The notes under the pieces were generated by a model that was given only the letters and a program-made list of their open reading frames with translations, did not search any database and was not told where the DNA came from. The position numbers and the translations under genes are program-made. A stretch of DNA of 64,000 bases from Gammaproteobacteria bacterium (lineage in GTDB: Bacteria; Pseudomonadota; Gammaproteobacteria; Steroidobacterales; Woeseiaceae), in the NCBI GenBank assembly GCA_013151645.1, contig JAADHU010000063.1:1-64000 (forward strand). The letters run 5' to 3'. Positions 1 through 64,000 of the stretch are shown piece after piece; position 1 is the first letter of the stretch, and the number at the start of each line of letters is the position of its first letter.

Positions 1-59
1 CCTCAGGAGACGCTCCTGCCGGGTTTCTATCGCAGTGCCTGTAGGAGCGTCTCCTGAGG
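1..59. repeat. Perfect 17-bp inverted repeat (hairpin)
   Basis: Positions 1-17 and 43-59 are exact reverse complements around a 25-base spacer. Each arm also folds on itself (CAGGAG-ACG-CTCCTG at 4-18). The right arm begins with GTAGGAGCG (41-49), the core of REP-type repeats of many gammaproteobacteria. It lies downstream of the minus-strand flavoenzyme ending at 187, so it could act as a transcript end or mRNA stabiliser. The element may continue upstream of the window. Confidence 0.75.
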
Positions 60-186
60 CGCGACCCCATTGTGGCTTGCAAACCCGATGCCGGGCATCC
101 TGGCGACGAAATAAGCATTCGAGAATACTTCAGAGGTTCCCTGGCGCATTCGATCTACAACGCGGGCAATGCGTGCGGGTTGTGTT

Positions 187-2025
187 CTAGCCGGCCAACG
201 CTTCCTGTACGGCTCTGTAGCCGTGTGTAATCGCGGAATTGGTGTTCGCGGCCGCCCCTGCATCTGAATTGGCGATCGAAATGCGGCCGTACGGTTGTCT
301 GCCGATCACCCACGGTTTGCTTTCCTCGTTTGGCCAATCCGGTTCCCAGGTAAGGTCCGGGCTGTACGCGTAGCCGTGTGGCCAGCGATTGACCGTAATG
401 GCGTGAATGTCGCGCTCTGCGTCGAATCCCCCACCGGACAACGCCTGGTCAAGTTGGTCACGAACATGTCCTTCAAAAACCGAGAACGGTGTTCCCAGAA
501 GGCGACGTCGGCCTTCACGCCACTGCTCCGGACCCTGAATGTCCGGCGAATGATGCACGTGACACATGTGCAGCACCATGGGGTCGTCCGGAGAGTAGCT
601 GAATTCATACTTGCCCAGAGAGACCGGATAGTCGAGCTCAACCTGCTTGAAGAAATCGTTGGTGTAATAGACGAAATCGAGCCCGAGTTCTGCGAAGGGG
701 CGCCAGTTTGGCACCAATACCTTGGTATAAGTCAATGGAATCTTGACGTTATACTTAAGACCGTCCACCTGCTCCTGCGGCAGCTCCGGACACAGGTAGG
801 GAATCGCACTGTTGTAGCAGGCCATGATGCATTTCTTGCCGCGCACAGTGTGTGTATTGCCATGATGTACGAAAGTCACATCGACGGCGCTCGAATCTTT
901 CGTATGCACGGCGTTCACGACCGTGCTGTTCAACCGAATACGCACAGGCGCGCCGCTTCGATCCAGCATCGAGTAGTTGACCCGCGAGGTTACGACATCT
1001 TCCATCGTCGAGCCCGGCACCGCTTCCGGGAGCATGGCGCGCACGACCAAGCGGGCGACCGACGCGTTACCGTCCGGAAAATGGAAAATGTAAGGCTCAT
1101 CTCCACGGTAGCCCACGCGTTGCAGTGTGTGGTCGAGTCCCGGCATGCCGCCGTCGTAGGACTGCACCGAAGTCGCCGGAATCTCATCGATGCCGACGCA
1201 CCAGAAGCTCATGCCCCAACGGCGAAACATTTCCAGGACCTGCTGGTCGACTTTGGCGTAATTCTTCAGAAAATCGTAATAGCTGGTTTTATCCAGGATT
1301 GCTTTTTTCTCTGCAAAGCTCATCCCGGGCATGTAATCGCGCTCGTCCGTCCATAGACGGACCAGGTCGGCCTTCGCCTGCTCGTTCATCGGCGTTTGCG
1401 CCGCGAATTCCTTCCAGGGAATTTTGTTGTAACCAACGACCAGTTTCCGTTCGCCGTAGGTTTCTTTGTCAAACACGATGCCTTTGCTCAGCCCCAGCGA
1501 CGAATACAGATCCTGGTCATACGCTGCGTAGAATCTTTCCACCTCGATACCAACATCTTTCAGCAAATCTTTGGCGACATCGCTATACGAAGACGGGGTA
1601 TCAATGGACTCGGTTCCGCCATAGCCGATACGGGTCTGACCATCGATACCAAACTCATTGCGTTTGGCATGACCGCCGAAATCATCGTGGTTATCGAGTA
1701 TCAGGACACGCGCATCCGGATTGGCCTTGTTAAAAAAGTACGCGGCGGACAAACCGCTGATACCCGCACCGACGACGACCAGATCGTAGCTTTCCTCATG
1801 CCGGGTCGATGGCCACGTCTTCCCTGAAACGCGTGCGTGCATGGTCTCCCAGGATCCGTCGTGACTGCCGCGCAGCCCGGTCAGTGCAGGCGGGTAGTAG
1901 TCCGGGGGCAGCTCGAATTCTGATCCCGCAGCGCCGAACGCCTCACACCAGGGCGACAACAGAGACGCACCGATCGCGACCTGCGTACCGTTCAGGAAAT
2001 CGCGTCGTGTGACTTTGTTCTGCAT
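187..2025 (-). CDS. Tat-exported FAD-dependent amine oxidoreductase, spermidine-dehydrogenase-like
   Basis: A 612-residue flavoenzyme. A twin-arginine signal (TRRDFLNG, residues 6-13, then a hydrophobic stretch) predicts folded export to the periplasm. The FAD-binding Rossmann motif GAGISG is at residues 86-91. The start of the mature region (PPDYYPPALTGLRGSHDGSW, about 40-59) and the end (ISIANSDAGAAANTNSA) resemble the bacterial SpdH group, which oxidises polyamines or related amines. The ATG at 2025 follows GGGGGAA at good spacing. The gene stands apart from its neighbours, with no obvious operon partner. The substrate is inferred from family resemblance only; another flavin amine oxidase role is possible. 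Confidence 0.8.
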   Translation of the reverse strand: MQNKVTRRDFLNGTQVAIGASLLSPWCEAFGAAGSEFELPPDYYPPALTGLRGSHDGSWETMHARVSGKTWPSTRHEESYDLVVVGAGISGLSAAYFFNKANPDARVLILDNHDDFGGHAKRNEFGIDGQTRIGYGGTESIDTPSSYSDVAKDLLKDVGIEVERFYAAYDQDLYSSLGLSKGIVFDKETYGERKLVVGYNKIPWKEFAAQTPMNEQAKADLVRLWTDERDYMPGMSFAEKKAILDKTSYYDFLKNYAKVDQQVLEMFRRWGMSFWCVGIDEIPATSVQSYDGGMPGLDHTLQRVGYRGDEPYIFHFPDGNASVARLVVRAMLPEAVPGSTMEDVVTSRVNYSMLDRSGAPVRIRLNSTVVNAVHTKDSSAVDVTFVHHGNTHTVRGKKCIMACYNSAIPYLCPELPQEQVDGLKYNVKIPLTYTKVLVPNWRPFAELGLDFVYYTNDFFKQVELDYPVSLGKYEFSYSPDDPMVLHMCHVHHSPDIQGPEQWREGRRRLLGTPFSVFEGHVRDQLDQALSGGGFDAERDIHAITVNRWPHGYAYSPDLTWEPDWPNEESKPWVIGRQPYGRISIANSDAGAAANTNSAITHGYRAVQEALAG

Positions 2026-2047
2026 GGAATTCCCCCGATTGCCGTGA

Positions 2048-2392
2048 TTATCGTCGATATCGGAACGTCAAATCAAAGATATTGAAACGGAATGGCTCAC
2101 TAGCCGTAACCCGGATTTCCGGGTATCTGCTCCTGCACTGCCGAACCGCCCTTTCCTTCCCCGTTAGCAAGATTTCCCGTTGCACATCGGGGTTGTCGAT
2201 TTTCTTGAACGTATCCGCATGAATTCGGCGATCCCTTTCGCTGACACAATTATCGAACAGCGTCTCCTGCGCATCGTCCAGCACCTCGATTTCACGCGCT
2301 AGAGAAAACTCCGGATTGATATCGACATCGAACAGAACCAGGGTAATGATCAACAGAATTATTACTGAAAACGATGCTGATTTCTTTGTCAC
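2048..2392 (-). CDS. Small membrane-anchored hypothetical protein
   Basis: A 114-residue protein starting at GTG (2392). Residues 8-22 (FSVIILLIITLVLFD) form one hydrophobic segment that could be an uncleaved signal anchor. The rest is charged and rich in Arg and Asp, with Cys near residues 49 and 87. It ends 22 bases upstream of the flavoenzyme start at 2025 on the same strand, so the two may be co-transcribed. I recognise no family. The hydrophobic N-terminus and clean frame support a real gene, but short length and lack of known homology keep confidence moderate. Confidence 0.5.
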   Translation of the reverse strand: MTKKSASFSVIILLIITLVLFDVDINPEFSLAREIEVLDDAQETLFDNCVSERDRRIHADTFKKIDNPDVQREILLTGKERAVRQCRSRYPEIRVTASEPFRFNIFDLTFRYRR

Positions 2393-2580
2393 AAAACCGA
2401 TTTCCGCTGCGCTGCACGCCCTTGATCCCGGGGGTTGATCGACAGTAAACCCTTTTCTTTTTGCCAGTGCAATGTGTCGGGCGATTGTTGTTGAAAGCCC
2501 TCGATCTCGCCTAATGCCAAAGGAATATTGCTAGCCTTGACAAGGATCTGTACGGTATCGGGATTGCTCGGGAGACAAGA

Positions 2581-3348
2581 ATGTACTATTTGAAATCCTC
2601 AATCATGATTCTGCTCAGCACGCTATTCGCCAGCGCTGCAACCGCGCACCACTCGGTGCTGCACTATGACGGGAAGACTGAGGTCAAGATCACCGGTGTA
2701 GTAACCAAGGCCCGCTTTGGTTACCCGCACAGTATTTATCGCATAGACGTAACTGCCGACAACGGATCGATCGAAAACTGGGTCTTGTCGACGGAGGACC
2801 CCCGGGATGCCAAACGCCTTGGCTTTATCGACGACATTAAATCCATCAAGAAGGGTGATTCGATCACAGTAGTCGGCTGGCCGCACCGTTTTAACGAGCG
2901 CGAACTTCGTGGTCACCAGCTCATTTATCCTGATGGACGGACCGTAATGCTGCGGCGTGGAAACTACATCTGGCCTAAGGATATATTGCGGCTTGATCGG
3001 CTGGTGATGAACCCACAGAATATCGACGGTCAGATTAACGATATCGACTCATCGCTACCGGATGCAGAACAGCTGATGTTGTGGCTCGCCGAGGGCGATC
3101 ATATCGCACGTGCCGCGTACGAGGTGACCCAGGGCCGGCCGAGACTGATTGGCATTGACGCCAAATTTGCGGGCGTCGACGATTTGCTAACCTGTCACAC
3201 GGAACGCAGCGACTTCACGATGCAATTGAAGCTTGCGCAACTGAATGACGCACAGCGCGAGAAACTAGAAGAAGGCGCCGAGTATATTTCAGAATACAAT
3301 CGCGTCTTGTCCCGCTGGTGGGAGCAGGAAAAGTCGAGCTGCGAATAG
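2581..3348 (+). CDS. Secreted DUF6152-family protein
   Basis: A 255-residue protein with a signal peptide (about 1-22, ending ATA) followed at once by HHSVLHYD, a hallmark of DUF6152 proteins. The N-terminal 100 residues have the family's OB-like pattern (GVVTKARFGYPHS, then VVGWPHRF). The C-terminal 130 residues are a helical extension I do not recognise. DUF6152 proteins are periplasmic and of unknown role; they often sit near redox or membrane genes. A TTGACA hexamer lies at 2537-2542, and GGAG precedes the ATG. It stands alone on the plus strand. Confidence 0.75.
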   Translation: MYYLKSSIMILLSTLFASAATAHHSVLHYDGKTEVKITGVVTKARFGYPHSIYRIDVTADNGSIENWVLSTEDPRDAKRLGFIDDIKSIKKGDSITVVGWPHRFNERELRGHQLIYPDGRTVMLRRGNYIWPKDILRLDRLVMNPQNIDGQINDIDSSLPDAEQLMLWLAEGDHIARAAYEVTQGRPRLIGIDAKFAGVDDLLTCHTERSDFTMQLKLAQLNDAQREKLEEGAEYISEYNRVLSRWWEQEKSSCE

Positions 3349-3504
3349 CCGGCGTTACTCAACGCGGCAACCGTTCTCATACCGTAGAAGCGGCATCCTG
3401 CCGCGATTCATTCTGGATTATCCACCCACCAGGTCGGCAAGTGAGCGTAGCCATACCCGCAAGGTTTTCCTCATGTACTTATTAGACAGCTCGTTCAGTT
3501 TCGC

Positions 3505-3531
3505 GTCGCGGCTGGAAGCCGCTCCTACGAG
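3505..3531. repeat. REP-like hairpin (GTAGGAGCGGCTTCCAGCCGC type)
   Basis: Positions 3508-3513 (GCGGCT) and 3517-3522 (AGCCGC) form a perfect stem with a GGA loop, followed by TCCTAC. Read on the minus strand this is GTAGGAGCGGCTTCCAGCCGC, the familiar form of intergenic REP sequences in Pseudomonas and Xanthomonas relatives. It lies between the ends of the genes at 3348 and 3553. The remainder of the 3349-3552 gap shows nothing else I can name. Confidence 0.6.
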
Positions 3532-3552
3532 GGATCGTCAGAATGAGGAGGC

Positions 3553-5199
3553 CTAGGAGCGGTGAATGTATTTCCATGGACTTGTTTCGCTGCCTTTCTC
3601 GATCATCACTTCAATGACGGCGGGTCGATCTTCGTCAATCGCTTTGGCGAGAACAGGCTTAAGCGCTGCCGGAGAGTCAACCCGATACGCGTCGGCGCCG
3701 AATGACTCGGTCAGCTTCATGAAATCCGGGTTCTGTAAATCTGCACCTATGAAATGAGACTCGAAGCGTTCCTGCTGATCTCTGCGTACATTGCCGAACG
3801 AACTATTATTAAACAGAATCGTGACCAGTCCGATATTGTGCTGAACCGCCGCGGCAAGCTCTGGCATACCAAACATGAAACCACCGTCACCTGTGATGGA
3901 AACGACCGCCTTGTCCGGCATCGCCGCCTTCACGCCAATCGCAGTTGGAAAACCGAAACCCAGCGTCCCCTGGAATCCCGGGGTGACGTAGGTTCGTGGC
4001 TGGTAAACCTCGTAGCCGTAATACGAAGTGAAACCTGCCTGGCATAGCTCTTCTACAAAAAATCCGTCGCGTGGCAGTACGTCACGGATCACGTCGAGAT
4101 ACGCCATTTGTGGCTGAATCTCCTCGATCTCACTGCGAGCTTTGACTTTCGCCGCTTTGATACGATCCAGGTTGCCGGCATTGAAGCCGCGCTTTTCAAT
4201 CTTGCTGATAAGCGCCCGTACGCCATCCGCCGCATCGGCGACAACGCCAACATCGGGTTTGAAGCGCTGCATTTCCCGGGGATCGACGTCGATGCGAATG
4301 AGCTTCCGCCCATCGTCCGGCGGACTATCGTGATAGTCATTCATCGACAGCCAGCGCATGTATTGCATCTCAAGACGCGATCCAACACCGATGAGTAGAT
4401 CCGTGTCTTGCCACAAATCGTTGGCCGCCGCGGACGATACACCACAATCGCTGTCTTCACTCACCACGCCGCGACCACTGCGAAACGCAGTCGTTGCAGC
4501 GCCCAGCATTTCCGCAAGCTCCGTCACTTCGGCACTCGCATGTTGTGCTCCACCACCGCACATGATCATGATGTTCTTCGCATTGGCAATAAGTTCGGCG
4601 GCATCCGTCAACGCATCTTCATCAGGCGTGGGTTTGTCAATCGTCGCATTGCCAGGACCGATTTCGATATCGTGCGCCCCTGCCATCGTGTCCCAGCACA
4701 TTTCGAGCGCGACCGGACCTGGCCGACCGCTCTGCATGACACGGAATGCTTCGTTCATTTTCGCCGATGTATCTGCGGGATCGTCGATCCGCTCCGCATA
4801 CTTGATCACGCTACGCAACGTTGCCGCCTGATCGGCCAGTTCATGCAGGTGTCCGCGCCCTACGCCAAGAAACTGCGACATGATCTGCCCGGTCAGGCAG
4901 ATCACCGGCGTATTGCAACCCATGGCCGTGCAAAGCGCTGCCGTCGCGTTGAGCACGCCGGGCCCCGGTACGACGGAGAAGGCGCCGGGTCTGCCGGTTG
5001 CCTTGGCATAACCCATCGCCATGTAAGCCGCACCCTGCTCGTGTCGACTGATAATCGTCTTGATCTCGGGCGAGCGGTACAGCGCATCGAACAACGGGTA
5101 GATCTGCGCACCCGGCAAGCCGAAAATCGTATCAATACCATTTGCTTGTGCGGCGCGCACCATCGCTTCGCCGCCGGTCATCGTTTGTGTTTTTGTCAT
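3553..5199 (-). CDS. Thiamine diphosphate-dependent enzyme, acetolactate-synthase-like
   Basis: A 548-residue TPP enzyme with the usual three-domain order. The N-terminal PYR domain holds the catalytic Glu (RHEQGAAYM, E54). The C-terminal PP domain holds the ThDP/Mg motif GDGGFMFG (437 on) ending in NN at about 464-465. It belongs to the acetolactate synthase/oxo-acid decarboxylase superfamily; the exact substrate cannot be read from sequence. It is the last gene of a minus-strand operon: the carrier gene stops one base upstream of its start. The link with an aldehyde dehydrogenase suggests decarboxylation or carboligation of a 2-oxoacid and oxidation of the aldehyde. No regulatory small subunit lies nearby, which argues against a dedicated branched-chain amino acid role. 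Confidence 0.85.
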   Translation of the reverse strand: MTKTQTMTGGEAMVRAAQANGIDTIFGLPGAQIYPLFDALYRSPEIKTIISRHEQGAAYMAMGYAKATGRPGAFSVVPGPGVLNATAALCTAMGCNTPVICLTGQIMSQFLGVGRGHLHELADQAATLRSVIKYAERIDDPADTSAKMNEAFRVMQSGRPGPVALEMCWDTMAGAHDIEIGPGNATIDKPTPDEDALTDAAELIANAKNIMIMCGGGAQHASAEVTELAEMLGAATTAFRSGRGVVSEDSDCGVSSAAANDLWQDTDLLIGVGSRLEMQYMRWLSMNDYHDSPPDDGRKLIRIDVDPREMQRFKPDVGVVADAADGVRALISKIEKRGFNAGNLDRIKAAKVKARSEIEEIQPQMAYLDVIRDVLPRDGFFVEELCQAGFTSYYGYEVYQPRTYVTPGFQGTLGFGFPTAIGVKAAMPDKAVVSITGDGGFMFGMPELAAAVQHNIGLVTILFNNSSFGNVRRDQQERFESHFIGADLQNPDFMKLTESFGADAYRVDSPAALKPVLAKAIDEDRPAVIEVMIEKGSETSPWKYIHRS

Positions 5200-5200
5200 T

Positions 5201-6433
5201 TTAGGTAAGACTTATGTAGAGGAATGCCAGGGCGAATGCCGCCATTACGAATACGCTGATCCAGTTCCAGATTATGATGTGCCGTCCCGGCCGAAATTCC
5301 TGAGGAACGTCATCCGATGTTATGGCCAGGTAGTTGTAATAGGCAATAGCCGGCGCTGCAACAAATCCCATACTGGTCGCGAAGTACAGAAAGCCGGTAA
5401 AACCCTTCATCAGGAAAAGTAAAATAATCGACACACCAACGACCTGCACAATAAGAAATTTGCTGTAGCGGGACGGCGCATCATCTGCCCGACCGGTCAA
5501 GATACCCAACAGCCGGTCTGTCAGTCGCGGCATGACATCCATCAAAGCAATTTGTGTCGACCACATCACCGCCAGCGCGGCGACCGCAATGACCGGATAG
5601 GACCATTTGCCGATAACCGTCGTAAATATTCCGAGCAATTCACTCGCAAATGCACCCGGGTTGGCAGGGGCTACGTACGCGGCGTCGAACAGCACGGCGG
5701 TTCCCATCAACAGGAAACAAAGCGCCAGTAAAAGCGTCAATCCGTAACCAATACGAAAATCGCTGAGTGCCTGACGATGATCAAATGCTTCGTTACTCGA
5801 GTGGCGTTTTTCGACCACCCATTTCGAAATCTGTACCGACCCGTTAAGCGGCATTGGCATCCAGCCCGCTATCGCAATGACGAAAACCGCCAGGGAGCGA
5901 CTCGGCGTCAACTCGGCAAATACCGCTCGCCCACCATCGCCGATCAGCGGCAATGCAAACAGGGTCGCAATAACCGCCAAAACTGAAAACGCCAGCACAA
6001 AGATCTTTACAAGACGTTCTGCGCGAGCATATTGTCCGTTCATCAATATGGCGGCTGATGCGACCATCAATGCGACGGCGACCTGCGGGCCACTGAACGG
6101 CAGATTGAAAACACTGATGAACAATCCGGCCGTTACCATGGCGACGGCACCCGTCGCGATAAAGGTGTCGACAAAGAATCCTACGACAAGCCACATCAAT
6201 GCGACTTTGCCGATTTTAGAGTACCCGGTGACCAGACTCCTGCCGGTCGCGCTCGCGTATTGAACGGAAAAATGAAACGCCGGGTATTTCAGGATAACCA
6301 CCAAAATGATCAGCCAGGCCAGCGACAAGCCGTAATTCGCGCCGGCCTGTGTCGAGAACACCAGGTGAGACACGCCAACCGCGACCGCGGCCAGCATCAT
6401 TCCAGGTCCCAAGCGGGACAACAGCAGACCCAT
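5201..6433 (-). CDS. NRAMP-like membrane transporter with altered metal-site motifs
   Basis: A 410-residue inner-membrane protein with about 11 hydrophobic segments. The opening GPGMMLAAVAVGVSH and QAGANYG match the first helix of NRAMP/MntH relatives. The canonical DPGN metal motif is not there (GVSH occupies the region), and the helix-6 region reads MPMPLNGS rather than MPHN-like. Transport of a substrate other than Mn/Fe is therefore possible. The frame runs further upstream into the aldehyde dehydrogenase gene, but the ATG at 6433, overlapping that gene's TGA as TGATG, is the natural start. It sits between the dehydrogenase and the TPP enzyme and probably moves their substrate or a divalent cofactor. 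Confidence 0.75.
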   Translation of the reverse strand: MGLLLSRLGPGMMLAAVAVGVSHLVFSTQAGANYGLSLAWLIILVVILKYPAFHFSVQYASATGRSLVTGYSKIGKVALMWLVVGFFVDTFIATGAVAMVTAGLFISVFNLPFSGPQVAVALMVASAAILMNGQYARAERLVKIFVLAFSVLAVIATLFALPLIGDGGRAVFAELTPSRSLAVFVIAIAGWMPMPLNGSVQISKWVVEKRHSSNEAFDHRQALSDFRIGYGLTLLLALCFLLMGTAVLFDAAYVAPANPGAFASELLGIFTTVIGKWSYPVIAVAALAVMWSTQIALMDVMPRLTDRLLGILTGRADDAPSRYSKFLIVQVVGVSIILLFLMKGFTGFLYFATSMGFVAAPAIAYYNYLAITSDDVPQEFRPGRHIIIWNWISVFVMAAFALAFLYISLT

Positions 6434-7854
6434 CAGGCAGCGGCCTTCGAAATATTGACCACTTGAATCGTGGTGTACTCCTGCAGTCCTTCCTCGCCAA
6501 ATTCGACCCCGATGCCGGAGCATTTGACGCCGCCAAACGGTATGTTCGGCGCGATCCCGCCGTGTTGATTCACCCAGGCTGTGCCGCATTCGAGCTGCGC
6601 TGCAATCTCGGCGGCCCGCTGCGTATTCGAGGACCACACCGACCCGCCAAGTCCGCTCTCAGACGCATTGGCACGCTGCAGTGCATCCTCAACGTCGGAA
6701 TATTTAATGATCGGCAACAACGGTCCGAATTGTTCTTCATCAACAATGCGCAGGCCGTCCGTCACATCGGCCACCAGCGTATAGGGCATGAAGTATCCGG
6801 GTGCATCCGCGATCTCACCGCCGCAAAGCACACGGCCGCCATGCTCCTTCGCGTCATCGAGCAACGCTGTTACCTTGTCGAATTGCATCTTGTTTTGAAT
6901 GGGACCCTGCAAATTTTCTTCATCGAGACCGTTGCCCATCGGAATTCCCGACAGCGCCTCGACCAGTTTGTCGCACAATTCATCGTAAACGGATTCATGC
7001 ACGTAAAGACGCTTCAGGGCGGCACAGGTCTGGCCGTTATTCATAAACGCACCGCCAATAATTCCTGGCGCAATCGCGGCCGGGTCCACATCGTCCAGCA
7101 CGATACCAGCGTCATTGCCACCCAGTTCCAGGGTCAGCCTTTTCAGGTTTCCGGCCGCGCTGCCCATGACTTTCTTACCGGTCGCCGTCGATCCGGTAAA
7201 AATGATTTTCTGTATATCCGGGTGCTCGCTCATCCATTGACCCAGCTCGTCCTCACCTGCAACGCAGTTCAGGACGCCCGCCGGCAAACACTCGTTGAGG
7301 ATTTCCACCATCCGCAGGGTACTCAACGGCGTGTAGGGAGACGGCTTGATCACCACCGTATTGCCCGCGCGAATCGCCGGCACGACGTGCCAGATCGCAA
7401 TCATCAAAGGCCAGTTCCAGGGGGTGATTGAGCCGACGACGCCGATGGGTTTGCGAGTCTGAACAATGCGCGCGTTTTCGTCGTCCTGAATGATTTTATC
7501 CGGTAACGACAAGCTGCCCGTAAATCCGGCCCAGGCCGCGGCACCGCCCACCTCGAATCGCGATCCCTCGCCACTGAGCGGCTTGCCCTGCTCCTGTGTC
7601 AGCAATCGCGACAGCTCATCGGCATGCTCTGTGATTGCGGCCGACATTTTCCCGCACGCCGCGGCGCGCTCTTCGTCCGGCACTCTGGACCACGACGTGA
7701 ACGCCTCTGCAGCCGCCTTCACCGCATCATTGAGCTGATCCCGCGTCGCAAACGGGCAGTGCGCAACAATCTCTTCGTTGGCCGGATTGATGACCGGAAA
7801 TGAGTCTTCGGTAGCAACTTTGTTGCCATTGATGATAAGCCCGTATGCGGACAT
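6433..7854 (-). CDS. NAD(P)-dependent aldehyde dehydrogenase
   Basis: A 473-residue aldehyde dehydrogenase of full length. Visible motifs: PWNWP with Asn147, cofactor-binding FTGSTATGKK (219-228), general-base Glu243 in LELGGND, and nucleophile Cys277 in NNGQTCA. It oxidises an aldehyde to the acid through a thioester. It is the first gene of a three-gene operon with the NRAMP-like carrier and TPP enzyme, overlapping the former by one base. This suggests it handles the product of the TPP enzyme. The 213-base gap upstream is shared with the divergent sulfatase and should hold both promoters. The substrate is not determinable. Confidence 0.88.
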   Translation of the reverse strand: MSAYGLIINGNKVATEDSFPVINPANEEIVAHCPFATRDQLNDAVKAAAEAFTSWSRVPDEERAAACGKMSAAITEHADELSRLLTQEQGKPLSGEGSRFEVGGAAAWAGFTGSLSLPDKIIQDDENARIVQTRKPIGVVGSITPWNWPLMIAIWHVVPAIRAGNTVVIKPSPYTPLSTLRMVEILNECLPAGVLNCVAGEDELGQWMSEHPDIQKIIFTGSTATGKKVMGSAAGNLKRLTLELGGNDAGIVLDDVDPAAIAPGIIGGAFMNNGQTCAALKRLYVHESVYDELCDKLVEALSGIPMGNGLDEENLQGPIQNKMQFDKVTALLDDAKEHGGRVLCGGEIADAPGYFMPYTLVADVTDGLRIVDEEQFGPLLPIIKYSDVEDALQRANASESGLGGSVWSSNTQRAAEIAAQLECGTAWVNQHGGIAPNIPFGGVKCSGIGVEFGEEGLQEYTTIQVVNISKAAA

Positions 7855-8068
7855 CAGGAGGCCCCCCTCTCGATTTTATTATTGCGTTGATCTTATCGAA
7901 CCTCGATGCATAAGGATACGCAGGAAAACGGGCATCGTAAGTTGTTGTTGCAAAGTGCGATATTCGCTCGCCTGGATGCTATGTGAGACGTTCGCAACGA
8001 CTGGCAGTAGATTCGACGGCGGATTGGACGCAGTATTGCAAAAGTACCGACGCACAGCAGAGTAAAAT

Positions 8069-9736
8069 ATGTTTCTCAAGTATCGAATTCTCGTTCTCAT
8101 CCTGTTTTTCGCGATGCCGTTGCTTGCCAGTGCCGATGAGTCCACGGCAGAGCAACCTAACATCATCGTCATTCTCGCGGATGATCTGGGCTATTCAGAC
8201 ATTGGTGCGTACGGCGGGGAAATTCGTACACCGAATCTCAATGCACTTGCCGAGCAGGGGGTTCAACTCACCAATTTTCACAGTGGGCCAACCTGTGGAC
8301 CGACGCGGGCGATGTTAATGTCGGGCGTCGACCACCATCGTGCCGGCGTCGGCGCCAACGCCGCGGCATTGCTGCGACTTCCGGAGTTGCGCGGTCGACC
8401 TGGCTATGAAGGCTATCTGAACAACAGCGTTGTATCGTTCGCCCGCTTGCTGCAGGACGTCGGCTACCATACGTTCATGACCGGCAAGTGGGATCTCGGT
8501 GCAAAGCCGGGCACGTTGCCGACCGATCGCGGCTTCGACCATTATTTTGGACTGGTTTCCGGCGGTGCCAGCCACTTTTCGGATGCAACGGGCAATATGC
8601 GCCCGGTCGTCCGTGCAAAGTATTTCGATGATGACCGCCGAGTCGACCAGCTACCGGACGATTTTTACTCATCGAAGACCTACACCGACCGAATGCTGGA
8701 TTACATCGAAAACCGTCCGGGTGACGACGAACCGTATTTCGCCTATCTCGCCTATACAGCGCCACACTGGCCTTTGCAGGTACCGGACGACTGGATCGAT
8801 AAATACAAGGGGAAATACGACCAGGGCTGGCATGCCGTGCGGCAGGGTCGTTTCGAGCGTCAGGTCGAGCTCGGCTTGTTACCGGCGTCCGCCGATCTGC
8901 CTGCGCAAAACCGTAATGTCGCAAACTGGGACGAAATTTCGCCGGCACAACGGCAGACAGAGTTGAAACGCATCGAATTGCACGCCGCCATGATCGAGTT
9001 GATGGATTTTCATATCGGTCGCGTCCTCGCGGCCGTCAATACGCTGTCCGAACGGGAGACGGTTGTTATATTCATGTCTGACAACGGCGCAGAAGGGAAT
9101 TCCATCGGAGAACTGCTGGACAATAAATACTGGATTCCGGCAACGTTCGATAACCGCCTGGACAATATGGGGCGCAAGGGTTCCTACGTCTTCCTTGGAG
9201 CCGGCTGGGGTCAGGCGACGGTGTCGCCGTTTCGCATCTACAAGTCTTTTACCACCGAAGGGGGCATTCGCGCTCCCGCCATTTTCTATAGCACCGGTAA
9301 TCGTTTTGCCTCCGGTCGCAAGGACACGCTCGTGACGGTAATGGATGTTGCCCCGACGATCCTGGAAATGGCCGGCACCCGTCATCCTGGCACCCACTAC
9401 GAAGGCAGGGAGTTGCTGCCCATGAACGGACTTTCAGCGCTCGCCGTGTTGTCAGGTGACGAAGAATCGGTACACGGTGATGACCCCGTCGGCTGGGAAC
9501 TCTACGGTAACCGGGCATTGATTCGCGGTGACTGGAAAGTGGTGCTTACCTGGCCGCCGGAAGGCGACGGCGAATGGCAACTCTTCAATCTGCGAGAAGA
9601 TCCGACGGAGACGCGCAACCTGGCATCCGCGGACCCGGAACTCACCGCCGAAATGGTCGAGCTCTGGAACGAATATGCAACTACCAATGGCGTTGCTATC
9701 GTTGACGAAGATATCGGCTACGGTCGTTATCGTTAG
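8069..9736 (+). CDS. Arylsulfatase-type sulfatase (Cys-type)
   Basis: A 555-residue sulfatase with an N-terminal signal peptide (about 1-22). Metal ligands DD are at 38-39 (ILADDLGYSD). The formylglycine motif CxPxR is present as CGPTRAMLMSG with Cys76, so maturation by a formylglycine-generating enzyme is expected. A second metal-site region, MSDNGAEG, lies near residue 335. It hydrolyses sulfate esters in the periplasm; aryl or steroid sulfates are typical for this subgroup, but the substrate is inferred. Its last four bases overlap the convergent MFS gene. No dedicated maturase is visible in the window (EgtB at 59 kb has an FGE-like domain but is a sulfoxide synthase). Confidence 0.88.
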   Translation: MFLKYRILVLILFFAMPLLASADESTAEQPNIIVILADDLGYSDIGAYGGEIRTPNLNALAEQGVQLTNFHSGPTCGPTRAMLMSGVDHHRAGVGANAAALLRLPELRGRPGYEGYLNNSVVSFARLLQDVGYHTFMTGKWDLGAKPGTLPTDRGFDHYFGLVSGGASHFSDATGNMRPVVRAKYFDDDRRVDQLPDDFYSSKTYTDRMLDYIENRPGDDEPYFAYLAYTAPHWPLQVPDDWIDKYKGKYDQGWHAVRQGRFERQVELGLLPASADLPAQNRNVANWDEISPAQRQTELKRIELHAAMIELMDFHIGRVLAAVNTLSERETVVIFMSDNGAEGNSIGELLDNKYWIPATFDNRLDNMGRKGSYVFLGAGWGQATVSPFRIYKSFTTEGGIRAPAIFYSTGNRFASGRKDTLVTVMDVAPTILEMAGTRHPGTHYEGRELLPMNGLSALAVLSGDEESVHGDDPVGWELYGNRALIRGDWKVVLTWPPEGDGEWQLFNLREDPTETRNLASADPELTAEMVELWNEYATTNGVAIVDEDIGYGRYR

Positions 9737-11016
9737 CCGTTAGTCCGTTCCTGCGGTGCACTGCCCGCAGCGGGATTCAGCCGTTTCCGCATATCCTGCC
9801 AGTAACGTGGCTGCACCGGCATCAATATGGCGGCGGCGGCCGTAGCGACAACCGCGCACAGCACAAAAGCACCGGCGTACGAACCACTGGTTTCGTACAT
9901 TCGCGCTACGACCCAAGGCCCCAGCGCAAAACCGATATTGACCATTGCCGTGTAGATACCGAGCAAAACGCCAATATTCCCCAGACCGAAGCGGTGTTTG
10001 GTCAGGACGGTGGTATCGAGCAGGACGGCCGAATGTCCGATAGCGCGAAAAACGACAAAGGCGGCCAGTACATAGGGATTGAGCAAACCGAGAGCGAAGA
10101 GGCAGGCGACCGCCAGCACCATGTACATGAGCGACACACCTTTTGTCGATGTCCGATCGAAAACGTTGCCCACGACGATCCGTCCGACGATACCGACCAA
10201 GCCAATCGCACTCACGATCGCCGCTACCCGCGTCGGTTTCATATTGAGATCGACGCTCAGGTAAAGTACCTGATGTTGCATGATCGCCTGGTCGACAAAG
10301 CCCGCCATCATGACGGCGAGAGCAATGAGCCAGAAGTCACTCATTCGTATCAGCCGGGCCAATGCGTTCCAGGCAATATGGCTCTGCGAGCTTTTCGCGG
10401 GCGTATCCTTGATCGCCAGGCCGAACGATTTTTCATCGCAGCAAAACAGCAACAACGGCAGTGTGATGCACCAGATTCCCAGGCTTAGGGAAGCGATGGC
10501 CATGCGCCAGCCGACGGCCGCAATCAGAGCGGTTATGATGACGGGGAAAACAATAGAACCAATGCTGGTGCTGATCATGACCGCGCCCATCGCCGTTCCC
10601 TGTGAAGCGTGAAACGTGCGCGAGATCAACACCTTGACGGCAACAATCGTACCCGGTGCCGCAATTCCCAACAAAATGCCTGACAGGTAGTAAACCGTCA
10701 GATTGGGCGTCCAGAGGAAACTGAGTAACGCCAGTGCGCCAGCCGTTGACACGAATATCAACGTTCTTCGAACGCCGACGACATCGATAAAACGCCCTGC
10801 AATAATCGAGAATACGGCACCGGTTGCGAACTTGGCCGATGCCAGCAGCGTAACCTGTTCGCGTGTCCAGCCGAACTCGTCCATCACCGGTCCAAACAGG
10901 AATGGCAATGCAATCAGCGGCGCGCTGAAGGCGAACAGCAGGCAGGCGAACGCAATAGTCAGCATGCGCCAGTTTTGTCGAAACTCGTCGGTGAATGCGG
11001 AGTTGTCAGCCCACAT
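9733..11016 (-). CDS. MFS transporter, monocarboxylate/oxalate-formate-like
   Basis: A 427-residue inner-membrane carrier with about 12 hydrophobic segments in two six-helix halves and a charged central loop. The arrangement recalls MFS monocarboxylate or OFA carriers. After the start it has a short cytoplasmic N-terminus (about 18 residues). It converges on the sulfatase with a four-base overlap, so the two are neighbours rather than an operon. It could import the desulfated product, but this is only a guess from position. Confidence 0.8.
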   Translation of the reverse strand: MWADNSAFTDEFRQNWRMLTIAFACLLFAFSAPLIALPFLFGPVMDEFGWTREQVTLLASAKFATGAVFSIIAGRFIDVVGVRRTLIFVSTAGALALLSFLWTPNLTVYYLSGILLGIAAPGTIVAVKVLISRTFHASQGTAMGAVMISTSIGSIVFPVIITALIAAVGWRMAIASLSLGIWCITLPLLLFCCDEKSFGLAIKDTPAKSSQSHIAWNALARLIRMSDFWLIALAVMMAGFVDQAIMQHQVLYLSVDLNMKPTRVAAIVSAIGLVGIVGRIVVGNVFDRTSTKGVSLMYMVLAVACLFALGLLNPYVLAAFVVFRAIGHSAVLLDTTVLTKHRFGLGNIGVLLGIYTAMVNIGFALGPWVVARMYETSGSYAGAFVLCAVVATAAAAILMPVQPRYWQDMRKRLNPAAGSAPQERTNG

Positions 11017-11092
11017 GTTCAGGCGGGTCTTTTACACAGCGGACTAACGGTGGCAATACGATCATGCGGCTTCTTGCGCGGGGCGAGATGAT

Positions 11093-11123
11093 TTGCGAGT
11101 TGCGGACGACTATCGCATATAAT
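11093..11123 (+). promoter_or_regulatory. Putative sigma-70 promoter
   Basis: A consensus TATAAT lies at 11118-11123, 32 bases before the start of the gene at 11156. The best -35 candidate is TTGCGA at 11093-11098, with a longer than ideal 19-base spacer. The perfect -10 and its place make it a credible promoter. Confidence 0.4.
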
Positions 11124-11155
11124 CCCCGTCTTAACGATAGTTACAGGCCGCACTA

Positions 11156-11812
11156 ATGAGCGACGCTAACAAAGAACCTGGCAGCGGAACGCTGCTCAGG
11201 ACAACCCTGATTACGGCCACTGCCGCTATCGTTGTCACGGTGCTGATCGTCCTGCCCGCTGAATTCGGCGTCGATCCGAGCGGTTTTGGCGCCCGACTCG
11301 GTCTGCTCGATCTGGGCGTTGTTGACGACGAGTCGTCGGCAGACACCGATCAGAATGGCACGGCAAGGCTGGTATCGGGAACCTACCCCGGCTTACCGGA
11401 TGAGTTCGACATGTATGAACCCGAAGTACTCGGCGAACCTTTTTCAGTCACACACGATTCGGAATTTCGCACGGACACCCTGACAATCAAACTCGATATG
11501 GACGAAGAGGTCGAATATAAAGTCGTGATGGGACAAGGCGACGCCATCGTTTATTCGTGGCAACTCGGCAGCGGCGAGGTTTACACGGATTTTCACGCGG
11601 ACCCCGGAGAAAATGCCCCGGGATATCCACAAGGTTATTTTATCCGCTATCGGGAAAGCGAAACCGGCCGCAGCAGCGGCTCGATCATCGCGCCGTTCGA
11701 CGGCAACCACGGCTGGTACTGGCTGAACATTCAGGAAAACCCGATTGAGATCACGCTGCAAGTACGCGGTTTTTATGAGTCGATCGGCGAAGTGTACCGC
11801 GGCGCGCAATAG
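11156..11812 (+). CDS. Membrane-anchored extracytoplasmic hypothetical protein
   Basis: A 218-residue protein with a short cytoplasmic tail, one transmembrane helix (about 15-40, TTLITATAAIVVTVLIVL) and a soluble, acidic extracytoplasmic domain. The soluble part is rich in aromatic residues and Gly (for example GNHGWYWLNIQ near 185) and looks beta-rich. Similar 'transmembrane anchor' proteins occur next to HupE/UreJ-type genes, as here, where the convergent neighbour ends 14 bases away. The function is unknown; a link with metal uptake through HupE/UreJ is inferred from context only. Confidence 0.6.
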   Translation: MSDANKEPGSGTLLRTTLITATAAIVVTVLIVLPAEFGVDPSGFGARLGLLDLGVVDDESSADTDQNGTARLVSGTYPGLPDEFDMYEPEVLGEPFSVTHDSEFRTDTLTIKLDMDEEVEYKVVMGQGDAIVYSWQLGSGEVYTDFHADPGENAPGYPQGYFIRYRESETGRSSGSIIAPFDGNHGWYWLNIQENPIEITLQVRGFYESIGEVYRGAQ

Positions 11813-11825
11813 CGCCTTGCCGACG

Positions 11826-12530
11826 TCAGACAGCGAAAAAGAAACCTGCCATCTGGTAGGCCGCCAGCGAAAAACCGGCAAACATCAACGCCAGGTTGAA
11901 AACCCTGGCGTATCGATCGAAGCTGCCAAACGCGCGCCAGGCATTGATGCCAACCAGCAATATGCCCAACGCAAGCAACTGACCCAATTCAACGCCTACA
12001 TTGAACATTAATATGTTGCCGATCAGGCCTTCGCTGGACAACGTCAGGTCCTGCAGTTTCGTTGCCAGTCCGAAGCCGTGCGCGAGCCCGAATATAAACA
12101 CCGCCGCTTTCGGATTGGGTTGCCAGCCGAAACTGCTCTTGAAGCCGTCGAGATTTTCGAATGCCTTGTAAGCAACCGACAGACCGATCAGCGCATCCAC
12201 AACGTACGAGTTAAGGTGAATTTCCAGCAGGACCCCGGCCAATAGTGTCAGGCTGTGCCCAAGTGCGAACAAGGACACATACACCGCGATATCCTTTGCC
12301 CGGTACAGGAAAAAGATAATCCCCACGAGATAGAGCAAATGATCGTATCCGGTGATCATGTGTTTCGCACCAAGATAAGCGAATACCGCCAGCGCCTGTC
12401 CGGCGTTTTGTTCCAGATACGCCGCATCCCGATCCGCGACGCCGTGCGCAATCACGGCACCCGCGCAGAGCAACACGAGCAGTCCAAACAGCAATCGGGC
12501 CGCCTCCGAAAGGCGACTTTCGTTTTTCAC
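11826..12530 (-). CDS. HupE/UreJ-family membrane protein
   Basis: A 234-residue protein with an N-terminal signal-like helix and about six further helices. Family motifs are plain: GYDHLLYLVG, ALGHSLTLL and AHGFGLATKL, whose His residues are thought to bind nickel or another metal in HupE and UreJ. The frame is open far upstream, but that part overlaps the divergent FAH gene. I place the start at GTG 12530, just before a charged stretch and the signal helix. No hydrogenase or urease gene lies here, so the cargo metal and partner are unknown. The convergent neighbour at 11156 is a frequent companion. Confidence 0.78.
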   Translation of the reverse strand: MKNESRLSEAARLLFGLLVLLCAGAVIAHGVADRDAAYLEQNAGQALAVFAYLGAKHMITGYDHLLYLVGIIFFLYRAKDIAVYVSLFALGHSLTLLAGVLLEIHLNSYVVDALIGLSVAYKAFENLDGFKSSFGWQPNPKAAVFIFGLAHGFGLATKLQDLTLSSEGLIGNILMFNVGVELGQLLALGILLVGINAWRAFGSFDRYARVFNLALMFAGFSLAAYQMAGFFFAV

Positions 12531-12680
12531 AATTCGTTTTCCGTTCGTTCGCGGGACTGCAGGAAGTCCGCTTACAGGCCCTGCACTCGATTGAGAGTAG
12601 CGGCGTTCCGCGCGACGATACAAGTGCTGATATTTCAGGTCAAATTGCGTTATAAGGGACGGGAATACAGGAGAACCGCA

Positions 12681-13688
12681 GTGCAACTTGTTAGCTTCAA
12701 CCACAAAGGCACGGATCGTATCGGTATGCGCCGGAACGACACCGAAATTGTCGCCATAAACGATCTGCCGGGGACTGATGCAACCGTCACACCCACAATG
12801 ATCGACCTGATCACGCAGGGGTCGGCCGCGCTGGCACACGTGCGCGCCCGCGCAGACAATCCAGACCCCGAGGCAGTCATCGCCAGCGGGGAAATCACCT
12901 GGCAACCGCCCGTTCCCAGGCCCGGGAAAATTGTCGGTGTCGCAATGAATAATTCAGCAAGCAATGCACGCAAGATAAGTGCACCGGATCATCCCGCCTT
13001 TTTTCTTAAACCCCCCTCCTGTCTGATCGGCCACGAAGCCGCCATTCGCATTCGCCCCTACTACGGCAGCGTGCATCCGGAGCCCGAACTTGCTGTCATT
13101 ATTGGCAAGACGACACGGGGCGTCGATGCGGTAGATGCCATGGAAAAGGTCTTTGGCTACACAATTTTCAATGACATCACCGGCAACGGCATGCGGGCTG
13201 ACGATCTGTTCCATTACTGGGCGTTGTACGCGAACGAAAAAGATCCGGATAAGCTGGACCGACGCGAACAACACCTTTCTTATGCCGCTCGCTATAAGGG
13301 TTCGGATACGTTTGGTTGCATGGGACCCTGGCTGGTTACTGCGGACGAAATTTCGGACCCGGACAACCTCGACGTGCATTGCTCGGTAGGCGGGGAATCA
13401 ATCGCCGAAGACAGCACCCGGTATTACAACTACAAGGTTGCCGAAATCATCAGTTATCTCAGTCAGTTCCAGACCCTGCTGCCGGGCGATATCATCAGTT
13501 GCGGCACGGCCTTCAAACCTTCGCCAGGGAGGAAATCGATCCATCATGCCAACCTGCAAAAGGTTCCCGGTCCTGTTTCGGTCTCCATCGCCGGTCTTGG
13601 TACGTTAATCAATTCCGTGGAGATTGACGACCGACCGATCGGTCAGTGGCATTTGCCAGGCAAGAACCCAGCCAACGAGGAATCCTAA
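12681..13688 (+). CDS. Fumarylacetoacetate-hydrolase-family enzyme
   Basis: A 335-residue protein with a C-terminal FAH fold. The acidic metal-binding region is visible (GSVHPEPELAVIIGKTTRG), with FNDITGNGMR and a late GDIISCGTA. FAH-fold enzymes hydrolyse, decarboxylate, hydrate or isomerise the 2-hydroxy-dienoates made by meta-cleavage. The frame opens upstream of 12681, but the GTG there follows AGGAG by seven bases and gives a family-like N-terminus. It ends two bases before mhpB, so the two are translationally linked. It probably acts on the MhpB ring-cleavage product or its descendant; no MhpC-type hydrolase is present. Confidence 0.85.
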   Translation: MQLVSFNHKGTDRIGMRRNDTEIVAINDLPGTDATVTPTMIDLITQGSAALAHVRARADNPDPEAVIASGEITWQPPVPRPGKIVGVAMNNSASNARKISAPDHPAFFLKPPSCLIGHEAAIRIRPYYGSVHPEPELAVIIGKTTRGVDAVDAMEKVFGYTIFNDITGNGMRADDLFHYWALYANEKDPDKLDRREQHLSYAARYKGSDTFGCMGPWLVTADEISDPDNLDVHCSVGGESIAEDSTRYYNYKVAEIISYLSQFQTLLPGDIISCGTAFKPSPGRKSIHHANLQKVPGPVSVSIAGLGTLINSVEIDDRPIGQWHLPGKNPANEES

Positions 13689-13690
13689 GC

Positions 13691-14650
13691 GTGTCGACAT
13701 CATTGATTTGCGCATCACACAGTCCGTTGCTTTACTGCTACGCGCAGGAACCTGAATCTTGGACAGATCTGCAGGAGGCCTACGCCGAACGGACAAAGGC
13801 TGTTGAGGAGTTCGACCCGGAGCTGGTCATCGCTTTTGGCGGCGATCATTTCAACGGCTTTTTTCTGAAGCTGATGCCGTCATTTTGCGTGGGTTTGAAC
13901 GCATCGGCTACCGGCGACATCGGCGGCTTTGCCGGCGCGCTCGATGTTCCTACTGACGCCGCTATTGCGGCCGTTCATTTCCTGCGCGCCAACGATATCG
14001 ATCCCGCGACTTCAACCAACATGACCATTGACCACGGGTTTTCACAAACGATTCACACTATGTGTGGCGGACTCGCGGCGAAAGCCGTCATACCGATTTT
14101 CATTAACTGTATCGCAGAACCCCTGGTACCGTTTCGCCGCAGTCGTTTAATGGGCGAAGCCATTGGAAGATTTGCCAAAGAGACGGGGAAACGAGTGTTG
14201 TTTCTCGCCTCCGGCGGCATGTCACATCATCCTCGACGTTATTATCCCGAGTTGGGAGACGGTCCGGAGGAAGTCAATGCCTGGCAACTCTCGGGCGGCG
14301 ACGATGCCGGCTCACTGACCGCCGAGGAGTGGATCGATCGTCTTGAGGTCATGCATCACGAAGGTGCGGAGATGATCGTTCGCGGCGAGAGAACGGCAAA
14401 GGACATGCGTCTCAACGACAAATCCGACGCCCGCTTTCTTGATGTAATGACCCGCAACGCGCTCGAAGAATTCGATCACTGGGATCAGCAACAACTCATT
14501 GAAGAAGCCGGCATCGGTTCAATGGAACTGCATACCTGGATCGCGGCGGCGGCGGCCCATAAGATGGCGGGTGGTGCCGCACCGGTTGTCGATTTCTACG
14601 CAGTCACGCCGGAACTCGGCATCGCCACCGGCGTCGTGCATGCGGATTAA
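13691..14650 (+). CDS. mhpB: MhpB-like extradiol dioxygenase (2,3-dihydroxyphenylpropionate type)
   Basis: A 319-residue class III (LigB-fold) dioxygenase close to the E. coli MhpB length. Motifs include the N-terminal ASHSPL with a metal-ligand His, FGGDHFNGFF and FLASGGMSHHPRR. MhpB cleaves 2,3-dihydroxyphenylpropionate or the cinnamate analogue next to the hydroxyls using Fe(II). The start is GTG 13691, two bases after the FAH stop, with GAGGA nine bases before it. It forms a two-gene unit with the FAH-family enzyme. Other substituted catechols are possible substrates, because the rest of the mhp pathway is absent nearby. Confidence 0.85.
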   Translation: MSTSLICASHSPLLYCYAQEPESWTDLQEAYAERTKAVEEFDPELVIAFGGDHFNGFFLKLMPSFCVGLNASATGDIGGFAGALDVPTDAAIAAVHFLRANDIDPATSTNMTIDHGFSQTIHTMCGGLAAKAVIPIFINCIAEPLVPFRRSRLMGEAIGRFAKETGKRVLFLASGGMSHHPRRYYPELGDGPEEVNAWQLSGGDDAGSLTAEEWIDRLEVMHHEGAEMIVRGERTAKDMRLNDKSDARFLDVMTRNALEEFDHWDQQQLIEEAGIGSMELHTWIAAAAAHKMAGGAAPVVDFYAVTPELGIATGVVHAD

Positions 14651-14657
14651 TCGAACG

Positions 14658-15146
14658 CTAACCGGTGCCGACGTAGGGTATCAGGCGTCCCAGCAACAAT
14701 ACGCCGAACCAGACGCCCAACGATAGATACGCAATGACTTTCGCAATGGCGGGTGTATCGCCGTAGGGGTCCCAATCGGGCATTACCGGTCTCAATTTGA
14801 AGTAAAACCAGAGCGCGTTGAGTCCGGCGACCAAAATCAACACCATTTTCCACTGAAAACCAATATTGACCGCGTAGCGACCCGGATCCCCGAGGAAGAA
14901 CAACACGCCGGTCACCAGGTTGATCCCGAAGCCGCCGATTGCCCATGGCAACAGGCGATGCGTGGCCGAGATGTTCATTTGCCGGAGGAAGCCGGCAAGG
15001 CGCAGATCGACGATAAGCATTGCGCCAAGCAACAACGTTAGTCCGATGAAGTGAAGAATCTCCATCAACGGCCATAGCCAGGATGTTCCCAGGATCCAGT
15101 TGTTGATCGCCGTACCTTCGATTGACTGTACCAGTGTTTGAATCAT
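14658..15146 (-). CDS. DUF6644-like integral membrane protein
   Basis: A 162-residue protein with four to five transmembrane helices. The conserved LHFIGLTLLLGAMLIVDLRL near residues 31-50 and a C-terminal VWFGVLLLGRLIPYVG suit the DUF6644 group as I know it. A His in helix 1 (EILHF) and one before helix 2 (ATHRLLPW) could be haem or metal ligands, but this is inference. It lies 17 bases after a paralogue of equal size, so the pair probably forms a heterodimer or arose by tandem duplication. The divergent c-type cytochrome at 15867 suggests a redox role. Confidence 0.65.
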   Translation of the reverse strand: MIQTLVQSIEGTAINNWILGTSWLWPLMEILHFIGLTLLLGAMLIVDLRLAGFLRQMNISATHRLLPWAIGGFGINLVTGVLFFLGDPGRYAVNIGFQWKMVLILVAGLNALWFYFKLRPVMPDWDPYGDTPAIAKVIAYLSLGVWFGVLLLGRLIPYVGTG

Positions 15147-15163
15147 TGTCTATTTCCTCACTG

Positions 15164-15640
15164 TTACAGGTAGGCGATCAAGCGACCGCCAAACGTTGCG
15201 AAGGTCCAGCACACAAGTGACGCCACGGCCCACATCCGGACGGACGAGTCTGGCACTGATTCACCTGCGTCCCACGACGCACCATTCTCCCGGACGCTTC
15301 TTAGTATGGGTATGGCGATCAATGTGCCGATAATGATCGACGCTATTTTTATGAGAAACGGAATGTTAGTCGCGAAAGTGACCGCCTGAGACGTAAAAAG
15401 TGCGATCCCCGATATCGTATTGATAATCAGACCAACCCATGCAAGCCCGAACAATGTGACCAGCGGTTGAAACGCGATCTCCTTAACGATACCCAGCAGA
15501 CGGAAGTCGAGCATCGTGAAAATTCCGGCGACCGCGGCAAGCCCGATGATGTGCAAGCTAAGCAGTATTGGATAACCCCACAATGACTCGCCAACCCATA
15601 AAGCTAGACGCGTCTCTTCGATCCATTCAAATACGAACAC
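15164..15640 (-). CDS. DUF6644-like integral membrane protein, paralogue
   Basis: A 158-residue membrane protein related to the gene at 14658. It shares SLHIIGLAAVAGIFTMLDFR, NTISGIALF and a C-terminal helix ending GGRLIAYL. The frame extends upstream, but the GTG at 15640 follows AGAGGAG at five bases and gives a matching N-terminus. It is the first gene of the pair. Its 226-base upstream region is shared with the divergent cytochrome c gene. Function unknown; a membrane electron-transfer role with the cytochrome is inferred. Confidence 0.65.
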   Translation of the reverse strand: MFVFEWIEETRLALWVGESLWGYPILLSLHIIGLAAVAGIFTMLDFRLLGIVKEIAFQPLVTLFGLAWVGLIINTISGIALFTSQAVTFATNIPFLIKIASIIIGTLIAIPILRSVRENGASWDAGESVPDSSVRMWAVASLVCWTFATFGGRLIAYL

Positions 15641-15866
15641 TGCCGCTCCTCTTTTGATTGTTATCCGGTCAGTTGAGTGAGTGTAACCCGATCCGGTGCA
15701 ACGGGCATCTATGCGAATCGCATGGCGTAACGCCAAACACTGTGTTGACGCCCGGCCTGCAATGACCAACACGGGCTTGAATTCTCGTAGGTATTTATAC
15801 GTATCCCACAGCGAAAGCGTTGACGTTTTAATTTTAGCTGGCTTCCGTGCTTTAAGGTCCATCGCT

Positions 15867-16298
15867 ATGAATGTATTCAATCGCAGTCTTTGCATTGCAA
15901 CAGCACTTATTTTCACTTTGCCGGTTATCGGTGACAGCGCCGATGCACACAAAGTAACGGTCAAGGAAGTCATGGAAGCGGTCATTACACCGGCGACAAA
16001 TACGCTCTGGGGTGCCGAAGATCCGCAGACTGACGAGGCATGGAAGGAACTGGAAAGCGCGGCGATCGCCACTGTCACGGCCGGTACCTACGTTGCTCGC
16101 GGTGGCTCCGGCGAGAGTGATCGGGAGTGGTCAAGCGAGGAAGAGTGGCAAGCGTTTAACACCGCCATGATCGAGGCCGCGATGGACGCGTTAACGGCCA
16201 TTCGGGCGCGCGACATTGATGCTTTGTACGATGCCAACGACGTCCTGTATCCACCTTGCGAGGGATGTCACATCGCATTTAATCCGGGCGTGCAATGA
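15867..16298 (+). CDS. Periplasmic c-type cytochrome, cytochrome c'/c556-like
   Basis: A 143-residue exported protein with a signal peptide (about 1-27, ending ADA) and one haem site, CEGCH at residues 131-135, only eight residues from the C-terminus. A C-terminal CxxCH on a helical protein of this size is the cytochrome c' or c556 layout. The ATG at 15867 gives the signal peptide directly. It is transcribed away from the two DUF6644-like genes, and the three look like one redox module. Its electron donor is unknown. Confidence 0.8.
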   Translation: MNVFNRSLCIATALIFTLPVIGDSADAHKVTVKEVMEAVITPATNTLWGAEDPQTDEAWKELESAAIATVTAGTYVARGGSGESDREWSSEEEWQAFNTAMIEAAMDALTAIRARDIDALYDANDVLYPPCEGCHIAFNPGVQ

Positions 16299-16332
16299 AA
16301 AAGCGCCCGCACAGGAATAACGCCAGTCCGGG

Positions 16333-17151
16333 CTAAAGGGTCGCTGCCATCTTATCGGCCATTTCCACGGAACCCAGTACTCTTGAAATCTCGATGGCTG
16401 TTTCCTTGACGGGTTTCAGGTATCGAGTTTCCTGGTTCGGATCATTGTGTCGCATGGGCATGACCACCGTGATCGCTGCTTCAATTCGATCAAGGTAGTT
16501 GAAGATCGGCACGACGAGACCCGAGAATCCCGAGCCGTGCGGATTCTCGTCGAATTCGTAAAACTCCGAGCGAATCTTTGCCATCGTTTGACGTAGTACA
16601 TTGGGATCGAAATCGACATCACCCTGAGGATCGCGTTCAGTACGACGCGAGAGTATTCGTTCGCGCGTGTTTTCCAGCGAAAAAGCGAGAATGAGTCGAG
16701 CCGTCGGCGATGTCGGCACCTTCCAGCGAGTGCCACGAGAAATCTGTGGCGAGAACTGCCGATTGCCGGCGATTTTGGAGACGATCACAGCATCGCCACC
16801 GGCCGGGATTGCCAGTAGCAGCGATTCGGAAATCTTGTTCTTGAGCACGACCATGTGCCGATAGGCAATATTGGTGATCTCGTACTGGTCCAGGGCTGCA
16901 TTGGCCAGGCGGAAAAGCATCGACCCCAACCGGTAGCCGCTATTGTCCGGCGTCTTCGCCACCAGGCCAAGGTCGGACAACGTGCTCAGGTGACGGGATA
17001 CTCGCGCCTTGGTCATGCCGAGAAACAGCGCGATATCCGTGACCCGCTGCGGCCGGCCACTTTCCGCCAGGTATTCGAGCAATTTCACCGCCACTACAAC
17101 GCTGTGAACCGTTGAAGACTTATGCTTCACAGGTTTCTTTTCCACTTCCAT
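16333..17151 (-). CDS. IclR-family transcriptional regulator
   Basis: A 272-residue regulator with an N-terminal winged helix-turn-helix (about 15-75; VTDIALFLGMTKARVSRHL) and a C-terminal effector-binding domain (about 90-260; FSGLVVPIFNY). IclR proteins often control aromatic or organic acid catabolism and sense a pathway compound. It is the last gene of a minus-strand run of TonB receptor, TPP enzyme and AAHS carrier, 98 bases after the carrier. That makes it a candidate local regulator, alongside the TetR protein at 24860. Confidence 0.85.
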   Translation of the reverse strand: MEVEKKPVKHKSSTVHSVVVAVKLLEYLAESGRPQRVTDIALFLGMTKARVSRHLSTLSDLGLVAKTPDNSGYRLGSMLFRLANAALDQYEITNIAYRHMVVLKNKISESLLLAIPAGGDAVIVSKIAGNRQFSPQISRGTRWKVPTSPTARLILAFSLENTRERILSRRTERDPQGDVDFDPNVLRQTMAKIRSEFYEFDENPHGSGFSGLVVPIFNYLDRIEAAITVVMPMRHNDPNQETRYLKPVKETAIEISRVLGSVEMADKMAATL

Positions 17152-17249
17152 CCGAACCTCATCCTTCCTGTTTGATCTGCAGGCGGATGATTATATCGTA
17201 ATGCGCAACAAAATATTGTGGGGTGCGACTGGCAATCGTCAATTATTGC

Positions 17250-18587
17250 TCAATGAATGTGCATCCGGTACGCAATGACACCGCCAATTGCCATCGGGAT
17301 CGCGAAAAAGAAAAAATTGGCCGACATATCAAAGCCTGCCAATATCAGGTATCCGGCCACCAAGGGCCCCACTACCGCCCCGGAACGTCCCAATCCAATC
17401 GCCCAGCCGATGCCAGTGCTGCGGATTTCAGTGGGATAGACCTTTGCGGCAACCGCATACAGACCGGTGAAGCCGCCTTGCTGCAAGATGCCGATCAACA
17501 GGATCAGCACAAGCAGCAAGTTGAGATGACTTGGCACCATTGCGAATACGATCATGCCCACCGCCGAGGAAACGGACAGCACCAAGATGAGATTGGTCAA
17601 TTTCAGGCGTGTGGACAACCAGCCCAGCAAATAAATTCCTATTACTCCGCCCAGATTGAACAGGAACAATGCCTGGTGTCCGACCGCGGCGTCAAAACCC
17701 GAGTCTTCCATCAGAATCGGGATCCAGCTCATCAGGAAATAGAGCGTGCTAAAACACAGAAAAAACGCGGTCCACAGGGTTAGCGTGATTACGCGCAGTT
17801 CCTTGGAGAGGAGACCAAGCATCGTCTTTACGAGCCCATTGCCCGCAGAGGTGGTGGCGATGGCAACGTCCGGCAGCGCGTCCAGCGTATCCTTTTTCAG
17901 CTTGTTAAGAATGCTGTTGACGCGTTCAAGTGCTTTCGCCGGTCGACGCTCAAACAGGTATTTCAAGGATTCCGGCAGGAGCAGCCAGGCTACCAGCGCC
18001 ATCGCGAGCGTCACGGTGCCGCCGAACCAGAACATGCCGCGCCAGCCGTATTCCGGCATGATGATGCCTACCACGACGGAGGTCATCATCGCCCCCATTG
18101 GATAGCCCGAAGTCACCGCGGCGACGGACAGCGTACGGTACTTGCTCGGACTGTATTCAGCCGCCAGCGTTGCCTGGCAGGCAAGCATTGCACCGGCACC
18201 CATGCCACTGATAAAGCGCAGTATAAGAAATTCCACAAGGCTGGTTGCGTTGGCCGTCAGCAGAATTGAACCGCCCACCATCGCGACACTGATAACGATC
18301 ATCGGCCGCCGCCCGATAAGATCGGACAGCGGCGCCAGGAACATTGCACCAACCATCATCCCGGCCAGCGCGAAACTGAAAATCCAGCCAAGCAAGTCAG
18401 GGGTGAGTGACAACTCCGTCGCTACGGCGCTCGCCACAACCACCATCGTGATAATGTCGAAGCCATCCAGCATGTTGAGAAACAGGCAAAGACCAATGAC
18501 CAGAAACTGTTGCCCGCTAACCGATCCGTTATCAATAACCTCTGCAACGACACTCGCGCTGCTAACCATTCCTGCATCTGCGGACAT
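17250..18587 (-). CDS. MFS aromatic acid:H+ symporter (AAHS type)
   Basis: A 445-residue 12-helix carrier. The helix-1 signature LDGFDIITM and the loop LSDLIGRRP are typical of the aromatic acid:H+ symporter group (PcaK, BenK, MhpT, VanK relatives). It would import an aromatic carboxylate across the inner membrane. It follows the Tat-type TPP enzyme by 109 bases and precedes the IclR gene, fitting uptake of a compound made or released in the periplasm. The substrate itself cannot be read. Confidence 0.85.
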   Translation of the reverse strand: MSADAGMVSSASVVAEVIDNGSVSGQQFLVIGLCLFLNMLDGFDIITMVVVASAVATELSLTPDLLGWIFSFALAGMMVGAMFLAPLSDLIGRRPMIVISVAMVGGSILLTANATSLVEFLILRFISGMGAGAMLACQATLAAEYSPSKYRTLSVAAVTSGYPMGAMMTSVVVGIIMPEYGWRGMFWFGGTVTLAMALVAWLLLPESLKYLFERRPAKALERVNSILNKLKKDTLDALPDVAIATTSAGNGLVKTMLGLLSKELRVITLTLWTAFFLCFSTLYFLMSWIPILMEDSGFDAAVGHQALFLFNLGGVIGIYLLGWLSTRLKLTNLILVLSVSSAVGMIVFAMVPSHLNLLLVLILLIGILQQGGFTGLYAVAAKVYPTEIRSTGIGWAIGLGRSGAVVGPLVAGYLILAGFDMSANFFFFAIPMAIGGVIAYRMHIH

Positions 18588-18696
18588 ACCACCCCCCCTG
18601 TGAGTGTGACTATCTTAAGTAATATAGGTGCAGACGTGTCAGCGAATTTCGCCATCGACCACTAAATGGATGCACGTTCAATCAGAGTAGCAGTGA

Positions 18697-20598
18697 TTAT
18701 AGAGAGAATTCGTCGTGCCAAACCGAGTCCGCACCGCCGAATCTTGTGGCGATCGATACGTCGAGAACATATGCCCGCCCGGTCTGTACACTGGCAAGAC
18801 ACCGATCAATGGCCTCTCCGAGCCTGTCGGGATCGTCAACCCGCTCACCTTGCAGGCCGTAACCTCGAGCTATCTGTACATTGTCGATCTCGGGTGAGCC
18901 CAGGTAACAACCAATGTACTTTCCGCTTGCGGCTGCCCGTTTGCCGTAATTATGCAACGCCCGGCGATTGGCCTGGTAGGCATTGTTGTTCCAGATGACG
19001 ATAGCAACCGGCACTTTATAACGTGCGGCACTCCACAACGCCTGCACGCCGAATTGGAAACTACCGTCGCCGACCAGCAAAGCCACCGCTTTATCCGGCT
19101 GTCCGATTTTCGCACCAATCGCCGCTCCTGTGCCCCAGCCCAGGCAGCCACCGCTCGATGTAATGTGTCTCCTGCCCGGCGTCCCGACCGCAAAATCCAG
19201 GTATTGCCAGACGTACAAATCCGACGTCGCAAGTTCGCATACCACCAGCGCATCGGAAGCCAGGCGCTGATTCAATTCGACGGCGAGTCGCTCGGGCGCG
19301 ATGGGCGCCTGATCCCAGACGGCCGATGCGCGTTCAGATAGTCTCTTGCTGCGTGCTTCATGACCCTCAGCCAGAACCCTGCGGCGTTTTTCGATGCGCA
19401 ATGACGGCAGTTCCCGCGAGCGGACTTCTTCAAGCACGTCCGCAAGTATCAGGTCGCTGCGGCCGACCGCGGCCAGATCAACCGGGTAGTTTCGTCCAAT
19501 CTGTTTTCCATCGACGCTGGTGTGAATGATCGTGGCACCCGACCGCACCAGCGGCGTCGAGGGACGCCTGAACAACGTAAACATGGTCCCGCCGATCGAC
19601 CAGAAAAGGTCATAGTCATCGCTCGGATTCGGGTCGAGACCGAAATGACCACCGTAGTTGGCATGCGTTGTCGGGAAAACAATCGGGCTATGGCTCGCCG
19701 GCACATCGCTCATGACCGAGGCGCCCAGCAACTCGGCAAGCGCAAGCAAATGTTCGGTACCGCCGTATCGGCTTAGCTCGTGGCCTGCGATAAGCAGCGG
19801 AAATTTCGCCGCGATCAGCTTGTCTGCAAGTGCCCGGATGATTTTTCCGTCGGCCCGCAAGCTCACATCCACCGTGGAACGAGCCGGAGGAATGATTTCT
19901 GCTGCGGCGACGGTTTCTTCCCAGAGGTCCTTGGAAAACGTTAGAAAGGTCGGGCCCGAGGGCGGCAGGCGCGATATCAGAAAAGCACGCCTCAGTACTT
20001 CGGGAATACTGTCGCTTGTTAATACATCCCAGTTCCAGCGAGAGTAGGAGCCAGGAAGCATGTGCAGGTTCACCGCTTCCAGAAACGCGTTGCTTCCCCT
20101 GATATCAGTGCTCTGGCGCCCCACCGTTATCACCAGCGGCGTACGATCCTTGAATGAGTTAACCATCTGGCCAAGCGCGTAACTGGCACCGGCGACTGAA
20201 TGAAGATTAACAAAAGCGGTTTTCCCGCAACTTTTCGCGTAGCCGTCGGCCATGGCCACCACCGCCGACTCATGGATCGCCAGGATATATTGCAGTTCCG
20301 GCTTGTCCACCAGCGCGTCGAGGAAACCCACTTCCTCAGAACCACCCAGGCCGAAAACGTAATTCACGTCCCAGTCGCTGAGGAACTCGGCCATCAGCTC
20401 GCCACCGGTCAGATTGCCCAGCGGCCTGGCGTCAACGTTGGAACCCGCTGCATCCCGAGCCAGTACTACCTCTGCCAGCAGGGACCCGGTCGACGCAGCA
20501 AAGCCCAGTGCACCCATGCGGTGCATGAATTTTCGACGCGAAAGCTGCCCTTCCAGCAAAGCCCTAACTGAGTCACTTATTGAAGGAATATTGCTCAT
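18697..20598 (-). CDS. Benzoylformate-decarboxylase-like TPP enzyme with Tat signal
   Basis: A 633-residue TPP enzyme, longer than usual because of an N-terminal Tat signal: LSRRKFMH at 19-26, a hydrophobic stretch, and mature sequence from about residue 52. The catalytic part resembles benzoylformate decarboxylase: GGSEEVGFLDAL with Ser87 (BFD Ser26), HESAVVAMADGYA with Glu110 (Glu47), NLHSVAG with His133 (His70) and FPTTHANY with His312 (His281). The ThDP motif GDGSFQFG starts at 510, with NNN at 537-539. Expected reaction: decarboxylation of an aryl or other 2-oxoacid to an aldehyde. Known members are cytoplasmic, so periplasmic placement is notable. It lies between the TonB receptor and the AAHS carrier. 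Confidence 0.85.
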   Translation of the reverse strand: MSNIPSISDSVRALLEGQLSRRKFMHRMGALGFAASTGSLLAEVVLARDAAGSNVDARPLGNLTGGELMAEFLSDWDVNYVFGLGGSEEVGFLDALVDKPELQYILAIHESAVVAMADGYAKSCGKTAFVNLHSVAGASYALGQMVNSFKDRTPLVITVGRQSTDIRGSNAFLEAVNLHMLPGSYSRWNWDVLTSDSIPEVLRRAFLISRLPPSGPTFLTFSKDLWEETVAAAEIIPPARSTVDVSLRADGKIIRALADKLIAAKFPLLIAGHELSRYGGTEHLLALAELLGASVMSDVPASHSPIVFPTTHANYGGHFGLDPNPSDDYDLFWSIGGTMFTLFRRPSTPLVRSGATIIHTSVDGKQIGRNYPVDLAAVGRSDLILADVLEEVRSRELPSLRIEKRRRVLAEGHEARSKRLSERASAVWDQAPIAPERLAVELNQRLASDALVVCELATSDLYVWQYLDFAVGTPGRRHITSSGGCLGWGTGAAIGAKIGQPDKAVALLVGDGSFQFGVQALWSAARYKVPVAIVIWNNNAYQANRRALHNYGKRAAASGKYIGCYLGSPEIDNVQIARGYGLQGERVDDPDRLGEAIDRCLASVQTGRAYVLDVSIATRFGGADSVWHDEFSL

Positions 20599-20716
20599 AC
20601 CCGGAGTCTCGACCCAACGCGAATTAACAGGCGGTGCCTGGCCTTCTTCCGGACAGCATCGACCGACTCGTCCCGCGCCTCATCGGCCCGGACGTCCCGC
20701 TCGCGAAATCGCTCGA

Positions 20717-23116
20717 TCAGAAACTGATCGAGGCCCGTAACGCGATAGATCGAGTTTCTTCAATGTTGGTCGTAAGCACCGCGGACCCGGAGAGTGTTGA
20801 CGCATTGACGAAGGCATAGACGATCTCATTGGTCAGGTTTCGGCCAATGAGCGCAAGCGTCCAGGGATGGTCGCCAGCCATCGATGCCAGCACCAGGCTG
20901 GCGTCGATTCGATTGGTGGCACCCTGAAAAGCCAGTGGATCACGCTCAATGGACATGAACTGGCTGCTACTGCGAAGGTATTTCGCCGACATCGTCAGTT
21001 CCATATCGCTGCCCACCGGAAAGGTGTAATCCGCACCGAGAACCGAGGAAAATTTCGGCGCCACGGGCAATCGCTGACCGCCAAGATCCTGGACACCGGA
21101 GCGTTGGCCGGCCGAAATGCCAACATTGAAACAGCCGGTACCGGTCTCGACCTGGCTCAGATAACAGGAACCAATGAATTGGTCGTATTCCGTATCGGTG
21201 TACGCCGCAACAAGATTTAACGTCAGGCCATCCGCCGGTGTCGCCCACAAGAGGTCAATTTCGGCGCCCGCGCTGGTGGCGTCCGCGGAAGCCACCACCT
21301 GCTGAATCAGCACGGGGTCGTTGGCTGAAACCTGCAAGCCATCCACGTTGGTCTGATAAATCGTCCAGTTGAATCTGAAGGAGCCATCCAGCAGCAAATG
21401 TCGACCACCCAGCTCATAGTTGATTGACTCTTCTTCGCCGAAGATGAAACTGGCGGGGTTGCCAGCACCCCGGAGATCGAAACCACCCGACTTGAAGCCG
21501 GTCGCAGTGCTCAGGTAATACTGATTGTTGTCATCGGCGGCATATCGCAACGCAACGTTGTAAGAAACGTTGGTGTCGTCAATGCTGCCAGTGATGGGTG
21601 CGCCCGGCGTCATGCCGTCATTGCCCATCGTGCATGCTGACAGTGGCACCGTCGGCGTGTTGCAGGCAACGGGGGCGTTGTTCAGATCGCTGGTATAAAC
21701 TTCACCCACTATCTGTGCCTTGGAGCCGGTACGTTCTTCATTGGTCACGCGGGCGCCCAATGTGAGAGTGACCTGGTCCGTAAAGTTGTAGTCAACCTGG
21801 CCGAAGGCTGCCACGGAATCGGTCTCGGACTGTTGAAATTCGTTGCGGGAAACAGCCGGATTAATGGCCGGCACCGGCGGACCGATGGCCGCAGCGATCG
21901 CGTGGAAGGACTGCGTTGCATTGAGATCGCCGGTAAAATACATCAGGCCGGCGACGTAATCCAGCAAGCCGGAATCCGTACTGCCGTTCAGGCGAATTTC
22001 CTGATAGAACTGCTCGTAGTCTTCTGTGTTCTCAATGCTCACACGTTCCGTCGGCCTTTGATCGCCACTGAAAGTATCGTTAACTTCGTAGCTGGTGTAC
22101 GCCGACAGGGAGGTAACGGTGAAGTTGTCGAATTCGGCCGTCAACGTCACGCCCATTAAGTCGGACTGCAGCGTGAAGGGCTCTCTTGAGTTAAACACGG
22201 CACCACCGGGTGTCAGTCGCCGCAGATCGGCCGTTGAATTCCGGTCGCTCGGGCCACTGCAGTCGAAACCAATACTCTCTGCTCGACCGATCGATTGAGG
22301 GGGTCCCGCAGGCGGTTGGTATTCGAGGCAACCCGCAATCACCCGCGCCTTGCCCTGACGATCGAAGTCGGTGCGCTGATACATCAACTCGGCGGTTACC
22401 GCTTCGCTCAAGTCGATATCGAGCATAACCCGTGCCGTCAGATCCTGGCTTTGTTGCAGGTCATCACCGGTAACGCTGTTTTTCACCCAGCCGTCCGTAT
22501 CCCGGTAATTGACGACGGCTCTGCCGCGAATGCTGTCGCTGAACGGCCCGGATACCATGCCTTCGACCTCGAAGCCCTGGCTCGCCTGAAAATTGTATTG
22601 CGACGAAACGGTCGCTTCGAATTCTTCGGTGGGCCTGTTCGACGTTATATTGATGGCACCGAGTGATGTATTTTTGCCAATGACGGGACCCTGAGGTCCT
22701 TTGAGAACCTCTACCTGAGCCACATCGATGAGCGCACTGCGACCCAATCGGCTGCGGGTTGAGAAGTAGCCATTGAAAACCTGACCGACGCTGGGCTCGA
22801 AATGGATACCGCTGCCGAAGGTACCGAGACCACGCATGAAATAGAGGTCAGACGCACCGGCGGCCTGAATATAGCTGAAATTCGGCGTATAGGGCGCGAG
22901 TTGCTGCAGATCGACAATGCCCTGTTCGGCAATCAGTGCACCACTTACCGCTTGAATGGAAATGGGTACATCCTGCAATGATTCTTCCTGCTTGCGCGCC
23001 GTCACGATAATTTCTTCAAGTGCCTCGGCCGCTGCAAATCGGCAAGGTACAAGAGCAAGAGTAAACGCAATCGCCGTCATACAGGCAATGCTCAGTAACG
23101 TGGAAAAAGCTCTCAT
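20717..23116 (-). CDS. TonB-dependent outer-membrane receptor
   Basis: A 799-residue receptor with a signal peptide (about 1-30, ending FAAA), a TonB-box-like EEIIVTARK just after it, a plug domain (about 45-155; LKGPQGPVIGKNTS) and a beta barrel ending in Phe (RASISF). It resembles the large receptor group that sphingomonads and marine gammaproteobacteria use for bulky carbon compounds rather than for siderophores alone. It heads a minus-strand run with the Tat-type decarboxylase, AAHS carrier and IclR regulator. A TetR-type palindrome lies 181 bases upstream of the start. The substrate is probably an aromatic compound, by context. Confidence 0.88.
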   Translation of the reverse strand: MRAFSTLLSIACMTAIAFTLALVPCRFAAAEALEEIIVTARKQEESLQDVPISIQAVSGALIAEQGIVDLQQLAPYTPNFSYIQAAGASDLYFMRGLGTFGSGIHFEPSVGQVFNGYFSTRSRLGRSALIDVAQVEVLKGPQGPVIGKNTSLGAINITSNRPTEEFEATVSSQYNFQASQGFEVEGMVSGPFSDSIRGRAVVNYRDTDGWVKNSVTGDDLQQSQDLTARVMLDIDLSEAVTAELMYQRTDFDRQGKARVIAGCLEYQPPAGPPQSIGRAESIGFDCSGPSDRNSTADLRRLTPGGAVFNSREPFTLQSDLMGVTLTAEFDNFTVTSLSAYTSYEVNDTFSGDQRPTERVSIENTEDYEQFYQEIRLNGSTDSGLLDYVAGLMYFTGDLNATQSFHAIAAAIGPPVPAINPAVSRNEFQQSETDSVAAFGQVDYNFTDQVTLTLGARVTNEERTGSKAQIVGEVYTSDLNNAPVACNTPTVPLSACTMGNDGMTPGAPITGSIDDTNVSYNVALRYAADDNNQYYLSTATGFKSGGFDLRGAGNPASFIFGEEESINYELGGRHLLLDGSFRFNWTIYQTNVDGLQVSANDPVLIQQVVASADATSAGAEIDLLWATPADGLTLNLVAAYTDTEYDQFIGSCYLSQVETGTGCFNVGISAGQRSGVQDLGGQRLPVAPKFSSVLGADYTFPVGSDMELTMSAKYLRSSSQFMSIERDPLAFQGATNRIDASLVLASMAGDHPWTLALIGRNLTNEIVYAFVNASTLSGSAVLTTNIEETRSIALRASISF

Positions 23117-23296
23117 TGGTCAACACCCCGTTCGAAATTCGCGAAATTTATCAAATGATTTTTCACAACCACCCAGGACAGGCATCTCTGGTGTGGTGCT
23201 GATCTCACTGTGATGCCTGCTTGTCACAAGCGGTCAAACAGTAAGAAAAGCTGTACCCCCCCAGGTGACAGACCGTATTCTGTATGAAGTGAACTA

Positions 23297-23308
23297 TACC
23301 GTACAGTA
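23297..23308. promoter_or_regulatory. Putative TetR operator, copy 1
   Basis: TACCGTACAGTA fits TACNGTACNGTA, a palindrome apart from the N positions. The same pattern occurs at 25605-25616 in the TetR promoter region. It lies in the 271-base gap between the aldehyde dehydrogenase stop and the TonB receptor start, so it could control the receptor. An AT-rich run (ATTATTATTA) follows it. Nothing else identifiable is in this gap. Confidence 0.5.
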
Positions 23309-23387
23309 CTATTATTATTATGGTGGAACGCGGGTTAATGTCAAGGATCGTTCCGTTATTGCCGTCGGCGCCGCTTTTTACGGCTTT

Positions 23388-24863
23388 TCAGGGCAGGTCC
23401 ATCACCTGGCAAATGTTCTTGAGCTCCGTGTGAAACTCCATGGCGTGTGCCCCGCCCTCGCGACCGATACCGGACTCGCCGAAACCGCCAAACGGTGTGC
23501 GCAAATCGCGAATCATCCAGCCGTTGATCCAGCAAACACCGGCATTGAGTTCCTCGACGACCCGTCGGCAACGCGGTGTATCTGTAGACCAGACCGTCGC
23601 CGCCAGTCCGTAACGACTGTCGTTGGCCAGGGCGATTGCAGCATCATCGTCATCAACGGGCACAACGTGGCAACAAGGCCCGAATATTTCCTCTTTCACC
23701 GCAAGACCGTCCTCGGGCAGGCCTATCCAGATGGTCGGTTCAATCCAGGCGCCTCGCACGAAATCGTGTTCCATCTCTGGAACGCCCCCGCCCGTCACCA
23801 CCTCTGCGCCTTCGGCTTCAGCCTGGCGATAACATTGCAGGACTTTCTCTCGGTGTTCATGACTGACCAGCGGTCCCATCGTGGTCGCCGATGATCGGGG
23901 GTCTCCCAGAACCTGACCCTCGGCACAGCGCTTGAGCCCGGCAACAAATTCATCGTAGATCGACCGACTGACGTAGACCCGTTCGGTTCCCAGGCATATC
24001 TGACCGCTGTTGTAGAACACCGACGCCGCTGTACCGGCGATGGCGGCATCCAGGTTGCAATCATCCAGGATGATGGCAGCATTCTTGCCGCCGAGTTCAA
24101 GTGATACATCGCGAATGCCAACCGCAGCAGCCTGCATGATCGCGGTTCCGGTAGTGGTCTCGCCCGTGAAATTGATGGCATTGATGCCGGGGTGGCACGT
24201 AAGGAACTCGCCCGCAGACTCCGCGCCAAAACCGTTCACTACATTCACAACGCCGGCGGGAAAGCCCGCGTCGACAAAAACCTGACCGAGCATGCTCGCC
24301 GTCGACGGTGTCTCTTCGGATGGTTTCAAAACGACGGTATTACCCCACGCCAAGGCCGGTGCCAGCTTCCAGGTCGCCATGATCAGCGGCAGATTCCATG
24401 GACAGATGGCCGCAATAACCCCTTTGGGCACACGCTGTGAGTAGTTGTACGCCTGACGCCCGTCGGGTGTCTGCGTATCGAAGGTCTCGGGCTCGGACGG
24501 CCGGGATGCAATATCGGCAAACGCGCGCAGCTGCTGCGCCCCTCGCGGAATCTCAATCGCACTGACCGCGGCGATCGGGTGACCGCTATCGGCGATTTCC
24601 GCGGCAATAAACTCGTCTTTGCGAGACAAAATCAGATCGCAGGCCTTGCGCATCAGGTCATGCCGGTTCTCCGCGCTCATCCGGCTCCACGGACCATCGA
24701 GGGCACGGCGCGCCGCAGCGACGGCATCATCGATATCGTCAGCGGATGCCTCATGCACGATGGCCGCCAGATCGTGCGTCGCTGGATTCGGCACCTCGAA
24801 AGTCGATGCCGATTCCCTGTACTCACCGTCAATAAAATTCTTTACCTGTCGTGCCGCGGTCAT
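23388..24863 (-). CDS. Aldehyde dehydrogenase, hydroxymuconic-semialdehyde/HpaE-like
   Basis: A 491-residue dehydrogenase with PWNLP (Asn of the oxyanion hole), NFTGETTTG, LELGGKNAAI with the general-base Glu, and FYNSGQICLG with the nucleophile Cys. Length and motifs match the group that includes 2-hydroxymuconic and 5-carboxymethyl-2-hydroxymuconic semialdehyde dehydrogenases (HpaE), as well as betaine aldehyde dehydrogenases. Its start overlaps the TetR stop by four bases (ATGA). In this window it is the best candidate for the HpaE step missing from the hpa region, or for oxidising the aldehyde made by the decarboxylase at 18697. Which of these holds is unresolved. Confidence 0.85.
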   Translation of the reverse strand: MTAARQVKNFIDGEYRESASTFEVPNPATHDLAAIVHEASADDIDDAVAAARRALDGPWSRMSAENRHDLMRKACDLILSRKDEFIAAEIADSGHPIAAVSAIEIPRGAQQLRAFADIASRPSEPETFDTQTPDGRQAYNYSQRVPKGVIAAICPWNLPLIMATWKLAPALAWGNTVVLKPSEETPSTASMLGQVFVDAGFPAGVVNVVNGFGAESAGEFLTCHPGINAINFTGETTTGTAIMQAAAVGIRDVSLELGGKNAAIILDDCNLDAAIAGTAASVFYNSGQICLGTERVYVSRSIYDEFVAGLKRCAEGQVLGDPRSSATTMGPLVSHEHREKVLQCYRQAEAEGAEVVTGGGVPEMEHDFVRGAWIEPTIWIGLPEDGLAVKEEIFGPCCHVVPVDDDDAAIALANDSRYGLAATVWSTDTPRCRRVVEELNAGVCWINGWMIRDLRTPFGGFGESGIGREGGAHAMEFHTELKNICQVMDLP

Positions 24864-25561
24864 TTTTCCACACTACCTTTTCGAGGCCGACGGCTCTTTC
24901 GACCTGATGAGTCAAAGGCTTCCAGAAAGCGGTCGACGACGTGAGCGGCCCGGTGTTGTCTTTCTTCGGCCGTCGGTGAAGTTGGCCGTAAATACAGCTG
25001 CGCGATATACCAGTGATGCAGCAACATGCCAATGAAAAACTCGGCCGATTCATCCGCACTGCTGATGTCCAACAGCTTGCGGCTGTTCAACGCCTGCATG
25101 TATTCGACCAGCAAGTCGTGGCTCCGCTGAGGTCCTCGCTCGTAGTACAAGCTTGCAATATCAGGGAACCGTTCACGCTCGGCGATAATCAGCCGCAACA
25201 GTTCACGATGCCGTTTGGAAAACACCACGCGCATTCGCTGCTCTGCGAATGTGGTGAGCGCTTTGCGAATATCGTCGGACGGCTCGAGCTCCGGTTCATC
25301 CCTGTTCGAAACCACGCCATCGACGACGGCACGAAATAATGCGCCCTTGGTCGGAAAGTAGCTGTAAAGCGTGGCCTTGGACCCCCCGGATCGCTCGACA
25401 ATGGCATCAATAGACGTTTCGCCGTAGCCTTCCTTGAGGAACAATTCGGTCGCGGCTTTCAGTATCCTGGCCTGTCTTTCCTGACCTCGGGTTGATGCCG
25501 GCTCGGCACCCGTGCGACTATGAGTTGCCTTGCGGCGCATTTTTTTGTTGGCTTTTTTCAT
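24860..25561 (-). CDS. TetR-family transcriptional regulator
   Basis: A 233-residue regulator with a basic N-terminal tail and a TetR helix-turn-helix at about 30-80 (AATELFLKEGYGETSIDAIV, then SKATLYSYFPTK). The ligand domain is C-terminal. It overlaps the aldehyde dehydrogenase start and is divergent from the OsmC-DUF3179-LigAB-P450 operon, 98 bases away. A TACNGTACNGTA palindrome sits in that gap and another before the TonB receptor. It probably represses all three units until a ligand binds. The ligand is unknown. Confidence 0.88.
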   Translation of the reverse strand: MKKANKKMRRKATHSRTGAEPASTRGQERQARILKAATELFLKEGYGETSIDAIVERSGGSKATLYSYFPTKGALFRAVVDGVVSNRDEPELEPSDDIRKALTTFAEQRMRVVFSKRHRELLRLIIAERERFPDIASLYYERGPQRSHDLLVEYMQALNSRKLLDISSADESAEFFIGMLLHHWYIAQLYLRPTSPTAEERQHRAAHVVDRFLEAFDSSGRKSRRPRKGSVEK

Positions 25562-25604
25562 CGAATTTCACCTCGTTATGCTCATATTGTATCAGGTCGA
25601 AATG

Positions 25605-25616
25605 TACGGTACAGTA
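25605..25616. promoter_or_regulatory. Putative TetR operator, copy 2
   Basis: TACGGTACAGTA matches the 23297 site at 11 of 12 positions, within a longer symmetric context (GTACGGTACAGTAC, 25604-25617). It lies midway between the divergent starts at 25561 (TetR) and 25660 (OsmC). This is where a self-regulating TetR repressor normally binds. Confidence 0.6.
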
Positions 25617-25659
25617 CGTTTTGTTTCGATCAACACGATGAACGCAGACAGGACGCGGC

Positions 25660-26835
25660 ATGACCACCTCAACTCAGAGTCCGGGCGCGCCACTAGCGTA
25701 CCAACTCTCTAACACAGACGGGTTACCGGAAGCGGCGCAACCGACCGCCAATGGTTCGACAATACGAACCTACGCGCGGGCGCTTGAGGGCATGCAGAAA
25801 GAAGCCATCATCTGCTGTGGCCGCGACAAACCGGTATGGCGTTTGATTTGCGACGAGGGACATTACCTTAATGGTACGGACCTGGCGCCACCGCCGCTTG
25901 CGTTTTTTTCCGCCGGAATGGCGTCGATATTTACATCGGTCATTGACGACGAGTTAAGTAAATCCAATTTCAAACACAGCAATCTGATTGTGGAACAGGA
26001 TGCTTACTACGCGATGGACGGTTCGGCGTTGCGTGGCACGATGAAAGCGACCGCGGATTCGGTCGTACTGCGCATCAGTTCAGCCAGCGACATCACTGAC
26101 AAAGACATGGCCGATCGACTGTCCGCCGCGATTTCGCGCACAGTGGTGGAATCGCTGATGCAAACTTGTCTTACCGATACGTTTTCCATTAACCGAAATG
26201 GTGCAGCAATGTCGACCGGCGATGTTCACCCGTCAAGCGCACCGGACCCGGGCGACCCGGATTGGATATTTGAGCACAGCGGTGCCTCCGCGGTGCAACG
26301 CAATGAGGAGGACATCATTGCGAAACTCAAATCGGCTGAAACGGTATTCCATGCTCATCATGGGGTCGGCGCTGCCCTTAAGGAGCAGCAAAGGCGGACA
26401 TTGCTGATTCGCTCACAAGTTACCTTGCGCGAAGACGGGTTGCAGAAGATCCGCGTCCAGATCCATCGGCCTGTTGGCAGTGTCTTTCAATTCCTCGTGG
26501 ATGAATCTTCTAGCGGGGGTGGGGGTCGCGCGCCCGACGGCCTGTCACTAGTCGCAGCGGGAATCGCCTTTTGCTACATGACTCAACTGGGCCGATACAT
26601 ACAAATTGCCCGAAAAAACGTGCATCACTACAGCGTCGTTCAGGACACGCATTTCGATCTCGCGAGCGGCATCTCGTTTCCGGTGGATACCCATGTGTAT
26701 TTACAAAGCGGTGAGGATGAATCGACTTGCAGAAAAATCGTTGATATGGCCGAGCAAACCTGTTTCTTGCATGCGGCCTGTAGAATGTCGAACAAGACGA
26801 AGCTGACCGTCGAGACCCGACGTGTCAGCGAATAG
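25660..26835 (+). CDS. Tandem OsmC-domain protein
   Basis: A 391-residue protein that I read as two OsmC-like domains. The first (about 45-175) has LAPPPLAFFSAGMASIFTS, without a Cys at the usual first site. The second (about 230-388) has APDGLSLVAAGIAFCYM and AEQTCFLHAACR, so two Cys sit near the positions used by Ohr/OsmC peroxidases. Single-domain OsmC proteins of about 140 residues reduce organic hydroperoxides as dimers; here one chain could mimic a dimer with one active site. It is the first gene of the DUF3179-LigAB-P450 operon. A role against peroxides formed during ring cleavage is inferred. Confidence 0.72.
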   Translation: MTTSTQSPGAPLAYQLSNTDGLPEAAQPTANGSTIRTYARALEGMQKEAIICCGRDKPVWRLICDEGHYLNGTDLAPPPLAFFSAGMASIFTSVIDDELSKSNFKHSNLIVEQDAYYAMDGSALRGTMKATADSVVLRISSASDITDKDMADRLSAAISRTVVESLMQTCLTDTFSINRNGAAMSTGDVHPSSAPDPGDPDWIFEHSGASAVQRNEEDIIAKLKSAETVFHAHHGVGAALKEQQRRTLLIRSQVTLREDGLQKIRVQIHRPVGSVFQFLVDESSSGGGGRAPDGLSLVAAGIAFCYMTQLGRYIQIARKNVHHYSVVQDTHFDLASGISFPVDTHVYLQSGEDESTCRKIVDMAEQTCFLHAACRMSNKTKLTVETRRVSE

Positions 26836-26877
26836 AGCGGCGGTGCAAACCATGGCAAGAAAATGGAGGGTCGGCAG

Positions 26878-28121
26878 ATGAGTCTGGCGGTAGGGCTGGC
26901 AACCGCTGCATTGCTCCTCAGCGCACTGGCGATTCTACCCGGCACGCTGGGTATGACCGTTTTTACACACAACCTGGCGGCGACGGCGACGGGCGCACGA
27001 TTGATTTACGAACAGTCGAAATGGGGCGCGCTCGTGTCGGTGGCATTGATGGCCGGTGCCGTCTTTACCGCGTTGCAGCGCGATTCCGTATCAGTAGCGT
27101 TCGGCGTCATCGTCATCGTATATGCGGGCATCCTCGTCTTTGGCTTCCTGATGCACGTCGGGCTGCTCTTTAAACCGGTACGCAAGCCGGTTTTCATTCC
27201 GATTGAACAGGCGATTGAGAAATACGGCGAAGACGAGGAGGTGATCGGAGTCGTCGACGTCGCCGGAACAGCGTTCGCGTTCATCACCAATCTGGCACGG
27301 CGACCGCACGTCGTGTACCAGCCCGCCGGAGACGACCCGTTCGTCATGAGTCATTGCATACTCGCACACAGTTCCATGGCTTACCCGGCACGCGGTGGTT
27401 TCTCGAAGCCCGATATTCTCGTCGTCGCCGTGCAGGCAAACAACATGGTTTTCTACGAAAAAAACAAACGTTGCGCCGTCATTCAAATCCAGAATCGATC
27501 CCGGCAGGGAGAAATCGACCTGGAAATGCTGCCCACCGTCTCTGTCAAACTGAAAACCTGGCATAGCCTGTATCCCGAGTCCCACGTCTGGGTACGCAAC
27601 AAGAGCTGGCGCGATGTTTTTTATCTGCAGCTGCTAGCGCGTGCTGACGTGATCGATCCCGCCAGTCCGGTGATGATCTACCCGACCGTACGCACACTCG
27701 ATGACCGTTTACCCATGAAATCTCAGGTTGTCGGCGTGCAGCTCGACAACGATGCCTGTGCCTATCCCGCCAGTTCGTTTGCAGATGTTCGACTTATCAA
27801 CGACAAACTTGGCGACCGGTCGCTCCTGCTAGCATCCGCGTTCGAGGGAGATTTTATCCAGGTATTCGATCGCACTGTGGAAACCGGCCTGACACTCGAC
27901 TTCGTCCCTCTGCAACATGGGGATGGCTTTACGGATACGAATACCCACTCCGTCTGGAGTCCGACGGGTACCTGTTTGCAAGGCGAACTAAGCGGCCGAC
28001 AGCTTATCGTCATCCCCCATTACAACAAGATTTTCTGGTACGTATGGGCCGACTTTCACCCGGGCACCCGGGTGTACTGCGTACCACCGAGAGAAACGGA
28101 TGCCCCTGCGGAGAATGCAGC

Positions 28122-28125
<4 letters not shown>
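26878..28125 (+). CDS. DUF3179-domain membrane protein
   Basis: A 415-residue protein with three N-terminal membrane helices (about 2-95) and a large C-terminal DUF3179 domain. Family landmarks are VVGVQLDNDACAYPAS, LINDKLGDRSLLL, TNTHSVWSPTGTCLQGELSG and a final WADFHPGTRVY. The ATG at 26878 follows GGAGG by eight bases; an earlier ATG at 26863 is itself part of that ribosome site, so I reject it. It overlaps ligA by four bases. DUF3179 has no assigned activity. Its tight coupling to a ring-cleaving dioxygenase is a useful clue. Confidence 0.8.
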
Positions 28126-30536
<2,411 letters not shown>

Positions 30537-30583
30537 GCCGACGCAGCGATGAACGATCCGCTCTAACGGTTCGGTGCCGACGG

Positions 30584-31573
30584 TCAGGAGTCCCGAATTG
30601 CGCGCAGAACCAGGTTCTCGAGCAGCGAGATTTTGAAATGATTGTAGTTGAGAGGAACCGCGCCGCGCGCTGCTGAACCGGCCGCCAGCCTGGCGGTCTC
30701 TTCGTTTTTTGCACTGCCCCTTGCGATGTCTTCAGCCACGGACATGCGACGCGGCACACACTCCACACCGCCGCAGGCAATGCGAATGTCCTGGATGATG
30801 TCGTTCTCAACCTGTATCGCCGCCGCTACGTTCACCAGAGCGAAATCCCAGGTATTTCGATCGGCCACTTTTTCGAAATAGAATCTTGCTCCGGCCCAGG
30901 TATTCGGTATCCGAATGGCCGTCAGAATTTCGCCCGCTTCGATGACCGTCATTCGCTCTATATCGGTGTCGGGACCAATGAAAAAGTCTTGTGCGGAAAC
31001 AGTGCGCTCGCCAGCCTTGTTTTGAATCACCATGCTCGCATCCAGCACCACCAGCGCCGGAGCCAGATCTGAAGGTGAAACCGCCACGCAGCGATCGGCC
31101 CCGAACAGGCAATGTTCACGGTTCATGCCCTCAGGGGTATCGGCATAGCAGGTACTGCCGCCCGCCCGATAACAATCAATACCGCTGCGGTAGTACCAGC
31201 AGCGAGTATCCTGGCAAACGTTGCCACCGATTGTGCCCACATTTCTGATCTGCGGGCTCGCCACTCGCGATGCGGCATCCGCAAGCACCGCGTAACGACT
31301 CTTGATGAGCGTGTTTTCTTCGATTTCCGTCACAGTCGCCAACGCACCGATCTCAAGCCCCGAATCCGTTTCACGAATGCCGCGCATCGATTCGATACGC
31401 GACAGGTCAACGACAGCGCCGGGCCGCTTGGCCCGATCCTTGAACCAGTCAAGACTGTCCTGCCCGCCCGCAATCAGCCAACCGTCCGGGCCGAGTTTGC
31501 CGGCCAGCTCCAGTGCACCCGCAATATCGGCCGGTTGGTAAAGCTCGAATCTTGTCATCATGTCTTTTGCCAC
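30584..31573 (-). CDS. FAD/[4Fe-4S] subunit of PaoABC-like aldehyde oxidoreductase
   Basis: A 329-residue FAD subunit (CoxM/PaoB type). FAD-binding motifs are LIAGGQDSL (34-42) and RNVGTIGGNVCQ (110-121). A Cys-rich insert follows: Cys 120, 125, 134, 142, 155 and 162; those at 125, 134, 142 and 162 align with the four that hold [4Fe-4S] in E. coli PaoB. The frame extends upstream, but GTG 31573, with GGGAGA before it, starts 13 bases after the large-subunit stop. It is the third gene of the operon and passes electrons from the molybdenum centre to an acceptor. No signal peptide is visible. Confidence 0.85.
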   Translation of the reverse strand: MAKDMMTRFELYQPADIAGALELAGKLGPDGWLIAGGQDSLDWFKDRAKRPGAVVDLSRIESMRGIRETDSGLEIGALATVTEIEENTLIKSRYAVLADAASRVASPQIRNVGTIGGNVCQDTRCWYYRSGIDCYRAGGSTCYADTPEGMNREHCLFGADRCVAVSPSDLAPALVVLDASMVIQNKAGERTVSAQDFFIGPDTDIERMTVIEAGEILTAIRIPNTWAGARFYFEKVADRNTWDFALVNVAAAIQVENDIIQDIRIACGGVECVPRRMSVAEDIARGSAKNEETARLAAGSAARGAVPLNYNHFKISLLENLVLRAIRDS

Positions 31574-31586
31574 AGCCGTCTCCCGT

Positions 31587-33992
31587 TCAGAATGTGTAAA
31601 CCTGCAGTGGCTTATGAGACTGCTTTCGTTCAGCAATCGCGTTAATGATCATGTCCGGCACGATCGGTGTCCGATTGAAATAGTGCCCGCCAAGCGCATC
31701 CGAGATCGCACAGATCAATGCGGACGCGGCGCAACCCATAACCGGTTCCCCCATACCGCGGATGCCCATCGGATTCTGCGGATCGGCGATGTTGACGGCG
31801 TCCGTACCCAATGTTGAAGGCACGTCGAGATACGAAGGTGGTTTCGCCTGGTTAAATCCCACGTTTGCCGCCAGTCCGTTCTGCGGGTCATAGACGATAC
31901 GCTCGGTCGTGGCCAGACCAATGCCCATAACGGCACCGCCTTTCACTTGGCTGGCAAGTCCGAGCGGGTGAATCACGGTGCCACAATCAATGACGCCGTT
32001 GTAATCGAGAATTTCAAATCGCCCGGTTTCCGTGTCGAGTTCAATGACCATGAAACCGGCCGCCAGTGCAGGCGGCGTCGCGTCAAGCGCATAGTTGTCT
32101 TTGGCCACGCCGATCAACCCGCTGCCGGCGATGGCCTTGGCCGACGCGCTCGTCATTGGATTCAGGTCATCCGGAATCTCATGGCCGGCATATTTACCGC
32201 CCATATCAATAGCGCGCTGGGCCGCCTGGGCGTAACTCAGACGCTTCGTGGCATCCGCCTTCGAGAACACCGTTTCTTCGCCGATATCATATTCGTCGAC
32301 TGAACCACCGAACTCCGCCGCCGCAATCTCCAGCAATTTTTGCCGGGCGTCCATCGCGGCCGCATGGTTGCTGCGCGACATGGTAAAGCTGGTGTTGCTG
32401 CCAAACTGACCGAAATTCCAGGGTAGATGCTTGCGCGTATCGCCACGTTCGATAACGCAGTTCTCCCACTTGCATTGCAGCACTTCCGCAACCACGCGCG
32501 ACGTTGCTGCATAGGAGTAAGTGCCGAGATTGCCAATACCCGAATGAATGTGAAGGCGTCCATCGGGTGCGATGCGCACGAGACCGTCAAATCCGGCGGC
32601 GCCGGCCGAATGATAGGCCTGCCCGACGCCGACGCCGATCACCTTGGAGCCGTTGCGCTCACCGCTGCGTTTTTTCGTCCGCTCCCAATTGAATGCCAGA
32701 GCCCCCTTGTTCAACGCTTCGGTCTGGTAGGCGCTGGTGACGGCTCGCTGGCGACCACCGAAAATAGTGTCGTTGTTCGGCGCGTTTATTCTTCGAATCT
32801 CGAGACGGTCGATGCCGAGTTCCCGGGCGGCCTTGTCCAGCAAGGGTTCCATCACCATCGCAATCTGGTTTTGGCCCGGTCCACGCTGTGCGCCGCCGGG
32901 CGGTGTATTGGTCAGGATGGGGATGCCACGATATTGCATGGCGTTCGGTTGATAGCAGATCGATACGGCCCCAGCGGCACTGTTGAAATCAGGGTAACCA
33001 TTGTGCGGTCCACTCGATTGCACGATGTACAAATCGACGGCGGTTACTTTTCCACTACTGGCAACACCCAGTTTCACCCGCCCCTGGAAACCGGCTCGAT
33101 TCGAGCCCAGGTAGTATTCTTCGGCGCGACTGATGCGCATCATCACTGGGCGGCCAATCTTTTTCGACATATGTGCAGGCAATGCCATGATCGGGTAAGC
33201 CGCACCTTTGGAACCGAAACCACCGCCACAGTACTCCGCGATGTAGACCAGGTCCCGCGGTTCGATGCCGATATAGGCGGCCAGACCGGGAATCATGAAA
33301 CTCTGACTTTGCGACGATCCAAAGAGAAAACACTTGCCATTCTCCCAGTAAGACATCGCGCTGCGCGGTTCCATGCTGTGGTGTGAATTACTGGCGGTTA
33401 CAAACGATTCATCGTAGACCACGGCGGCCTCAGAAAAGGATTTCTCCAGATCACCGTAAGACCACTCACTCACCGCTTTTCCAGTCATCGGAAACTGGTC
33501 GGGATCTGCGGAGGCAAAGTCTCGAGCAGTCCACTTTATTTCCTGCAACGGTATACCCATGCTGGCGACGTTGCCCGCCGCCTGTGCATTGGTACCGCCG
33601 GGGTAAAGACTTTGCAGCGGGTCGAGCACGAAATCCAGCGGTTCAATGTCGTAGCGGATTTTCTCCAGGGCATCGGCTGCGGTCGTTTCATCGATCGCAG
33701 CGACGGCCAGGATCGGAGCGCCGACATAACGAGGCGTATTGGTCAGAATCGCCTGCGCGGCGCCGTCCATTGCCGGTACGTCGTCTGCGGTCAGCACACC
33801 GACGACACCGTCCATCGACATGGCATCGCTCACATCAATATTCGATACCTGTGCGTGCGGCATCGGACTGAGGAGCATCTTGCAGTAAACCATTCCCGCG
33901 GCGCTGAAATCCTCGGCATATTTTGCTTTGCCGGTCACCTTGCCGCGAATGTCCGGGGGCGTGAAGTCTTTGCCGATAAGCGAGTAAGCCAT
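31587..33992 (-). CDS. Molybdopterin-binding large subunit, xanthine dehydrogenase family (PaoC-like)
   Basis: An 801-residue catalytic subunit. Motifs include EYCGGGFGSKG (cofactor region), PPGGAQRGPGQNQ, and the C-terminal RGMGEPVMG with the catalytic Glu. It binds Mo-molybdopterin (often the cytosine dinucleotide in this group) and hydroxylates aldehydes or aromatic N-heterocycles with water as oxygen source. It has no signal of its own, so if periplasmic it must travel with the Tat-tagged small subunit. It starts one base after the small-subunit stop. The aldehyde substrate is inferred from PaoABC resemblance of the partner subunits. Confidence 0.86.
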   Translation of the reverse strand: MAYSLIGKDFTPPDIRGKVTGKAKYAEDFSAAGMVYCKMLLSPMPHAQVSNIDVSDAMSMDGVVGVLTADDVPAMDGAAQAILTNTPRYVGAPILAVAAIDETTAADALEKIRYDIEPLDFVLDPLQSLYPGGTNAQAAGNVASMGIPLQEIKWTARDFASADPDQFPMTGKAVSEWSYGDLEKSFSEAAVVYDESFVTASNSHHSMEPRSAMSYWENGKCFLFGSSQSQSFMIPGLAAYIGIEPRDLVYIAEYCGGGFGSKGAAYPIMALPAHMSKKIGRPVMMRISRAEEYYLGSNRAGFQGRVKLGVASSGKVTAVDLYIVQSSGPHNGYPDFNSAAGAVSICYQPNAMQYRGIPILTNTPPGGAQRGPGQNQIAMVMEPLLDKAARELGIDRLEIRRINAPNNDTIFGGRQRAVTSAYQTEALNKGALAFNWERTKKRSGERNGSKVIGVGVGQAYHSAGAAGFDGLVRIAPDGRLHIHSGIGNLGTYSYAATSRVVAEVLQCKWENCVIERGDTRKHLPWNFGQFGSNTSFTMSRSNHAAAMDARQKLLEIAAAEFGGSVDEYDIGEETVFSKADATKRLSYAQAAQRAIDMGGKYAGHEIPDDLNPMTSASAKAIAGSGLIGVAKDNYALDATPPALAAGFMVIELDTETGRFEILDYNGVIDCGTVIHPLGLASQVKGGAVMGIGLATTERIVYDPQNGLAANVGFNQAKPPSYLDVPSTLGTDAVNIADPQNPMGIRGMGEPVMGCAASALICAISDALGGHYFNRTPIVPDMIINAIAERKQSHKPLQVYTF

Positions 33993-33993
33993 T

Positions 33994-34647
33994 TCAGATC
34001 ACCTCCGCCGCGCGCATCACGGAATTCAGGTAGTGGTCGTAGGCACCGCAACGACAAAGATTTCCGGACAGTGCCCGCCGCGCTTCGTCGCGCGTTGGTT
34101 TGGGATTTCGTTCCAGTAACACCACCGTCGACATGATCTGTCCGGGCGTACAAAACCCGCACTGCGGGCCCAGTTCGTCAATGAATGCCTGCTGTATCGG
34201 GTGCAATTCCCCATCGGGGCCTTCCAGCCCTTCGATCGTACGCACCGATCGTGAGCCCACTGTGTGCGTCAACGTCGAGCACGAATAATTCGTCATGCCG
34301 TCGATCACCACCGTACAGGCGCCGCATTCTCCACGATCGCAGGCGAGCTTGGTCCCGGTTAGCCCCAGCTTGTAGCGTAGTGTCATGGCCAGTGTTTCGT
34401 TGGGTAGTACATCAACACGACGAATCCTGCCATTCACGTTCAACGAAATCAGCCGTTCGACGCTGCCTGCTGCAGGACCCTCGCCCGGGGCGCAACCCGA
34501 CAGCAGGTATCCGGAAGATGCAGCGACGGCACCCGACGCAATAACCCCTTTGATAAACGCGCGCCGGCTTGAGCGGAATGCCGATAGTCCGGGCGGATCC
34601 GCCTCATTCAACGAATCCCCCGGAAAGTAAGTCGTGGGATCTTTCAT
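33994..34647 (-). CDS. [2Fe-2S] small subunit with Tat signal (PaoA-like)
   Basis: A 217-residue ferredoxin-type subunit. A long N-terminus carries a twin-arginine signal (SSRRAFIKG) and then YLLSGCAPG, a lipobox-like site that could make it a Tat lipoprotein. The plant-type [2Fe-2S] site is CDRGECGACTVV plus a later Cys; the second cluster is in CGFCTPGQ and CRCGAYD. The ATG at 34647 follows GGAGGT by seven bases and is preferred over an upstream start at 34668. A Tat signal on this subunit is the E. coli PaoA arrangement. It is the first gene of the operon. Confidence 0.88.
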   Translation of the reverse strand: MKDPTTYFPGDSLNEADPPGLSAFRSSRRAFIKGVIASGAVAASSGYLLSGCAPGEGPAAGSVERLISLNVNGRIRRVDVLPNETLAMTLRYKLGLTGTKLACDRGECGACTVVIDGMTNYSCSTLTHTVGSRSVRTIEGLEGPDGELHPIQQAFIDELGPQCGFCTPGQIMSTVVLLERNPKPTRDEARRALSGNLCRCGAYDHYLNSVMRAAEVI

Positions 34648-34873
34648 TCTGGTTACCTCCGCGCCCATCGGCTGACACTAGACAATTTCTTCTTGTGGGT
34701 AAAGCGTGTGAAAGTATCGCTTCATTCTAGACCGATTATTGATCAAAAGTGCGGCCAGACGAAGTCACTCAGCGGGATATCTTGCTGTGCGAAACAGACG
34801 CCGGTTCGCGCGACAGCCAATTTCGCTATCATGGCAACGGAGCCAGACTACTTTTCTGACCGGAATACGCAAT

Positions 34874-36076
34874 ATGGCAACAGGCATAACACGCGATCAG
34901 ACAACCGGCGCGTCCGGCGAATCCTACGATACCGTCGCGAAAATACTGCACTGGCTCATCGCGGCCATGGTTGTTTTACAATTCGTACTCGCGAATCTCG
35001 CGGAAGGCGCAGAGGACGCGGGGTCCAAATTCCAGCAACTGGTGCTGCTGGCCAATCACAAATCCGTCGGTATCACGATACTTTCGCTTGCACTCATTCG
35101 GTTGGGGTGGCGCTTCATGCGTCCACCACCTGCGCCGTTGCCCATGCCGGTATGGCAAAGCAGGACCGCCAGTATCAGTCATTGGTCGATGTATGCCCTG
35201 ATCGTCCTGATTCCATTGAGCGGCTGGATGTTCTCTTCTGCTGCCGCCGTTTCAGTCAGCTGGTTCAATTTTTTTCAGTTACCGGATCTGGTCGCCGCTA
35301 ATGAGGGGCTGGAGGAGTTGTTCAAAGAGACGCATGAAATTCTTGCGAACCTGCTTGGCGTGCTTGCCTTGATTCATTTGGGTGCCGCGATGAAGCACAC
35401 CTTCGTCAATCGCGACGGCGCGATCCGCCGCATGTCATCGACGTTGACTCTGGCGCTTTTCGTGATTGTTATTGTCCTGGGTGTGCTTGGGTTGACCCGG
35501 GTTGGACGCGCCAGTGAAACCCCTATGGATCGCTTGTTGGACGCAAAAACCTCAGCGGCAGGGTTACCGCAATGGCGGATCGACTATACGAAAAGCTACA
35601 TTCGATTTATTGCCGAGCAGGCCGGTGCAACATTTGAGTCCGAATGGAAGGACTGGCGAGCCGCCCTGTATTTTGATGCAGCACACCTGGATGTCAGCTC
35701 ATTCGACGTCACGATAAGCACGAGTTCTGTCGATACACTGGATCAAGAACGCGACGAAACACTCATGGAGCGCGAATGGTTTGACGGTGGTAATTTTCCA
35801 CAGATACTCTATCAAGCCGCGTCGTTTTCACCGCGTCCGGGCGGCGAGTTTTCCGCGAGCGGTGAAATTCAGATCAAGAATGTGACTGCACCCGTGGAGT
35901 TAATGTTCAGTGTCCGCCAGGACGGTGATCAACGGACGCTGCAAGGTAACGCGACGCTGGACCGGATAGCACTCGGTGTTGGTACCGGCGATTGGGAAGA
36001 TACCACCTGGGTCGGTCAATTCGTCGAAGTTAAGGTGCACGTCGAAGCGAGTATTGAGGGTCAGGATCAAGATTAG
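34874..36076 (+). CDS. Cytochrome b561-YceI fusion protein
   Basis: A 400-residue two-part protein. Residues about 15-190 are a four-helix cytochrome b561 unit, with His in LHWLIAAM, NHKSVG, SHWSMYA and THEILAN positioned to hold two b haems. Residues about 225-395 are a YceI domain (WRIDYTKSYIRF, MEREWFDGGNFPQI, SASGEIQIKNVTAP), a lipocalin-like fold that binds isoprenoid quinones or similar lipids. The fusion suggests electron transfer between quinol and a periplasmic partner. The start at 34874 avoids a 45-residue low-quality extension. It is divergent from the Pao-like operon and may accept its electrons. Confidence 0.82.
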   Translation: MATGITRDQTTGASGESYDTVAKILHWLIAAMVVLQFVLANLAEGAEDAGSKFQQLVLLANHKSVGITILSLALIRLGWRFMRPPPAPLPMPVWQSRTASISHWSMYALIVLIPLSGWMFSSAAAVSVSWFNFFQLPDLVAANEGLEELFKETHEILANLLGVLALIHLGAAMKHTFVNRDGAIRRMSSTLTLALFVIVIVLGVLGLTRVGRASETPMDRLLDAKTSAAGLPQWRIDYTKSYIRFIAEQAGATFESEWKDWRAALYFDAAHLDVSSFDVTISTSSVDTLDQERDETLMEREWFDGGNFPQILYQAASFSPRPGGEFSASGEIQIKNVTAPVELMFSVRQDGDQRTLQGNATLDRIALGVGTGDWEDTTWVGQFVEVKVHVEASIEGQDQD

Positions 36077-36097
36077 GGTGCGCGTGCAGTTGTCCGG

Positions 36098-36955
36098 TTA
36101 ATGAGCGACAGGGAAGACCACGTTGCACTGGCCGGTACCGGAACTCGGAAAATACTCCGTATAGACCTCGCCCTTGCCGTCATAGGAATCCCAGCCCAGG
36201 AGCCCGAACAGCATCGCCGTGTCGTGCATGCCTCCCTCGCCTGTGCAATCACGCGCGTACTTGGGCAACATTTCGAGGAATTCCTGAATCCGGCCCTCTT
36301 GCCACATCGCCATCACCATCCGGTCAACGTCTTCATTGAACGGGTCGCTGATCTTGAAAAGATAGTCGTTTACAATTGCGTTTGGCGGAATGCGATGGGA
36401 CAGTGAACCACTGGCGAGAAACGCAACGCGGCGATCTGAAGCGGACACGGCGGCGGCAATCGCTTCACCGACGATACGCGACTCAGCAAGCTCTGCATCG
36501 TACATCCAGCCCGCGATTGAGATGAGTTGCATGGACTCGCCCACGTCCATGTAATGCATGGGTACCAGCGTCCCATATTGCAACGGCAGCGTTTCCACAT
36601 CTCTGTGGCAAAGCGTCTCCGTGCCGGCTGCGGTCGCAATATCCGCAATAGACTGACCGAGCTCGGAATCGCCAAGATGGCTGTAGGGCATATCACTCAG
36701 AAAATGCGGAAATTCCGTGCTGGTGAATATTCCTTTCATTTTCGGATTGGCGTTGATGTGATAGCCCGCATTCACCAACCAGTGGGTGTCGGCAATGATG
36801 ATGGTATCAACCTGCCGTTCGCGACACAGGTCACCAATGCGCTTCAAACCGTCAATCGCCGCAACCCGGCATCCGTGATGCGGTCCGGGCCTATCCGAAA
36901 TAAACATCGACGGCACATGCGTTACTTTCGCGGCAAGTACGATCTCTCCCATCAC
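36098..36955 (-). CDS. hpaD: Homoprotocatechuate 2,3-dioxygenase (HpaD/HpcB type)
   Basis: A 285-residue class III extradiol dioxygenase. VTHVPSM (His ligand), PGPHHGCR, ADTHWLVNAGYHI and FLASGSLSHRIPP match E. coli HpaD/HpcB, which opens 3,4-dihydroxyphenylacetate to 5-carboxymethyl-2-hydroxymuconic semialdehyde with a divalent metal. AGGAG lies six bases before the ATG at 36955. It is the last gene of a minus-strand series hpaF-ligA-ligB-CMD-hpaD, with an 82-base gap before it. It is the expected acceptor of the HpaB product. Confidence 0.9.
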   Translation of the reverse strand: MMGEIVLAAKVTHVPSMFISDRPGPHHGCRVAAIDGLKRIGDLCRERQVDTIIIADTHWLVNAGYHINANPKMKGIFTSTEFPHFLSDMPYSHLGDSELGQSIADIATAAGTETLCHRDVETLPLQYGTLVPMHYMDVGESMQLISIAGWMYDAELAESRIVGEAIAAAVSASDRRVAFLASGSLSHRIPPNAIVNDYLFKISDPFNEDVDRMVMAMWQEGRIQEFLEMLPKYARDCTGEGGMHDTAMLFGLLGWDSYDGKGEVYTEYFPSSGTGQCNVVFPVAH

Positions 36956-37037
36956 ACACTCCTGTCCACCTCTCGTTGGACGATGCTAGATCATCAAGAA
37001 CGCTGCCGGCAGTCGTATTTTCCGAGGGGCCGACTTG

Positions 37038-37634
37038 TTACGCCTGGTGTTTCCCTTTTTCCCAGCCGAATGAGTCACCGATCACATCGCTCGCGACTTG
37101 CGCGGGCAATTCCTCAAGTTCGGTCGCCATGGTGTCGTTCCAGCGGTTAAGAAAACCGAACAAGGCGATCGATGCCACAATTTCGACCACCTGCCCTTCG
37201 TCAAAATACTGGTAGAGCTCGTCGAATTGCTCCTGCGTCGCCTCACTCGGCGCCAAGGCGCCGCTGTATGCCAAACGCAGTGCGGCTTTCTCAGCGGCAC
37301 TAAACAAGTCGCTGTGTTCAAACTCCCATACCTTGCTGATTTTCTCTTCGGACGCGGCATAGATTTTCGACAAATTTGCCATGTGTGCCTGGCAGTAACG
37401 ACATCCGGCAACCTGGCTGGCAATGAGGCTGACCAGCATCTTGAGTTCTTCATCCACGGTGCCGTCATACAGGACTGCCTGATTAAGCTGCATGAACGCA
37501 CGGACGATGTTCGGCCGACGCACCATCGTTTGAATACTGTTGGGCGTAAAGCCCCGCGTCTTTTTGTAATGTAAGAAACGCTCCTGAATATCCTCAGGCA
37601 AATCATCAAAGGGTAAAGGTTGCATATGAGCCAA
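37038..37634 (-). CDS. Carboxymuconolactone decarboxylase/AhpD-family protein
   Basis: A 198-residue helical protein with the AhpD redox motif CRYC-QAH near residues 80-86 and a second helical repeat with GFLNRWND. The family includes gamma-carboxymuconolactone decarboxylases and AhpD-like peroxidases; the CxxC points to redox activity. The likely start is TTG 37634, seven bases after GGAG; the next ATG (37625) is too far from it. It lies in the hpa-lig series between the 112-base inverted repeat and hpaD. A peroxide-detoxifying role beside dioxygenases is possible, but its reaction is unknown. Confidence 0.8.
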   Translation of the reverse strand: MAHMQPLPFDDLPEDIQERFLHYKKTRGFTPNSIQTMVRRPNIVRAFMQLNQAVLYDGTVDEELKMLVSLIASQVAGCRYCQAHMANLSKIYAASEEKISKVWEFEHSDLFSAAEKAALRLAYSGALAPSEATQEQFDELYQYFDEGQVVEIVASIALFGFLNRWNDTMATELEELPAQVASDVIGDSFGWEKGKHQA

Positions 37635-37703
37635 AACGATTCTCCACTACATCAAAAGATAAATCCGACCACACGATTCCGGGAGCCGACAACCACGATC
37701 AAG

Positions 37704-37815
37704 GACAGGCGCGGTGAGGCCAGCCTCTGAGACCGTGCCCCGCCCGGATGCGGGGCCCGAGCTTACAGGGACGTACTCGCAGCGCGTCTCAGAGGCTGGA
37801 CTCACTGCGACTGTC
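37704..37815. repeat. 112-bp element with 30-bp inverted arms
   Basis: The arms at 37704-37733 and 37786-37815 are reverse complements at 27 of 30 positions (core CAGCCTCTGAGAC). Between them a GC-rich hairpin CCCCGC-CCGGAT-GCGGGG occurs near 37738-37755. There is no coding capacity. It sits between ligB and the CMD gene, inside a series read on the minus strand, so in RNA it would form a long stem. It may attenuate transcription, protect the upstream mRNA, or be a mobile intergenic repeat. Confidence 0.75.
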
Positions 37816-37840
37816 CGCAACAGAATCCACAATCGCTGTT

Positions 37841-38665
37841 TTACACGATGTCGAAGCGGGCAACAGTACACCCAACCGCAAAAATCGGTAGCTCCGCCGT
37901 ATAGAACTGCAAGTCACCCAGTCCGGCCGCTGCCGCCGCCGCGGCGATGAAAGTACGAATTTCAAAGCCACCCTGCCCGGCATTGCGATAGGTCTCCTCG
38001 TCCGTGTAGGCAAGCAATGCTTCTTTGTCATTGCGCATGAGTCGATCCAGAAAATCCCGGTCCCAGGGTTCGTTAATTTTGCCGGAGTCCGGTGTTGCCG
38101 GCCAGTGAGAAATCCCACCCGTTCCAACCAGCGCGATTTTCTCGGGAACTGAATCGCAGGCGCGCCGTAAGGCTTCGCCAAATGCCCAGCAACGATGCAG
38201 GGGACTTAACGGAGGCCCCTGGCAGTTAATGTTGACCGGGATAATGGGTAGATCGTAGTCCGGCGTCAGGAAATGGAGTGGCACGCTGATGCCGTGATCG
38301 AACTTCCACTCCTGTGCGTACGCGGTATCCACTGTCTGCATGACTTCGCGAGCGATGCGAAGACCGATATCAGGGGCGCCGGGAATGCTTTGCTTTTCGA
38401 TCGCCAGCCACTCGGGGTCTTCAATGGGGCCCTCATAGCGATCACCGATGCCGATGCAGAAAGCCGGCATGTTATTCATGAAAAAATTCGCGAAATGTTC
38501 GGCCGCAATAACAATCAGAGCGTCGGTTCCGGCTGCGGCGATATCCTGACGCTGTTGCTCGAGTGCGGCATAAAACTCCTCGCGCTTGTCAATATTCTCG
38601 ACGAGGTGAGCACGACCGGTTATTCCCGGTGCGTGACTGAGGACGCCGGAGTAAACGAGACTCAC
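37841..38665 (-). CDS. ligB: LigB-type catalytic subunit of class III extradiol dioxygenase
   Basis: A 274-residue catalytic subunit, more divergent than the one at 28510. Metal-site features: VLSHAPGITG (His ligand), AAEHFANFFM, FDHGISVPLHF and TGGISHWPATP. The start is GTG 38665, overlapping the alpha-subunit stop (GTGA). With the 38662 gene it makes a two-subunit ring-cleaving enzyme of the protocatechuate 4,5-dioxygenase family. It is placed between hpaF and hpaD, so the locus holds two different extradiol enzymes. Gallate, protocatechuate or methylated analogues are candidate substrates. Confidence 0.87.
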   Translation of the reverse strand: MSLVYSGVLSHAPGITGRAHLVENIDKREEFYAALEQQRQDIAAAGTDALIVIAAEHFANFFMNNMPAFCIGIGDRYEGPIEDPEWLAIEKQSIPGAPDIGLRIAREVMQTVDTAYAQEWKFDHGISVPLHFLTPDYDLPIIPVNINCQGPPLSPLHRCWAFGEALRRACDSVPEKIALVGTGGISHWPATPDSGKINEPWDRDFLDRLMRNDKEALLAYTDEETYRNAGQGGFEIRTFIAAAAAAAGLGDLQFYTAELPIFAVGCTVARFDIV

Positions 38666-38997
38666 CGGTTCTTTTCCTCATCCGTAAAACTGCTGCCGCC
38701 ACCGGTCATCGCGTATACCCCGTCACGAACGGCGCCATGTTTTTTTATGCCCTCACGCATCATGTTGAGATAGTCAAACCATTCGATACCAAGGAAGGCC
38801 GCATAGTGCATGAGGATCTGACCATTGACGCCAAGCACATACAAAAGCCCGATATCGCCTGCATTGAGCGCTGCTTGCTCTTCGTCGGTGAGATCGTATT
38901 CATGCAGCAGTCCGGGCAGATCATCGCGGTATTTTTCCTGCGCGAGTTCACCTCGGTTGAGTTCAAATAGAAACTTCTGCAAATGGTAGAGGCTCAC
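38662..38997 (-). CDS. ligA: LigA-type small subunit of class III extradiol dioxygenase
   Basis: A 111-residue alpha subunit. It starts at GTG 38997 directly after the hpaF stop codon. The helical LigA core is visible (YDLTDEEQAALNAGDIGLLY, then GVNGQILMHYAAFLG). It overlaps the ligB start by four bases, consistent with equal expression of the two subunits. It is somewhat shorter than the 131-residue LigA at 28122 and clearly different in sequence, so this is a second, non-duplicated LigAB pair. Confidence 0.86.
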   Translation of the reverse strand: MSLYHLQKFLFELNRGELAQEKYRDDLPGLLHEYDLTDEEQAALNAGDIGLLYVLGVNGQILMHYAAFLGIEWFDYLNMMREGIKKHGAVRDGVYAMTGGGSSFTDEEKNR

Positions 38998-39396
38998 CTA
39001 CTCTTCCCCGGAACGCTTCGCCATGTATGCCCGCAAATTGTTTTGTTTCCAGCGCAGATCCGCGTCCAGTTCCTGGATTTCAAAGGAGATAGCGAGTGGC
39101 GTAGCCGCATAGATCGGCCCAAGATATTTGCACAAAGTCTCGAATAACGTTTCGCCGATCGCCTTACGCACGTCAAATGCGCGGCCCGGCGCCAGGCGAA
39201 GCACCAGGCTTAGAAATGCATTGTCCGGATGCCCATCGGCAATTTGATAATATCGGCGAGCAACGGCACGAGTGCGTAAGCCACCGACCGGCAATGCTTC
39301 GATGTCGGCGGCGGCCTCGTGCAGTACACGAACCAGCTCCTTAATATCCAGGCTCGCGTCGAGATTCTGTGAATATTCTACGGTCAAGTGTGGCAT
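38998..39396 (-). CDS. hpaF: 5-carboxymethyl-2-hydroxymuconate delta-isomerase
   Basis: A 132-residue protein of the CHMI family (tautomerase-like fold). It begins MPHLTVEYSQN, with the N-terminal Pro after Met removal that acts as general base in this family. Later features are VGGLRTRAVARRYY and HPDNAFLSLVLRLAPGR. It isomerises 5-carboxymethyl-2-hydroxymuconate in the homoprotocatechuate pathway. It is the first gene of the minus-strand hpaF-ligA-ligB-CMD-hpaD series. The divergent promoter region holds a perfect palindrome at 39431. Confidence 0.9.
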   Translation of the reverse strand: MPHLTVEYSQNLDASLDIKELVRVLHEAAADIEALPVGGLRTRAVARRYYQIADGHPDNAFLSLVLRLAPGRAFDVRKAIGETLFETLCKYLGPIYAATPLAISFEIQELDADLRWKQNNLRAYMAKRSGEE

Positions 39397-39430
39397 GTCA
39401 CTCCAGTAAGAAGACGACTTTTTTGAATTA

Positions 39431-39446
39431 ACTTAACATGTTAAGT
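39431..39446. promoter_or_regulatory. Putative HpaR (MarR-type) operator
   Basis: ACTTAACATGTTAAGT is a perfect 16-base palindrome in the 111-base gap between the divergent starts at 39396 and 39508. MarR-family repressors bind such AT-rich palindromes, and the MarR-type hpaR is the third gene of the divergent operon. A perfect 16-base palindrome is expected about once per 64 kb by chance, so position is the stronger argument. Confidence 0.6.
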
Positions 39447-39507
39447 ATACTGCTCAGCCTGCCGACGTCAAGCAAGCCCGAACAGCAAACAACAAGGAGA
39501 CTGCAGC

Positions 39508-40419
39508 ATGTCCGATCTGGACCGGATCAAAGGATCCATTCCACCCATAGTGACACCGATACGCGACGGCGCAGTCGATTATGACGCATACGCCGGACTG
39601 GTTGAATTTCAGGTTGCAAAAGGCTCGCACGGCATCCTGGTCAATGGCACCACGGCGGAACCATCAACGTTGACCATCGATGAACGCAATCGGCTGGTCG
39701 ACGTCGCGGTAGCAACGGTAAAAGGACGGATTCCGATCGTCGCCGCCACCGGATCCCAGTCTTTGGCCGAAACGGAGCAGTTGACAGCGCACGCGGTCAA
39801 GGCGGATGTTGATGCACTGCTTATCGTTACACCGTATTACATCAAGCCGCCACAACGCGGCCTGCTTGAATACTACCTGCGACTGGCCGCTCAACATGAA
39901 ACACCCTGGATGATCTACCACATTCCTGGGCGCACCGTAGTCAATGTCGAGCTCGATACCTTGAAGGAAATTCAAGACAGGTCGGCGCATTTTGTCGGCA
40001 TGAAACATGCGGTTAATGACCTTGGATTCGTGACTGAATGTCTCAGCGCACTCGGTGATGATTTCAAGATCTTCGTCGGCCTGGAAGAGCTCTCGTTCCC
40101 GGAGATGACCATTGGTGCCTGCGGGCTTATGAATGCTGTCGGCAATCTACGTCCCGATATTCTGGCCAGGATGTGCCAGGCCGTATGGGACAGTGACCTC
40201 AAGACGGGTCGCGATCTGCATCAGCGGCTGCTGGAAATTAACCAGGCCGTGTTCTACGACACGAATCCGATACCGATTAAGTACATGATGAAGAAACTCG
40301 GCATCATGCCGGGCAATGAGCACCGGCTCCCCATGGCAGCGGCTACGCCCGCCCTGGAAGAACGACTCGATGGCGTACTCGAACGCGCCGGTTTGATAAA
40401 AAACGGGAGTGTTGTATGA
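39508..40419 (+). CDS. Dihydrodipicolinate-synthase-family aldolase/lyase
   Basis: A 303-residue class I aldolase of the DapA family. Motifs: GTTAEPSTLT (47-56), YHIPGRT with the proton-relay Tyr137, and Schiff-base Lys166 in GMKHAVND. AAGGAGA precedes the ATG. DapA-like proteins occur in hpa clusters of other proteobacteria, where they could act on a 2-oxo intermediate. No HpaI-type aldolase is present, so this enzyme may take over the final retro-aldol step. The lysine-biosynthetic role is less likely in this operon. It overlaps the next gene by four bases. Confidence 0.85.
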   Translation: MSDLDRIKGSIPPIVTPIRDGAVDYDAYAGLVEFQVAKGSHGILVNGTTAEPSTLTIDERNRLVDVAVATVKGRIPIVAATGSQSLAETEQLTAHAVKADVDALLIVTPYYIKPPQRGLLEYYLRLAAQHETPWMIYHIPGRTVVNVELDTLKEIQDRSAHFVGMKHAVNDLGFVTECLSALGDDFKIFVGLEELSFPEMTIGACGLMNAVGNLRPDILARMCQAVWDSDLKTGRDLHQRLLEINQAVFYDTNPIPIKYMMKKLGIMPGNEHRLPMAAATPALEERLDGVLERAGLIKNGSVV

Positions 40420-41279
40420 AGTTTCTAAGTTACCAGCATGATGGTCGAAAGACCTTTGGTGCCGTGATCGGCTCGGGCGTTGTCGATCTTGGCAAACGTC
40501 ATACTGAACTTGCCGATCTCCGCGATGCGATTCGGGCAGACAAGCTGGGAGACCTGGCGCTGGAGGCAGGCGACACCGCAACCGATGTCGATCTGACCGA
40601 AATCGAATACCTTCCGACGATCCCTAATCCGGAAAAAATTATTTGTATCGGCGTCAACTACGCGAACCGAAACGAAGAGTACAAAGACGGTTCGTCGGCA
40701 CCGAAATACCCCAGCGTCTTCATGCGCACTCGAGAATCGCTGGTTGGCCACGAACAAAACATCATGGACCCGCCGGAATCCGAACAACTCGATTACGAAG
40801 GCGAGATTGTCATCGTCATTGGCAAGGAGGGCCGACGCATCCCGGAAGACAAGGCACACGAACATATTGCGGGGCTGACGATAATGAATGAGGGCTCCGT
40901 TCGCGACTATCTGCGACATGCCAAATTCAACGTTACCCAGGGAAAGAATTTCGCGAACTCCGGATCGCTGGGGCCCTGGATGGTAACGCCGGAGGACGTT
41001 TACGCGCTACGCGACCTCCAGGTCGTCACCCGAGTCAATGGCGAGGAACGACAAAATGACGTCACCAGCAACCTGATGTTCCCATTTCGCTATCTGGTTA
41101 GTTACCTGTCAACGTTCTATCACCTGAAGCCTGGCGACATTATCGCGACCGGCACGCCAAATGGGGCCGGCGCCCGATTCGATCCTCCGAAATACCTCAA
41201 GGATGGCGACGTCGTTGAAGTTGAAGTACCCGGAATCGGCATCCTGCGTAATACCGTAGTGACCGAGACAGGTCTTTGA
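40416..41279 (+). CDS. FAH-family enzyme, HpaG-like
   Basis: A 287-residue FAH-fold protein. Metal-site and core motifs are CIGVNYANRNEEY, QLDYEGEIVIVIGKEG, FANSGSLGPWMVT and GDIIATGTPNGAG. The group includes HpaG (5-oxopent-3-ene-1,2,5-tricarboxylate decarboxylase and isomerase) and related acylpyruvate hydrolases. Within an hpa operon the HpaG decarboxylation is the best assignment. It is one domain long, whereas E. coli HpaG is a two-domain fusion. ATG overlaps the preceding stop (ATGA). Confidence 0.85.
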   Translation: MKFLSYQHDGRKTFGAVIGSGVVDLGKRHTELADLRDAIRADKLGDLALEAGDTATDVDLTEIEYLPTIPNPEKIICIGVNYANRNEEYKDGSSAPKYPSVFMRTRESLVGHEQNIMDPPESEQLDYEGEIVIVIGKEGRRIPEDKAHEHIAGLTIMNEGSVRDYLRHAKFNVTQGKNFANSGSLGPWMVTPEDVYALRDLQVVTRVNGEERQNDVTSNLMFPFRYLVSYLSTFYHLKPGDIIATGTPNGAGARFDPPKYLKDGDVVEVEVPGIGILRNTVVTETGL

Positions 41280-41320
41280 CCCGATTGACAGGGAACCTGG
41301 CGGAAAAAGATGGCGCGATT

Positions 41321-41752
41321 ATGCGGGATTTCCAACACTCGCTGCCGATGGCACTACTGAAAGCGAGGGAAGCCGCCATGTCGCGCTTTCGACCGATGTT
41401 GCGAGAGCATGGCCTGACCGAGCAACAGTGGCGCACCGTAAGAACGATATCCGCTGACGAAGGCATCGATGCCAGCGAATTGGCCAGACGCAGTTTCCTG
41501 CTTTCGCCCAGCCTGACTCGAATTCTGCAATTTCTCGAACGTAAGAACATAGTCCGCCGTTCCTCCGACCCAAACGACCAGAGACGCTCGGTGTTTGTTC
41601 TCACCACGAAGGGCCGAAAACTATTCTCGGAAATCGCGTTTGACAGCGAAATACTTTACCGCGAAATAGAACAGGATTTCGGACTCGACAAACTGGAACA
41701 GCTTTACGGGCTGTTGGCCGAATTTTTCAAACTGGCCCGTGCAGACGAATAA
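41321..41752 (+). CDS. hpaR: HpaR-like MarR-family regulator
   Basis: A 143-residue MarR-type regulator. The opening MRDFQHSLPMALLKAREAAM and LTEQQWRTVR are characteristic of HpaR, the repressor of homoprotocatechuate operons. The winged helix (about 45-100) includes SLTRILQFLERKNIVRR and a beta wing with DQRRS. A TTG at 41276 overlapping the previous stop would add 15 residues; family length favours ATG 41321. It probably binds the 39431 palindrome and responds to a hydroxyphenylacetate-type ligand. Confidence 0.88.
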   Translation: MRDFQHSLPMALLKAREAAMSRFRPMLREHGLTEQQWRTVRTISADEGIDASELARRSFLLSPSLTRILQFLERKNIVRRSSDPNDQRRSVFVLTTKGRKLFSEIAFDSEILYREIEQDFGLDKLEQLYGLLAEFFKLARADE

Positions 41753-41785
41753 TAGCGGCGTCAGAATACCGAGCTGGCGAACCTG

Positions 41786-43231
41786 TCAAGTCAGCAATTC
41801 ATCCACCCGCGCGATCATTTCGTCCTTGTCATACAGATCGAAATAGATCGAAGCCATGACATTCTGCGGTCCGAAGAAAAATCGTTCATAGAGAACCTGC
41901 CGATTGCCAAATCCCGATACTGCGACATCGTGTGCCAGCCGAAATAGCGCGATTCGATCCTTGCTGTTGAGATTGACTGTCTGAAAATACCGTTCCACAT
42001 CGTCGGAGATTTGCCCGGTCAGGTCGGCCTCACTCGGCGTCGCCATCAGCGAACTCGAACCCAGTAGCTGCACCAGTTCGATCAGGCGCGGGTACATCTT
42101 GGGGAACAGGTTGCGCGACGTATCCAGCGGTCTGCGCAGCGGCATGTAGTGACCGTACTGGTCCTTGTGCGCCTGCTGCTCGGCGGAAAACCGAAAGGCA
42201 CGTATACTTTCTGCAACCCACATAGCTTCCGCGATCTGCCCCTTAACGGCCATGTCCTTGTCCTTGCCGGACGCCCTGGCGATCGCACACAACAAGCCCA
42301 CGATGAACTCCGCTTTCGCCAGTTTTCCACACACCACCTGATGCATCATGTGTATGACCGCATTGGTTTCGGCAAACGCACGATTGCAAAGAAGCGGATC
42401 GCGGTACATGAAAACTCGTTCCCACGGCACCAGAACGTTATTAAACGTCACTACCGCGTCCATTTCTTCGAATCTCGATGACAACGGCGCATCGAATGTC
42501 GACTTGCCGTGGTCATAAGTATCACGACAGATCAGGCGCAGACCGGGTGTACTAACGGGAATAGCGAAGGCAAAGGCGAAAGGGATATTCTCCTCAGCTG
42601 CCCTTAACAATGTCGATGGAAAAACCTCGATTTCATCCGCGTGCGGCCCGAGCGTCGCCAGCAGGCGCGCACCGTCCACGACGATACCCGCATCGGTCTC
42701 CTTCACAACCTGCAGCGCTACTTTGCCGCTGTATTTCCCTTCTTTGGCTTGCGAAAAGTTATACGTTGGATTGACGAGTGTGTGGGTAAGCACTTTGTCG
42801 TTACTGCGCACATACTCGTAGTAGTTGCGCATATTCTCGGCATATTCCGGTTTGCCTTCTTCCAGAAATTTCGCACCGTTCGCAAAAGCCATGACCGATG
42901 CGTTTTTGTAGTCCGGCGTTCGACCGAACATTCCGTTGGACCAGGTTGCCCACTCATAGAACGCAGCGCCACGACGGACGATGTCTTCTTTCGACTCCGG
43001 CTTGAGGAAGGACATGGCGTAGCGTTTGCCGTTTTCTGCGTAGCTAAGGACATCCTGCAAGCCAGGGTCGAATTGCTTGTCCATGAAACTCGCCAGCGTC
43101 TGCGCGCCACGGCACAGACCCGGATGCGCAGTCACGTCGGTGACTTTCTCACCCTCCATCCAGACGTCCCGATCGTCCCGCAGTCCTTGCAGATACTGTT
43201 CGCCGTTTCGAATGCCGTCACCGCTTGCCAT
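41786..43231 (-). CDS. hpaB: 4-hydroxyphenylacetate 3-monooxygenase, oxygenase component
   Basis: A 481-residue HpaB-type flavin-dependent monooxygenase, an acyl-CoA-dehydrogenase-like fold. MASGDGIRNGEQYLQGLRDD, VNPTYNFSQAKEGK, NNVLVPWERVF and GKLAKAEFIVGL suit the two-component class. It hydroxylates 4-hydroxyphenylacetate (or a related phenol) to the catechol using FADH2 from a separate reductase. No hpaC reductase gene is in the window, so the flavin must be reduced by an enzyme encoded elsewhere. It converges on hpaR and is divergent from the M20 gene. Confidence 0.9.
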   Translation of the reverse strand: MASGDGIRNGEQYLQGLRDDRDVWMEGEKVTDVTAHPGLCRGAQTLASFMDKQFDPGLQDVLSYAENGKRYAMSFLKPESKEDIVRRGAAFYEWATWSNGMFGRTPDYKNASVMAFANGAKFLEEGKPEYAENMRNYYEYVRSNDKVLTHTLVNPTYNFSQAKEGKYSGKVALQVVKETDAGIVVDGARLLATLGPHADEIEVFPSTLLRAAEENIPFAFAFAIPVSTPGLRLICRDTYDHGKSTFDAPLSSRFEEMDAVVTFNNVLVPWERVFMYRDPLLCNRAFAETNAVIHMMHQVVCGKLAKAEFIVGLLCAIARASGKDKDMAVKGQIAEAMWVAESIRAFRFSAEQQAHKDQYGHYMPLRRPLDTSRNLFPKMYPRLIELVQLLGSSSLMATPSEADLTGQISDDVERYFQTVNLNSKDRIALFRLAHDVAVSGFGNRQVLYERFFFGPQNVMASIYFDLYDKDEMIARVDELLT

Positions 43232-43255
43232 AAATTGACCTACTTAATTGGTACA

Positions 43256-43266
43256 TTAGTGACTAA
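43256..43266. promoter_or_regulatory. Possible regulatory palindrome upstream of hpaB
   Basis: TTAGTGACTAA is a perfect 5-1-5 inverted repeat 25 bases upstream of the hpaB ATG, in the 97-base divergent gap shared with the M20 gene. ACTTAA, a half-site of the 39431 palindrome, lies at 43242-43247. This could be a weaker site for HpaR or for another regulator. Confidence 0.3.
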
Positions 43267-43328
43267 ACTATTGATTATCGCTGATCGCTGTCAAGTCTGT
43301 TCGTCATCGGACACAACCAGAGTACAAA

Positions 43329-44735
43329 ATGGATAACCAGAAAACGGCACAATTCGTCAACAGCCAATGGGACGATTCCATCATTCCCGAGCTTTGCGAA
43401 TACATCAAAGTACCGAACAAATCACCGATTTTTGACCCGGACTGGGAAGAGCACGGCTTCATGGAGCAGGCTGTGTCAATGTTCGAGGGCTGGTGTCGAA
43501 AGCAGCCCATCGAAGGCATGCAGATCGAGGTGCTTCGAATCGAAGGGCGTACACCACTGCTGTTCATCGATGTGCCGGGCGCTTCCGACGATGTCGTTTT
43601 GTTATACGGCCATTACGACAAACAACCCGAGTTTAAAGGTTGGGATGAAGATCTGAGCCCCTGGGAACCCGTCTTGAAAGAAGGCAAATTGTACGGTCGC
43701 GGCGGGGCAGACGATGGTTATGCCGTCTTCGGATCGCTGACGGCTATACGAGCGTTACAGGAACAAAACATTCCACATGCCCGCTGCGTCATTCTCATCG
43801 AAGGTTGCGAGGAAAGCGGCAGTTTCGACCTGCCCCACTACATCGACATGCTGGGTGATCGTCTCGGCCGCCCGAGTCTTGTGGTGTGCCTGGACGCGGA
43901 ATGCGGCAACTACGAGCAACTCTGGTGTACAACGTCTCTGCGCGGAAATCTCGTCGGCACACTCGAGGTCGACGTACTGCGAGAAGGCGTGCATTCCGGT
44001 GCCGCCAGTGGCATCGTACCCTCCAGTTTCCGTATTCTGCGAAAACTCCTCTCGCGGATTGAAGCGGAGAGCGACGGCCGAATTTTGCCGACGGAGTTAT
44101 ACGCTGATATTCCCGAACAGCGCCTGCAACAGGCCGAAAAAGCGGCTGACGTCCTCGGTGATTCCGTGTACCGGAAATTTCCGTGGGTCGATACCGACTC
44201 ACAGCCCGCAGACAGCATGCTGGAACTCATGCTCAATAACACATGGCGACCAACGTTAAGCATTACGGGGGCGGATGGGCTGCCATCGATTGGCAACGCG
44301 GGCAATGTGCTGTTACCCGGCACGATACTCAAACTGTCTTTCCGGCTGCCGCCTACAACCAATCCGGACGACGCGGCACAGGCCGTCAAGACAGTGCTTG
44401 AGCATGAAGCACCTGCCTTTGCCAGCGTTCGTTTCAACATCGAATCGGCCATGGCTGGCTGGAACGCACCGGCTGTTGCCTCGTGGCTGGAAGTCTCGAT
44501 GCAGGCGGCCTCGGAAGCCTTCTTTGGCAAACCTTCGATGTACATGGGGACCGGCGGCAGTATTCCGTTCATGGGCATGCTCGGTGAGAAATTCCCGGAC
44601 GCACAGTTTCTGGTCACCGGCCTCCTCGGTCCCAATTCCAACGCACACGGCCCAAACGAGTTCCTGCATATTCAAACCGGCAAACACCTGACCAGTTGCG
44701 TTGCCCGCGTATTGATGGATCATCATGTTCGCTAG
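43329..44735 (+). CDS. M20-family dipeptidase
   Basis: A 468-residue metallopeptidase. Zinc-site motifs are LLYGHYDKQPE (His and Asp), GRGGADDGY (bridging Asp) and EGCEESGS (catalytic Glu pair). C-terminal features are TGGSIPFMG and GPNSNAHGPNEF with the final His. Length and motifs suit the carnosinase-like dipeptidases of family M20. It is divergent from hpaB and may hydrolyse an amide or dipeptide conjugate, but no direct link to the aromatic pathway is shown. Confidence 0.88.
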   Translation: MDNQKTAQFVNSQWDDSIIPELCEYIKVPNKSPIFDPDWEEHGFMEQAVSMFEGWCRKQPIEGMQIEVLRIEGRTPLLFIDVPGASDDVVLLYGHYDKQPEFKGWDEDLSPWEPVLKEGKLYGRGGADDGYAVFGSLTAIRALQEQNIPHARCVILIEGCEESGSFDLPHYIDMLGDRLGRPSLVVCLDAECGNYEQLWCTTSLRGNLVGTLEVDVLREGVHSGAASGIVPSSFRILRKLLSRIEAESDGRILPTELYADIPEQRLQQAEKAADVLGDSVYRKFPWVDTDSQPADSMLELMLNNTWRPTLSITGADGLPSIGNAGNVLLPGTILKLSFRLPPTTNPDDAAQAVKTVLEHEAPAFASVRFNIESAMAGWNAPAVASWLEVSMQAASEAFFGKPSMYMGTGGSIPFMGMLGEKFPDAQFLVTGLLGPNSNAHGPNEFLHIQTGKHLTSCVARVLMDHHVR

Positions 44736-44781
44736 GCAATGCCACGAGACGGGCCGACTTTAGGGATCGAATGGTAAAGCG

Positions 44782-45480
44782 ATGAATACACCACAGGACA
44801 AGAGCGAACCGGACAACTGGGTAAATCGCATTGAGTTGATCACCGCCGCCATCCTGCAAGTCGGCATTGGTCTGATGAGCGTCGGCGCCATTTTCGAAGG
44901 TTTATGGCGGATCGCGTTCTCAGGTTCAATCGTTTTGCTGTTGACGTTCTCGCCGGCCATCATTGAACGTCGGCTGCGGGTACCGCTACCGGTCGAATTC
45001 ACTTTGTTGACCTGTCTGTTCCTGTTCGCCAGCTTCGTACTGGGCGAAATAAGCGGTTTTTATGAGCGCATATGGTGGTGGGATCTCGTGCTGCACGGTA
45101 CCTCGGCCATGCTGACCGGGTTCATCGGCTTCCTCGCCGTGTACGTATTTCACATGACCCGCCGCATCCAGGTAAAACCCCTGCACATCGCAGCGTTTAC
45201 GTTCGGCTTTGCGGTCACCATCGGATCACTGTGGGAAATATTCGAATTTCTGATGGACTGGTTTGTCGGTACAAACATGCAAAAATCCGGCCTGACCGAT
45301 ACGATGACCGACATGATTATCAATGCCTTCGGCGCGTTGATTGCCGCTTCCGTCGGCTTCTTCTACGTTCGCAACGGCGACAGCCAACTGGGTCAGCGCC
45401 TTCTGCGGAAGGTCGCCACAAAGAAAGGACTGGACATCGAGCCCCCTGACAATGAGCCGCCCTCCGTCGATGGACATTGA
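44782..45480 (+). CDS. DUF2238/YjdF-like membrane protein
   Basis: A 232-residue protein with about six transmembrane helices. Conserved WWDLVLHGTSAMLTG and GSLWEIFEFLMDW, with acidic residues inside helices, match the DUF2238 (YjdF) group. It follows the M20 gene by 46 bases on the same strand and may be co-transcribed. Function unknown. The hydrophilic C-terminus (about 195-232) is probably cytoplasmic. Confidence 0.72.
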   Translation: MNTPQDKSEPDNWVNRIELITAAILQVGIGLMSVGAIFEGLWRIAFSGSIVLLLTFSPAIIERRLRVPLPVEFTLLTCLFLFASFVLGEISGFYERIWWWDLVLHGTSAMLTGFIGFLAVYVFHMTRRIQVKPLHIAAFTFGFAVTIGSLWEIFEFLMDWFVGTNMQKSGLTDTMTDMIINAFGALIAASVGFFYVRNGDSQLGQRLLRKVATKKGLDIEPPDNEPPSVDGH

Positions 45481-45515
45481 CGGGGTACGGGCGCGAGCAT
45501 CCCTGCACTGACCGG

Positions 45516-45968
45516 CTACGGATACTGGCGGTAGTAAAATTCCGGAACAATCAGATCGTATTGAGGCTGCAGGTACATAACGATATCGATGAGCTCCTGC
45601 ACCGTCATGAAATCGTTGTATACGTACATCTTCGAAACCCCGTCCACCGAAACGAGATCCTTGGGATAGCCGTCCGCGAGTTTGTGTGACGGGTTGATAA
45701 TGGCGGTGACCAGTTCGCCATAAGTCTTGACCCTCGTGACGGCGCCGCCGAGTTCGACAAATGGCGGCTCCGCCATCGGAATGACCGGCAGTTCCACACC
45801 GGCAATTGTATGGCACTGGTGACACTGCATATAGAGGAACGCTTCCCGACCGGCCACTGGATCGCCGTCGGGCAGGCTAAATCCTTTCTCGGACATCGGA
45901 TCCCTGTCGCAGCCGACCAGACCCGCTGCAAGAATACCGGCTAAAGACAGAATTATGACTTTTTTCAT
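45516..45968 (-). CDS. c-type cytochrome lipoprotein
   Basis: A 150-residue exported protein with a lipobox (LVGC, Cys20) and one haem site, CHQCH, near residues 49-53. Met residues further on (MAEPP, FMTVQE) could supply the axial ligand. It would be anchored by lipid in the periplasm and carry electrons. It converges on the DUF2238 gene with a 35-base gap. The partner enzyme is not identifiable; the molybdenum hydroxylases in the window are candidates. Confidence 0.82.
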   Translation of the reverse strand: MKKVIILSLAGILAAGLVGCDRDPMSEKGFSLPDGDPVAGREAFLYMQCHQCHTIAGVELPVIPMAEPPFVELGGAVTRVKTYGELVTAIINPSHKLADGYPKDLVSVDGVSKMYVYNDFMTVQELIDIVMYLQPQYDLIVPEFYYRQYP

Positions 45969-46457
45969 CTCAATACTCCCGCTGATGTGCCATCCGGAAT
46001 AATTGATAGCATGAAAATCCTCACGACATAATCGGGGAAAACCGCAGTATTTCTCCGCACGCAGCCGGTGCCGTACGTGCTGTCTTTCGACGATGAGCTA
46101 CCAGCCGCTCACGCGATCCGCAATTTTCGAATCGGTCATATTGGTCAGCCTCTGCATCCGTAGCCTGGATCAGGGCCGAAACGGTGAGGAAAATTGCTGC
46201 TCTCGTGCGGATGTTTTCGGCGTGTAACGACCAGAAAACCATAACTCCCCCCGATCATACGAACAATTCTGCGTCGTTCGATAAACGCGACAAATAGAAA
46301 CACATTGCGCCTGTCCATCAGCTGCCGGCGTATCCGTACACCTAATCCACATGTTGTATACTTTCGCCTGCCGCGCGCTGGGCGTGTTCGTCGATGCACT
46401 TGAAAACGACAGCCTTGCAAGAAAAATCCCACAACCCGATACAGGTAGAACGCGACC
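45969..46457. other. 489-base intergenic region without a supported gene
   Basis: Divergent region between the cytochrome lipoprotein (minus) and the glycosyltransferase (plus). Short frames here lack credible starts, ribosome sites or recognisable products. A TATACT hexamer near 46354 could be a -10 for the glycosyltransferase, with no convincing -35. I see no hairpin, repeat or RNA gene. Confidence 0.5.
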
Positions 46458-47339
46458 ATGAGCAAGGATCATTCTGCGACACCCCTGTCGATTATCATGC
46501 CGGCGAAAAATGAAGCAGCGGTAATTGCGACGACGGTCGACACCGCAAAGGAAAATTTTCCACATGCCGAGATCATCGTTGTCGATGACGGTTCCGACGA
46601 CGATACGGCGGCTTTGGCGGAACAAGCGGGAGCCCGGGTTGTTCGACATCCCATCAGTCTTGGCAACGGGGCGGCAATCAAAGCAGGCGCGCGTGCTGCG
46701 AAAGGAGAAGTGCTCGCCTTCATGGATGCGGACGGCCAACATTCTGCCGAAGAGATCAATCGTTTGATCAGCCGGCTGGATGCGGGTTACGACATGGCCA
46801 TTGGCGCCAGAGATACCGGGTCCCATGCCAGTATCGGCCGACTTTTCGCGAACGGCTTTTACAACGGTCTTGCGTCACTGATGTGTGGACACCCGATCCC
46901 GGACTTAACCTCGGGTTTTCGGGTGGTCAGGGCAAGACTCTTCAGGCAGTTTCTGCATTTGCTGCCAAACGGTTTTTCGTACCCAACCACGATCACAATG
47001 GCTTTTCTCCGTTCGGGCTACCCGATCGACTTTGTACCGATTAAGGCCGCACGCCGGGTCGGCAAAAGTCACATACGCCCGATCCGGGATGGGCTGCGAT
47101 TTCTCATCATCATTTTCAAGGTCATCACGCTGTACGCACCGCTGAAGGTGTTCATTCCTGTCAGTACGACGTTTTTCATGACCGGGCTCGGCTACTATGC
47201 TTTCACGTACATGACACTCGGTCGCTTTACCAACATGAGCCTGTTGCTGTTCAGTGCATCGGTCATCATATTTCTGATCGGCTTGATTTCGGAGCAGATT
47301 ACGGCGCTGACGTTCAGCCGCTCATACACTGAATCGTGA
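46458..47339 (+). CDS. Family 2 glycosyltransferase with C-terminal membrane helices
   Basis: A 293-residue GT2 protein resembling dolichyl-phosphate mannose synthase and polyprenyl-phosphate transferases. The catalytic half (1-215) has MPAKNEA, VDDGSDDDT (42-50) and the DxD-containing FMDADGQHS (88-96). Two C-terminal helices (about 225-285) anchor it in the inner membrane. It probably loads a sugar onto undecaprenyl phosphate. It stands alone, with a convergent sstT next to it. Confidence 0.86.
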   Translation: MSKDHSATPLSIIMPAKNEAAVIATTVDTAKENFPHAEIIVVDDGSDDDTAALAEQAGARVVRHPISLGNGAAIKAGARAAKGEVLAFMDADGQHSAEEINRLISRLDAGYDMAIGARDTGSHASIGRLFANGFYNGLASLMCGHPIPDLTSGFRVVRARLFRQFLHLLPNGFSYPTTITMAFLRSGYPIDFVPIKAARRVGKSHIRPIRDGLRFLIIIFKVITLYAPLKVFIPVSTTFFMTGLGYYAFTYMTLGRFTNMSLLLFSASVIIFLIGLISEQITALTFSRSYTES

Positions 47340-47345
47340 ATACAT

Positions 47346-48554
47346 TTAGGCCGATTGGTGGCCGCTTACCGCCGCGGTGAAGACGACGTCGGTTGAGCTG
47401 TTCAAGGCCGTCTCGGCCGAATCCTGCAGGACACTGATTACGAATCCGACGGCGACGACCTGCATGGCGATCTCATCCGGAATGCCGAACAGACTGCAGC
47501 TTAGTGGAATCAGCAGAAGCGACCCACCGGCAACACCGGACGCTCCGGCTGCGGACAATGCAGCAACAACACTCAGAAGCAGCGCAGTCGGAAGGTCGAC
47601 ATTGATATTCAGTGTATTGACTGCAGCAAGCGTCAACACGGTAATCGTAATTGCAGCGCCTCCCATATTGATCGTCGCACCCAATGGAATGGATACCGCA
47701 TAGGTTTTCTTGTCCAGGCCCAGTCGTTCGCACAATGCCAGGTTGACGGGGATGTTTGCAGCCGAACTTCGAGTGAAAAACGCCGTGATGCCGCTTTCCC
47801 TGAGTGCCGTAAAAACGATCGGATAGGGGTTTTCCCTGTTTCGCGACCAAACAATCATTGGGTTGACCACCAGCGCCATTATCAACATCGAACCAAGCAG
47901 TACGAACAGAATGTGCGCGTAACCCATCAACGCATCCAGGCCGGACTCCGCAAGGTTACCTGCAACCAGTCCGAGAATTCCCAATGGCGCGAAACGAATA
48001 ACCACGCGCACGATACCGGTAATGACATCCGCCATATCCGTAAACGTCTTGCGAGTCGTCTCGGCCGAATGACGCAAACCCATGCCCAGCGCCACACCCC
48101 ACACCAGAATGCCGATATAGTTTGCCGAAATCAGTGCGTTGACCGGATTGTCAATCAGCTTGAACAGAAGATTGTTCAGGACCTGGCCAACCCCTTGTGG
48201 TGCCTCAAGATTCAGGTCAGTTACACTGAGAGTCAGTATCGTAGGAAAGAGCGTACTCATCAGCACGGCGAGAAATGCTGCTGCAAACGTACCGAACAAG
48301 TAGAGCGTAACAACCGGTTTCAATGCTGCGCTTTCGCCGGGTTTCTGGCTGGCGATCGCCGCGGCAACGAGGACCAGCACCAGGATCGGCGCGACCGCCC
48401 TTAACGCATTAACGAACAATTTTCCCAGTATCGCGGAGGAGCCGGCCGCATCCGGCGACACCAGGAAGAGCAAAACTCCCAGAAGAATGCCTGCAGCGAT
48501 CTGCAGTACCAGGTTTGTTTTCATTATTCTTTGCAGCAGGCTTTGCTCTGACAT
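47346..48554 (-). CDS. sstT: Serine/threonine:Na+ symporter
   Basis: A 402-residue member of the dicarboxylate/amino acid:cation symporter family. The opening [19 protein letters not shown], a Ser-rich reentrant hairpin ([11 protein letters not shown]) and [14 protein letters not shown] match SstT. It imports serine and threonine with sodium. It converges on the glycosyltransferase with a six-base gap. The AGA-rich region upstream (48555-48740) has no other identifiable gene. Confidence 0.9.
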
Positions 48555-48740
48555 GTGGCGAATTCCCCCGGGAATGTTGAGAACCAGCGCCGGTCAGATG
48601 TCGTGTACTCCGGCCGGGCTCGCGGCATTATCGTGGAAACGGGCTTGTCTGGCCAGAGACCCGGTTTGCATACGCTATTCACGGTTATTGGCCTGCACCA
48701 CCTCTATTGGATCGGCGCGTCGCAAACCGTTGGTGCGTCG

Positions 48741-50516
48741 TTAACGGTCTGCCGTGAGGACATCAAAACCCGCGGCTGCACTGCTTGTTGTCGATCCGGA
48801 CTCCACTGCCAATCCGAGCTCACTTGCAATGAGGTGCGTTGCGGCCGTTGTTTCGCCCTCTCCCCTGAAGCCTTCTCCAACCACCAGTTTCTGACCGAGT
48901 TTGTCGACCATGTAAACGGAATAGTGGATAACATGCTTGCTCCCGATCTGGGATTGTGACGAACGACGCCTGGAGAAGCGAACGAAGTTGTTGCGCAACA
49001 TCTTCCTGGTGCGAACGGAAATTCCCATGACCCGTCGTACGGTCTTAAGGTACCCAGCCTCGCCGACCACCAGTAGGGAGTTGGTAACCGCATACAAACT
49101 TCCCAGAATAATCAATGACCCGATGCCGGCGAACACACTACCGAATACGGTTTGTCCTTCCGAGAAAATAAGAAACCAGCCGGCTCCCGCGAAAACCCCA
49201 CCTGCAATAGTGCCCATCAGCGCCGATAGTCTGTTCCGGCCCGCCGGGTAGAAAAGTTCAGTGCCACTCGGGCCGCGTCGAACCTCGAATATTTCTTTCG
49301 CGACCAGATCGTCAAGTCGGCTTTGTTCGCTGCCGGCACTTTGCATGTTGTAGTCAGAAAGGTCGAGAGAGCTCTCACCGGTTGCGTAGACGGGAATTTC
49401 ATAGTCCCGGTCGAAATCGACTCCGGCCAGGTCCGCTTGTACGTTCAGGCGCCAAAGGTTGTAGTTATTGCCACTACGTTTTGCATCTGATTCTGCCAAG
49501 TCGCCAGGCACATCGAATCGAAACACCAGTCGCGTGCCGTTTTCTGCTGATTCCGCCTGTGCGACCTGGGAGTTCTGCCATTTGGCGGTCTCCCTGCGAC
49601 TGCGGTTGTCACCGCTGCCTGAACTGTAGCTGTAAATGCTGGTCAGGGTCAGGCGAAACACGGTGCCGGGGACGTACGGCAAATTGATATCGATCACACC
49701 GCCTACGTTGCCGCCAATAGCACCGGGAAACGGATCGAGAACGACGGGCGCGGCACCAAAGCGACGCCATTCCAGCGTTCGCCGAGCCGCCCAGACAATC
49801 ATGCCGATACCGACCAATGGAAACAGAAGCGCGAACAACGCCGCGTAGTTGTCCTTCTCAACAATTTCCCGATACGTCACAAAGGGCAATGGTGCTGAAA
49901 TCAGGTTCCAGAATGCGGCGATCCCCCAGGTTAAATACATAGACGACTTTGAGCTGGATCGGATGGCCGACGTTTTCCAGTTGTCGTTAAGCAGCCACGG
50001 CTGTGCCTGATAAATTGAATCGGTCGTATCCGCGGGCTTTCGTGCGCGCAATACCCGAATAATCAGGCCCAGACCGACACCACCGAAAACAAACAGAAAT
50101 ATGGCTTTGAACCCCATCAATCCCCAACGCAATTCCCGGTCGATGATGGAATCGTTCGGGTTTTCAGGGTTAACGTACACTTGGACCAGTTCGCCGCGAC
50201 TCCACAGCGTACTGAGACGCCTGCCGAGGTCCGTCTGGTAGTCGCCGATGTTGTCCGCACCGCCTGCTATCGCTACCCGGTCGTTCGCATATTCCTGACC
50301 GCGATACTGATAGGTATAGGTGGCGAAGGCTTTGTAGGTACTCGTGTCATCGCCGGGGTAGGTCTCGTAGCCCGCATCGCTCAAATAAGCCTGAACCGGC
50401 ACCCAGCTTTGCATCTGCCAGCTTTCCATCATTTGTCCGCTGATGGCGAAAAGCATCCAGACACCAACACCGAAAAACGGCAGTGTGAAGAGAAAAAGAA
50501 CAACCTTGCCTTTCAT
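48741..50516 (-). CDS. DUF3592-domain membrane protein
   Basis: A 591-residue protein with several membrane helices: N-terminal (about 5-30), mid (about 125-155, 200-250) and two near 425-480. The region 35-120 has the DUF3592 look (YTYQYRGQEYANDRV, then VQVYVNPENPNDSII), a soluble domain between membrane segments. A second soluble, beta-rich domain spans about 260-390. Function unknown. The 240 bases upstream to 50756 hold nothing I can support. Confidence 0.75.
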   Translation of the reverse strand: MKGKVVLFLFTLPFFGVGVWMLFAISGQMMESWQMQSWVPVQAYLSDAGYETYPGDDTSTYKAFATYTYQYRGQEYANDRVAIAGGADNIGDYQTDLGRRLSTLWSRGELVQVYVNPENPNDSIIDRELRWGLMGFKAIFLFVFGGVGLGLIIRVLRARKPADTTDSIYQAQPWLLNDNWKTSAIRSSSKSSMYLTWGIAAFWNLISAPLPFVTYREIVEKDNYAALFALLFPLVGIGMIVWAARRTLEWRRFGAAPVVLDPFPGAIGGNVGGVIDINLPYVPGTVFRLTLTSIYSYSSGSGDNRSRRETAKWQNSQVAQAESAENGTRLVFRFDVPGDLAESDAKRSGNNYNLWRLNVQADLAGVDFDRDYEIPVYATGESSLDLSDYNMQSAGSEQSRLDDLVAKEIFEVRRGPSGTELFYPAGRNRLSALMGTIAGGVFAGAGWFLIFSEGQTVFGSVFAGIGSLIILGSLYAVTNSLLVVGEAGYLKTVRRVMGISVRTRKMLRNNFVRFSRRRSSQSQIGSKHVIHYSVYMVDKLGQKLVVGEGFRGEGETTAATHLIASELGLAVESGSTTSSAAAGFDVLTADR

Positions 50517-50756
50517 TACGATCAGTAACCCCTGGCATGTACATCCAGCGAGACAGAGCGTACCAGCCGATATTTTTCGCTACTGTGATTTCCATCGCAG
50601 CTCAAAGGCCGGGGGGAGGAAGCGCAGAAAACTTCTGCCCGATATTCGAACCCTGAATGCAAGCGAACATCTGAGAACAGGAACGAAGCGGAGTTCATCT
50701 CGCTCACATTCCGTCGACCAGCGCCAGATTAAGCCGCCGCTTCACCTGCCCACCGA

Positions 50757-53027
50757 CTAAATCCTGATTGGAAGGTCGCGCGCCCGAATGCCGCTCGCGG
50801 CGAAAATCGCGTTGCCGATCGCCGGCGGAATCGAAACTAATGGTGGTTCACCCAGTCCCGTCGGAAACTCGGTACTCTCCATGAAATGAATATCGAGCTC
50901 AGGTACATCGGCCATTCTAAGCGGTGTATAGGCGTCCAGATTGCGCTGGCTCACCTGTCCGTCTTCAAACGTCGCCCCTTCGTGCAACGCGAGGCTGACG
51001 CCCCACAGAATGGCACCCTCTGCTTGAGCCAATGCCCCGTCAGGATGCACAACCGTACCGCAGTCGATGGATTGCCAGATCTTCTTTACCCGGACCTTGC
51101 GCGTATCCGGATCGACCGTGACATGCGCAACGCTGGCGATCCAGGTCGGCATCGTGCGTTCCTGGCCGTGGCAGACAGCAACGCCCAGCCCTTCGCCGGC
51201 CGGCAATTCGCGACCCCAGCCGGAACGCTCGCGCACATCCTTCAGCACGCCGGCGAGACGAGTCGCGCCGCCCACCGACTCTGGAAGTTTACCCGCATTC
51301 TTCCCCGCCGCATCGAGACGTGCCAGGCGAAACTCGATCGGATCCTGACCCGCGAGCTGCGCCAGCTCATCCATAAACGACTCAACGCCCCAACCGACCC
51401 ATCCGGGCCCCACGGAACGCAGCCAGCCAGGCAGAAAGGTCCTTTGCGCGAGGTCGTTGTTGATAGCTCGCACGCGATGATTTGGCAACGTATACCAATG
51501 GTCGGCGCCGCTGATCGAGAACGGATCGAACTTGCCATTGCCGTCAACCCCGTCGGCGAGAAAACCCGGCGCCATCGAAAGGGTCGGCCACCCGGCCGCG
51601 GCCGCATGTTCGATGCCGGTCAATTTTCCATCGTCGTCAAAAGAGGCGTCGAATTGCTGCACGGATGCCGAACGGGTGCAGTCAAAGCGACTGTCGTCAG
51701 CACGTTGAAAAACGATTTTCACCGGTTTTCCCAATGCGCGTGCGGCAAGCGCGGCCGGAATTATCTGATCGCCCCAAAGGCGGCGACCGAAACCACCACC
51801 GAGGTAATACTGGTGAATGACAATATCAGTCTCTTCCATACCGAGTGATTTCGCCAATACCGGAAGAATCAATGACTGCCACTGATTGCCAGCATGAATG
51901 TGGCATTTGCCGCCGTCGAACTCCACCACAGCGTTGGCTGGCTCAAGTGTAAAATGCAGCACGGTACCGGTGCGATAGATGGCGTTATATTTTTTCGCGG
52001 CGTTTGTCTGCGCTTCCGTAACATCGCCATCATCGACAACCAGCACGCCGGTTGACTTGTCTGCAGCAAGTCGTGCGCCTTCACCAAGAATGTCAGCTTC
52101 GCCAACATTGGCCGTCGGCCCCGGCGTCCAATCGACATCGACCGCCTTCGCCGCCTTCATCGCACTGGGAAAATTTTCTGCAATAACGACAGCCCAACCC
52201 TGCAATACACCGCTTGGATCGTCGAGCACCAGCGTTTGCTGGTAGCCGCGCACATCCCTGGCAGCCGTATCGTCGATGCCGTTGATCGAGCTGCCGTAGC
52301 GCGTCGGCGGAATCAGCGGATGCGCGTAGAGCATGTCCGGCAATTCGACGTCGAGACCGTACACAGCGCCGCCACCAGCCTTCGCCGGAATATCCAGCGC
52401 TTGTGCCTCATGCCCAATGAAACGGCGCTCTGACGCCGGCTTGAGGGGCATCGCGGCCAGTTCTTCAGCGGAAAACGTTCGGCTGATGTCGCCTTTTTGC
52501 ACGATCCTGGCAAATGAGACCTCACGGCCGTTTGCCTTTACGCGGCCGTCCTCGACGGTGCATTCGTCCGGACTTGCGTCGAGCAGCACCGCGCCAGCGT
52601 CGCGCAGAACGGTGCGTCCTGCCGCACCTGCCTGAGAGAGCATCGCGAAAGTTGTAAATACAGACCACGAACCGCCCGTCACCATGTATCCCCACCTGGG
52701 ATCGGTATCGACGTGGTTAAGACGGATGTCGCTCCAGTTGGCGCCGAGCTCGTCGGCAATAACGCGTGCAAGAGCGGTACCCACGTGCTGACCCATTTCG
52801 GCTTTCGCGACGTTAACCAGAATGCCCCCATCCGCCGCGATTTCGAACCACACGGTGGGTGCGAACGACCGGCTTGCCGCGCCTTGGGCTATTTCGCCAA
52901 CGGCCTCTTCCCGACTGCAGCCTGGCAGGACAACACCAACGCCCATAATCAATCCGGCTCCCGCGCTCCCGGCGAGGAACGTACGGCGACTGACCCGACC
53001 TTTCAGTTTTTCTGGCGCGATTTTCAT
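50757..53027 (-). CDS. Molybdopterin large subunit with Tat signal (isoquinoline 1-oxidoreductase beta-like)
   Basis: A 756-residue molybdenum hydroxylase subunit of the IorB group. A Tat signal (SRRTFLAG, RR at 14-15) is followed by VVLPGCSRE, a lipobox-like site with Pro at -2. Later motifs include GGGFGRRLWGDQ, TFLPGWLRSVG and GLGEPPLVSIPP with the catalytic Glu. It would hydroxylate an N-heterocycle or aldehyde in the periplasm. The true start is ATG 53027, overlapping the [2Fe-2S] gene stop (ATGA); the frame also runs further upstream. No FAD subunit is present, so a c-type cytochrome is the probable acceptor. Confidence 0.88.
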   Translation of the reverse strand: MKIAPEKLKGRVSRRTFLAGSAGAGLIMGVGVVLPGCSREEAVGEIAQGAASRSFAPTVWFEIAADGGILVNVAKAEMGQHVGTALARVIADELGANWSDIRLNHVDTDPRWGYMVTGGSWSVFTTFAMLSQAGAAGRTVLRDAGAVLLDASPDECTVEDGRVKANGREVSFARIVQKGDISRTFSAEELAAMPLKPASERRFIGHEAQALDIPAKAGGGAVYGLDVELPDMLYAHPLIPPTRYGSSINGIDDTAARDVRGYQQTLVLDDPSGVLQGWAVVIAENFPSAMKAAKAVDVDWTPGPTANVGEADILGEGARLAADKSTGVLVVDDGDVTEAQTNAAKKYNAIYRTGTVLHFTLEPANAVVEFDGGKCHIHAGNQWQSLILPVLAKSLGMEETDIVIHQYYLGGGFGRRLWGDQIIPAALAARALGKPVKIVFQRADDSRFDCTRSASVQQFDASFDDDGKLTGIEHAAAAGWPTLSMAPGFLADGVDGNGKFDPFSISGADHWYTLPNHRVRAINNDLAQRTFLPGWLRSVGPGWVGWGVESFMDELAQLAGQDPIEFRLARLDAAGKNAGKLPESVGGATRLAGVLKDVRERSGWGRELPAGEGLGVAVCHGQERTMPTWIASVAHVTVDPDTRKVRVKKIWQSIDCGTVVHPDGALAQAEGAILWGVSLALHEGATFEDGQVSQRNLDAYTPLRMADVPELDIHFMESTEFPTGLGEPPLVSIPPAIGNAIFAASGIRARDLPIRI

Positions 53028-53488
53028 GACTTCGCCCCCTTGCCATTCGCCGCCGTATTGATGGCCTTGTGAATTCTCGTATAAGCCATGCACCGGCACA
53101 GGTTGCCGTTCATCGCAGCCGTAATCTGCTCATCGCTCGGATGCGGATTATCCTGCAACAGACTATCCGCCTGCATAATCTGGCCGGATTGGCAGTAGCC
53201 GCACTGCGGGACCTGTTCTTCGACCCAGGCCTCCTGCAATGCCTTGCCGCTGTCCGTTGCCAGACCCTCGATGGTAGTTATGGCCCGTCCCGCAACATCG
53301 GCGACCGGCGTACTGCAAGAGCGAGTGGCGGCACCGTCGAGATGCACGGTGCAGGCACCGCACATTGCGATACCACAACCGAATTTAGTGCCCTTCAGTT
53401 TCAGCTCGTCGCGAATCACCCATAACAACGGTGTGTCGGGTGGACTGTCTGACGATACGGCTTCCCCATTGAGTGTGAATTCGATCAC
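53024..53488 (-). CDS. [2Fe-2S] small subunit (isoquinoline 1-oxidoreductase alpha-like)
   Basis: A 154-residue two-cluster ferredoxin subunit. Cys 38, 43, 46 and 58 (GCGIAMCGACTV) hold the plant-type cluster; CGYCQSGQ and CRCMAYTR hold the second. It has no signal peptide, so it must be exported with the Tat-tagged large subunit, whose start it overlaps by four bases. This arrangement (signal on the large subunit) is the reverse of the Pao-like operon at 30.6-34.6 kb. Confidence 0.9.
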   Translation of the reverse strand: MIEFTLNGEAVSSDSPPDTPLLWVIRDELKLKGTKFGCGIAMCGACTVHLDGAATRSCSTPVADVAGRAITTIEGLATDSGKALQEAWVEEQVPQCGYCQSGQIMQADSLLQDNPHPSDEQITAAMNGNLCRCMAYTRIHKAINTAANGKGAKS

Positions 53489-53669
53489 GATTCCCCCTCC
53501 TGCAATTTTTCGTGGAATGACGCAGTTTAGTACAACAGCAGGTCGATAGGCGAGGATAAACGGGGATTGGCGGTGGCTACGTTTGTCTGACTTCGGTGCC
53601 CTCGAAATAATCGACGCACTACTCGGCTCTTTTGAAGGGGCAATTGCCTGGCTTCAGGAACGAAAACTG

Positions 53670-53771
53670 ATGAATAAGCTACTAATAATTACCGCCGGTC
53701 TGTTATTGACCATCGGCGCGGAAACAGCACTTGCAGCCGGTATCCCGCACGGAAGTTTTTCAGCGGGGTAG
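53670..53771 (+). CDS. Possible small secreted peptide or gene remnant
   Basis: A 33-residue frame, MNKLLIITAGLLLTIG then AETALAAG, that looks like a signal peptide with an 11-residue mature tail. AGGA lies ten bases before the ATG. It may be a short secreted peptide or the 5' stub of a lost gene. It meets the small minus-strand frame at 53760-53846 head-on. The rest of 53489-53842 holds nothing else. Confidence 0.25.
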   Translation: MNKLLIITAGLLLTIGAETALAAGIPHGSFSAG

Positions 53772-53846
53772 TGAGGTACCCGTCGTATTGGCGGGCCAAA
53801 AGGGGATCAGCGTGAGTGTCATGACCGCCGTCAGGATCTTCATCAT
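53760..53846 (-). CDS. Possible 28-residue peptide coupled to the PLP decarboxylase
   Basis: The ATG at 53846 overlaps the decarboxylase stop (ATGA). The frame encodes MMKILTAVMTLTLIPFWPA plus nine more residues, a signal-peptide-like sequence. GAGG occurs ten bases upstream. Coupling to the upstream gene argues for translation, but the length and lack of known homology make it weak. It could be the start of a truncated exported protein. Confidence 0.3.
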   Translation of the reverse strand: MMKILTAVMTLTLIPFWPANTTGTSLPR

Positions 53847-55300
53847 GAGTTCATCGCCTCTTGTTGAATGGTCGGCACGGCCGTCTGGGCGTCACTGCAT
53901 TGCAAATCGTCCGCAACGGTTTTGATCGTAGCGAGAAACTGCAGAATATCTTCAATCTGAATGTCCGGATCGACAATTACCATGCGCATAAAGTGCTTGC
54001 CACCGAAGGTGCCGTGGCCAATTTTCCCAAGGCCTTTCTGGTCCAGGGCCGAGCAAATTCGGTCGCTATCGACGCCGCGGTAACGGAAGCACACGTTGAG
54101 CAAAGCGGGTTTCATGATCAATTCAAAATCGGCGTCTGACTCAATGGCAGAAACAACCTGATCGCGGCGTTGAAACTGTCTTTCTATGCGCTGTTCGTAA
54201 CCCTTGTTACCCAGTTGTTTCCACAGAGCCCAGACTTTAAAAGCATCGTTTCTACGACCGCACTGTAGCGATCGTGTACCCGGATTCAACTCATCCGTAT
54301 TTTCCTGGAACAGGTAATCCGCGATTTCGGAGAAACTTCTCGCCAAAAGCCCGGACTGCCTGCTGAGCAACATAGAGCAGGTGAGCGGTACGCCCATCAT
54401 CTTGTGTGCGTTCCAGGTTACTGAGTCCGCGAGTTCTATGCCTTTGAGAAGTGCTGCCCGTCGCTTGCTCAGCAATACACTGGCGCCGTAGGAACCGTCC
54501 ACATGGACCCACAGATTGTGGGCTTTGGCTATCGCGCTCAACGCTGTTATATCGTCAAACGCGCCAAGCGCGGTGGTACCTGCCGTGAGGTTAACGAAAA
54601 ACGGAACGAATCCTGCCTCGACGTCCCGCTGTACCAGTGCACCGAGGCGCTCGGCCAACATCTCTCCGCGAGCATTGACCGGCACCTCGCGTACATTGGT
54701 TCGACCAATGCCGATGATGCCGGCATTTTTCCGGATGGAGTAATGACCTTGCTCTGACGTATAGGCAATATAAGTATCACCCGTGAACCCACGATCGACG
54801 ACTCCGGGATCCAGCGTATTTCGCGCAAGTACCATCGCGGCCAGATTCGCCAGAGAACCACCCGGGCAAAACATACCCTCGCCTTCCGCAAAGCCGATGC
54901 TGTTACATGCCTTTCGGAGCACCTCCTGTTCGATCAATACGTGAGGACCGGCGACTTTATAGGTGTACATCGAATTGTTCATTCGCGCGACCATCATGTC
55001 CGCGATCACCGCCAGATTTTCCTTGCCGCCGAACAACTGATTGTAAAAACGGCTGTTTGCAGTCTTCGGCGTGCGCACGACCACCGTCTTCAGGATGTTC
55101 ATCAGCGCATGGTCGGGCAGTGGATCGTCCTGAATGGACAGCGGCACGCTGTCGCGGATGGCCTGTGGGGAAAAGTAGGCAGCGTCCGCTTCCGATTCCT
55201 CGAAAACATTGAGCAGATCCCGCAACTGATCGATGAATGGATTCTGTGTCGAGTGCGATGCCACGGCGGCCGCCTGGTTTGGAGTCAGAGCAGAATTCAC
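53843..55300 (-). CDS. PLP-dependent decarboxylase, group II (glutamate/aromatic type)
   Basis: A 485-residue PLP enzyme. Cofactor motifs: NLTAGTTALGAFDD, WVHVDGSYGASVLL with the Asp that pairs with the pyridine nitrogen (D268), and WNAHKMMGVPL with Schiff-base Lys300. The fold II decarboxylases act on glutamate, aspartate, tyrosine, DOPA or tryptophan. The family Ala-Ala after HVD is Gly-Ser here. The start appears to be GTG 55300. The substrate is not assigned; an aromatic amino acid would fit the neighbourhood but is not shown. Confidence 0.85.
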   Translation of the reverse strand: MNSALTPNQAAAVASHSTQNPFIDQLRDLLNVFEESEADAAYFSPQAIRDSVPLSIQDDPLPDHALMNILKTVVVRTPKTANSRFYNQLFGGKENLAVIADMMVARMNNSMYTYKVAGPHVLIEQEVLRKACNSIGFAEGEGMFCPGGSLANLAAMVLARNTLDPGVVDRGFTGDTYIAYTSEQGHYSIRKNAGIIGIGRTNVREVPVNARGEMLAERLGALVQRDVEAGFVPFFVNLTAGTTALGAFDDITALSAIAKAHNLWVHVDGSYGASVLLSKRRAALLKGIELADSVTWNAHKMMGVPLTCSMLLSRQSGLLARSFSEIADYLFQENTDELNPGTRSLQCGRRNDAFKVWALWKQLGNKGYEQRIERQFQRRDQVVSAIESDADFELIMKPALLNVCFRYRGVDSDRICSALDQKGLGKIGHGTFGGKHFMRMVIVDPDIQIEDILQFLATIKTVADDLQCSDAQTAVPTIQQEAMNS

Positions 55301-55339
55301 CCTTCCGAGAGAAGAAAGACCGGAGTGTCTGGCCTCTTA

Positions 55340-56350
55340 TTACAACCGTTGCGACCGTATAACAGGCTCATCGCGTTCGTTTTCCCTGCTAATCTCTGAA
55401 TTTCGATCGTCCAGCGCTTTTCGGATGCTTTCAACGACAACGGATTTCCGTTCCCATACGATTAAATGCCCGTCTTGTTCGAACTCCCGAAACTCAGCAT
55501 TCTTGGCCGCGAAAATCATTCTGGCGTAGTCCAGATTCCTGGGGTCCACGAGATCGTCCCTGGACCCCTGGATGACCCAGATCGGCACCTCGAGGGAAGC
55601 CCAGACGTCGTCCATCTGCCCGAGCTGACGAGCCAGCGGCATCATTTCGTCATTCGATCTTCTCAGTGTTCTCGGCACGAACCAGGCAAGCGCACTGCTC
55701 AAGCGGTTGTACCATCGTGGATGGGACAAATCGGGATCGAAGGGTGCGGCAACGAAAATGAGTCCCGTGATGTATTCAGGGTAGTCGAAGGCCATTTGAG
55801 CAATCAACGGCCCGCCCAGGGAATGGCCGACCAGAATGATCCCCTGGTGATTGTTTTGCTCATCCAGTCTCTTGACCAACGTGTCGAGAGATCGTGATTG
55901 TTGCTTTATGAGAGGGTCAAAGCAGTCTTTTCCGTCCGTCGTCTTGCAAACCGATTCGCCCCATCCGGGTCTGTCAATTGAAACCAGGTGGGCGTTCTTC
56001 TTGAGCTCGGCAATCAGGAGATATTCCCAGAAAGCCTCCCAGGTACCCGGCGTGCCGTGCACGAATATTATGGCCGTTTTGCGTTCATCGCCGGTATCGA
56101 CGTAGTTAATCGCCGTAGTTTTTCCAGCCGCAGAAGAGAGAATTGACTTGCGATGCGCTGTATAGAACTTGCCGATGGCGAAACTGTATCCGTCTTCGCC
56201 GGCGATTTCTATCAGCTCGCTTTTGTCCACCACCGATTCGAAATAACCCGCTTCGCCGGTACCCGAATATATACAACCGCTAAACAGCAGACTGGCGAAA
56301 AGAATGCAGCCGAACCTGACCCCCCGGTAATTTTGCACGCTTAAAGCCAT
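55340..56350 (-). CDS. Lipoprotein alpha/beta hydrolase
   Basis: A 336-residue hydrolase with a lipoprotein signal (LFASLLFSGC) and an alpha/beta fold: FVHGTPGTWEAFW (oxyanion region), IDRPGWGES, GHSLGGPL with the nucleophile Ser, a late Asp in GSRDDLVDP, and a His in EQDGHLIVWE. It would hydrolyse an ester, epoxide or similar bond at the periplasmic face. ATG 56350 is six bases after GGAG; a GTG at 56362 is an alternative. It lies 39 bases upstream of the PLP decarboxylase on the same strand. Confidence 0.82.
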   Translation of the reverse strand: MALSVQNYRGVRFGCILFASLLFSGCIYSGTGEAGYFESVVDKSELIEIAGEDGYSFAIGKFYTAHRKSILSSAAGKTTAINYVDTGDERKTAIIFVHGTPGTWEAFWEYLLIAELKKNAHLVSIDRPGWGESVCKTTDGKDCFDPLIKQQSRSLDTLVKRLDEQNNHQGIILVGHSLGGPLIAQMAFDYPEYITGLIFVAAPFDPDLSHPRWYNRLSSALAWFVPRTLRRSNDEMMPLARQLGQMDDVWASLEVPIWVIQGSRDDLVDPRNLDYARMIFAAKNAEFREFEQDGHLIVWERKSVVVESIRKALDDRNSEISRENERDEPVIRSQRL

Positions 56351-56368
56351 CAATTTCTCCACTCCCCC

Positions 56369-56448
56369 TTAGCAGCCTGTTGAAAAACACCGTTTTTCGA
56401 ATTGCGGTGTTGAAAATACCATGGATGGTTTTTTCAACAGACTGCTAA
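56369..56448. mobile_element. 80-bp MITE-like element with about 18-bp terminal inverted repeats
   Basis: The ends TTAGCAGCCTGTTGAAAAA (56369-56387) and TTTTTTCAACAGACTGCTAA (56429-56448) are inverted repeats with one main mismatch. The interior is short and non-coding, with a further inverted repeat around 56388-56410 (ACACCG and CGGTGT). GCAGxCTGTTGAAAAA ends are common on bacterial insertion sequences and derived miniature elements. No transposase is present, so it would be mobilised in trans. It lies upstream of the lipoprotein hydrolase. Confidence 0.7.
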
Positions 56449-56627
56449 AGGCAAAATCGTTGTATTCGATTGGAGCCGTTTGCTCGAATTAGTTCAATGT
56501 GCGACAGCTAAAACTCCTGGGCCGGTCATGAACCCGTAAATTCATCAACGGCTTGAGGCCGTATGTTGACTTGCCGCTCAGAACAGATGAACAATTACTC
56601 CTTCAGGAAACCTAAAAAGAAAACACG

Positions 56628-57548
56628 ATGCCGCATAAATCGACCATGAACTGGGACGACACGCGTTTATTTCTGGCCCTCGCGCGCAGCGGTTCAGCCC
56701 GAGCCACCGCCGCGGAGCAAGGTATCAGCCATTCCACCGTGACCCGCCGCGTTGAACATCTCGAATCGGACCTGGGAGCGCGGCTATTCGACCGGGACGT
56801 GCGTGGCTATCGCTTGACGGGGGCCGGTGAGCTCATGATGAAATCGGCTCTGCGCGCGGAGGAAGCGTTGCTGGCCGCAGAGCGACAACTGCAGGGGCGC
56901 GATGCACAACTAACCGGCGAGATTCGTTTTACGACGGCAAACGTCATCGCGATGCGCCTGATCATGGATGACCTGGTGGAATTCACCCGGCTATATCCCG
57001 AAATTGATCTGAACGTCATGACCTCCGACGATTCGCTTAATCTCAGCCGGCGCGAGGCCGACGTAGCGTTGCGAATCATGAGGCGCAGCTCAAGCCCGCC
57101 GGAAGACCTCATTGGTCGAAAACTGGTCACCATCAAGAGTTGCTATTACGCCAGCAAGGCCTATCTCGCCGAAAACGATCCTGACCGTTCGAACAGCAGC
57201 GCGCGATGGATCGGCTGGGATGATTTCGAACGATTTCCGGCCTGGGTAAAAGCATCGCCGTTCCCGCGACTGCCGGTCTATGGAAGACTGAACGATGTCA
57301 TGCTGCAAGCCGAAGCGGCGAGCCGCGGCCTGGGTCTGACGGTTCTGCCGTGCTTTTTCGGCGACCGTGTTGAGGAACTGCAGCGCGTTCCAAACTGCGA
57401 GCCTTACTCCAGCTACGACATTTGGATGTTGACCCACCCGGATCTTCGGGACGCCGCGCGTATGCGGACGTTTCGTACGTTCATTGCCGAGTCAATCGAG
57501 CGCAAGCACGGCAGGCTCGTGGGCAAACCGGAACTCGAACACGGCTAG
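56628..57548 (+). CDS. LysR-family transcriptional regulator
   Basis: A 306-residue regulator. The N-terminal winged helix (about 7-66; MNWDDTRLFLALARSGSARA, VTRRVEHLESDLGARLFDR) is followed by a LysR effector domain. M7 is a possible alternative start. It lies 133 bases upstream of the DUF427-egtD-egtB group on the same strand and could regulate it, though it may act elsewhere. The GC-rich gap after it includes no obvious terminator. Confidence 0.86.
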   Translation: MPHKSTMNWDDTRLFLALARSGSARATAAEQGISHSTVTRRVEHLESDLGARLFDRDVRGYRLTGAGELMMKSALRAEEALLAAERQLQGRDAQLTGEIRFTTANVIAMRLIMDDLVEFTRLYPEIDLNVMTSDDSLNLSRREADVALRIMRRSSSPPEDLIGRKLVTIKSCYYASKAYLAENDPDRSNSSARWIGWDDFERFPAWVKASPFPRLPVYGRLNDVMLQAEAASRGLGLTVLPCFFGDRVEELQRVPNCEPYSSYDIWMLTHPDLRDAARMRTFRTFIAESIERKHGRLVGKPELEHG

Positions 57549-57681
57549 GACGCCGCGACGAGCGACGGGGGCGCCGGTCACGAACGTTTTGCCTATTACG
57601 GTCTAAATATCGACCATAGCGTATTATTTTTGCCTGTATCGGTACAAAAACTGTCCGGATAAACTGGCCGTCAAGTAGATT

Positions 57682-58092
57682 ATGGAGTCGATTTACATGC
57701 GCGCAAGTTTGGGGCCCTCACCCGGCACGGCCCGTTATCCGGAACACATCGTCGATATCCAAACCAGCAAGCGGGTTTGGCGGGTACTATTGAACGGACG
57801 CACGTTAGCGAAAAGCAACAACGTTCTGTTGCTCAACGAGAGTGGCTATGAACCGGTCGCCTATTTTCCACCGCAGGACGTGGGCATTGAAAGCCTGTCG
57901 CCAAGCGAGGCGCAAACCACTTGCCCGTTCAAGGGACGGGCCGATTACTTTGCAGCGAGCGTCAACGGCAAGCAAACAGATATCGCGTGGGTTTATCCGG
58001 CCGTTTATGATGAGGTTGAAGCGATTGCTGGTTACGTTGCGTTCTACCGTGATCGGGTTGTCGTCAAGTCGGAGGAAGTCGATGAAAAGTAG
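57682..58092 (+). CDS. DUF427-domain protein
   Basis: A 136-residue protein of the DUF427 family. Landmarks are GRTLAKSNNVLLLNESGYEPVAY (in two parts) and TTCPFKGRADYFAA, with AWVYPAVYDE. DUF427 proteins are small beta-rich domains of unknown function. Its 3' end overlaps the egtD start by 11 bases, so co-translation with EgtD is expected. It is thus a candidate accessory of ergothioneine metabolism. Confidence 0.85.
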   Translation: MESIYMRASLGPSPGTARYPEHIVDIQTSKRVWRVLLNGRTLAKSNNVLLLNESGYEPVAYFPPQDVGIESLSPSEAQTTCPFKGRADYFAASVNGKQTDIAWVYPAVYDEVEAIAGYVAFYRDRVVVKSEEVDEK

Positions 58093-59050
58093 TGCGGCGA
58101 AACGGCAGACGGAATACCTTCAGACGGAACGGGAACAGTTTCTCGGCGATGTCCTCGCCGGACTCCAGGCCGACCGCAAAACGCTGAACCCGAAGTACTT
58201 TTATGACGCGACCGGCAGCCAATTGTTCGAACAAATCACCGCGTTGCCTGAATATTATATTACCCGTACGGAAACCAGCATGATGCGACAGGTCGTCAAG
58301 CGACTCGGTGAGTATTGCGACGGGGTGCAGGCGATTGTTGAATTCGGTAGTGGCTCTGGCGAACGCAGCGACATTCTACTATCCGCATTGCCGGGCATTA
58401 CCAGTTACGTACCCATTGACGTTTCGGAAGAATTGCTGGCCTCGACTGCGAATGGTGTCAACGCATCGTATCCGCACATTAAGGTACAGCCGCTGATCGC
58501 CGACTTCACCGAAAGTATGCAGCTGCCGTCCGCAACGCCGGAGCGCCGCCTGGGTTACTTCCCCGGATCGACGATTGGCAATTTCCTGCCGGCGGAAGCG
58601 ATCGGGTTCCTGCAGAACGCCCGTCGGTTACTGGGCACGCATGCGAAAATGCTGATTGGTGTTGATCTCACCAAGGCCGTCAAAAAACTCGAGTGCGCCT
58701 ATGACGATGCGGCGGGTGTCACTGGTCGATTCAACAAGAATGTATTAACTCGTATCAACGAGGAGCTCGATGCCGATTTCGTTTTGAAAAATTTCGCCCA
58801 CCAGGCGTTCTTCGATCATGACCGTTCGCGAATCGAAATGCACCTGGTCAGCCTCGCCGATCAGCGAGTCTCGATCGATGGCATGCACAAAGTGGAGTTT
58901 CGCGCCGGAGAAACTATTCATACCGAGAATTCTCACAAGTACACTGTTGAGGGCTTTCGCCAGCTGGCCAGCAAAGCCGGCTGGCACAGTACGACCGACT
59001 GGGTAGACGATGAACGTCTGTTTAGCGTACACCTGCTGGAAACCAACTAG
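58082..59050 (+). CDS. egtD: L-histidine N-alpha-methyltransferase
   Basis: A 322-residue SAM-dependent methyltransferase of the EgtD family. YFYDATGSQLFEQIT and VEFGSGSGERS (SAM site) with DVSEELL and GSTIGNFLP are characteristic. It trimethylates histidine to hercynine, the first step of ergothioneine synthesis. The frame extends far upstream, but ATG 58082 follows GGAGGAAG and gives the family N-terminus. It lies 20 bases before egtB. Confidence 0.93.
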   Translation: MKSSAAKRQTEYLQTEREQFLGDVLAGLQADRKTLNPKYFYDATGSQLFEQITALPEYYITRTETSMMRQVVKRLGEYCDGVQAIVEFGSGSGERSDILLSALPGITSYVPIDVSEELLASTANGVNASYPHIKVQPLIADFTESMQLPSATPERRLGYFPGSTIGNFLPAEAIGFLQNARRLLGTHAKMLIGVDLTKAVKKLECAYDDAAGVTGRFNKNVLTRINEELDADFVLKNFAHQAFFDHDRSRIEMHLVSLADQRVSIDGMHKVEFRAGETIHTENSHKYTVEGFRQLASKAGWHSTTDWVDDERLFSVHLLETN

Positions 59051-59070
59051 GTAAGGACGGCATTCAGACG

Positions 59071-60336
59071 ATGGTTACCGTGGCAAATTCGAATCAAGCC
59101 AGTGACTCCCCGGAGTCACTGGCTGATCGATACGTGCGAATTCGTGGCACGACGCTGTCGCTGTGCGCTCACCTCGCGCCAGAGGATTATGTCGTCCAGA
59201 GCATGCCAGACGTAAGCCCGACCAAGTGGCACCTGGCGCACACAAGCTGGTTTTTCGAACGCTTTGTGCTTGTGCCAAACGCGCACCGCTACCAGTGCTT
59301 CGATGCGCACTATCATTACCTGTTCAATTCCTACTACTACAGTGCCGGACAAATGCACGCGCGTCCGAGGCGCGGATTGCTGACACGTCCATTGGTCAGC
59401 GAAATTCTGAATTATCGGCAGTATGTCGATGCTGCTGTCGGCGAGCTGCTGAACGATTCGCGACAAGATTCTGAAATCGCGTCAATCATCGAACTCGGCC
59501 TGCATCATGAGCAGCAACACCAGGAACTGCTGCTGACCGATATCAAACACGTTTTCTCCCGTAATCCAATGCAGCCCGTCGTACATCCCGATCTTGTCGT
59601 GCCGGCACGCGCATCGTCGTCGTCGCATCGTTTCGTTTCAGGCACGAATGGAATACGTGAGTTTGGTGCAACCAGTGAGCGTTTCTGTTTCGACAACGAG
59701 ACACCGCGACATTCGGTGTTATTGCACGAACATTCCATTGGCTCGCGCCTGATCACCAACGAGGAATACGCGGAGTTCATGCAGGACGGCGGCTATCGGG
59801 AAAACGGCTTGTGGCTGTCTGACGGCTGGGCAACCGTTCAGGAGCGTGGCTGGAACCGACCGCTCTACTGGAGTGAAGACGGTGAGTCGGAATTCACACT
59901 GGGCGGAACAATGCCCATCAATCCCGCCGCGCCGGTGACTCACGTGAGTTTTTACGAAGCGGACGCATTCGCACGGTGGGCCGGAGCCCGGTTAGCCACC
60001 GAGTTTGAATGGGAATCCGCGGCCAACGAAGTCCCGGTCGCCGGTAATCTGCTCGACGCCATGCGCTGGCACCCGGCCCCCGCCGAAAGCGAGCAGATGT
60101 TCGGCGATGTGTGGGAATGGACTTCTTCGTCCTATGCCGCATACCCCGGCTTCAAACCCCTGGATGGGTCGTTGGGGGAATACAATGGCAAATTCATGTG
60201 TAACCAGATGACGGTTCGCGGTGGCTCCTGCGTCACGTCCGACGATCACATCCGGGCCAGTTATCGCAGTTTTTTTCATGCCGATGCACGCTGGCAGTTT
60301 CTCGGCATTCGTCTTGCCAAGGACGGCGCTCCCTAG
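59071..60336 (+). CDS. egtB: Ergothioneine biosynthesis sulfoxide synthase
   Basis: A 421-residue EgtB. The N-terminal DinB-like part has iron ligands in WHLAHTSWFFE (His54 or His57) and HEQQHQE (His146 and His150, the HX3HXE motif). The C-terminal formylglycine-generating-enzyme-like domain (about 190-420) ends RASYRSFFHADARWQFLGIR. It joins hercynine to a thiol (gamma-glutamylcysteine or cysteine) using O2 and Fe(II). It follows egtD by 20 bases. No egtC or egtE is in the window. Confidence 0.93.
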   Translation: MVTVANSNQASDSPESLADRYVRIRGTTLSLCAHLAPEDYVVQSMPDVSPTKWHLAHTSWFFERFVLVPNAHRYQCFDAHYHYLFNSYYYSAGQMHARPRRGLLTRPLVSEILNYRQYVDAAVGELLNDSRQDSEIASIIELGLHHEQQHQELLLTDIKHVFSRNPMQPVVHPDLVVPARASSSSHRFVSGTNGIREFGATSERFCFDNETPRHSVLLHEHSIGSRLITNEEYAEFMQDGGYRENGLWLSDGWATVQERGWNRPLYWSEDGESEFTLGGTMPINPAAPVTHVSFYEADAFARWAGARLATEFEWESAANEVPVAGNLLDAMRWHPAPAESEQMFGDVWEWTSSSYAAYPGFKPLDGSLGEYNGKFMCNQMTVRGGSCVTSDDHIRASYRSFFHADARWQFLGIRLAKDGAP

Positions 60337-60426
60337 CCCGAACTATTCCGGAATGACTCGGCCATGAACCGACCATTGTGGAATCGAGCCAGTCTGGGAG
60401 TCCGCGAGTACTTTGGTCAAGTCGAG

Positions 60427-61659
60427 TCAGGATTTCGACACTGAATACTCTGTTTGGTCGAGCTGAGAATGCAAGGCGCTGGCCGGATTGTGCCGCCAGT
60501 TGTACAGCATGCCCAGAAACAGCAGCCCGGCGAAGCCGGTGGCCAGCATGAAACCGTATTTCACGTCGCCGAAGGAATCGCCGACGACACCCATCAAGAA
60601 TGGTCCGGCTGCGGCCGCGACAGCGGTGAAAAACAGGATGACGCCCGCTACGGTACCGTGTTCGGATTTGTTAAAACAACTGATGCCCTTTGAATTTAGC
60701 GTTGGATACATCATCGACATGAACAAGCCGGACAAAGGCAGCAAAACAACGGCGACCCCAAGACCGAAAATCATGCTGCCGAGGTAGCACAGAAAAATTC
60801 CCAAACTAAAGAGCAACATTACCGTCGTCCATGGAAAACGATGTAACACCCATGTGCCCAGGAAACGACCGGCGGCACGCAATACGAAAAATATGGTCAA
60901 AGCGTAGGTCGCCCACCAAACCAGATCGCCGTCGTATTCCTTTAAGAATGTTGGCATCCAGACGTAAATTGCGACCTCGGTCGCCACGTATAGCGCGATC
61001 GCCAGCGAAAACCCGAGCGCATACGGGTTCTTCATCATTCTGACCGTTTGTTTGATACCAATTTTTTTCGTGGTCGTTTTTTTTGTTTTCGGATAGCTCG
61101 TAAGTAACGCCATCAAGAATAATACGACGCACATGCTCCCGGCTACTACGTAGAGAATTTTCCAGGACATGCCGTTCGCAAGCAACGCAGTGACGATCGC
61201 CGGTCCAATAATGGCTCCTACGCCGAAGAAACCTTCTACGGTGTTCATCGTCGAAGTGTGTTGCTTCGTCGATGTCGAAATATCTCCAATCAACGCCAGC
61301 GCACCGGTCTTGAACACGCCGATCGCGGCGCCTGACACGAACAGCAACACCAGAAAGAATTCAAAGCTGTTGCCCGTTGCAAAGAGGAAACTTGCGGCAC
61401 CGTACAGAAACAGACCGATCAGGATGGTTGGTTTCCGCCCGAGTCTGTCGGCCAGAAAACCGAGCATTACGCCCGACAGCGCTATGGCGGCCATTGTTGC
61501 ATAGTGAAAGGCACCCGCCTGTTTCAGACTCAGGCCGTACTCCTCGATAACTTGCGGGATAATTACGCCGACTGCATCAGTGGTCATTGCGAACATCAGG
61601 AACATCAGATAGGTAAGCAAGCGTATCGCTCGCAGACCATCTTTCTGACCGCCGATCAT
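60427..61659 (-). CDS. MFS transporter, probable sugar carrier
   Basis: A 410-residue carrier with 12 predicted helices. The A-loop FLADRLGRKPT between helices 2 and 3 is the MFS signature. Its ATG overlaps the sucrose phosphorylase stop (ATGA), and it is the last gene of a ROK kinase-phosphorylase-carrier operon, so it probably imports the disaccharide. Its own family assignment does not prove sucrose. It converges on egtB. Confidence 0.85.
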   Translation of the reverse strand: MIGGQKDGLRAIRLLTYLMFLMFAMTTDAVGVIIPQVIEEYGLSLKQAGAFHYATMAAIALSGVMLGFLADRLGRKPTILIGLFLYGAASFLFATGNSFEFFLVLLFVSGAAIGVFKTGALALIGDISTSTKQHTSTMNTVEGFFGVGAIIGPAIVTALLANGMSWKILYVVAGSMCVVLFLMALLTSYPKTKKTTTKKIGIKQTVRMMKNPYALGFSLAIALYVATEVAIYVWMPTFLKEYDGDLVWWATYALTIFFVLRAAGRFLGTWVLHRFPWTTVMLLFSLGIFLCYLGSMIFGLGVAVVLLPLSGLFMSMMYPTLNSKGISCFNKSEHGTVAGVILFFTAVAAAAGPFLMGVVGDSFGDVKYGFMLATGFAGLLFLGMLYNWRHNPASALHSQLDQTEYSVSKS

Positions 61660-63137
61660 TGTTCGATCCGCGTCAACGTATCGGATATCCGATACTGCGT
61701 AACAAGACCCTGCTCATTGACGATAATTTTCCCGTCCTGGTTTTCGAAATCCACCAACAACTCGATAGAGCCCCGCTTACTTTTCCAACTCAATCGCAAT
61801 TGATGGTCGGGGCAGACATGGGATTTGAATTCGCCACTAAATCCGGCCGCTGTATTGCGAATTCGAATCAATTCACAAAGAGACTGCACGACGGGTCGCT
61901 TCAGGGCATCGTGAATCTCATCGTGCGTATAGTAGTGACGATTGATGTCGCGGCCTACGCCGGTTTTGCGCAGCAAGTGAGTGTCATTCTGTCCAGCCAA
62001 CAGCCCCACGTAGTATACCTGCGGTATACCGGGTGAAAAAAACTGCACAGCCCGGGCAAGCAGGTACAGTTTATCCGAACGGCCGAGAGCGTCGTAGAAC
62101 GTCGTGTTGACCTGGTATATGTCAAGATTGGCAGCGGCGTGACCACTCGCCAAACGACTCTCGCCGCTCGTTCGGGAGCCAATCTGAGTCACCAGCTCTT
62201 CAATTTCGAAGTCTGTCAAAAGACCTGCGCGTTCACCGTCTCGCGCCACATCAATCATTCCGATACCGTCGTGCGTATCGAGCACCGTGATACAGTTCCG
62301 TGGCGAAATCGTAAGCCAGTTTTTCAGCGCCGTCGCATCCGTCGAATAGAGGGTATGCAAAACCAGCGGTGGAAGCGCAAAGTCATAGACCCAGGAGACA
62401 CGCTGTGCAATGTCGATCTGAGTCTGGTGATGGGAATGAATTTCCACCAGAACATCCATCTGATGCTGTGCAGCTGAGCGCCGCAAAGATTCGATGAAGT
62501 CAAAGGTATCGGGCAACATAAAGCATGCCGTCCCTCGCCGCTTGATCGCGTAGCCAACCGCATCCAGCCGTATGCCTCGTACGCCGGAATCCGCGAATAT
62601 CTTGAGAATCGTTTCCAGATATGCCCGACCTGCCGCACTCTCAACATCAACATCCAATTGCCACGGGCTAAAGGTCGTCCAGAAGTCATGCGTCGTATCG
62701 TCGTCAAGCGTAATGGTTGAAAAGGGCAGCCCCGGGCGGGGACGGTAGATCTTCTCAATATCTTCTTCAGGGGAATCGTCCGGAAAAATGTCCTCGCGCC
62801 TGAGAAAGAAGTCCCAGAAGAGAGACTTGGCACCGTTGAGCACGACATCCTGAAACTGGCTTGAGTCACGGGAAACATGATTGACGATCAAGTCACTGAG
62901 TACGTAGGTTTGTTCCGACAGTTCGCGCAGCGTTGTCCAGTCTCCGAGACGTTCATCCACCTTCGTATGATCGACCGGATCGAAGCCCGCATCGGCACCA
63001 TCGCATTTCGTGAAGTAGGGCAACAAATGAACGCCGCCGAAAAGCCCGGCCAATTCGTTGCCCAGAAGCGAGGATATGCCGCGAATATTCCCGCCCAGGC
63101 GATCGACATAGGTAATGAGCTGGACGGCGTTACGCAT
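61656..63137 (-). CDS. Sucrose phosphorylase (GH13_18)
   Basis: A 493-residue glycoside phosphorylase. From ATG 63137 the nucleophile is Asp192 (GIRLDAVGY), the acid/base Glu232 (LVEIHSHH) and the stabiliser Asp290 (DTHDGIG). These numbers coincide with those of Bifidobacterium sucrose phosphorylase, which supports the chosen start; the upstream extension to 63164 is rejected. It splits sucrose with phosphate to glucose 1-phosphate and fructose. Glucosylglycerate phosphorylase is a close alternative. It overlaps the kinase stop by eight bases. Confidence 0.88.
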   Translation of the reverse strand: MRNAVQLITYVDRLGGNIRGISSLLGNELAGLFGGVHLLPYFTKCDGADAGFDPVDHTKVDERLGDWTTLRELSEQTYVLSDLIVNHVSRDSSQFQDVVLNGAKSLFWDFFLRREDIFPDDSPEEDIEKIYRPRPGLPFSTITLDDDTTHDFWTTFSPWQLDVDVESAAGRAYLETILKIFADSGVRGIRLDAVGYAIKRRGTACFMLPDTFDFIESLRRSAAQHQMDVLVEIHSHHQTQIDIAQRVSWVYDFALPPLVLHTLYSTDATALKNWLTISPRNCITVLDTHDGIGMIDVARDGERAGLLTDFEIEELVTQIGSRTSGESRLASGHAAANLDIYQVNTTFYDALGRSDKLYLLARAVQFFSPGIPQVYYVGLLAGQNDTHLLRKTGVGRDINRHYYTHDEIHDALKRPVVQSLCELIRIRNTAAGFSGEFKSHVCPDHQLRLSWKSKRGSIELLVDFENQDGKIIVNEQGLVTQYRISDTLTRIEQ

Positions 63138-64000
63138 GCTCGAACCGTACAGCGCCGGGCTCAAGTGCTTGCCCGGCGAGTATCACCGCGCCTGCAAGAC
63201 CAGCATCACTACCAAGTTCCGGGGCAACGATCAGATCGCTCATCACCCGTACATCATGCATATGGTAGCCACCCAGCAAGTCGAAAAAACGTTTGCGAAC
63301 ACGATTCAGTAGTCCTTTTCGTTCCAGTACACCACCACCGAGTATAATTTTTTCCGGCCCCAGGACTCTGAACAGATTCACACACAGGTAAGCAAGGTAA
63401 CTGGCTTCCAGCGACCAGGCCGGATGATTGTCGGGCAATTCCGCCGCTGGTTTTCCCCACCGGGCTTCGATGGCCATACCCGATGCAAGACCTTCAAGGC
63501 AGCCGTCATGAAACGGGCAACAGCCGGAAAATTTGTCGATCGTTTTATCCTGTGGCACGAACATGTGGCCGCCTTCCGGATGCAGGGGAGATCGAATACT
63601 CTTGCCGCCCTGCACGACTCCGGTACCGATTCCGGTGCCTACGGTAACGTAGACTGACGTTACTGCGTCTCTCGATGCCCCAAGTTGCGATTCCGCCAAC
63701 GCGGCAGCATTGACATCGGTATCGATCGCTACCGGCACTCCCGTCATATGCTCAAGCGCGCCGACAATATTGAACTGCTGCCAGGCCTTTTTCGGAGTTT
63801 CGAGAATCTTGCCGAAATCCGGACTATCGTGATTGAGTTCCAAAGGCCCGAATGCGGCCAGACCACAAGATGCGATTGGATTGAACCTGCTTTTCTGCTC
63901 CAGAAAGAACGCTTCGATGTGGCGCATAGTCGTGTCGGGTGTCGTCGTTGGAATCGATGTCTGGGCAACCAGATGGCTCGGACTCGTAGCGATCGCGCAC
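63130..64000 (-). CDS. ROK-family fructokinase, 5' end outside the window
   Basis: A partial gene: the frame stays open to 64000, and the sequence upstream of the ATG at 63927 still reads like the protein (TSIPTTTPDTT), so the true start lies beyond the window. At least 289 residues are present. The zinc motif GCCPFHDGCLEGLASG and VTVGTGIGTGVV mark a ROK kinase, typically fructokinase. It would phosphorylate the fructose released by sucrose phosphorylase, with which it overlaps. Confidence 0.86.
   Translation of the reverse strand, partial: CAIATSPSHLVAQTSIPTTTPDTTMRHIEAFFLEQKSRFNPIASCGLAAFGPLELNHDSPDFGKILETPKKAWQQFNIVGALEHMTGVPVAIDTDVNAAALAESQLGASRDAVTSVYVTVGTGIGTGVVQGGKSIRSPLHPEGGHMFVPQDKTIDKFSGCCPFHDGCLEGLASGMAIEARWGKPAAELPDNHPAWSLEASYLAYLCVNLFRVLGPEKIILGGGVLERKGLLNRVRKRFFDLLGGYHMHDVRVMSDLIVAPELGSDAGLAGAVILAGQALEPGAVRFEHA

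Follow-up and report, generated by a model that had tools for sequence, protein, structure and literature searches.

The window, a stretch of 64,000 nucleotides from a gammaproteobacterium of the Woeseiaceae (contig JAADHU010000063.1), carries a gene for an enzyme of the thiamine diphosphate (ThDP) superfamily whose product begins with a twin-arginine (Tat) signal. This gene, hereafter the target, and the neighbouring genes relevant to its function are as follows:

18697-20598, minus strand: Tat-signal ThDP enzyme of family 1, A-type (the target), 633 aa, with its ATG at 20598
20717-23116, minus strand: TonB-dependent receptor (PF00593/PF07715) immediately upstream of the target, with orthologues adjoining the family in genomes G001, G027 and G008
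17250-18587, minus strand: MFS transporter downstream of the target, related to aromatic acid:H+ symporters (TIGR00895, 344 bits, below the cut-off of 418.6)
16333-17151, minus strand: IclR-family regulator, most like the PcaR/PobR group (below the subfamily cut-off)
23388-24863, minus strand: aldehyde dehydrogenase, 2-hydroxymuconic semialdehyde dehydrogenase equivalog (TIGR03216, 702.9 bits, above cut-off)
13646-14650, plus strand: LigB-type extradiol dioxygenase (PF02900)
28122-28517, plus strand: LigA-like dioxygenase alpha subunit, assigned by eye
28660-29370, plus strand: LigB-type dioxygenase beta subunit (PF02900, 220 bits), the true start probably lying farther upstream
29367-30536, plus strand: cytochrome P450 (PF00067)
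30584-34668, minus strand: three-subunit molybdenum aldehyde-oxidoreductase-like enzyme, with a separate Tat signal, SSRRAF, on the Fe-S subunit (33994-34668)
36098-36955, minus strand: HpaD, 3,4-dihydroxyphenylacetate 2,3-dioxygenase (TIGR02298, above cut-off)
41786-43231, minus strand: HpaB, 4-hydroxyphenylacetate 3-monooxygenase (TIGR02309, above cut-off)

The LigA- and LigB-type dioxygenases, the P450, HpaB, HpaD and the molybdenum oxidoreductase all lie within 25 kb of the target. Further proteins with Tat signals are encoded at 50757-53099 and 187-2025 (VSRRTF and VTRRDF, respectively), the former resembling L049:7935-10271, a neighbour of the B-type locus of G009, and a second ThDP enzyme, acetolactate-synthase-like and without a signal, is found at 3553-5199.

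The family profile scored 994 bits on the target, and the three TPP_enzyme domains (N, M and C; PF02776, PF00205 and PF02775) were all detected above their cut-offs, the N domain starting at residue 64. The ThDP motif, described as intact in the initial annotation, is indeed present, with GDGS at residues 510-513 and NNN at 537-539. Benzoylformate decarboxylase (BFD) was the top PDB sequence match (E 6e-55), and BFDs also ranked first in a fold search with the predicted structure, including 6qsi and 7orx, which are characterised 4-hydroxybenzoylformate decarboxylases; the AlphaFold model used for this search (8-row alignment, pLDDT 74, pTM 0.77) is of middling quality and serves for fold assignment only. 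With 316.8 bits the target falls below the cut-off (493) of the NCBIfam BFD equivalog NF005485, and it also scores below the cut-offs of the PoxB and acetolactate synthase group models. The target is a ThDP enzyme nearest to BFD in both sequence and predicted fold.

Active-site residues were numbered on PDB chain 4k9k, an H281Y mutant of BFD with the Tyr at index 281. In the alignment, Ser26, Glu28, Glu47 and His70 of BFD correspond to S87, E89, E110 and H133 of the target, so that three of the four catalytic equivalents originally proposed (Ser26, Glu47 and His70) stood. The fourth, His281 as H312, was rejected, because BFD residue 281, in VFRY(H)QY, aligns with F343, while H312 matches the His of the BFD FPTRH motif (residue 246 by count on the aligned chain). 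The aryl pocket is also changed, Phe397, Leu461, Trp463 and Phe464 of BFD being replaced by Thr480, Asn544, Arg546 and Ala547. The description of the enzyme as benzoylformate-decarboxylase-like is therefore appropriate at family level and for Ser26, Glu28, Glu47 and His70, but does not extend to His281 or to the pocket. Among the relatives, most B-type enzymes have Ala at BFD position 26, and the C-type enzymes (L014, L059, L044, L097) have no His70 equivalent.

According to PMC6028569, replacement of BFD His281 by Phe lowers kcat only 5-fold (Yep et al. 2008), an effect mild enough that Phe343 does not exclude decarboxylase activity. A calculation given in the same source confines the part of His281 to substrate binding and makes Glu28 the net proton source via His70; the target therefore retains the residues most important for decarboxylation. 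Judging from the aligned residues, its chemistry is likely to be BFD-like, which makes it a candidate decarboxylase. Owing to the pocket changes, the natural substrate is probably other than plain benzoylformate, which would be only a guess, and in view of Phe343 and the altered pocket it may not be an arylglyoxylate. That the target is a decarboxylase we consider fairly likely, and that its substrate is aromatic slightly less so.

The region ahead of the catalytic domains consists of two parts:

20458-20598, minus strand: Tat signal region, residues 1-47 (MSNIPSISDSVRALLEGQLSRRKFMHRMGALGFAASTGSLLAEVVLA), with RR at 21-22; dN/dS 0.09
20395-20457, minus strand: linker, residues 48-68, ahead of an internal Met69, under relaxed selection (dN/dS 0.39)

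The N-terminus comprises a 20-residue n-region, the twin-arginine motif LSRRKFM (SRRKF at residues 20-24), a stretch of moderate hydrophobicity and an end rich in Ala (VLA, 45-47), after which cleavage is possible; an S/T-R-R-x-F signal, an h-region and an A-x-A-like site were thus all found. TIGR01409, the NCBI Tat model, gave 15.7 bits on the target, just below its cut-off of 16.7, and across 23 distinct N-termini of the family it matched 12, with formate_TAT matching 13 (E<=1). In the alignment of these N-termini, which has a mean column identity of only 36%, R21 and R22 are invariant and F24 and G32 are conserved in at least 90%, and in this respect the clear twin-arginine signal of the initial annotation proved real. 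All 25 full-length family-1 members, which span 31-87% identity and come from Gammaproteobacteria, Acidobacteriota and one Hyphomicrobiales, carry [S/N/D/G]-R-R-x-F/L 14-20 residues past the start; no homologue without the signal was found among them, and no such RR motif occurred in the inspected open reading frames of the nearest non-Tat relatives. The dN/dS values were obtained against a congener 86% identical to the target (residues 2-47 for the signal, and 0.07 for the body of the enzyme), and a low value in the signal followed by a high one in the linker is the pattern expected of a translated, selected signal and then a free linker. The RR pair in every full-length homologue, the selection on the signal and the presence of TatC in the source genome (225.8 bits) strongly support Tat export, and on these sequence features the target is very likely exported. 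Because enzymes of this superfamily bind ThDP at the interface of the dimer, export of the holo-enzyme would be demanding.

Relatives were collected from the source genome, its family, order, class and phylum, and from GTDB contigs; members of family 1 scored at least 477 bits (the lowest two being contig-truncated) and the best non-members 414. In the profile search, family 1 reached full-family score in 14 of the 107 genomes of the window's own family, in 3 of 369 across the class and, across the phylum, in the source genome only (1 of 398), while Acidobacteriota and one Hyphomicrobiales MAG also have members. In a tree built on the catalytic part only, the characterised BFDs group with their cytoplasmic allies (100/100), apart from the clade of A- and B-type Tat enzymes (100/99), and it is this separate BFD group that constitutes the nearest relatives without a signal. 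The C-types and L002 fall outside the A/B clade, and a common origin of all Tat enzymes of family 1 was neither demonstrated nor rejected (p-AU 0.206).

Tandem A/B pairs are present in G001, G027 and G018. An obligate two-subunit A+B enzyme was nevertheless rejected, since no B-type match was found in the source genome, only the A-type was seen in G008 and G452, and only the B-type in G445 and G444. At the junctions matching window positions 18588-18696 and 20599-20716, the congener G001 (L042) carries two additional genes, for a B-type Tat-ThDP enzyme and a coniferyl-alcohol-dehydrogenase-like SDR; the window is without both, the remainder being syntenic at ~80% identity. The source genome also encodes a 35%-identical Tat-ThDP paralogue (L002:1474-3426, G000:C33), located beside a signal-peptide creatininase-family protein. 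Downstream of the Hyphomicrobiales C-type Tat-ThDP gene (L044:747-3148) come a haem-binding protein (PF09098), within 2 nt, and then ABC-type binding-protein-like genes.

A TonB receptor adjoins the family-1 gene in nine genomes (that of the window, G001, G027, G008, G452, G445, G444, G481 and G470), the receptors being of four types that are mutually 24-36% identical; 13 of the ~22 family-1 loci have no adjacent TonB receptor. With 34 such receptors in the source genome, chance adjacency amounts to ~2% per locus, so that ~0.4 cases would be expected among ~22 loci, and shared ancestry cuts the nine adjacencies to about four independent pairings. The A-type gene of G009 has PobA on one side and, on the other, an aldehyde dehydrogenase and a coniferyl-alcohol-dehydrogenase-like SDR, at a locus that also has LigB and LigK equivalents. 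In G445 and G444, the surroundings of the B-type gene include LigJ/LigK-, PobA- and LigAB-like genes as well as a transporter of the kind seen in the window (assigned partly by eye). This gene context supports extracytoplasmic work on aromatics. A MarR-UbiD-UbiX-like trio was also seen to recur near A- and B-type Tat-ThDP genes (L131, L050, L048, L135 and L133).

ThDP enzymes with Tat signals also occur in a second family, for which three stretches are relevant here:

L003:1489-3408: second-family Tat-ThDP gene of the source genome (G000:C44)
L140:6186-6611: periplasmic cytochrome c paired with a second-family Tat-ThDP gene
L145:3764-8884: plasmid of the alphaproteobacterium Novosphingobium sp. 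KACC 22771, with a Tat-ThDP gene followed after 3 nt by one cytochrome c gene, then by another and by that of a TonB receptor; PLSDB annotates no feature in this stretch

The Tat signal of this family is even more typical (ISRREFLGTGAAAG in L020), R16, R17 and F19 are invariant in 11 members, and the family is present in 20 of the 107 genomes of the window's family. Of the 15 distinct genes scored, 14 have a signal-peptide cytochrome c that begins within ~13 nt of the ThDP stop codon, and PF00034 was confirmed in the three cytochromes c that were checked. Cytochromes c mature only outside the cytoplasm, and the pairing therefore provides separate evidence that this is also where ThDP enzymes with such signals act. 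The neighbouring cytochrome c suggests oxidative decarboxylation for the second family. In the neighbour scoring, none of the A- and B-type genes, the target included, is directly followed by a cytochrome c gene. Two families of exported ThDP enzymes thus seem to exist.

With a probability of roughly 0.6, we read the target as a BFD-group decarboxylase of 2-oxoacids that depends on ThDP, is exported by Tat to the periplasm and acts on an aromatic substrate obtained via the adjacent TonB receptor. The protein would fold in the cytoplasm before its export, and the substrate, aryl-glyoxylate-like or larger and more polar, would enter through the receptor. Decarboxylation of the aromatic 2-oxoacid in the periplasm would yield an aldehyde, which may be converted into the aromatic acid either by nearby Tat-exported molybdenum oxidoreductases in the periplasm or by aldehyde dehydrogenases in the cytoplasm; the acid would then be taken up by the aromatic-acid symporter and enter protocatechuate-type ring cleavage. 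Against such a periplasmic route, the aldehyde dehydrogenases and SDRs found as neighbours in the family look cytoplasmic.

A Tat-exported target might instead not be a simple decarboxylase, but pass the ThDP carbanion/enamine to an electron acceptor, in a cytochrome-c-linked oxidative decarboxylation, or act as a C-C lyase or carboligase. This is unlikely, as the A-type retains the BFD residues for non-oxidative decarboxylation and the A- and B-type genes have no cytochrome c directly downstream, although the c-type cytochromes within a few bases of the second-family genes, the one that likewise follows family-1 L044, and the changed pocket and missing His281 of the target all point in that direction. 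It is more doubtful still that the target is cytoplasmic and its RR segment a conserved regulatory or assembly element merely resembling a Tat signal. The hydropathy of the h-region is modest, the predicted model puts helices in the RR segment and several catabolic enzymes nearby are cytoplasmic; however, no N-terminal residues besides the RR pair are fully invariant (F+2 and a Gly reach at least 90%), Tat profiles match many members, the linker is under relaxed selection, and the partners are TonB receptors and cytochromes c.

A mis-called start in an ordinary cytoplasmic BFD, the true one being the in-frame ATG of Met69 (MAEFL) with GGTGGCGAG ahead of it, is very improbable and was rejected: the conserved internal start that the initial annotation had considered is absent in the 61%-identical L011 (TVEF there) and in the B- and C-types, the codons upstream of Met69 are constrained at the protein level, and initiation there would cut into the TPP_enzyme_N domain. 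Just as improbable is a degenerate, inactive paralogue, for even though positions S26, H70 and H281 vary among family members, the body shows a dN/dS of ~0.07, the ThDP motif and the Glu47 equivalent are retained, and the open reading frame is intact in the congener (86% identity).

Compared with BFD (MdlC of P. putida, 1BFD) and the 4-hydroxybenzoylformate decarboxylases of P. fluorescens Pf-5 (6QSI) and R. jostii RHA1 (7ORX), the periplasmic decarboxylase proposed here has the same three-domain ThDP fold at ~25% identity and shares the Ser26/Glu28/Glu47/His70 equivalents, and both are set among genes of aromatic catabolism that include an MFS transporter and an aldehyde dehydrogenase (cf. 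the bzf cluster, PMC7760541). It differs in its Tat signal, in Phe343 for His281, in the pocket (397/461/463/464) and in the TonB receptor at its locus, whereas the known system has an OprD porin. PoxB and the acetolactate synthase group have the ThDP superfamily and the domain order in common with the target, but are cytoplasmic or membrane-peripheral, and in the tree the target groups with BFD. Tat-exported cofactor enzymes, such as the periplasmic aldehyde oxidoreductase PaoABC, are likewise folded, cofactor-bearing redox or catabolic enzymes with an SRRxF signal; these carry Moco, Fe-S and FAD, in contrast to the ThDP of the target, and we know of no described ThDP member among them.

ThDP enzymes are treated as intracellular because their cofactor is synthesised and retained in the cytoplasm and binds at a dimer interface; to our knowledge the known ones, including those in the papers searched, work inside the cell. 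No paper on a Tat-exported or periplasmic ThDP enzyme of either family was found in the open-access literature, a scope in which absence is weak evidence. What would be new is a known kind of enzyme in a compartment where such enzymes are not known. We lean slightly towards regarding the BFD-related family with its TonB receptors, and the second family in an operon unit with periplasmic cytochromes c, as an undescribed class of extracytoplasmic ThDP enzymes for the periplasmic decarboxylation of aromatic or related 2-oxoacids, partly feeding electrons straight to cytochrome c.

If true, a conserved exported ThDP family would widen the range of cofactors handled by the Tat system, and would raise the question of whether the holo-dimer is exported or ThDP is picked up outside. 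A central C-C bond cleavage in aromatic degradation would take place outside the cytoplasm, where reactive aldehydes do less harm, and the cytochrome-c-linked sister family would represent an unusual coupling of 2-oxoacid decarboxylation to respiration.
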